IMG/VR virus record: IMGVR_UViG_3300012363_000216
Location: 1-31,052 of that record
From: a virus
Length of the DNA: 31,052 nt
Strand: one strand, 5' to 3'
The notes under the pieces are model-generated. The model was given only the letters and a program-made list of their open reading frames with translations, was not told the origin of the DNA and made no database searches. The translations under genes and the position numbers were made by a program. This document shows positions 1-31,052 of this stretch, piece after piece. Positions within the stretch are counted from its first letter, which is position 1. Each line of letters begins with the position of its first letter.

Positions 1-25
1 TAAAATAGGGGGAAATGTAGCTTCG

Positions 26-277
26 ATGGGAAAAGCGGTTTCCAATACACAACTAGAAATTATCAAAAACAGTGTATCGGAGTTATATATTGGTTTAGAT
101 CCAGATGCTACAGAAGAAATAGATGTTATTGCCAGGAAGCTTTATGGTATACTAGATTTGTACTATCTACCTCCACCTAATGGCAAAGAAGATTTGGGGG
201 AGGCTAGTGAAGATGAAGTTTTAGAAGAATTTAGACACGCTAAGCCGATGGCTGGAACTTTCTATTTGTACTTTTAA
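26..277 (+). CDS. Small acidic hypothetical protein (83 aa)
   Basis: I do not recognise this protein. It is acidic, mostly helical in appearance, and ends in the aromatic run TFYLYF. A purine-rich AGGGGGA at about 7-13 could be its ribosome binding site, although the spacing to ATG 26 is long (about 12 bases). An ATG at 15 is followed directly by TAG and so cannot be the start. The TAA at positions 1-3 may be the end of an upstream gene. It lies 11 bases before the next gene and probably shares its transcript. Confidence 0.7.
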   Translation: MGKAVSNTQLEIIKNSVSELYIGLDPDATEEIDVIARKLYGILDLYYLPPPNGKEDLGEASEDEVLEEFRHAKPMAGTFYLYF

Positions 278-288
278 AGGAGAATAAA

Positions 289-888
289 GTGGAACCTATT
301 TTACCTCCATATGATTGTGTGCATTGTGGAGCAACTAAAGGCGAGTCCTGGGGTGACGTTGTGCCAGGTCATCGTGTTTGCGGCCCTTGTTACAGGGAAC
401 GCATGAATGAAGCACCGTGTCAGTGCCTTGACATTAACGGAAGGCATCCCTCAGATGCCCCAATCCCTCCATCACGAAATCTACATCGGAATCATCGTAA
501 AAACTGTCCAGTTATTAGGGACTTATCTAAACCGATTAAAGAATTTAAGGATAAAAAAATGATAACACAGAATGAGATACATAAAGTATTAGACTTATGT
601 GAAAAAACAATAGGGATGCTTAATACTCCCCCAGGGCCATCTTTTGAAGATCGTATTAAAGAAGTACATCTTTTTAAGCAGGGATTTCGTTTATCAGACT
701 TGTATCATCCGCAAAAGAGGGATGACCGCAAAATGCAGTTTAGAGCTACTGATAATGGGTTAGAGGTAACTAGGTGGCTTAAGGATATATCTCAAGTGGA
801 TTGGGATAAGGTTACTATCGATGTTGTCTTTTATCCTTGGTCCAGCATTAAATTCATAATGCTCGATCCAATCTCTGAATCAAAATGA
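289..888 (+). CDS. Hypothetical protein with N-terminal four-cysteine zinc-binding site
   Basis: The start is a GTG at 289, chosen because AAAGGAG lies just upstream at 277-283 with good spacing. The first 35 residues contain two CxxC knuckles (C10/C13 and C31/C34), the pattern of a treble-clef or zinc-ribbon finger. Further Cys residues follow (CQC near residue 45). The rest (about residues 85-199) is a mixed helical and charged region with no motif I can name. The stop overlaps the start of the next gene as ATGA, which implies translational coupling. Zinc binding is inferred from the cysteine pattern; the function is unknown. Confidence 0.8.
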   Translation: MEPILPPYDCVHCGATKGESWGDVVPGHRVCGPCYRERMNEAPCQCLDINGRHPSDAPIPPSRNLHRNHRKNCPVIRDLSKPIKEFKDKKMITQNEIHKVLDLCEKTIGMLNTPPGPSFEDRIKEVHLFKQGFRLSDLYHPQKRDDRKMQFRATDNGLEVTRWLKDISQVDWDKVTIDVVFYPWSSIKFIMLDPISESK

Positions 889-1100
889 AAAATCAACAAA
901 AAATCTTTTATGATTTTCTCAAAAAAAAGCTAGCTCCTCCAGTTTGCCCTCATTGTGATAAAAAATTAAAAAATTTTAATGTGATATTTGGGAATGTTGC
1001 ATATTATCATGGCGACGTTTTTGATGACATAGAATGCCCGCATTGTTTTAAATATTGTAAAGTTACTGTATATATTTTACTGCATTCAGGGCAAAAATAA
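885..1100 (+). CDS. Small zinc-ribbon protein (71 aa)
   Basis: This short protein has a lysine-rich N-terminal helix followed by two matched CPHC knuckles (C21/C24 and C51/C54, with an extra C58). That is the layout of a zinc ribbon, with about 26 residues of beta hairpin between the knuckles. It overlaps the upstream gene by ATGA and the helicase gene downstream by one base (TAATG), so the three are probably translated as one coupled set. Its position suggests an accessory replication or nucleic-acid-binding role, but this is inferred from context alone. Confidence 0.8.
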   Translation: MKNQQKIFYDFLKKKLAPPVCPHCDKKLKNFNVIFGNVAYYHGDVFDDIECPHCFKYCKVTVYILLHSGQK

Positions 1101-2557
1101 TGGACACAATTTTACTCCCGTTCTCCGAGTTTAAGCAAGATGCCTTATTGGGTCATATTTTAACTGAGGATCAATTTTTTCAGATTATCAAAAATAAAAT
1201 CCAACCAGAATGGTTTCTAAGTCAAGCCAATGCTAAAATTTATTGGATGTATTTGAAGTTTCGACATAAATATATAGATGAGCATAAAATGCCCACTCAC
1301 ATGGCCTTTCGAGAATGTAATCAATTTCTTGAATTAGATCCAAAAGATCGCAATATCTTATTTTCCCACATTGGAAAGTGCCTAAGTGCTGTCAATCAAA
1401 TTCCTTTATATTTAATTAAACCAGATTTAACTGAATGGTTGCATAGTGTTATTTTGATGACTGCAATGAAAGATGCCAATAGGTTTTACAATAATAAAGA
1501 TATTAAACAATGTTATCAGATATTAACGAAGGGCGTTAAGGAAGTCCAAACTACAGCATTTGATGGGGGTAAAGCTTATGACTTTAGAAATCCGGAATTG
1601 CTTTTCCAAGAAGCTGAAATAGATCGTAAAGACGCATTAACAACGGGATTAAAGATCCTAGATGAATCCATTTTAGATGGCGCAATAGCGGGTGGGTTGA
1701 AACGATCTGATACTACGGTTTTTATTGGAGCTTCCGGTGCTGGTAAGACTACGACATTAATTACAATTGCTGCGGAAAATATACGTCAAAGTAAAGACGT
1801 TTTATTTATGACTCATGAAGGGGGACCTAGGGATATCCAGCTTAAATTTATATCTAATGCGGTGGGATGCTCTATAAGGCAATTATTTGAATTAAATAAA
1901 AATAATGAAGGTCGCCATAAGATTGAACAAGCTACTATTAATATTGATAAGCATTTAAAATACATTCCTTATAACAAAGCCGGAATGACTATTGAAGAAG
2001 TGATTCCTATTATTCGAATTAGCCAAGAAGAAAGAATAGCTCAAAAGGAAAATGGCAAAGGATTTGACTTATTAATCAGCGACTATCCAGCATTATTGAC
2101 TACCGAACAGGCTAGACAAGGCCATTTCCCTAAGAGATTAATCGATCAAATCGTATATGGACAATATGTCCAATTAGCTCTAGAGTACCAATTCCATTCA
2201 TTATTAGCCATACAGACAAATCGTGAAGGTGCCAGAATTAATCGTGGTCATGATGGCGAAACTAGCCGATTAATTACTCCAGAAGATGTTTCTGAATCTT
2301 ATGGCCCTATTCAGCAAGCTACTAACGTTATTACGATCAATCGGTCGGAACAAGCGACAGAACAAAACATGATTACTTATTATATTGGGAAAAGCCGTGG
2401 GAATCAGGCCGGAGTAAGAATTGTCGCTGATTCAAATTTTGCTGCCAACATGTCCCATTCTAATGCTTTTAGGGCTGTTCGATATATTGGTCAATATAGC
2501 CATGAACAAGCGGTCCAGCAACTTTTATCTTTACATCAGACTAATAGTGTGGTATAA
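1100..2557 (+). CDS. DnaB-family replicative DNA helicase
   Basis: This is a RecA-fold, DnaB-like helicase expected to unwind DNA at the phage replication fork as a hexamer. The Walker A motif is GASGAGKT (residues 210-217). Walker B is LLISDYP with D328. A motif H3-like stretch carries HSLLAIQTNREGAR (about residues 365-380), where the Gln and Asn-Arg match the DnaB sensor loop. A basic KSRGNQAG near residue 435 fits the DNA-contact or arginine-finger region. The first 160 residues are helical and resemble the DnaB N-terminal/linker region in placement only. At 485 aa it is near the usual family length. It starts one base inside the stop of the zinc-ribbon gene. The family is clear; the exact subfamily is not. 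Confidence 0.93.
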   Translation: MDTILLPFSEFKQDALLGHILTEDQFFQIIKNKIQPEWFLSQANAKIYWMYLKFRHKYIDEHKMPTHMAFRECNQFLELDPKDRNILFSHIGKCLSAVNQIPLYLIKPDLTEWLHSVILMTAMKDANRFYNNKDIKQCYQILTKGVKEVQTTAFDGGKAYDFRNPELLFQEAEIDRKDALTTGLKILDESILDGAIAGGLKRSDTTVFIGASGAGKTTTLITIAAENIRQSKDVLFMTHEGGPRDIQLKFISNAVGCSIRQLFELNKNNEGRHKIEQATINIDKHLKYIPYNKAGMTIEEVIPIIRISQEERIAQKENGKGFDLLISDYPALLTTEQARQGHFPKRLIDQIVYGQYVQLALEYQFHSLLAIQTNREGARINRGHDGETSRLITPEDVSESYGPIQQATNVITINRSEQATEQNMITYYIGKSRGNQAGVRIVADSNFAANMSHSNAFRAVRYIGQYSHEQAVQQLLSLHQTNSVV

Positions 2558-2558
2558 G
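2530..2558 (+). promoter_or_regulatory. Candidate sigma70-like promoter for the ClpP-like gene
   Basis: A TTTACA (-35) at 2530-2535 is separated by 17 bases from TATAAG (-10) at 2553-2558. TGG directly precedes the -10, giving an extended -10. The promoter overlaps the 3' end of the helicase gene. The -10 ends 10 bases before ATG 2569, so the transcript would begin about four bases before the start codon. There is no Shine-Dalgarno in front of that ATG, which fits a nearly leaderless message. Confidence 0.5.
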
Positions 2559-2568
2559 TAAAAATTCA

Positions 2569-3189
2569 ATGAACTTTAAATTATCTGAAGACGATCGTCC
2601 CGACTCATTTAGTAAAGTATTATTCATTAATAAAGATATTTATATATTAGGAGAAATTACCCCCAATTCAGCAGGAGAATTTTTGGCCGCATTGAATATG
2701 GCCGACCAAGGTGATGGAGAAATCAATGTCTATATTTGCTCGATGGGTGGATGGTGTGAAGGCGGATTGGCGATGTATGATGCAATCAAGTCCACCCGTC
2801 ACCCTGTCAAAACCATTGCTACTGGTGCCGTTTATAGTTCTGCTATTTTGCCGTACATCGCGGGCGATCTTCGATTGGTTCAAAAAAGTGCTAAAATATT
2901 TCTACATGAAATTTCAGTTTCTGTTTCGCATGAATTAAATCCGGCTACACTTGAAAGTGCAACCAAGGAAACTCGTATTTTAGTTGATATGTTTTCAGCT
3001 TATATTTCAAGTGCTTGTAAGTTATCTAAGCATGAAGTAACTAATATGTGCAAAGCTGAAACTTATATTTCAGCCGAAGAAGCCGTGCAAATGGGATTGG
3101 CGCATCAGTTAATTGACTATACTAAAAATAAGGTATCTTTTAAGTCTTCAAGAGCAACCTTAGCGAAGGCAAAGGCTAAACGTAAATGA
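2569..3189 (+). CDS. ClpP-like serine protease (S14 family)
   Basis: The protein has the ClpP/crotonase-like fold pattern: a beta strand ending in CSMGGW (oxyanion-loop glycines G60/G61), the nucleophile region ATGAVYSSA with S90 aligned to the ClpP active serine, IFLHE with H113 aligned to the catalytic histidine, and the C-terminal YISAEEAVQMGLAHQLID that matches the conserved ClpP handle end. By my alignment the usual catalytic aspartate position, just before the ISAEEA block, is not an Asp, so the triad may be altered. At 206 aa it matches ClpP length. The lysine-rich tail (AKAKAKRK) is unusual. Phage ClpP-like proteins often act in prohead processing or host protein turnover; which applies here is unknown. 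Its stop overlaps the next start (ATGA). Confidence 0.85.
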   Translation: MNFKLSEDDRPDSFSKVLFINKDIYILGEITPNSAGEFLAALNMADQGDGEINVYICSMGGWCEGGLAMYDAIKSTRHPVKTIATGAVYSSAILPYIAGDLRLVQKSAKIFLHEISVSVSHELNPATLESATKETRILVDMFSAYISSACKLSKHEVTNMCKAETYISAEEAVQMGLAHQLIDYTKNKVSFKSSRATLAKAKAKRK

Positions 3190-3734
3190 TCTGGGATTTT
3201 ATCAAAAACCATTATAAGCTTATTTTGTTGATTTTATTGCCAATAGGGGCATTTGCTGGGGGTCGATATAGCGCTCCAACTACGTATAAAGATCATGAAG
3301 TTTATAGCGAACAAGCCGTTTCGACCGAAGTTGAAAAGAGAGTCGCAGCTTATAAGCAAGAATACGAGAAGAAGTTGAAGGTTGATTTGACTGAAACTGT
3401 GACCAAAGAGCCAGGCGGCAAAGTGGTCATTCAACGTCATAAGACCGTTCAATCTAATGAAACAAAAGTTGAGACTAAAATTCAATATGTAGATCGGGAG
3501 GTAATTAAGAAAGTCACAGAAACAGTTACAATAGATAAAGAGATTACACGTGATACTGGTAGATGGTTTGCTAGTATTAAGGTCGGAGTCGATAGCTTAA
3601 ATTTTACCAATCCATTAATTGGAGTCGAAGTAGATCATAGATTATTAGGGCCAATATATGTGGGAGGATGGGGAATGGCAAAAACGAATTTTAGTGAAGT
3701 GCAAGTTGGTCTTGCGTTAGGAGTTAAATTTTAA
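3186..3734 (+). CDS. Membrane-anchored coiled-coil protein with beta-rich C-terminus
   Basis: A hydrophobic segment at residues 11-26 (LILLILLPIGAFAGG) is preceded by a lysine-containing N-terminus, which predicts an N-in single-pass anchor. Residues 40-125 are highly charged and rich in Lys, Glu, Val and Thr, with coiled-coil character. The last 55 residues alternate hydrophobic and polar residues and end in Phe (VGLALGVKF), like short beta hairpins. Overlap with the ClpP-like gene (ATGA) implies coupled expression. It could be an envelope-spanning protein, possibly an unusual i-spanin, but it has no recognised family motif and no obvious lipoprotein partner adjacent. Confidence 0.75.
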   Translation: MIWDFIKNHYKLILLILLPIGAFAGGRYSAPTTYKDHEVYSEQAVSTEVEKRVAAYKQEYEKKLKVDLTETVTKEPGGKVVIQRHKTVQSNETKVETKIQYVDREVIKKVTETVTIDKEITRDTGRWFASIKVGVDSLNFTNPLIGVEVDHRLLGPIYVGGWGMAKTNFSEVQVGLALGVKF

Positions 3735-3737
3735 AAT

Positions 3738-3929
3738 ATGGATAAACATGAATTTTATAAATTATTGGAAGCAGAATTGATTGTTTATGGTATGGACGAA
3801 CAAGAGGCCGAAGAAATGGCCGAATATTTAACTGAACGATTTGACGAAGAAGGACATTTTAGTGTTTTCGATGATTCAGACGATCTTGCACTGGGTAAAA
3901 TGCGGTCGCTCAGCGGCTACCCAGACTAA
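3738..3929 (+). CDS. Small acidic hypothetical protein (63 aa)
   Basis: The protein is strongly acidic (runs such as EQEAEEMAEYL and DDSDD) and probably helical. Its ATG is three bases after the preceding stop. AGGAG at about 3719-3723 lies rather far upstream. Its 3' end overlaps the likely GTG start of the next gene by 68 bases in another frame, an unusually long overlap. The final 16 residues may therefore be less constrained. No function can be assigned. Confidence 0.6.
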   Translation: MDKHEFYKLLEAELIVYGMDEQEAEEMAEYLTERFDEEGHFSVFDDSDDLALGKMRSLSGYPD

Positions 3930-4377
3930 CAAGGATCGATTTGTCCTGGAACTATATACGATCATCCATTTTCAGAACAACGTCCTTCGAGATCAAAGTA
4001 CGGCGCTGGCGCATCGGGATGCTATGATAAAAGAGTTAAAGGAGCAGTTGGTAGAAGACTGCAACGCGGCTGTAGGTGATCAACAAATTGCTGTTCGTGA
4101 AATACGTGAGTATTGCGCTCAGGTAGCAGAGAGAAATTTGGAGTTTTTGTCACTGGATACTCAGGCAATTTGCCGATCTATCGCCACCGATATTCGAGCA
4201 ATCACGGTTGGAAACGAGAGTAATTCAAAATTTACTGAAGCAGCTTATAATCGGTTACGGCAGGAACAGCGCAACCGGGATGCTCAAATTCTAGAAAATC
4301 ACATTGGAGATTCTGCGACTCGACAATGGGCGGATTTAATCCTCAACGTTGTTGCTGCTATTCGCAAATTAGAATAA
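3862..4377 (+). CDS. Helical hypothetical protein (about 171 aa)
   Basis: The open frame begins at TTG 3841, but the best start is GTG 3862. It has AGAAGGA at 3848-3854, a seven-base gap. An ATG at 3871 is a weaker alternative. The product is almost entirely helical, with charged heptad-like stretches (IKELKEQLVED, REIREYCAQVAERN, RLRQEQRNRDAQIL), so a coiled-coil or oligomeric protein is likely. I see no enzyme motif and do not recognise the family. It overlaps the upstream small gene by 68 bases and is followed one base later by the next start. Confidence 0.65.
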   Translation: MFSMIQTILHWVKCGRSAATQTNKDRFVLELYTIIHFQNNVLRDQSTALAHRDAMIKELKEQLVEDCNAAVGDQQIAVREIREYCAQVAERNLEFLSLDTQAICRSIATDIRAITVGNESNSKFTEAAYNRLRQEQRNRDAQILENHIGDSATRQWADLILNVVAAIRKLE

Positions 4378-4378
4378 T

Positions 4379-4567
4379 ATGGGTTGTGATGTAGATTGGG
4401 AAGCTGGACGCGAGGCATGGTGGAAATATTACAAGGCACGGATGGCAAAAGAACGTACCGATCGTCCTTCCCGTTTAAAACGGTTACGTGCCTATCGGGC
4501 ATTAATGGAAATTTTGAATAAAGAAGATGATAAAAAAAAGAATTCATATACCGATAATCCAAGGTAA
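4379..4567 (+). CDS. Small basic, Trp-rich N-terminal hypothetical protein (62 aa)
   Basis: This is a compact basic helical protein with an aromatic N-terminus (WEAGREAWWKYYKARM) followed by Arg/Lys-rich helices (RPSRLKRLRAYRAL). Such a layout is common in small nucleic-acid-binding phage proteins, but there is no specific motif. Its ATG starts one base after the upstream stop, consistent with coupled translation. The 3' end overlaps the next predicted gene by 41 bases. Confidence 0.6.
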   Translation: MGCDVDWEAGREAWWKYYKARMAKERTDRPSRLKRLRAYRALMEILNKEDDKKKNSYTDNPR

Positions 4568-4787
4568 TCTCGATATTCTTCATCGAAATATTTTGGAGTC
4601 GGAGTCGTGTCCACTAGTAGGCAATAAATCGGATCTAATTCGTAAGACTATGCTCAAACAAATAGCCGAGGATCCGACTCTACTACGTTGTGGTCCACTT
4701 GACTTCGAAATACTAAAAATGGCTTTCCAACAAGACAAATGGGTGATCGAAACTCAAGCCACCGAAAGAAAGAATTTGCCAGCATGA
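4527..4787 (+). CDS. Hypothetical protein (86 aa)
   Basis: This is an unrecognised small protein. The proposed ATG at 4527 sits inside the end of the preceding gene, with only a weak AAAGAAG in front. An internal Met near residue 42 is a possible alternative start. The C-terminal half (DFEILKMAFQQDKWVIE) looks like an ordinary globular helix and strand. The 117 bases that follow (4788-4904) contain no convincing gene, terminator or strong promoter. Confidence 0.45.
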   Translation: MIKKRIHIPIIQGNLDILHRNILESESCPLVGNKSDLIRKTMLKQIAEDPTLLRCGPLDFEILKMAFQQDKWVIETQATERKNLPA

Positions 4788-4904
4788 TACGTAAGTTGGC
4801 ATATTGGTTTGGGTTAATGAAATTTGTCCATTTTTTTGGATTACATTTCCGGTTGCGGAAAAGTACGCTAAATATATCCCAAAAACATAATCTTTTAACT
4901 TAAG

Positions 4905-5189
4905 TTGAAACGGCTCAATCGTATAACTCAACACCGTGCGGCTGACGTAAGCGAGATTAAGGAATTTAATTTCTATCGTCGAGAAAATCAAAAATTAAAA
5001 AAAAGTTTAGCGCGGATGAGGCGAGAGCTTCAAAAATACGAAAATAAAGGTACTTTTGAGGAAGAATTTGTTCCACCAAGTAAAGCTAAATGTCCCGAAT
5101 GCGGCTCTGAACACTTGAAAAGTGTCCAATTACATGCTAACCTGAGCATGGTTGTGTGTTTGAATTGTCAGTGGAGAACTAAAAAGTAA
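4905..5189 (+). CDS. Coiled-coil plus zinc-ribbon protein (94 aa)
   Basis: Residues 17-48 form a basic coiled coil (RRENQKLKKSLARMRREL). Residues 63-88 form a zinc ribbon with CPECG (C63/C66) and CLNC (C85/C88). Basic helix plus ribbon suggests DNA or RNA binding, perhaps a transcription-factor-like role; this is inference. The start is uncertain: TTG 4905 gives the longest frame but lacks a clear Shine-Dalgarno, and Met38 is an internal alternative. The stop overlaps the peptide deformylase start by one base (TAATG). Confidence 0.65.
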   Translation: MKRLNRITQHRAADVSEIKEFNFYRRENQKLKKSLARMRRELQKYENKGTFEEEFVPPSKAKCPECGSEHLKSVQLHANLSMVVCLNCQWRTKK

Positions 5190-5731
5190 TGGATCTACAG
5201 GAAGAGGTAAAGCTTAAAAGAAGTCCCAATGTTCTCCAGGTAATCACTTGGCCAGATCCATTATTAAGCAAGATTTCTAACCCATTTACTGATAGTATCC
5301 CACACAGTCCATATCTCCAAGATTTACTAGATGACATGGTTGTCACGATGAATGCGTATCGTGGTGCAGGATTGGCGGCAATTCAGATTGGCATTCCATT
5401 TAATATCTTTGTGGCCCGGAATGAACGTGGCGAATCTATTAAAGTAATTAACCCTGTGATTAAAGAAATAGATGGCACAGACTTTGGGAAAGAAGGATGT
5501 TTATCAGTGCCCGGCGTATTTGAAATGGTGCGCCGACCTAAGGAAGTCGTTTTAGAATATTTCGATGAAAAGGGCGAATTAAAAACTCAAGTGTGGGAAG
5601 GCTTATTGGCCAGGGTAGCTTGTCACGAAGCTGACCATTCCCACGGCACTTTATTTTTTGATCGAATCAATAAAATCCAGCGATCAGTAGCTTTGAACAA
5701 ATACCGAAAAATTATAAGAAAGCGTAGATAA
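5189..5731 (+). CDS. def: Peptide deformylase
   Basis: This enzyme removes the N-formyl group from nascent proteins using a metal in its active site. All three family motifs are intact: motif 1 GAGLAAIQIG (Q66), motif 2 EGCLSVPG (metal ligand C104), and motif 3 HEADH (ligands H146 and H150, catalytic E147). At 180 aa it has near-bacterial length and keeps a basic C-terminal helix (KYRKIIRKRR). Many marine phages carry such a gene, presumably to keep phage protein processing going during infection. It is translationally coupled to the zinc-ribbon gene before it and to a small gene immediately after. Confidence 0.96.
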   Translation: MDLQEEVKLKRSPNVLQVITWPDPLLSKISNPFTDSIPHSPYLQDLLDDMVVTMNAYRGAGLAAIQIGIPFNIFVARNERGESIKVINPVIKEIDGTDFGKEGCLSVPGVFEMVRRPKEVVLEYFDEKGELKTQVWEGLLARVACHEADHSHGTLFFDRINKIQRSVALNKYRKIIRKRR

Positions 5732-5941
5732 GTGCTTGTTGGGGATAAATATACAAATTATAATCACAGATATGGCAATGGTATAATAACTGTGATTAAA
5801 TTTGATAGAATTTCTAATTCTAATATTACCAGAGTTACGTGTAATGTTCAATGGCAGCTGCTTTATAGTTCATATAAGAGGATTTGGCATTGGGATTATC
5901 TTAAAAGTATATTATCGCGAGATGGTTGGAGAAAGGCTTAA
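5732..5941 (+). CDS. Small hypothetical protein (69 aa)
   Basis: The GTG start directly abuts the deformylase stop (TAAGTG). The sequence opens with a GDKYTNYNHRYGNGIITV stretch, a beta-rich pattern like a small SH3-type barrel, and ends in WHWDYLKSIL. I cannot name the family. Its stop shares the palindrome TTAA at 5938-5941 with the stop of the convergent endolysin gene, so the two genes overlap by four bases. Confidence 0.6.
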   Translation: MLVGDKYTNYNHRYGNGIITVIKFDRISNSNITRVTCNVQWQLLYSSYKRIWHWDYLKSILSRDGWRKA

Positions 5942-6498
5942 GCTTGGAGTACCGATAATGCTTTTTGGTAGAAAAAATCCCGTTGGGATTTTCCGTTATA
6001 TCCCCCATTCACCTGGAGTGTAATCTTATCGAAGCTACCCTGACCTTGGTCTGCCAATTCATTTAACCCACGATCAGTCCAGTAAACTCCACCAACTCTC
6101 GAAGCCACCGGTAAGGTGCTGGCTAAATCTGGATTGAGTTCTAAATTCAAATTCAATTTTAAACCGTATTTGCGATAATTTGCCCTTCCCGTAATCATAA
6201 GGTCCCCGCGTCCGCGAAAAACGAAACCGTCGCCAGTATGGGTATTGCCAAGTTGTATCGACAATCTGGATGGCGGATCGTACCGATTTTGTTGAGAAGT
6301 AGGAATCCAAATTTCCTCTACGTATCTGAATTCGCCAGACTCATGGAGTACTTGACCGAGATAGGCCGCGATCCGAAGCGACGTGTTGATTTGGAACTCT
6401 CCTAATGCTGCTACAAGATAGGGGAATTTCTGCGAGCAAATAATGGGGTTCTTATTCATTCTCTGTGATATAAGCTTCAGTTGTTCGATTGTCAGCAC
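5938..6498 (-). CDS. Endolysin, GH19 chitinase-type lysozyme
   Basis: The protein belongs to glycoside hydrolase family 19, phage members of which cut peptidoglycan at lysis. Visible hallmarks are the catalytic HESGEF (E53), a second acidic EE at 61-62, and the conserved core GDGFVFRGRGDLMITGRANY (about residues 90-109), followed by a WTDRGLNELAD stretch. It is a single-domain 186-aa enzyme with no signal peptide, so it would need a holin; none is recognised nearby. The GTG start at 6498 is preceded at once by an in-frame TAG and has no Shine-Dalgarno. The N-terminal LTIEQLKLI agrees with the usual family beginning. Met14 (ATG at 6459) is an alternative start because a promoter-like CTGACA-17-TATATC lies seven bases upstream of it. 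Confidence 0.93.
   Translation of the reverse strand: MLTIEQLKLISQRMNKNPIICSQKFPYLVAALGEFQINTSLRIAAYLGQVLHESGEFRYVEEIWIPTSQQNRYDPPSRLSIQLGNTHTGDGFVFRGRGDLMITGRANYRKYGLKLNLNLELNPDLASTLPVASRVGGVYWTDRGLNELADQGQGSFDKITLQVNGGYNGKSQRDFFYQKALSVLQA
5974..5992 (+). terminator. Weak hairpin after the left-hand gene cluster
   Basis: AAAATCCC and GGGATTTT form an eight-base-pair stem around a GTT loop, about 32 bases after the last plus-strand stop. The T-run is only four bases on the plus strand and six on the minus strand. The hairpin lies inside the end of the endolysin gene. It may be a weak terminator for the plus-strand operon, or simply coding sequence. Confidence 0.25.
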
Positions 6499-6516
6499 CT
6501 ATTAAAGATTGTGTGC

Positions 6517-6545
6517 TTGACTGGTATCCCACCTTAGGTTAGCAT
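6517..6545 (+). promoter_or_regulatory. Candidate promoter for the lipoprotein gene
   Basis: TTGACT (6517-6522), a 17-base spacer, and TAGCAT (6540-6545) form a sigma70-like promoter. The -10 box ends only five bases before GTG 6551, so the predicted transcript would start at or next to the start codon. It lies in the 52-base divergent gap between the endolysin and lipoprotein genes. The -10 matches the consensus at four of six positions. Confidence 0.45.
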
Positions 6546-6550
6546 GAGGT

Positions 6551-7060
6551 GTGACAAGAGCGATCATACTAGTAGCGTTATTTTTCGTGGGTTGCGGTGG
6601 ACAGGGAGGGATCCCGAAAGCCTACATGAAGGATGTCGTGCAGACTTGCCATTTTCCGGGATTAAAGGCGGTTTACCTTCAAATCCCAGCCAACTGTGCT
6701 ACGATCGAACATAATTTCCATTTGGGTGGGGAAATTTTACAAAATCATAACATTTTAACTACAGCCGTTTACAATCATTTTTTTGATGACGTAGATGTCA
6801 TCGTGATGAACTCGGGATGTGTAGACGCTCCTGGTTTCCCAAGAGAAACGTGTGCGGTGATCGGGATATCCTATGATGAACCGCCAGCTTGGATCATGCT
6901 AGCCAATCATATGTCCCCGCTTTTGCATGAACTATTGCACAATCTAGATTATAATTTAGGAGTTAGTGACTACGACAATTACCATCATGTCAATTGGGAT
7001 ATTAAAGGCTATTTGGCTGCCGATAGTGAATTCAGGCGTGAAATGATTCCTATTTATTGA
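6551..7060 (+). CDS. Predicted lipoprotein with HExxH metallopeptidase motif
   Basis: Residues 1-14 (MTRAIILVALFFVG) form a short lipoprotein signal peptide ending in a lipobox with acylated C15 (FVGC). The mature protein contains several Cys residues suited to disulphides outside the cytoplasm. HELLH at residues 126-130 is the zinc-metallopeptidase signature, and candidate third ligands are H145/H146 (spacing HExxH-x14/15-H). Together these suggest a membrane-anchored periplasmic metalloprotease-like protein. It could act in lysis, in superinfection exclusion or in modifying the envelope; the function is not known. It is divergent from the endolysin. Its stop overlaps the convergent fibre gene by seven bases. 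Confidence 0.75.
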   Translation: MTRAIILVALFFVGCGGQGGIPKAYMKDVVQTCHFPGLKAVYLQIPANCATIEHNFHLGGEILQNHNILTTAVYNHFFDDVDVIVMNSGCVDAPGFPRETCAVIGISYDEPPAWIMLANHMSPLLHELLHNLDYNLGVSDYDNYHHVNWDIKGYLAADSEFRREMIPIY

Positions 7061-9510
7061 GTACCCATGACCGTGATGAGACTCGTTGTGGCGGTCGTTT
7101 GGGGATTAAGTGCAGTACCTGGTGCTGTAGAGCTGCGAATTTCAAATGTCATACTACCTACGGGCGTCAAGACGACGTAATAAAACTGTGGTCCACCAGA
7201 AAAAGAATTTCCTACTGGAGCATAATTTGTATTCGCAAAGTTAGTTGCCCAATTGACGATAATTTGTGTCGTGCTTATTGATACGCTTGTAATGTTAAAA
7301 CCATCCTGAACAGTTACCCCCCCAGCTCCATCCGTAGTGATTTTGCCCCATGCTTTTACGGTATTTTTTAGAGTAAGAGAGTTGCTAAACCCTTGTGTCG
7401 AAGCTGGATTTGAACCACCTGATAAATCTATATATCCAAAGCTACGAATAGCGGGTACCGTGAAGCTAGTAGCGCCAGGGCCTCCTGCTGCTTCTATGCC
7501 TGCGCTTTGACCAAATACAGTTCCAGTTCCAGTTCCCTGGAAGCTACCTCCTAAGCCATTTGGCGTACCGCCGATACCACGCACACCCATCCCGCTGAGA
7601 GTACCGCCAGTACCTATTACTCCTTGACCAGTAGTTGGCCCTCCTGTGCCAGTTACTCCGGCTCCGGTGCCTGCACCTAACCCTTGGACTCCTTGACCAC
7701 TGCCGGATCCACCGTTGCCGATAATTCCAGGATTCGCAGCCCCTCCTGTAGCAGTAATCGCTGCGGCGCTGCCTCCTCCTAACGCTTGGATCCCGTTTCC
7801 AGCACCAAACCCTTGGAAGAAGCCACCAATGCCATTGGTAGCCCCACCCATGCCCTGTACGCCAATTCCACCTGCGGTGCCGCCTGTGCCAAGAACTCCG
7901 ATCCCCCCGCTGAGACCATTACCTCCAGTAAAACTACCGCCAGTTGACGTACCTGTTCCTGTAGCTTGTAGTGCGATATTATTTCCGCTAGCAGCAGCGT
8001 TGATTGTTAATCCAATCACTCCAACGGCAGGAGTAATCGTTCCACCACCATCTGAAATTGCAAAAGGCGTTAAAGGTGTATTAGAAGCGGCAGATAATTG
8101 GACGGTACCTTGAATGGTTGGGGTGGCTACCGGGAAGATTCGGCCCACTTCAAAATTTCGATCTCTTAAAAATACTCTGCTTCCATTTCGCCATGCGATA
8201 ATGTATCTACGACCTGGGATAGTAGATGTTCCTAATGTTTTAGCATTTGCCACTATAGCGGTAAGGGTAGTAGTCGCTCCCAATTCACGCACTATGTCTA
8301 TGTATAAACAATTTTGATCTGGAAGTGCTATTCCTGTGACATTATTATCTACGATTGTGTTACTAAGTATAGTGCTATTTTCAAATAATACACCTAAGCT
8401 GCGCCACATTAAACTAGAATAGGTTTGAGTTGAACCATTGGAAACGTTTAAGCCAGTTTCAGTATAAGTAAATGTATTGGCGGTTACTGGGGCAATAATA
8501 GTCTTGGTACCTGCTGGAAAGTTAGTTTCGCCAGGGGTCATGTCAATGACTTGTCCAAGGACAAATGGATGGGCAGTAGAGGTGACCGTAACCGTGTTGC
8601 CAAGAGTTCTGGTTATGTTTGTCGCGGTAACGTTAATCAGCGGAAAGTAAAAATTATCTTGATTTTGAGTTAAGACGGGTTGTCCGTAAGTAATTTTAAC
8701 ATTATCTCGATTAGTTGGAGCATACCAAGTGGTTCCACCTCTAAGTTCCCACGTGGAAGTCATCATGGCGTCCATCCACTGTTTTAAATTCGTAATATTC
8801 TTATCTTCGCCAGCGAATGGGTCTACAAGACTAAATGGCGATTGATATGTAATTTGATTTTCAGTTCTACTTCCCCATGGATATGTAAAAACAGAGCTTG
8901 GATTATCACCACCAGATCCCAAACGGAACATCATTTTTCTAGCATCCGTGATAGTGACTATATTATTATTGATATCGGTAACTACTTTAGCTATTGGAGC
9001 TATATTGGTTGCTGAAGTAAAGTTTTGTGTGGTTATTATAATTCTGTATTTTAATGTGAATGCCAACGGCACGGTTTGTGGGATTTCCGTTAGACTGTTG
9101 GCGTCCAGAAATTGAACTAAATCGGTAGTAGTAGAGTCGGTTGGTCTTGATAAATCTAATCCTACAAAATTAGTAACTCCGGCAGTAAAGGATCCAACTA
9201 CATTTGTGTTAGAAGCATTTAATGCTTCTATGGGTTGTGTATCAGAGACCGTGAAAATTGTGCCACTAGACGATGCGCCAAAGTGCATTAATAGTCCGCT
9301 AGCAACATTTAATGTCAAAGTTGATGCTGGATTGCCAATTGTATTGGTTATTGGAATAGTAAATCCACGTAAAATTTCGGGTTGTCGGCCAGTAAGCATT
9401 TTACCTGCCAACACATCAAAATCTGCGGCTACGCCACTTTCTATTGCGCGGAGGTGCGGGACGTCAACTCTCATTTGACCGAGTAGGTTTGCTTGACGAA
9501 TTACAGCCAT
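7054..9510 (-). CDS. Fibre-like virion protein with glycine-rich repeat zone
   Basis: This 818-aa protein is the last gene of the structural block. It starts VIRQANLLGQMRVDVPHLRAIESG, an N-terminus of the kind that attaches fibres to the baseplate. Residues about 300-370 hold one copy of the PGE repeat domain (TPGETNFPAG, then TFTYTE). Residues about 515-675 consist of roughly 12-residue glycine-rich units of the form GxGVxGxGG, which could pack as polyglycine-II helices or a collagen-like shaft. The last 140 residues (from LKNTVKAWGKI) resemble beta-sandwich tips found at phage fibre ends. A host-binding role is inferred. The leader GAAAGAATAA before ATG 9510 is also found before the gene starting at 28704. 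Confidence 0.85.
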   Translation of the reverse strand: MAVIRQANLLGQMRVDVPHLRAIESGVAADFDVLAGKMLTGRQPEILRGFTIPITNTIGNPASTLTLNVASGLLMHFGASSSGTIFTVSDTQPIEALNASNTNVVGSFTAGVTNFVGLDLSRPTDSTTTDLVQFLDANSLTEIPQTVPLAFTLKYRIIITTQNFTSATNIAPIAKVVTDINNNIVTITDARKMMFRLGSGGDNPSSVFTYPWGSRTENQITYQSPFSLVDPFAGEDKNITNLKQWMDAMMTSTWELRGGTTWYAPTNRDNVKITYGQPVLTQNQDNFYFPLINVTATNITRTLGNTVTVTSTAHPFVLGQVIDMTPGETNFPAGTKTIIAPVTANTFTYTETGLNVSNGSTQTYSSLMWRSLGVLFENSTILSNTIVDNNVTGIALPDQNCLYIDIVRELGATTTLTAIVANAKTLGTSTIPGRRYIIAWRNGSRVFLRDRNFEVGRIFPVATPTIQGTVQLSAASNTPLTPFAISDGGGTITPAVGVIGLTINAAASGNNIALQATGTGTSTGGSFTGGNGLSGGIGVLGTGGTAGGIGVQGMGGATNGIGGFFQGFGAGNGIQALGGGSAAAITATGGAANPGIIGNGGSGSGQGVQGLGAGTGAGVTGTGGPTTGQGVIGTGGTLSGMGVRGIGGTPNGLGGSFQGTGTGTVFGQSAGIEAAGGPGATSFTVPAIRSFGYIDLSGGSNPASTQGFSNSLTLKNTVKAWGKITTDGAGGVTVQDGFNITSVSISTTQIIVNWATNFANTNYAPVGNSFSGGPQFYYVVLTPVGSMTFEIRSSTAPGTALNPQTTATTSLITVMGTQ
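7480..7960 (-). repeat. Glycine-rich tandem repeat zone of the fibre gene
   Basis: About a dozen degenerate units of 11-13 codons follow the form GxGVxGxGG. Examples are GGIGVLGTGG, GGIGVQGMGG, GQGVIGTGG and GMGVRGIGG. The zone is GC-rich compared with the rest of the gene, as expected from glycine codons. Confidence 0.8.
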
Positions 9511-9536
9511 ATATTATTCTTTCTCTTAATAAAAGA

Positions 9537-9956
9537 TTAAATCTCTGAATCAGAATACCAAGTTAGACCTTCAAAGCTAAAAGATCCACGCATGACGCTG
9601 CGTTCATTAATTATCCAATTTTGAGTAATTACGGCCGCATCATCTAGCCTAAAAATTACTCTATCACTTGCACGATCTACCAATGAAAAGCTAACGTATT
9701 TCTCTAATAATAGATTACTTTGCGAAGCTGAAATCCCACGACCCTCAAGCCCCCCATCAAATCTGATTCGAACACACTGAATCCGTCCCGTAATAGAATA
9801 AGGTCCAGGTGCTAATTCAAATGGTATAATGGAATCAATTCCATATATTGCTTTACGGCCAGTATCAATACTGTATTCAAAAGAGTTAACTATACCCACA
9901 ACCCTATTATTTATATAGATTTTTACGGATCCCGATGTAAAAGTTTTAGTTCTCAA
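9537..9956 (-). CDS. Small virion protein, tail-tube-like (tentative)
   Basis: This is a 139-aa beta-rich protein. The start is TTG 9956, supported by GAGGA six bases upstream inside the end of the kelch gene. The pattern (a conserved GxVxIYINN start, then IPFELAPGPYSITGRIQ, and a C-terminal VMRGSFSFEG strand) recalls phage tail-tube proteins of the XkdM/gp19 type, which are about this size. I rate this as similarity of pattern, not a firm match. Lying between two large adhesin-like genes, it could instead be a connector between fibre and baseplate. Confidence 0.6.
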   Translation of the reverse strand: MRTKTFTSGSVKIYINNRVVGIVNSFEYSIDTGRKAIYGIDSIIPFELAPGPYSITGRIQCVRIRFDGGLEGRGISASQSNLLLEKYVSFSLVDRASDRVIFRLDDAAVITQNWIINERSVMRGSFSFEGLTWYSDSEI

Positions 9957-12296
9957 TTAGAATCCTCTTATTGAGATTAAGTCCTGCGAAGAACCAAAAA
10001 TATAAATAATATCGTTTAATTTAGGGCCAGAACTGGTAGTTGGAATATCTCCGCCGCCTAATCCAACTGATCCTGGATATAAGATTGTTTTGTTAACTAA
10101 AACTCCTGCTGCTGCAATTAAATCAATAGTAGCAGAAGCAGAAATCCTTCCTGAAATTGAGTCTGTTAAATAAAATGAGCCCACATTTTGTGGAGCGGCT
10201 GGGACAAATGCACCAGTTTTAGCTAAAAGTGTGATCGACGTTCCTAGAGTTAAATTATTCGGGAAAACAAAACTAGAATCAATAGCTAATTGGGTGGGGG
10301 AAGCCACGAATAGATATTTAACTGGGAAAACAGCATTAGATGTTCCAAACCCAAAAGCCAACAATCCGCCTGTATTGGGGAATTGTGATGTGCTATTAAC
10401 GGTAATTAATGAATAATTTTGATTTTGATTAATATTTTGATTTAATGTTGTGCTTGTGGCAGTGATTGCTGGGCCAAAGCTTTTTGGATCATATATAAAT
10501 GGACCAGCAAATTTAGTATTATGAGTTGATTGAAAAGCTGTGATAGAAGCTTGGCTAACATTTATTGACGATTGAGTGTTAAAATCATTGGTGTTGTAAA
10601 AAATTACATTATTGGCTGTCCCGCTGGCCGTGGTTTGTATGCCATTTAAACCACCGGACGAAAATACAATATTATTGGACGTAAATACGTCCCAATTTCC
10701 ACCAGTTCCAGGAGTGATTACTATGGTATTATCTGGCCTTAAAATTGCTTTACATGCTGATTTTGCAATACTAAGCGTAGTATTTATATCATTATTCCAA
10801 ACTGCATTTAATGGATCGAATACCGATACATTATTATTAGCTGTAATACCAGCTATCCCTCCGGCAACTAATATTCTGCCATCTGGCATTACGGCTGCGC
10901 CTGATGCTGAAAATTGGTAAGAATTACTACCGCCGAAAGCTAAGTTTCCCCAAATTTGCGTAGTAGTATTATAAAGCTCTACGCTTTTTAAAGTAGCGAT
11001 TCCAGTATTGCCCCCCATTGCAAATACCATACCTCCACCACCACTAAACGATGATCCCGCGATGTTTATATAAATTAAATTATGATCATATTTGCTGCTA
11101 GTCATATTCCCAGTCGCAGTCCAAAAATTATTAATTGGATTATATATTTCAGATAAACTTATTGATGTGTTTGGACTAGTCTTATACCCACCACATACTA
11201 AAACCCTACCATCTTGTAATAAGGCCGCGGCATGGCCAGCACGTGGAGTTCGCATATTGGCTACGTTTTGCCATGAGAATGTGCTTGGATCGAATATTTC
11301 ACATGAATTAATTGGTATATTGGCAGATATTGTTTGAGTTGCAGTACTAGACCCATTTGTACCCGTTTCGGTATATAAGAATGTATTAGTTGTAATAAAA
11401 GTAATTGTTTTATTACCGGCAGGGAAAAGAGCTTCTCCTGGAGATACGTTAATTATTTGACCAACTAGAAATGGGTGATTATTTATAGTTACAGTAACTG
11501 TGCTGCCACCAGTTCTTACTAACCCACCGGCTGCGACTGAAAACGAAACAAAATTAAATCCACCTGTTACTAACACTCGACTATCAGCCATAACGGTCGC
11601 AGTATGATAAGAACGTTTTACGTTATTGGGAGGAACAGTTGAAATTATAGTGTTTGTAGTTGGATCGAAAATATTGCATATTGGAGTATTAGCTAAATTT
11701 CCATCAATAATTAGAGCCTTCCCACTATTTAATGTTACGGCTGCACCTTTAAATAATGAATATGATAATGTACCTTGTAAAGTTAATGTATTGTCAGTAT
11801 TGAATGTATATACGTTTTGATTATTAATACCGCTAGCATGTCCTCCGGCAACTAATATTCTGCCATCTTGCAACAAGGTTGTAGCCGCATAGTCCTTTTG
11901 TTCAGTGTTGATAACCGATGTAAATACTCCTACAGATCCGGTTACTGAACCATTGTTTTCGGCTAGTAGGTTATCGGCAATAAGTTGTTGACCTACGGCT
12001 ATATTGTGATTTGATGTGGTTAATAATTGTATTAAATTGTTTTTTCTAAAATTTGGACTGATGTAATGTTGCCTATTTGTTGTCCCATTTACAGTATTAG
12101 TATCATTATAGGTAAATTGTGAAATGCTTGTTATAGTTGAAACTGTTTGAACTCCAGCAGGAAAATTAGCCTCTCCTGGAGTTAAAAAAAATTGATTCCC
12201 TACCACCAAATTATGGTTAATTGCAGTATTAACCGTAACCGTAGTGCCGGATCGCGATAAACCTGCTGTAGGAATTGTTGGTTGTAATGATGCCAT
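9957..12296 (-). CDS. Kelch-propeller virion protein with PGE repeat domains
   Basis: Within this 779-aa protein about seven kelch-type blades are visible, each with a hydrophobic strand, DGR(I/V)LV and a glycine pair: near residues 140, 185, 235, 360, 415, 470 and 515. Seven blades is a usual number for a closed kelch beta-propeller. Two copies of the PGE repeat domain occur, one at the N-terminus (residues 12-80) and one inserted between blades 3 and 4 (about residues 255-325). The C-terminal part is Ser/Thr/Asn-rich and beta-like. Kelch propellers often bind glycans or proteins, so a receptor-binding or decoration role is inferred. No good Shine-Dalgarno precedes ATG 12296. Confidence 0.85.
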   Translation of the reverse strand: MASLQPTIPTAGLSRSGTTVTVNTAINHNLVVGNQFFLTPGEANFPAGVQTVSTITSISQFTYNDTNTVNGTTNRQHYISPNFRKNNLIQLLTTSNHNIAVGQQLIADNLLAENNGSVTGSVGVFTSVINTEQKDYAATTLLQDGRILVAGGHASGINNQNVYTFNTDNTLTLQGTLSYSLFKGAAVTLNSGKALIIDGNLANTPICNIFDPTTNTIISTVPPNNVKRSYHTATVMADSRVLVTGGFNFVSFSVAAGGLVRTGGSTVTVTINNHPFLVGQIINVSPGEALFPAGNKTITFITTNTFLYTETGTNGSSTATQTISANIPINSCEIFDPSTFSWQNVANMRTPRAGHAAALLQDGRVLVCGGYKTSPNTSISLSEIYNPINNFWTATGNMTSSKYDHNLIYINIAGSSFSGGGGMVFAMGGNTGIATLKSVELYNTTTQIWGNLAFGGSNSYQFSASGAAVMPDGRILVAGGIAGITANNNVSVFDPLNAVWNNDINTTLSIAKSACKAILRPDNTIVITPGTGGNWDVFTSNNIVFSSGGLNGIQTTASGTANNVIFYNTNDFNTQSSINVSQASITAFQSTHNTKFAGPFIYDPKSFGPAITATSTTLNQNINQNQNYSLITVNSTSQFPNTGGLLAFGFGTSNAVFPVKYLFVASPTQLAIDSSFVFPNNLTLGTSITLLAKTGAFVPAAPQNVGSFYLTDSISGRISASATIDLIAAAGVLVNKTILYPGSVGLGGGDIPTTSSGPKLNDIIYIFGSSQDLISIRGF
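10858..10884. repeat. 27-base direct repeat in kelch blades
   Basis: These 27 bases are identical to 11842-11868 in the same gene. Both encode the (D)GRILVAGG strand of a kelch blade on the minus strand. Confidence 0.8.
11401..11528. repeat. DNA repeat copy A (PGE domain, kelch gene)
   Basis: This stretch matches 20260-20387 in the baseplate gene at the DNA level. The first 22 bases (11401-11422) and the last 25 bases (11504-11528) are identical to the partner, with scattered changes in between. It encodes the VRTGG...HPF...SPGE...AGNKTI part of the PGE domain on the minus strand. Confidence 0.8.
11842..11868. repeat. 27-base direct repeat in kelch blades (partner)
   Basis: Identical to 10858-10884. 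It encodes the same strand in blade 1, whereas the partner lies in blade 6. Confidence 0.8.
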
Positions 12297-12339
12297 TGAT
12301 TATTAAATTTATTTAGGTCTACAATTCTGCTATTTTGCG

Positions 12340-12540
12340 TTACACTCGTTTTGGCGCTACCGGTATCCCCAGCGGTCTTCCCGTCTTAGACATTCGATGC
12401 GCACATCGGGGACAAAGGACGCCTTGCCCATCCAGCACCACATGGACGAAGAATTCGGAGTTGAGGGTGGGAGGATTCCCTTTGCCGACTACCATCCCGC
12501 ACTTATGGCATCCAACATCATCTTGATTGTGATGGCTCAT
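12340..12540 (-). CDS. Small zinc-ribbon protein between virion genes (66 aa)
   Basis: Two knuckles, CHKC (C11/C14) and CPRC (C43/C46), form a compact zinc-ribbon pattern. ATG 12540 overlaps the stop of the giant upstream gene as ATGA, which supports this frame over the two plus-strand frames here. It shares the raised GC content of the upstream module. A small zinc protein within a structural block is unusual; it may be an assembly factor for the giant protein, but this is speculation. Confidence 0.7.
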   Translation of the reverse strand: MSHHNQDDVGCHKCGMVVGKGNPPTLNSEFFVHVVLDGQGVLCPRCAHRMSKTGRPLGIPVAPKRV

Positions 12541-15500
12541 ATGATTGTCACCGTAAGAATGAATTGCGCAGTATTGTTGGTTGAATTCGGATTGTTGTTG
12601 TCCTTGACAGTGAAATAGATACGACAGATCCCTCCGATCGCGGGTAGCCCCCCCAGAATTGTCAAGTCCACACGGTAATTTGTATTTCCAATTCCATTAA
12701 AGCCCTGTCTCACCGTGGGTTGAATGTTCGCGTTGGGCAACAAGAAGGTGTTGTTTGATACTGCTGTGAGTGTCATGTTTGAGCTTCCGCCGAAATAGAA
12801 AGCTTGGTTTTGAGTTGCGCCCGCAACATGTGGAACACTTGGAAAAATTCGCCCAATCGCTGGAGAACTCCCCGGGATACTTCCCAACGCAAAGGTGCTG
12901 CCATAAAAATATGGACGCCGAAATAGAACTCCAGTTCGATCGGTACGCAACACAACAATGGAATTGAGCAAGACGTTGGGATTGGGTTGTCCGTTGATGA
13001 AGAAGCGGAAGCCGTTCACTCCCTGCTTGAGGTGTACCGGAATGGGCGTCGTAATATCTACTGGGGGGCCGAAACTGCCAGCTAAGTCTGGATTAGTTGT
13101 CGAGGGGATAGGAACTGGAGCACTCAACAAACCTCCATTGAATCCCCATTGGAATGTCTGGGTGCCTGGTCCATTGAAGGTAGAAAGATTGGGAATGACG
13201 AGAAAATCACCCCCACCCCCAGGTCCACGGATAACAAAGTCATAGATATTGCCGTTGGCAGGTTGGAATCCAAAATCAAACCAGGGTAATTGGTTTTGTC
13301 CAATATTGTTGTTGTTCCCATTTGCATTTCGTCCCTCTAGCTCTCCTGGTGCCTGGACGCCATTAGTAAGTAAAACGGCTGGAGAATTCTGAAGGTCAAT
13401 CAGCGCATTTTGTCGAGGAGATACAGACTGCCCTCTGTCATAGTCATGCATTGAATCAGTAAGAGGATACATCGCCCATTGGATGGGACCAAATGGGAAG
13501 CTTCCTCCCTGGAAGAGGCTGCCAAACGAGACAGTATAGCTCGCGAGTCCTAAGAAATATTTTGTTTCAAGAAGATGTCCGCTGTATGGAAACGCAACTC
13601 CCGGAGGGGCGCCCGGGATGCCTCCAGCGGTGTAGTTGGGAATACCCCCGCTAGGTGGAGTCTCCACCATAAACAAACCGTATTTAGTGACGCCTTGACC
13701 GTAGGTAGCGGTGAAGACATCGATGTTAAACTCATACAACATGCTCTGGGTGCCATCGGCAGCATTACAATTGATGAATGCGGGCGAATTGTCGGCTCCG
13801 ATTGGGTCCGCAAGACAGTTGTTGATGTAACAGGCCAGCCAGTTGACCGTGATGCCATACGAGAGCGTTAAATGCGGCCCAGCAGGTGGATTTCCGAGTG
13901 GACCCGCTTGCGCATAGCAGAAGGTTTGATGGTTGATGTCCGAAATTGGCGCTAACATGAGCGAGGAGTTAGGTGCGAAGCTGTCACTTCCCCCGCTCAA
14001 GTTGGTGGCAGCGATGGGGACCACCGGATCACTTGCTCCTGGTACAGCAACAGTCAGGACATAAATGGTAGCAGTAGCATCTCCTGCCACTTGACCAGTG
14101 ACGGTAGTATTGGTGGAACCAGCGAGAAAATTAACGGTAATGGTGATTATGTTGGTGGCACTTGGTGGCTGATTGGTATTGCCGGTCGTGACGACGCTGG
14201 CGGAGACCTGCTGTGAATATGCCATCCGAATGAAGTTGCCCTGAGCACCCTTGAACGCCGGTTGTACCTCATAGACGGCACCCGAGCCCGGTGTAGTGGA
14301 CTGCATGAAAATTTTTGCAAATGGAATGTCATTGGCCGTAATGGAATTAAACTCGTCACCGCCAGCCCAGTCGAATTGCCAATCCGAAGTGAGCCGTCCC
14401 CCACGTCCCTGGCGCGGAGAACCAGGTGGCAAATCGTCGTATTGCAACACACCGAGCGTTCCGTACTGGAGTGCGGTAACGCTCGTCATGTAAGGGCCGG
14501 ACTCGGCATAGCGAAAAACGTTAACGGTTGGAAGCCCGGCGCCAAAGCTGCCGCCACTCGCGGAGAGTAGGTCGATAATCTGTTTTTTTCCTCCCGGGAA
14601 ACCTGGCCCACCGACTGGAAGTCCGACTACCTCGTATTGAGAAAAGAACGGAGGACTAGTACAGGTGACTTCAACAACATCGATGTTTAGTACCGTGTCT
14701 CGGTAGCGCCTGGCGCTCGCGCCTGAAGTGAAACAATAGCCGCGAGAAATAATTGGGGCATCGTCATTGACTGCCCAAAAGAAACCAGTCTGTGCGCCAA
14801 CGACCGTTACCTTGGGTAATGCGGCTGTCACCATGTCTTCGGTGGCGGTACTTGGTGTCAGCGAGCCATCATCGGTCCAGGAAGTGGCGTTACCAGCTAG
14901 TTCTATCAGGAATTTCTCGGTCCCGCTGGATCGCCCGTAAACGCGAATTTGCGTTGCTCCAGTGACTAAGGTCCACGTCAGCGCGTTGCCACCGCTTCCG
15001 GTGCGTGTGACGGCTGAGCTGGCCGCCGTTTTGGTGACTTCATTCCTGGCGGCGAGTCGATAACTGTACGTCGCGTTCGGCAGCGAGCCTGCGGCCGCAC
15101 CTACTGCTAGACCTGCCGGTACTGCAATGGCTGCGGTGCGTGTGACTGCCGTCTTCGCTGCTTGAAAGTCATCGCTGTGCGAGGTTAGCGTAAGGCTGGG
15201 GACGGCCCAGAATCCAAATAAACCGTCAGGAGTACAGCCCGATGCATATGGTGCGGCAGCATAGCTATAGATTAAATCTGAAATTTTTTGCGGTGGGACG
15301 AGATCGTTGGTCCACCATCCATTCACCAAGCCCTGTTGAAAGTATAATGAATGGACGTGCGCGGTGCCTGGCGAATCTGTGACACGAGTACCAACCGTAG
15401 GACGAACGCGATTGGCCCCCATCGTTGCCGCAAACCTGTCTCTGTGACGCTTCGCTCGTCGGGCATTAAAGCGCTGAATCCAACTGGTGTTAGCGAGTGG

Positions 15501-18500
15501 GTTGGTTTGATAGAAGCCGCCGAGGAAAATAGTGTTGATGGCTCCCGTGGCGTTAGTACTTACTCCGGGCTGTAAGCCAACCCAGACGGTATAACATCCG
15601 GGCGTAGTGGCCGACCGGATGTAAAGAATTTTGTTTGTATTATCAACGTCAACAATCTGCCCGGTATTGTCAATAGTGCTGAATGAAACCGAACCCGCGC
15701 AATTATTAACGAAAACCAAGTCCTGTACGTATTGCCAATTAACTACGCCGTCATTGGAAGTGGTGATACCTGTGGGAGCAGTCGCACCAGCGTTGCCAGC
15801 GGAAGTTGCACGATAGAGACGCTTTGGACGTTGTTGGTTGCCATTAATAATGAATTCCGCTGCCACCAAGTCGTTAATACTGTATGGAGTTCCGGTCTGC
15901 CAAGGTTGGGCGGTATTTTGACTCCAGCCCTTCATAATCAGCGCCGCAAAGGCGTTTTTGTTGATATTACTCAAATCGGGTAGATTTCCGGCGACTCCAC
16001 TCATGGTGAGGATGCTAAAACCTGAAAGGCCCCAAGTAGGAGGCAGCGAGTTAGCAGTAGGATCTGCCCATGCGATAGCTTTGCCTTGTGCCGGTGCCGC
16101 AGAACCCCCACCGATAACGTATGTATCATCGGTGCCAGTAGTTGGCGCTGTATCCTGATTCATGAAACGTTCGGTATTGCTGGTGCCAGCCGTACCGGGA
16201 GTGATGTAGAATGTCCAGGCGCGTGAAATGAAGTAAGTTCTAGCTGGGTTAAAATTGGCGACGCGGATTAGGATTGCTTGGTTCGCCAATACTGGTCCGA
16301 GTAGTCCTGTTTCGACTGTGGCCAAGGACTCACTATTATCTCCGGTTAGGGTTGCTTTTACGCGGTACTGTTGACCTGTCCCACCTGGCAAGTTAGAGCC
16401 AGTGCTATTGATTACTGATGCGCTGATAATAACTGGAATGTGGTCGGCCACCGTGACAGTATCTGGATTCCACCAAGCATTGTAACTTGGTCGGCTTACC
16501 GTCCCACCACCACTGTTGGCGAGTCCACTTGTCGTGTGTGTGAAAGTAAAGTGAGTACTGTCGATAATATTCAATACGGTCCAGTTACCGTTGTATGCAA
16601 CAACACCAGCTCCACCGATAAAGAAGTTATTTCCTGCCACTAAACCGTGAACTGAAGACGTGATAACAGTCACTACAAAACCAGACTCAGTAAGCCCAGT
16701 AGGAGCACTTGCGATTACTACAGCACCTGTGCCAGTGAACGGTGTCAGTTGATTGTCATAATTAATGTTTTCGACATTGGCAGGTAGCGGATGCGGATAG
16801 TTGACGGGCCATGACGTACCGTCCGACCGGAGACCTTGATACAAATCAAACAATGCCATCGCCGCGAGTACACCTCCTTGTGGGAACATTGGATTCCAAA
16901 GTTCATTGCTATATTCGACATAAACTTTTTGCGTTCCGAGAAGGGGCGGGTGCGCTGGGTTGACCTGTGGCTGCGTATATGGTGTGCCATCGAGAGTAGA
17001 TCCGAATGCGTACACTTGAGACATTTTAGTGACATAATCATCATCGGCTCCTACTGGGACATTTACCCATGAGTCAAGCTGCTGTTCGTTGCAGATGCGG
17101 ATTACGTTTTCGAGACTGATACCGGAAGAGAAGCTAGCTGCCTCATCCCGGAAGATGTTGGTGAATGGCGGATATTTTGTGCTGTTAGAGCCACCCACTG
17201 GCCAATCTGGTGGAGTGCGGGAAGCCCAATTAGTGTCTGAAAAATAATTCCCACCGTAACTACCCATCAATCGCAAGCTTTTGAACTGCGCATTCTGAGA
17301 CTTGGTTCTATCTGTGGAGAGCTGGCGAAACGGTTTGGGGTTCGGCGTTGGTCCGCCGGGCACGTCGTAGCCAGGTTGGCAGATAAGAAAGTCTGAGGCA
17401 ACTGAAGCCATCCCTCCAGTGCCTGTGCCGGTAAGAGTTATATAATTGGGAGTGGGAGTTTGGTCTAGCCAGAAGACGTATGTTCCTGGGTTTGGGTTGT
17501 TGGCATTGGAGCTATGAAACCAGACATGACCGATATAAGTACTGGTACCATCGTTATTGTTGATCGTAGATTCCCAATTGACGGTAGGACCAAGTCCTGG
17601 CGCACCGCCCCCCTGAACCGCCAGCACGGCTGAGGTGGGAACGCGCGCATAAATTAACAGCAGCCCGTAGTCTGCGGTTGGGTCTGCTGCTATCATCCAG
17701 ATTGTATTCCAGTCTTCAATAGGCCAGCCATTGGCCCCCAGCTTGGCAAAGCGTGCGCCAGTGACGTTTTGGAGGGCACGAGAAGCTTTGAACGTATTCA
17801 CCCAAGGTCGGGTAGTGTTGTATTCGACGAGTCCTGCCCACTCGTTGCCAATTAGCATTCCACCAGAGAGAAGAATCTGTGGTCCGAGCCCCCCGCTGGC
17901 AGTAACTACGGGTGCGATTGTGACTAAAGGATTAATGTTTAGATAAGCGCCAGAATTAGCTGTTCTTGAAACAGCCTGTGTGGTGGCTGGCAAAATAATG
18001 TTTGTAGATAAAGTGTCGCTTTGTGCGGCTATTGATAGTCTTGATTTATTATTCACGGTAAATGATGTGGGTCTATAAAATGCGACATCAGTTACAGTTA
18101 CTTGTGTTATAGATTGTGATACTCCAACCGAATTTACGACTTCAAAGAAGTTACTTGTAACATTTGCGATACTAAAAGTTCCTTGATTAACTGGATTAAT
18201 TTGAGTACCATATAGCGTTACATAGTCTCCAATTCTTACAAGTGTAAGATTGATGTTAGAAACAGTAGTAAATCTTACACGATTAGGAATTAATGTTGAC
18301 AATGAGGCTGGCGTATCAATAGTCCATTGTGTGCCTATAATTTGAGTAGTGGCCAATGATGTAGGAAATTGTAGTGTATTTTGAGCTTTCCCCCCATTTA
18401 TGCTTACTGTACCTTTAATCCCTAATGCCCCGGAATAAATTCTAATAATTTTTTGTTGAGTTGTAACATTTAAAATGGGTTTAGCGTATGCATTCAACCC

Positions 18501-19490
18501 TTTAAGCTGTAGTGATCGTGTTATTTTAGCGGCAATTTCAGTTGCAGTAGCAACCAAATTATTTGCAAAATCTATTATATTAAACAATACCGTTATTGTT
18601 TTACCATCGACATTGATAATTAAATCGTCTAAATCATTAATTATATAAGGTTCAGCCGAAATCGAATCAATAGAGGCCCTAAGTGCGTCAGCCCCATAAT
18701 AAATTTCTAATGTTTGTAAAAAACTTTGTAATGTAAGTTTTTGTGATCCTATATTGATAGCTAATTTTCTAAATGTATCATCCGAAATACCCACACCAGA
18801 TGGACGCACAAAACCATCGTCAGATGCTTTCCGATCCAAATATTTACCAGTTGCACTAGATTTAAACATTTGGTTGAAAGCTTGTCGACCGGTATTAAAT
18901 AGATAGTTGTCTCCGGCAGATAAACCAGCTATCAAGGCATCCCAACCGCGTCCGCTTAATGATTGATTAAAGTGTTTGCGAATAATATTTGATGGTGCAT
19001 CATTTAAAACAAATGTTCCCGCATTGGGTATTGAACTAGACACAATATTTGTGATTGTAAATTGTAATGAATTTGGAATTCCTAAAAGATCTCCCTTAAC
19101 GTCTTTAACATTACTAGCTGTAATAACCCAAAATCCGTTGATAAGTGGTTGTGTGACAGTTAAAAATACGCTTTGTGGATCTGATGCAACTGGTACCACA
19201 GATATAATTGTATTGGCTGCTGGTCCAATCAATGAATAATTGTTTGGATTTAGAGCATCATTTATTCCAAATGGATTGGATAATAGTGGGATTATTGTAT
19301 ATTTTAATTGAAGAATTGTTGGATTTAATTGTGTAATGCTTTGAAGGAAAAATGGAGAAACAATTGGTGGGGACGGTGTTCCAGATGATAATAAAATAGA
19401 TATTTCTTCTGGATCCCAATTGGGCAATTTTTGATAAAGTGTAGCGATAATCGGAGGTACCGCATTTAACCAAAAATCTTCATCAAACAT
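12537..19490 (-). CDS. Giant virion protein with glycoside-hydrolase-like module (2317 aa)
   Basis: Residues 1 to about 520 are AT-rich, beta-rich tail-type sequence (FDEDFWLNAVPPI start). Residues from about 535 match the pattern of a glycoside-hydrolase-like TIM-barrel family: WVNTFKASR with NGWP (about 555-580), LRLMGSYGGN with WASR, then LDSWVNVPVGADDDYV, then VYVEYSNELWN with the NE pair N862/E863 where clan GH-A enzymes place the acid/base. A PGE repeat copy interrupts this module (about residues 930-1000), and a FARR-like RFNARRAKRHRDRF region follows near 1340. Then come an FN3-like domain (about 1430-1510), another PGE-like copy (about 1595-1680) and a long beta-rich C-terminus ending in an Ig/cadherin-like domain. 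Polysaccharide binding or cleavage at the tail tip is likely. AGGG six bases before ATG 19490 is the ribosome binding site. Confidence 0.85.
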   Translation of the reverse strand: MFDEDFWLNAVPPIIATLYQKLPNWDPEEISILLSSGTPSPPIVSPFFLQSITQLNPTILQLKYTIIPLLSNPFGINDALNPNNYSLIGPAANTIISVVPVASDPQSVFLTVTQPLINGFWVITASNVKDVKGDLLGIPNSLQFTITNIVSSSIPNAGTFVLNDAPSNIIRKHFNQSLSGRGWDALIAGLSAGDNYLFNTGRQAFNQMFKSSATGKYLDRKASDDGFVRPSGVGISDDTFRKLAINIGSQKLTLQSFLQTLEIYYGADALRASIDSISAEPYIINDLDDLIINVDGKTITVLFNIIDFANNLVATATEIAAKITRSLQLKGLNAYAKPILNVTTQQKIIRIYSGALGIKGTVSINGGKAQNTLQFPTSLATTQIIGTQWTIDTPASLSTLIPNRVRFTTVSNINLTLVRIGDYVTLYGTQINPVNQGTFSIANVTSNFFEVVNSVGVSQSITQVTVTDVAFYRPTSFTVNNKSRLSIAAQSDTLSTNIILPATTQAVSRTANSGAYLNINPLVTIAPVVTASGGLGPQILLSGGMLIGNEWAGLVEYNTTRPWVNTFKASRALQNVTGARFAKLGANGWPIEDWNTIWMIAADPTADYGLLLIYARVPTSAVLAVQGGGAPGLGPTVNWESTINNNDGTSTYIGHVWFHSSNANNPNPGTYVFWLDQTPTPNYITLTGTGTGGMASVASDFLICQPGYDVPGGPTPNPKPFRQLSTDRTKSQNAQFKSLRLMGSYGGNYFSDTNWASRTPPDWPVGGSNSTKYPPFTNIFRDEAASFSSGISLENVIRICNEQQLDSWVNVPVGADDDYVTKMSQVYAFGSTLDGTPYTQPQVNPAHPPLLGTQKVYVEYSNELWNPMFPQGGVLAAMALFDLYQGLRSDGTSWPVNYPHPLPANVENINYDNQLTPFTGTGAVVIASAPTGLTESGFVVTVITSSVHGLVAGNNFFIGGAGVVAYNGNWTVLNIIDSTHFTFTHTTSGLANSGGGTVSRPSYNAWWNPDTVTVADHIPVIISASVINSTGSNLPGGTGQQYRVKATLTGDNSESLATVETGLLGPVLANQAILIRVANFNPARTYFISRAWTFYITPGTAGTSNTERFMNQDTAPTTGTDDTYVIGGGSAAPAQGKAIAWADPTANSLPPTWGLSGFSILTMSGVAGNLPDLSNINKNAFAALIMKGWSQNTAQPWQTGTPYSINDLVAAEFIINGNQQRPKRLYRATSAGNAGATAPTGITTSNDGVVNWQYVQDLVFVNNCAGSVSFSTIDNTGQIVDVDNTNKILYIRSATTPGCYTVWVGLQPGVSTNATGAINTIFLGGFYQTNPLANTSWIQRFNARRAKRHRDRFAATMGANRVRPTVGTRVTDSPGTAHVHSLYFQQGLVNGWWTNDLVPPQKISDLIYSYAAAPYASGCTPDGLFGFWAVPSLTLTSHSDDFQAAKTAVTRTAAIAVPAGLAVGAAAGSLPNATYSYRLAARNEVTKTAASSAVTRTGSGGNALTWTLVTGATQIRVYGRSSGTEKFLIELAGNATSWTDDGSLTPSTATEDMVTAALPKVTVVGAQTGFFWAVNDDAPIISRGYCFTSGASARRYRDTVLNIDVVEVTCTSPPFFSQYEVVGLPVGGPGFPGGKKQIIDLLSASGGSFGAGLPTVNVFRYAESGPYMTSVTALQYGTLGVLQYDDLPPGSPRQGRGGRLTSDWQFDWAGGDEFNSITANDIPFAKIFMQSTTPGSGAVYEVQPAFKGAQGNFIRMAYSQQVSASVVTTGNTNQPPSATNIITITVNFLAGSTNTTVTGQVAGDATATIYVLTVAVPGASDPVVPIAATNLSGGSDSFAPNSSLMLAPISDINHQTFCYAQAGPLGNPPAGPHLTLSYGITVNWLACYINNCLADPIGADNSPAFINCNAADGTQSMLYEFNIDVFTATYGQGVTKYGLFMVETPPSGGIPNYTAGGIPGAPPGVAFPYSGHLLETKYFLGLASYTVSFGSLFQGGSFPFGPIQWAMYPLTDSMHDYDRGQSVSPRQNALIDLQNSPAVLLTNGVQAPGELEGRNANGNNNNIGQNQLPWFDFGFQPANGNIYDFVIRGPGGGGDFLVIPNLSTFNGPGTQTFQWGFNGGLLSAPVPIPSTTNPDLAGSFGPPVDITTPIPVHLKQGVNGFRFFINGQPNPNVLLNSIVVLRTDRTGVLFRRPYFYGSTFALGSIPGSSPAIGRIFPSVPHVAGATQNQAFYFGGSSNMTLTAVSNNTFLLPNANIQPTVRQGFNGIGNTNYRVDLTILGGLPAIGGICRIYFTVKDNNNPNSTNNTAQFILTVTII

Positions 19491-19493
19491 TAT

Positions 19494-22400
19494 TTACCCT
19501 AAACTTGAAATTGAGATATCGGTATCCAAGTTTAAAATTCTTGGCTTTTCGTTAGCCTGTACAGGAATCAAATCTTGGGTGGATGTGTATGTGGGAGATA
19601 AGATTACTACTGATGATGCACCGTCGATTGCCTGAGCAGCCCCAACGATATTGCCTAAAGCAATCGATTGACCAACATTTGTTCCATTAATTAAAGCAGC
19701 AACAGCACTTTTAACTCGATTGCTAACATCTTTTGGTGTAGCACCAGTACGATACCTTATTCCTAAAGCTACTTGAATGCGTTTAGTCAATGGACCACTT
19801 ATATTAACTGTGCCTGCTGCGACTCCGGGATAAACCGCTGGATTTGTTTCGTCTCCATAAACTACTTTGTTTACTTCGGCTAAAAGCCCTGTGTTAAATG
19901 TATATCCATCCAATCCCGTTATCAAAGTTGTTGGAAAATTAAGTTTATCTAGTGCTGTTATAATTGAACCAGCGCTTGTACTAATTTTATTTGCATAGGC
20001 CGATGTGGTAAAAATAATGTCATAAAAATTCGTATTTGCATTTAAGTTTATTGTACGAATTTTTTTAATTAATCTAATTGGATTTTGTTCTTTATCTTGT
20101 ATAAATATAAAATCATTGCCCAATGTTGTAGCTGATATGGTTGTCAAATTGCCGGTAACATAAAAGTCGGTAGGGATAGTCCCAAATACGGTTTGAATAG
20201 CGACACTGGGAAGATTAGAACCATTTTCGTTATATTGGAATGAATTGGTGGCTATTGCCGTAATTGTTTTATTACCGGCAGAAAAAAGGGTCTCACCTGG
20301 AGACACAGTGATTGTTTGACCAACTGCAAATGGATGACCGTTTAATGTAACCGTAACCGTGTTGCCACCAGTTCTTACTAACCCACCAATTGGAATTGAG
20401 AATGATGGCTCATTTAAACGACTGACTAGGTAAGATCCAATATTAGATGTTCCAAATATTGGTGTACCAATTGTAAATGTATCTCCTGGTATGATACTGT
20501 CATAGCTTAAAAACTTGATCCAGTCCCCGGCAATTAGCGTTTGTATCTCTTCCACTCCGCCGGTATTTTCAACCCAAAATGTATTAGTGTTCGGGTCAAC
20601 CCTTACTATTTGTTTAAATCCGGTATTTGAAAAATTGAAGTTGGTAACTTTGATGTATACCCAATCGCCTTCTAAGATCGAGCCCGATAACGTTGTAGGA
20701 GTAGGCGTATCGTCGATATAGGCCATAAAGCGGCCTTGACGTTCAATTTGATATGTATTTAATGTTCCAATTACTTGACGCTGATTTACAACAACCGGAG
20801 TTGCAGGATCAAAGTTAATTCTGAATTCACCAGTATTTGGACTTGTTCCAATAAGCATTAAGCTTGTGCTAGTCCAAGGTACAATTTTAGGCATTACATT
20901 GGTTCCCTGAATGCTTACGTTGGTATCCCCTGTAAATCCCTTGATTTGTGTAACCGGAATTTGAATACGAGTAAAATTACCTACGGCTTGTCCGGTCCCA
21001 TTGACGGTAGCACTAGCTGTATTGCCAGTCCCAGTTGAAACTTGAATTGCACCACCCGATCCAATTGTATTTGACGATAATTTTAGTTTACGACTATTAC
21101 TTGATGATGTAATTGTAGCATTTGAATAAAATCCACTGATAGCAGGACTTCCTAAATAATTGACTAAATTATTAACCGTGATTGGGACTAAACGCATGTT
21201 CTCTGCTGAAAAGTTTGCATTGGAAGTTAATTCTCCGGATACAGCATTTTTAAGACCTAGAAGTCCACTATTAAGTGTAAAGTTGGTACTTTGAATCCAA
21301 TTTAATCCATCAAAAAATGGCCATGCTGCAAGCGATTGAGCGCCAGCGCCCTGTATACTGGCATTATTAATTGATTGATTAAATTCTTCGACCGTAGCAT
21401 TTAAAATGGTTCCAGCTCCAGTATTAATTGTACCCCCGTTATTAGGAACTAAGATCGCAGATACAATATTTGAGGCCGAAGTATTACCATTAATAAAATT
21501 TACAATATTTCCCGCAGTGTTTTGTATGGGATCAATTGGATAAAAACGTAAGTTCAAGGCAGAATTTATTTTTAATGGTATGGTATTCCCAGTATAGCTA
21601 TTGTCTGATGCTAAAAATGAGAATCTAGTTGAAGATACGTCGAATACTCTAAAATTGCCCTTAACTTGTGAATCTAGTGCAGTCGCATTGTCAATATGTG
21701 CAACATTGCCTGCTACAACAGGAGTTGCACCGCCAGTGAAGTTAGGATTAGTTGAGGCTGGAGTGAAATATTGCGTGACAGTACTTGCGGTAGTTGTACC
21801 GGGTTCAATATATGTAAAAGTAGTCGTTGTTACTCCGGTAATTATTTTAGCCCCAGATGGATAATTCGCTTCGCCAGGATTTAGGAAAATAACATCGCCA
21901 ACATTAAATGAATGAGCACTGACAATAGGAGTAGTATTAATCGTGGCCGTAACTACGTTAGAAGCATTTCGTACTAGGTTTCCGATTGCTATTTCGGCTT
22001 GAAAATATTGCAAATATGTTTTAACGCACTGGCCACTACTTACAGTATAATTTACTCCTGGAATCAAAGTCGCGGCCGCATTGACACTTACTTCGGCCCA
22101 AACAACCGTTGTCCCCGTAACAGCGGTCACGGTCTTAGCCCCAGCCGCAGAAACAACACCGGTTCCGGATGCGTCGGCGTGGCCAGGTTGGAAATAAATG
22201 GTTTGACCTACGACAAAGTTATGAGTTGCAGAAGTTGTAGCGGTGATCGTTGTTCCATTAGAGTTTAAGGCTGTAACGGTAAATGTTGTTCCGGCTGCAC
22301 GTTTGCTTACCAAATAGCTGATTGAAGCATTTGAGGTGGCATTGGCTGCGATTTCATTGTAGCTAAATGTATTGGCTGATACAGCAGTAATTGATTTAGG

Positions 22401-25400
22401 TCCAGATGGCAATGTGTTGTTGGTATTGGTTTGATATACATTATCTCCTACTGACAATGTGTTGGTTTGGGTTACCCCGGCTGCGGCTAAAGTAACAACA
22501 ACCACGTTGGTAGTACGGACAACATTTCCGCTGGTTGCTGTATAAGTAGTAAAGGAAGTCGTAACAAATTGATTATTACCGTTTGTGCTTAATCCAGTTC
22601 TTTCAATCCCTGACGGAAGGCTAACATAAATATTAGCATTACCGTTTAATGTATCGGTCGATACAGATATTGGCTGGTTGGGTGCTGATGGATTTATGTA
22701 TTGCAAAAGCGCGTTATTACCATCAGATCCATATCTAGCAAGACGCCATAAAATCGACGTATTAGCGATAATGGAATGAGATTTACCTCTAGGGTGCATA
22801 TAAAGAGCAAAATCATTAAAAAATGTTGTGGAAAGACCAAAGGATGTTGATAATGATACGTTATTATTATCAACATCCAAAAATAAGAATGGCGCAGATC
22901 CATATGTCGCGGCTGGATCTGGTTTAACATTTCTAAATAAATTAATATTATAATTTTTGGCAACGGTATCTTGATCTAAGATAATATTTATGTTATCGTC
23001 GGAAGCTATACTAAATGCTGTAGATGTATAAAATCTGTCCGAAATCAGCCTTTCCAACGATGTTATTGTGGAACGAATTGTATAAACATTATTAACAAAA
23101 CTACTCAATGGAGCATAATCATATGCATTGGTTCCATAGCGTCGTAAAAATGCGGTTGCTGCTTGCGGACTTGGGCGAAGTGCAACAGTAATTCCTTGAT
23201 TAGCTGCCGCAATGCTTGCTGTAGTTGTCTGCGATGCTGTAGCGCCAGGACTTGTAGTAGTAAAATCGGCAGCATCTAATGACGCGGGTGTGCCACCACT
23301 TATACCGCCAGATTGACGATGATTTAATGATCCACCATCAGTAAATGTAGAGTTACTTTCAAAACCAAAAAAGCAAACACCCAAAGTGTTTTGGGTAATA
23401 GTTGTGAGACTAGGGGCAGTGCCGGTTGTGCTAGAGGCATTGGTCTGCCCCACAGCGGTTACATCTATCGGTGTCAAATTGTTTATATTAACATAACCTA
23501 GCGTAAATCCAACTGTTTGAGTGTTACTAGTGAAGGTCCAAGCGGTAAATGAGGCTGTCCCTAATCCCCAATATACCGCTGTACCGCTGGTTGTACCATT
23601 ATCGGTACGATTAGCTAAAGTCCATCCAGATGGTGGAGTGATTGTAACATTAGTACCGCCGCCGTAATGGAATCCGGCCAAAACAACGTCGGTACTAATA
23701 GTTCCCGTAGGGGCCGCTACGGTAATATTGCCCGAGGCAACAGTTACCACTGTACCGGCATTTCGAAATGCGATTGTTTGATCTAGGCGTTTGCGAAATG
23801 TTAACATGTCGCCGGTTCTAAAGCTGATTAAGGTGTTGTTTGTCCCGGTAAATGTTGTAGATGATGGTACAGTAGCAACTGTAGTCCATTGGAAATTGGG
23901 AGTATTAACTTCGCTATTAGTTGTTTCAATGGTAGCAAAATGTGTTGGATTATTTTTGCTTAATTTGCCACTTGGCAGGAAAAGTATTTGACCATTGAGA
24001 TCGGCGGTGACCAACATGATATCGCCGGTCGGATTTAACGAGTTAGTCGATATTCTTAGTTGGGTATTCCTATATACCGAAGAGGTAGCTCCAACTAAAG
24101 TTGAGTTTAATGTTGAAACTAAGCTAGTCAATGAATATGTCCCGGCAAGAATTGATATATTTTGAAGCTGAGTTGCGTTAGTCCTTACAAAAACCATTCC
24201 AGCATTGCTAGGTGAAGCGCTTTGTAAAGTAATTATGCCTCGTTCAACATCAAACCAAGCCCAATTGGCAGGATTGCCATCGCCCCCATTGTTTATATCT
24301 GAGATCCTAAAAGCTCCTTTGTCGGTGAAACCTGGATCCCAAATCACTACATAGTCACCTACTTGAATAAATCCCGTACTAGCCCCTACTGTTCCAAATG
24401 TCCCATTGCTAGCCGTATATCTAACTTTATTAGTTGTACCGGCAGGCTGAGTTAATGTAAAAGATGTCGAGGCCGTAACTCCGGTGCTTAATATTTGTGC
24501 CGCACTATCTACTGCAAGCCACAAATTTGCCACTCCTGATAATATGATATTTGAAGTAATAGATGGCGATTGTATATACCCAGCCGTAAACGATGTAGCG
24601 GCAACTAGATTGTCACCTACAACTAACGAATTAGTTAACTTTAATTGACCGGTGTTTCTATTGAAAGTATAATCGTTATTAGATCCGGTCGAAGAACTAA
24701 TATTAAACATACCTTTGGAAACAAGCGTACCACCGGTAATTTTAATCGAAGATCGTGCGTTGGCTCCCAAATTACTTGTAATAGTTAAGAGTCCCCCGAT
24801 ACTCGCCGCTGTGATTCCAGTAATGTCAGAATTTAATACTGTAGCCCAAGATGCCAATGAATTATTAGAACTAACTGTAGTATATCCTGTACTATTATTG
24901 ATAAAGTCAGTATTACGAATCGTAACTGTTTGGATGGGAGTATTGTCAACTTGGATAATTAACGTATCTCCGTCGGCAATTGTAGTTGCCCAAGTGTTTT
25001 GAGCATTGCTTGAAATGATAGCAAATCTACCATCTTTAAATAATAATTGATCGTTTTTGTATAATCTTAAAGTATAAGATAAAGTGGTAGGAAATGATAA
25101 AAATGTATTTGCATTAGTGCCACTTGTTGGAGTAACTACTTGGATGTCTTCATTGGTATCAGATTTAGAAAAGATACTTACTTTTGTGCCAGTAGCCGCC
25201 GATCTGGCGTTCCATAACAATGTTGGATTACTATTGATTGACGCTACAATTTCGAATACTTGAGCATTAGAAATTGATGTAAATGAACTCGCAGCAAATG
25301 TATGAGTCGTCAATATGCCGCCAACCTGGACAGCCAGTACCGATCCCGCAGTTACATTAAATGGCGCAACATTGGTTGTAGTTACAAATGCTTTAGTAAC

Positions 25401-26498
25401 TGGTCTTTGGGATGATAACTGAAAAATTTGTTCTCCACCCAAAGCCGTATCCATCAATGTTTCTTGTGGAATACCGGAAGTGGTTTCTTCGTATCCAGTA
25501 CCATCATCGATAATTAATGCCGGAGTACTGCCAGTGGTATTGATCACGGAAGCGCTGACTACGGTTTTATTGTCAAAAGTAGATGTTACTCCCTTAACAT
25601 TGGTGATTAAGGCTAATGGGGTCCCTTTTTGACGAGATTGTCTCGTATTTTTAATTCTTTCACGTAATGCTAGATCGTCTTCTGCGGCTTGACCATTGGT
25701 AAAGGGTAAAGAATTGTTGACTGACATTCCAACAAATGACGGCGAAGTCACTTGATTAATAGCACCAACCGGGACATTGCCAATCGTGCCAGGAGTTTGA
25801 GCTACTACGTCAAGGCTGGGTAAGAAATTTTCCCCATCCTGGATTGTATTATTGAATAATGTTGTAAACTTAATCGCATCTGAAACATTACCTTGCTGGG
25901 TTTGGACGATTGTACCAGCAGAAATCAATCGATTCCCACCTTGGGCTAAAATAACTGTTTCGCCTAAATTGTGGAATTTAATGGTTCCAGTATCTAGTGT
26001 TATTGTCCAAAATGATCCATTATTTACTGGTGGATTTAATCCATTGGTATTATATGGTTTAGGTCCTTCGTAATTGACCGTGGTACGACCAATATAAATT
26101 GAGCCTTTAACCGGAAATTTGGACGCATCAGTTACTTTAAGGACAGTTGTTCCAATACCCGGTGCAGCGACACCTTGATAAACAGTAGTTGCAATTTTAG
26201 TAAAACTAATATCTGAAAAATCTACCGTACCCGTAGCGGGGGTAACTGAAATGCGGGTTAAATTTTCATCATTGGCAATGCGATCTAATGCTTGTGCTTC
26301 GGCTCGATCAATCGATAATGAATCAAGCATCATAAAAACGTCTTGTGATCCTCGAATATCCGATTGAGCGGCAGCTTCAATAATTGACAATAATGGACCA
26401 GCGACTTTGACGTTTTTCAATCCTATGCGTGATAGGAATGAATCCAAAATATCACTGACTACTTGGTTATATGAACGGGGAATCGGCTGGTCGGCCAA
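19494..26498 (-). CDS. Baseplate J-like protein, giant form (2334 aa)
   Basis: The N-terminus (ILDSFLSRIG, ALDRIANDENLTR, then VDFSD) and a region near residues 255-300 (GMSVNNSLPFTNG, DLALRERI) match baseplate J/gp47-type proteins. The family C-terminus appears about 1900 residues later (LLAEVNKVVYGDE, RIQVALGIRYRTG, DVSNRVKSAVAALING, VGAAQAIDG). Normal members have 300-400 residues, so about 1850 residues are inserted between the two halves. The insert has four PGE repeat copies, GD-type repeats and a lectin-like segment (PSGWTLANRTDNG, about residue 960). It should form the baseplate wedge and display extra binding domains. The start is TTG 26498, supported by AGGAG eight bases upstream. 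Only three bases separate its stop from the next start. Confidence 0.88.
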   Translation of the reverse strand: MADQPIPRSYNQVVSDILDSFLSRIGLKNVKVAGPLLSIIEAAAQSDIRGSQDVFMMLDSLSIDRAEAQALDRIANDENLTRISVTPATGTVDFSDISFTKIATTVYQGVAAPGIGTTVLKVTDASKFPVKGSIYIGRTTVNYEGPKPYNTNGLNPPVNNGSFWTITLDTGTIKFHNLGETVILAQGGNRLISAGTIVQTQQGNVSDAIKFTTLFNNTIQDGENFLPSLDVVAQTPGTIGNVPVGAINQVTSPSFVGMSVNNSLPFTNGQAAEDDLALRERIKNTRQSRQKGTPLALITNVKGVTSTFDNKTVVSASVINTTGSTPALIIDDGTGYEETTSGIPQETLMDTALGGEQIFQLSSQRPVTKAFVTTTNVAPFNVTAGSVLAVQVGGILTTHTFAASSFTSISNAQVFEIVASINSNPTLLWNARSAATGTKVSIFSKSDTNEDIQVVTPTSGTNANTFLSFPTTLSYTLRLYKNDQLLFKDGRFAIISSNAQNTWATTIADGDTLIIQVDNTPIQTVTIRNTDFINNSTGYTTVSSNNSLASWATVLNSDITGITAASIGGLLTITSNLGANARSSIKITGGTLVSKGMFNISSSTGSNNDYTFNRNTGQLKLTNSLVVGDNLVAATSFTAGYIQSPSITSNIILSGVANLWLAVDSAAQILSTGVTASTSFTLTQPAGTTNKVRYTASNGTFGTVGASTGFIQVGDYVVIWDPGFTDKGAFRISDINNGGDGNPANWAWFDVERGIITLQSASPSNAGMVFVRTNATQLQNISILAGTYSLTSLVSTLNSTLVGATSSVYRNTQLRISTNSLNPTGDIMLVTADLNGQILFLPSGKLSKNNPTHFATIETTNSEVNTPNFQWTTVATVPSSTTFTGTNNTLISFRTGDMLTFRKRLDQTIAFRNAGTVVTVASGNITVAAPTGTISTDVVLAGFHYGGGTNVTITPPSGWTLANRTDNGTTSGTAVYWGLGTASFTAWTFTSNTQTVGFTLGYVNINNLTPIDVTAVGQTNASSTTGTAPSLTTITQNTLGVCFFGFESNSTFTDGGSLNHRQSGGISGGTPASLDAADFTTTSPGATASQTTTASIAAANQGITVALRPSPQAATAFLRRYGTNAYDYAPLSSFVNNVYTIRSTITSLERLISDRFYTSTAFSIASDDNINIILDQDTVAKNYNINLFRNVKPDPAATYGSAPFLFLDVDNNNVSLSTSFGLSTTFFNDFALYMHPRGKSHSIIANTSILWRLARYGSDGNNALLQYINPSAPNQPISVSTDTLNGNANIYVSLPSGIERTGLSTNGNNQFVTTSFTTYTATSGNVVRTTNVVVVTLAAAGVTQTNTLSVGDNVYQTNTNNTLPSGPKSITAVSANTFSYNEIAANATSNASISYLVSKRAAGTTFTVTALNSNGTTITATTSATHNFVVGQTIYFQPGHADASGTGVVSAAGAKTVTAVTGTTVVWAEVSVNAAATLIPGVNYTVSSGQCVKTYLQYFQAEIAIGNLVRNASNVVTATINTTPIVSAHSFNVGDVIFLNPGEANYPSGAKIITGVTTTTFTYIEPGTTTASTVTQYFTPASTNPNFTGGATPVVAGNVAHIDNATALDSQVKGNFRVFDVSSTRFSFLASDNSYTGNTIPLKINSALNLRFYPIDPIQNTAGNIVNFINGNTSASNIVSAILVPNNGGTINTGAGTILNATVEEFNQSINNASIQGAGAQSLAAWPFFDGLNWIQSTNFTLNSGLLGLKNAVSGELTSNANFSAENMRLVPITVNNLVNYLGSPAISGFYSNATITSSSNSRKLKLSSNTIGSGGAIQVSTGTGNTASATVNGTGQAVGNFTRIQIPVTQIKGFTGDTNVSIQGTNVMPKIVPWTSTSLMLIGTSPNTGEFRINFDPATPVVVNQRQVIGTLNTYQIERQGRFMAYIDDTPTPTTLSGSILEGDWVYIKVTNFNFSNTGFKQIVRVDPNTNTFWVENTGGVEEIQTLIAGDWIKFLSYDSIIPGDTFTIGTPIFGTSNIGSYLVSRLNEPSFSIPIGGLVRTGGNTVTVTLNGHPFAVGQTITVSPGETLFSAGNKTITAIATNSFQYNENGSNLPSVAIQTVFGTIPTDFYVTGNLTTISATTLGNDFIFIQDKEQNPIRLIKKIRTINLNANTNFYDIIFTTSAYANKISTSAGSIITALDKLNFPTTLITGLDGYTFNTGLLAEVNKVVYGDETNPAVYPGVAAGTVNISGPLTKRIQVALGIRYRTGATPKDVSNRVKSAVAALINGTNVGQSIALGNIVGAAQAIDGASSVVILSPTYTSTQDLIPVQANEKPRILNLDTDISISSLG
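20260..20387. repeat. DNA repeat copy B (PGE domain, baseplate gene)
   Basis: Partner of 11401-11528, in the same orientation. Identical blocks lie at 20260-20281 and 20363-20387. It encodes the first PGE copy when counted from the C-terminus of the baseplate J-like protein. Confidence 0.8.
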
Positions 26499-26545
26499 AG
26501 AGGTAACTCCTGATACTTAATGGGATTTAATTCAAAGATTGTTAT

Positions 26546-26956
26546 TTATCCCACTACTATATTTTCGATGTTCATTCGATTAGCGTATTCAACAATTCGA
26601 GGCATTTTAACTGGACCATAATAAACCAGTCTTTTAATGCCTAAAGCGACTAAAATCTTAAATGTAATCCAATTAGGTTGATCTGAAGAATACATGGTGG
26701 CTTGATTTAAATTGCCTCCGGCGCGAATGGCTGAACCTAGACATACAACTTCAGCATTAATGGTGGCGACGTAGTGTTCACCAGTTTCCTGCATTCCGCC
26801 TGCTGCTTCGGCAGGATCCAGATGGGCACTGGTACCAACACCTAAAATTTTATTTCCTTCAGCCAACACGGCTCCGCGTTTTTTGGAAGATGTGGTTTTT
26901 TGTCCTTGCATTTGAGCTATTTGAAGGAAATGCTGGTCAATATTGTTTAATGGCAT
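26546..26956 (-). CDS. Deaminase-fold protein lacking zinc ligands
   Basis: The protein aligns well with dCMP/cytidine deaminases: GAVL strand, NAE, ATMY strand, and GIKRLVYYG after the second motif. The zinc ligands are replaced, however. HAE is INAE (N67, with E69 kept) and PCxxC is PNWIT (N95, T98 instead of the two Cys). It is therefore probably not a zinc deaminase. It may be a regulatory or structural relative, or bind nucleotides only. It sits 47 bases upstream of the baseplate gene on the same strand and may begin the structural operon. No Shine-Dalgarno precedes ATG 26956. The fold assignment is strong; the function is unknown. Confidence 0.8.
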   Translation of the reverse strand: MPLNNIDQHFLQIAQMQGQKTTSSKKRGAVLAEGNKILGVGTSAHLDPAEAAGGMQETGEHYVATINAEVVCLGSAIRAGGNLNQATMYSSDQPNWITFKILVALGIKRLVYYGPVKMPRIVEYANRMNIENIVVG

Positions 26957-26966
26957 AATTAAAAGG

Positions 26967-26995
26967 TTGATTTTGCTGGCCCGATGTGGTATAAG
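26967..26995 (+). promoter_or_regulatory. Sigma70-like promoter for the nucleotidyltransferase gene
   Basis: TTGATT (26967-26972), a 17-base spacer and TATAAG (26990-26995) form a good promoter. TGG before the -10 gives an extended -10. Seven bases separate the -10 from ATG 27003, so transcription should begin at the start codon itself. There is no Shine-Dalgarno. It fills the 46-base divergent gap. Confidence 0.65.
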
Positions 26996-27002
26996 ATAAT
27001 CT

Positions 27003-27809
27003 ATGTTTGAATTAAAAGAAGCAATTTTTAATGAAATACAATTTCCAGATACCCCTTTTAATTTAAAAGAAAATTGTATTATGTTGGGACGACGGGGTTC
27101 TGAGGCTCACGGAACCTATATAAAGCCCGAAGATCCCAATGGAATTGACGATCGGGATCTTTTGGGATTAGTTATTCCGCCTAGAAACTTTTACTTAGGA
27201 TTAAAGGATTGGACCCACGCCGAAGCAATTAAGGGGGTGTGGGATGTTGTATTGTATGAATTTAGAAAGTTTATTGGATTATTGATGAAACAAAATCCAA
27301 ATGTACTTTCAATGCTTTGGTTAGACGAAAGTGATTATTTGTATCAAAATAGTCAATTCTTCATGCTTAAAGAACATCGAGATTTATTTAGATGTAAAGA
27401 TCTGGCCTATAAATGTATCGCTGGATATGCTTATAGTCAGTTAAAGCGAATGACCCACTATGATATTGATGCTTCAAGAACGGGTCGATACATGGGGGCG
27501 AAGCGTAAGGCATTGGTTGAAAAATATGCTTACGATGTGAAGAACGCCGCTCATTTAATACGATTATTGAATATGGGCAATGAATATCTTGAAACTGGCA
27601 AGATGCAAGTCAAACGGACCCACGATCGGGAATTAATTATCGATATTAAGAAAGGTAAGTATACTTTGGATGAAGTCCAAAATATGGCCCAATCTAAATT
27701 CGAGAGACTAGACTATGCCCAGAGCCATAGTCTGCTACCGGAAACGATGGACGAAAAGGCTATCGAAGACTTAACAATCAAGATACTTGAATGGAGGTTA
27801 TTGAATTAA
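27003..27809 (+). CDS. RlaP/YcgL-like nucleotidyltransferase
   Basis: The N-terminus has the nucleotidyltransferase signature GRRGSEAHGT (G32/S33) followed by DDRDLLG, with metal-binding D50 and D52, in the spacing of the polymerase-beta superfamily RlaP group (DUF/PF10127 type). The remaining 200 residues are helical and basic (RTGRYMGAKRKALVEKY, KNAAHLIRLL), as in that family. Relatives are linked to RNA repair or nucleotide addition to RNA. Here it may repair or modify tRNA during infection, which is inference. It is 268 aa, typical for the family. It ends in a one-base overlap (TAATG) with the next small gene. Confidence 0.85.
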   Translation: MFELKEAIFNEIQFPDTPFNLKENCIMLGRRGSEAHGTYIKPEDPNGIDDRDLLGLVIPPRNFYLGLKDWTHAEAIKGVWDVVLYEFRKFIGLLMKQNPNVLSMLWLDESDYLYQNSQFFMLKEHRDLFRCKDLAYKCIAGYAYSQLKRMTHYDIDASRTGRYMGAKRKALVEKYAYDVKNAAHLIRLLNMGNEYLETGKMQVKRTHDRELIIDIKKGKYTLDEVQNMAQSKFERLDYAQSHSLLPETMDEKAIEDLTIKILEWRLLN

Positions 27810-28030
27810 TGTATTGTATTAAAAAATATAATTTAGTTTGGTTGATTGTAAATGAACAAATGTACAATCAAAAGTTGAAGTATATCTCTAGTGTCAATGA
27901 CACAATGGTACACAGCGCTCACCTCTATTACCATAGAGCTAAAAAAACATTTAAGCGATTAAATGGATCTTCTCTCTATTGGACCGAGGTATGGTCAGGA
28001 TCGTCGTCCACGGTTTATCGCGATTGCTGA
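27809..28030 (+). CDS. Small hypothetical protein, possible relative of the paralog array
   Basis: The ATG at 27809 overlaps the nucleotidyltransferase stop (TAATG) and is preferred over ATG 27791, giving 73 aa. It has a CIKKYNLVWLIV opening and later a Tyr-rich HLYYHRAKKTFKRLNG stretch. This order (IKK, aromatic strand, then Y plus a basic helix) loosely resembles the five paralogs at 29458-30903. The similarity is weak and might be chance. The 56 bases after it show no clear terminator. Confidence 0.55.
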   Translation: MYCIKKYNLVWLIVNEQMYNQKLKYISSVNDTMVHSAHLYYHRAKKTFKRLNGSSLYWTEVWSGSSSTVYRDC

Positions 28031-28086
28031 GAGAAGTAGATGAACTAATTCGGCAAGTCCGCGCATTCACAACTGAACTATGATTT

Positions 28087-28704
28087 TTATTTAGCTAATT
28101 CTTGGGAAAGATCGTTATTCTTTTCCCGGATTTCTTTGGGAATCTCTTTCATTTTTTCTTTTAATGTAGAACTCTTAGGCTCAGCTTGCCGTTGAGTCCA
28201 GAGGCGTATCGATTTTTCGGTAATAAACTCCGCCATACAGGGCTTGATCAATTCTAGTTGATCAGCCATGGTGCGGGTTACTTTGACGTGTTCGTGCTTA
28301 CCTTCGCCTAAATGCTTTAATACCCATTGATCCTTGATGTGTAATTTGCCTCGGCGATGGGATTGAAGGCTGTAGAGCAGGGTAGCCCTTTGAGGCCCGT
28401 ATTTCTTCCAATAATTCTGGGAAGCTTTTTCGAATTTGGCTACCAAATGACGCCGGATCTTTATTATTCGATAAAATTCTGGGTTGCGTTTCTCCCAGAA
28501 AATCCAACTTGGGACATACCTCGGTGGAAGCGCTGGCAAGACGAACGGATCGGGCTTATGAGGAAAATGATGTTGACGTTCCCAATTAACATCACGAATC
28601 GCTTGCTTAAGCTTAATTATGTCGAATTGATCGGGATTAAACTCATTTTCCTCAAGTATCATTTGCCAGAAATTCTTTTCAGTTAATTTTCCATTGGTTT
28701 CCAT
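28087..28704 (-). CDS. Basic hypothetical protein (205 aa)
   Basis: This unrecognised protein is rich in Lys, Arg and Trp, with a proline-rich segment (PDPFVLPALPPRYVPSW, about residues 52-68) and a highly charged C-terminal helix (LKEKMKEIPKEIREKNND). A DNA- or RNA-associated role is possible from charge alone. ATG 28704 has the purine-rich leader GAAAGAATAA, like the fibre gene at 9510. It follows the small membrane protein gene on the same strand. Confidence 0.7.
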   Translation of the reverse strand: METNGKLTEKNFWQMILEENEFNPDQFDIIKLKQAIRDVNWERQHHFPHKPDPFVLPALPPRYVPSWIFWEKRNPEFYRIIKIRRHLVAKFEKASQNYWKKYGPQRATLLYSLQSHRRGKLHIKDQWVLKHLGEGKHEHVKVTRTMADQLELIKPCMAEFITEKSIRLWTQRQAEPKSSTLKEKMKEIPKEIREKNNDLSQELAK

Positions 28705-28814
28705 GTTTATTCTTTCGCGTAATGCCGGGATTTTTTGCGGTTTTCAATAGTACTAGAAATTGCGCAATTGGTTGAATTTGGCTCGAAGCCAATAATAGAA
28801 ATATATGGCGTACT
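28705..28814 (-). other. Intergenic region with inverted repeats
   Basis: This 110-base gap contains a perfect hairpin, TTGGCTCGAAGCCAA (28778-28792, six-base stem), and a 12-base palindrome, AATTGCGCAATT (28758-28769). Neither is followed by a T-run, so a standard terminator is unlikely. They could be operator-like sites or an RNA processing site between the two minus-strand genes. Confidence 0.35.
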
Positions 28815-29015
28815 TCATAGCTTACTCCGAACCCACTGCTTTTTCCAGCGTAAATAGTACGAACATAGCCCTGGAATTTGACAAACCCACACAAGTGGCA
28901 AACACAAGGCGTAATACCACCAAGTTCCTTTGCCATCAATTATCGTATAAATCGTAAATAATATTAAAATTGCGGCCCAAAATAAGCTAAAAATATTTTC
29001 AACTTTTAATTTCAT
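28815..29015 (-). CDS. Small two-helix membrane protein (66 aa)
   Basis: Starting at ATG 29015 gives a protein with two hydrophobic segments (ENIFSLFWAAILILFTIYTI and YYALCLPLVWVCQIPGL) joined by a short DGKGTWW turn, and a basic C-terminal tail (RWKKQWVRSKL). A longer frame from 29087 exists, but the promoter found here ends six bases before ATG 29015 and favours the short form. It could be a holin-like or envelope protein; size and two-helix hairpin fit, but nothing proves it. Confidence 0.6.
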   Translation of the reverse strand: MKLKVENIFSLFWAAILILFTIYTIIDGKGTWWYYALCLPLVWVCQIPGLCSYYLRWKKQWVRSKL

Positions 29016-29021
29016 TAGAGT

Positions 29022-29050
29022 AAAGTAGCATAAGATCGGGTGAAGGTCAA
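29022..29050 (-). promoter_or_regulatory. Candidate promoter for the small membrane protein gene
   Basis: On the minus strand, TTGACC (29050-29045), a 17-base spacer and TACTTT (29027-29022) form a sigma70-like promoter with TGC before the -10. Six bases separate it from ATG 29015, which again predicts a leaderless transcript. Confidence 0.55.
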
Positions 29051-29051
29051 G

Positions 29052-29080
29052 TTGCCTTTCCCCAGTAAAAGTGGTACTAT
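29052..29080 (+). promoter_or_regulatory. Promoter for the ParB-fold gene and paralog array
   Basis: TTGCCT (29052-29057), a 17-base spacer and TACTAT (29075-29080), with TGG before the -10, end six bases before ATG 29087. Its -35 box is separated by one base from the -35 box of the divergent promoter, so the two may compete for polymerase. Confidence 0.6.
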
Positions 29081-29086
29081 CCTCCA

Positions 29087-29464
29087 ATGGCTTATCAGTG
29101 GATTAATATCAATAAATGTGTGCCACCACATAGAATTACTGACTATAAGAAGGCGATAGAATTATATTTTTCAATGAAAAAAGAGGGTGGTTGGAAAAAG
29201 GGGGCCGAAGTCTTGGTCGGATACTGGATTCCTTGGCATATATTGAAAAATCGTTATCCACGGGTTAATTGCGCGATTAATTTACACCATAGCATTGATC
29301 AGCAAATGGTCCAACTGGTCTCGGGGGGCCATCGTTTGGCGGCAGCCCAACGCGCTGGATTGTCTCAAATCCCGGTGCAGGTTTTGACTTACAAAGAAGC
29401 TAATGATATTTGGGGTAGCGACAAGTGGGTAGATCTTTTAAGTCATCCGGGGGTTAAATGGTAA
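29087..29464 (+). CDS. ParB/sulfiredoxin-fold protein
   Basis: The motif LVSGGHRLAAAQRAGLSQIP (S79-G80-G81-H82-R83, then AAAQ and IPV) is the ParB box II signature, which binds or hydrolyses CTP or cuts DNA in ParB-like nucleases. At 125 aa it has only the ParB/Srx core, with no helix-turn-helix domain, so it is not a full partition protein. It heads a plus-strand run of small genes and overlaps the next by seven bases. A role in DNA binding, regulation or nuclease activity is inferred. Confidence 0.8.
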   Translation: MAYQWININKCVPPHRITDYKKAIELYFSMKKEGGWKKGAEVLVGYWIPWHILKNRYPRVNCAINLHHSIDQQMVQLVSGGHRLAAAQRAGLSQIPVQVLTYKEANDIWGSDKWVDLLSHPGVKW

Positions 29465-29736
29465 TTACTAGGGTTAATCGTGCTAGTCCGCACATCGATT
29501 TAGTAACATTTGGTGGATCCATTCATTGGGACGATATTTACATTAAAAAAACATATACCCATGTGGCGGGTACAATGTGGGCATTGATGGGTAAAATTAA
29601 TGGCGATCCGGCTTTTTACGCATTGTCCTGGGCTTTGACTTATCAACAAACGAGGAATATATTCCGATTGCCGATGGTCCATTGGAATACCGCTTATCGA
29701 TTTTATGATATGAAATATCTTTTTAACGATTTATGA
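29458..29736 (+). CDS. Paralog array member 1 (92 aa)
   Basis: This protein is of unknown function. It shares a core with the next four genes: an Asp followed by an aromatic-Ile-Lys-Lys strand (DDIYIKK, residues 25-31), a WALMGKINGD strand and turn, an aromatic AFYALS strand, and a helix starting YQQTRNIF. ATG 29458 lies inside the end of the ParB-fold gene, so translation is probably coupled. The N-terminus and C-terminus are not conserved among the paralogs. Confidence 0.7.
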   Translation: MVITRVNRASPHIDLVTFGGSIHWDDIYIKKTYTHVAGTMWALMGKINGDPAFYALSWALTYQQTRNIFRLPMVHWNTAYRFYDMKYLFNDL

Positions 29737-29742
29737 GATTTT

Positions 29743-30027
29743 ATGGTAAATTATAAATGGTTCTCGTTATCGACCGTAATACGTTTTCACGATGTTTTTA
29801 TCAAAAAGATTCAAGGTCGTTATTTTAAATGGTGGGTCATGATCGGAAAAGTACATGAAGGAACCTCCGGTGGACATGTGCAGGATGAGTATTGGTTTTT
29901 GACGCATTCTAGCTCTTATGATCAGGTCCGTCCTCATTATTTGCGTTTAAAACACGATGGGTTTACCCGCAGGATACTTGTGACTTATTGGGCGTATGAT
30001 TGGCGGGAGTTTGCTAAGATATTATGA
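29743..30027 (+). CDS. Paralog array member 2 (94 aa)
   Basis: The core is HDVFIKK (residues 16-22), WWVMIGKVHEG, EYWFLTHSSSYDQVRPHYLRL. The loop between the two strands is longer than in its relatives (about 10 extra residues, GTSGGHVQDE). The conserved Y..(V/I)R..Y..L helix is clear. It starts six bases after member 1 and overlaps member 3 by ATGA. Function unknown. Confidence 0.7.
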   Translation: MVNYKWFSLSTVIRFHDVFIKKIQGRYFKWWVMIGKVHEGTSGGHVQDEYWFLTHSSSYDQVRPHYLRLKHDGFTRRILVTYWAYDWREFAKIL

Positions 30028-30317
30028 ACTGTTGGATTCTTGACCACTGGGAACACGAGGAATTGGTTGAATTATTCGATTATCCCCATTTTTACGACCT
30101 TTACATTAAAAGAGTTCTTCCTAATTTGTACTTTTTAGTTGGGACGATTTTAAATGATCCTTATCTGTACCTTCTTCAATATGGCGATTATTCTCAGGTA
30201 CGTATAAATTACCGACAGCTTAGAAAGGAAGATAACTTTGCTCACGATCGAATTTATTGGCGGGCAATGAAAATCGAAGGGTTCATTGAACGTAGACGCA
30301 GGAGTGGTGGTTTATGA
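30024..30317 (+). CDS. Paralog array member 3 (97 aa)
   Basis: The core is YDLYIKR (residues 24-30), LYFLVGTILND, LYLLQYGDYSQVRINYRQL. The second Lys of the IKK motif is Arg. The N-terminus is acidic (HWEHEELVELF) and the C-terminus strongly basic (ERRRRSGG). It overlaps both neighbours by ATGA, evidence that the array is translated as a coupled string. Confidence 0.7.
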   Translation: MNCWILDHWEHEELVELFDYPHFYDLYIKRVLPNLYFLVGTILNDPYLYLLQYGDYSQVRINYRQLRKEDNFAHDRIYWRAMKIEGFIERRRRSGGL

Positions 30318-30625
30318 TTCGATCCCTTGGATTCAGGCATACTTCTCTTTTTAGTCGGTGGGTGTTCATCGAGCTGGTAGAGGTTGAAAGGGGAACATTT
30401 CGATACGACGAAGTTTTCATCAAGAAACACCTGGTTCCGGACGGTGTAGAATGGTTTATATTGGGTCGATTTGACGGAGATTCCCATTTTTATTTGTGTA
30501 CTTATATGGCCAGCTATCCTAAGATACGACGTGAATATCATCGGTTGATGGCGAATGATAGGGTTATACGAGGTTCTAATATATTCCGAGTCGATCGATG
30601 GGAAAAGTTTTACACACCCGCATGA
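30314..30625 (+). CDS. Paralog array member 4 (103 aa)
   Basis: The core is YDEVFIKK (residues 31-38), WFILGRFDGD, FYLCTYMASYPKIRREYHRL. It has the longest N-terminal extension of the set. After the core, a GSNIFRVDRW segment matches GTGIFRIASP in member 5, so these two are probably the closest pair. ATGA overlaps occur at both ends. Confidence 0.7.
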   Translation: MIRSLGFRHTSLFSRWVFIELVEVERGTFRYDEVFIKKHLVPDGVEWFILGRFDGDSHFYLCTYMASYPKIRREYHRLMANDRVIRGSNIFRVDRWEKFYTPA

Positions 30626-30903
30626 AACATAAAATCATTAAAATAATTAACATGACGCCTAGCGTAGCCGAAGTCTTTTTTGCATCGTATTCCGTCAGAT
30701 TCGATGAAGTATTCATTAAAAAAATGCCTGGAGGTCTCTATCGACTGGTTGGCAAACTGGACGGAGGATATTATTGGTTGGCCACGCGCACGCAGTATTA
30801 TAACCTTAAGCGTCTTTATGGTCATGTTATTAGTAGTTGTATTTGGATCTTGAATGGTACGGGCATTTTCCGGATAGCTAGTCCCACAACAGTTTGGATG
30901 TAA
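30622..30903 (+). CDS. Paralog array member 5 (93 aa)
   Basis: ATG 30622 overlaps the stop of member 4 (ATGA) and is preferred to the upstream ATG 30598. The core is FDEVFIKK (residues 27-34), LYRLVGKLDGG, YYWLATRTQYYNLKRLYGHV, then GTGIFRIA. The IKK and GK(L/I)xGx elements are the best conserved between members. The function is unknown. Confidence 0.7.
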   Translation: MKHKIIKIINMTPSVAEVFFASYSVRFDEVFIKKMPGGLYRLVGKLDGGYYWLATRTQYYNLKRLYGHVISSCIWILNGTGIFRIASPTTVWM

Positions 30904-30904
30904 T

Positions 30905-31052
30905 ATGTGTATGAAATGTGGGAAAAGGACCGGGATACCAAGAGAAAAGGGCGGATGTTCGTGTGCTTACGATCGAATCCAAGCCTGTATTGCTTCCGGC
31001 AAACATCTGATGGTAGAACAATATAATCATTTGTTGAAATGGCTGGAGTGTA
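30905..31052 (+). CDS. Partial zinc-ribbon protein, cut by window end
   Basis: An open frame from ATG 30905, one base after the preceding stop, runs off the window after 49 codons. It starts MCMKCGKRTGIPREKGGCSC, with CxxC (C2/C5) and CxC (C18/C20) plus C28, a compact zinc-binding pattern. It continues the paralog operon. The 3' end is not seen. Confidence 0.65.
   Translation, partial: MCMKCGKRTGIPREKGGCSCAYDRIQACIASGKHLMVEQYNHLLKWLEC

Follow-up and report, generated by a model that had tools for sequence, protein, structure and literature searches.

The locus at 29458-30903 (+ strand) raises the question of why a virus should carry a row of small genes that resemble one another and little else, and of what their products might do. 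The window analysed here is the whole IMG/VR record, a fragment of 31,052 bases, and the row comprises five consecutive open reading frames: gene 1 (29458-29736, 92 aa), gene 2 (29743-30027, 94 aa), gene 3 (30024-30317, 97 aa), gene 4 (30314-30625, 103 aa) and gene 5 (30622-30903, 93 aa), giving products of 92-103 aa with the starts used in the initial annotation. That annotation described most of the genes as joined by ATGA overlaps, which holds for three of the four junctions, the exception being the 6-nt gap between genes 1 and 2. The frame of gene 5 can also be read from 30598 (101 aa), and 30622 is most likely its start, because the ATGA overlap there continues the pattern of the two preceding junctions. 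The array ends 150 bases short of the contig end; the count of five therefore applies within the fragment, and more copies may lie past it. The next gene, cut by the contig end (30905-31051, +), encodes a Cys-rich protein (CxxC...CxC) without resemblance to the array family.

The five proteins had been proposed to be paralogous, and their mutual homology is borne out by profile searches. A profile built from any four members recovers the fifth, with E values of 1.6e-10, 1.7e-7, 5.7e-6, 4.6e-11 and 9.3e-7 for genes 1 to 5, the best non-member among 1,814 ORFs (from the window and three related phages) scoring 0.1 or worse. This is a stronger test of homology than shuffled pairwise alignment, in which the local alignment scores of eight of the ten pairs exceed those of 1000 shuffles (z 5.5-13.2). 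Measured against the first row of each alignment, the proteins show 24-31% identity, and they share a core that consists of a (D/H/Y)(D/E)(V/I/L)(F/Y)IK(K/R) segment, followed by a (W/Y)x(L/I/M)(M/V/I/L)G strand, an aromatic strand and a YxxxR helix. The IKK and (W/Y)x(L/I/M)xG strand motifs of the original description stand, while its helix motif, YxQ(V/I)RxxY, is complete in only two of the five proteins (genes 2 and 3) and is better written as YxxxR. Invariant in all five are the I and K of the IKK strand, the G, the Y and the R, and so is an additional Arg, although its position in the alignment is uncertain. The protein ends vary from copy to copy, and the divergent N-termini contain no common targeting segment.

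The family had also been described as rapidly diversifying, a view that the synonymous sites do not bear out. Where two aligned copies have the same residue (other than Met or Trp), their codons are synonymously different in 54% of pairs; complete saturation would give 58.5% with the codon usage of this phage. Such near-saturation of synonymous sites implies that the duplications are old and that selection at the protein level has preserved the residues in common; recent tandem duplication is ruled out by the same figure. The codon comparison indicates that the core is under purifying selection, and all five reading frames are intact. With paralogs this old, adaptive divergence or fast evolution of the ends is beyond measurement.

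Sequence searches place the family outside known ones. No match was found in Pfam, PHROGs, NCBIfam, PADLOC or the PDB sequences, in agreement with the first impression that no known family was recognisable, and these same collections yielded no homology to a known anti-defence protein or inhibitor. No homolog was detected in 50,697 phage records (tblastn with three members; blastn), in the IMG/VR viral contigs (a pattern-based scan with two alignments and one single protein) or in the GTDB bacterial genomes (also pattern-based); the IMG/VR and GTDB scans rely on short conserved peptides and could miss distant relatives. Single members gave isolated matches at E 0.03-0.05, which is chance level. 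A direct precedent for tandem small-protein arrays in jumbo phages was likewise not found in the literature. The protein family is thus new, while the tandem expansion of a small accessory viral protein is a known phenomenon.

Structure prediction, which had been suggested as a further check, yielded a predicted core and no significant structural match. An AlphaFold2 model of gene 4 from the five-row alignment (mean pLDDT 74, about 83-94 over residues 31-80) has the order strand-strand-strand-helix, flanked by one short strand on the N-terminal side and two on the C-terminal side, so that the core is predicted with moderate confidence to be a compact alpha/beta unit of three antiparallel strands and a helix, the fold coming from this one model. 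A Foldseek search of BFVD and the PDB with the model gave no match at E < 0.3. The best VIA-align hit, AcrIIA13b (Z 3.7), lies under the noise level stated for the tool and was set aside.

The composition of the proteins introduces the main rival to a role in binding host proteins, namely that they are small RNA- or DNA-binding modulators of transcription or translation, in which the IKK strand and the YxxxR helix would form a basic face and the copies would differ in the site or RNA recognised. Four of the five proteins are basic (pI 9.3-9.9), the invariant I, K, G, Y and R columns would suit such a surface, and there is a weak resemblance to the dsRBD and WGR folds. This resemblance is below noise (Foldseek E > 1; Z < 4), however, gene 3 has a pI of 6.4, and no known nucleic-acid-binding family is matched, leaving this explanation somewhat unlikely.

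The genomic setting was established by comparison with related phages. The best named match of the window helicase is by far that of Myxococcus phage Mx1 (41% identity), and comparison with the gene order of the Mx1 genome (PMC10720576) shows that the two are collinear through primase, helicase, a ClpP-like protein, peptide deformylase, endolysin, tail genes and baseplate J, with homologous proteins in shared order at about 30-56% identity. The window shares this gene order with two IMG/VR contigs as well, G001 (50.8 kb) and G002 (160 kb), to whose proteins its own are roughly 24-56% identical. Judged by gene order and protein identity, it comes from the genome of a tailed phage that is a distant relative of Mx1. 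The helicase ORF of G002 (L017:4739-7264, +) is about 1 kb longer than those of its relatives, and may contain an insertion such as an intein. The genes at 2-26956 are largely syntenic with the relatives, and the shared part ends at a deaminase gene (26546-26956) that is also present in G001 and G002. For the genes at 27003-31052, no homolog was found in Mx1 (76 kb compared), G001 or G002, and the array is for this reason placed in a variable accessory region. The array family itself was sought in the whole Mx1 genome, and was not found in the whole records of Mx1, G001, G002, G003 (by its array almost the same virus as G001) or Agrobacterium phage Atu_ph07; profile searches of the relatives' genomes gave no match at E < 0.2.

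This absence bears on the idea that the five paralogs assemble into one hetero-oligomeric machine, such as a ring or sheet, instead of acting as five independent effectors. A row of genes with coupled starts, similar sizes and a shared core would be expected of such an assembly. An assembly would also set limits on copy number, however, and all relatives examined lack the family; the idea is improbable.

The accessory region starts with a gene for an RlaP-like nucleotidyltransferase (27003-27809, +; PHROG 388, E 1.4e-43), which has its own promoter match and no homolog in the relatives. The row that contains the array is headed by a gene at 29087-29464 (+), which overlaps gene 1 by 7 nt and encodes a 125-aa protein with weak likeness to ParB N-terminal and sulfiredoxin (Srx) domains (Pfam ParB_N E 0.0076, under the curated cut-off; PHROG ParB-like 5e-4); the five paralogs follow, and then the Cys-rich gene that runs off the contig. 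A sigma-70-like promoter match (29043-29086, +; TTGCCT-17-TACTAT) ends 6 nt 5' of the 29087 ATG, a near-leaderless arrangement, and the same layout is seen 5' of 27003 (+) and, divergently, of 29015 (-). These three sites have the best promoter scores in the window (7.8, 7.6 and 7.5), with a score composed after the first two sites were seen; a start within the 29087 gene also scores 7.5. In total, seven starts in the window reach 7.0 or more, while a reversed-sequence control has none, but with fewer starts (51 vs 159). These sites are missing from the output of a standard promoter scan, in which promoter-like matches were not in excess. The promoter of the row is thus a consensus match only, and suggestive. 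In G001, the first accessory gene (L012:12104-) is preceded by a promoter match of the same shape. In the window and in G001 alike, 5-7 nt separate the match from the ATG, a spacing that would suit near-leaderless transcripts. The row is probably one transcript from this putative host-type promoter, and its expression would for that reason probably be early.

The orientation of the row is also informative about a possible place in the virion. Giant-phage ejection proteins form paralogous families, and the array lies downstream of tail genes, as might be expected if its products were internal or ejected proteins comparable to giant-phage head and ejection proteins or to the internal proteins of T4. 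The tail and baseplate genes (7054-26498, -) are, however, on the opposite strand, the array stands behind its own promoter match, and the differing N-termini offer no shared targeting segment. Ejection proteins are reported in giant phages (PMC5694885). A virion role for the array proteins has only a slim chance of being correct.

The relatives carry arrays of their own. In G001 (L012:665-2556, -), seven tandem paralogs of the form MNFxIPLxRRRxR... have Ser/Arg-rich tails and ATGA-type links, and G003 contains the same seven-copy array (L026:1704-3595, -); this IPLIRRR array gave no family match. G002 has a family of 24 copies of 56-97 aa, most at L018:13550-19470 and others at L019:127-885 and 13140-13695 (all -). 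Its members begin with a conserved segment (MKTRLTRxxRxYPSIPWYLKxWRSS) and end in a low-complexity tail of Ser, Gly and Tyr, and none of the other genomes examined contains the family. G002 also has a row of about six 'MWI' proteins (L019:14657-16261), about four of which are supported by leave-one-out profiles, and directly upstream of that row lies a second deaminase-like gene (L019:16173-16535, -; dCMP_cyt_deam_1 E 5.9e-12). Like the window family, the MWI proteins have strands followed by a C-terminal helix; homology between the two was rejected (hhalign probability 0.2%; MWI model pLDDT 66, with a different strand layout). Mx1 has three tandem DUF6197 genes (L007:42435-43496, -) adjoining the baseplate J end; its CVIGQL genes, four to five in tandem, lie in another part of the genome (L034:38779-40263, -). 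The Mx1 arrays are annotated as hypothetical, and the genome announcement does not discuss them. Membership of the window family in DUF6197 was also rejected, with no match to PF19698, which the Mx1 proteins match at E 1e-19 to 1e-20.

The relatives' arrays sit among variable genes, mostly downstream of baseplate J, and profile searches found none of their families in a second genome at E < 1. Judged from this comparison of four genomes, a small set that includes fragments, the group shares the habit of carrying arrays but not the identity of the arrays. It is doubtful, though conceivable, that this reflects a general rule, in which each lineage of the Mx1 group amplifies a different, unrelated small-protein family to 5-24 diversified copies, the habit persisting while the identity turns over, so that the window family would be an example of these repertoires, its fold and its host target both new. 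The same observation can be read without any function: if the accessory region simply tends to duplicate small genes, whose copies have little present role, every relative examined would be expected to have a tandem array of a different family, as is seen. Near-neutral proliferation of this kind is difficult to reconcile with five intact frames and with residues kept despite nearly saturated synonymous sites, and is quite unlikely.

The best explanation is that the array is a lineage-specific expansion of small, probably early, host-directed binding proteins, with a probability of roughly 0.4. One small cytoplasmic phage protein would have been tandemly expanded within the variable accessory region; its conserved core may serve as a scaffold, on which the variable ends and loops would determine what each copy binds, and together the five may form a small repertoire of host-directed binders, either takeover proteins or anti-defence inhibitors. 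The unrelated arrays of the relatives, in the same variable part of the genome, suggest such a stock of diversified host-directed proteins. The initial annotation had proposed inhibitors or decoys, and the setting is compatible with such a role (variable region, compact row, sigma-70-like match, arrays in relatives). Several points weigh against an inhibitor role: no known inhibitor or defence-related family is matched, the basic character and the conserved Lys, Arg and Tyr fit nucleic-acid binding equally well, the divergence is old and saturated with no sign of an arms race, the moderate-confidence model has no significant structural match, and the promoter is a consensus match.

The most interesting part of these results is the turnover of unrelated arrays between related phages. 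Orphan phage arrays offer a practical way of finding new proteins for anti-defence or host takeover, and the combination of a collinear core with arrays that are replaced by unrelated ones in every relative examined marks the accessory region as an obvious target for such a search. Why small genes are duplicated here is a question that can be tested in Mx1, an isolated phage with a laboratory host, Myxococcus xanthus.

Among known systems, the ejection proteins of the giant Salmonella phage SPN3US offer a parallel in which a large phage delivers several of its proteins to the host cell; those are virion proteins, and there is no sign of this for the array products (PMC5694885). The seven-copy array of G001 and the 24-copy array of G002 are likewise tandem small paralogs downstream of baseplate J and the deaminase, but have low-complexity Ser/Arg- or Ser/Gly-rich tails and no sequence relation to the window family, for which a compact fold is predicted instead. 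The Mx1 DUF6197 (PF19698) triplet and CVIGQL quartet are also tandem small paralogs in variable genes, unrelated to the window family, and DUF6197, unlike that family, is common enough to be represented by a Pfam model. The AcrID1 arrays of Sulfolobus rudiviruses belong to a different virus realm and have a known function, and the likeness to them would be one of behaviour, not of membership or sequence similarity. Of 35 AcrID1 homologs, 26 are grouped near one another in four rudivirus genomes, where they sit with early anti-defence genes (PMC11065993), and in both cases multiple divergent paralogs of a small protein are clustered in close proximity, among variable and (in the window, probably) early small genes of unknown function.
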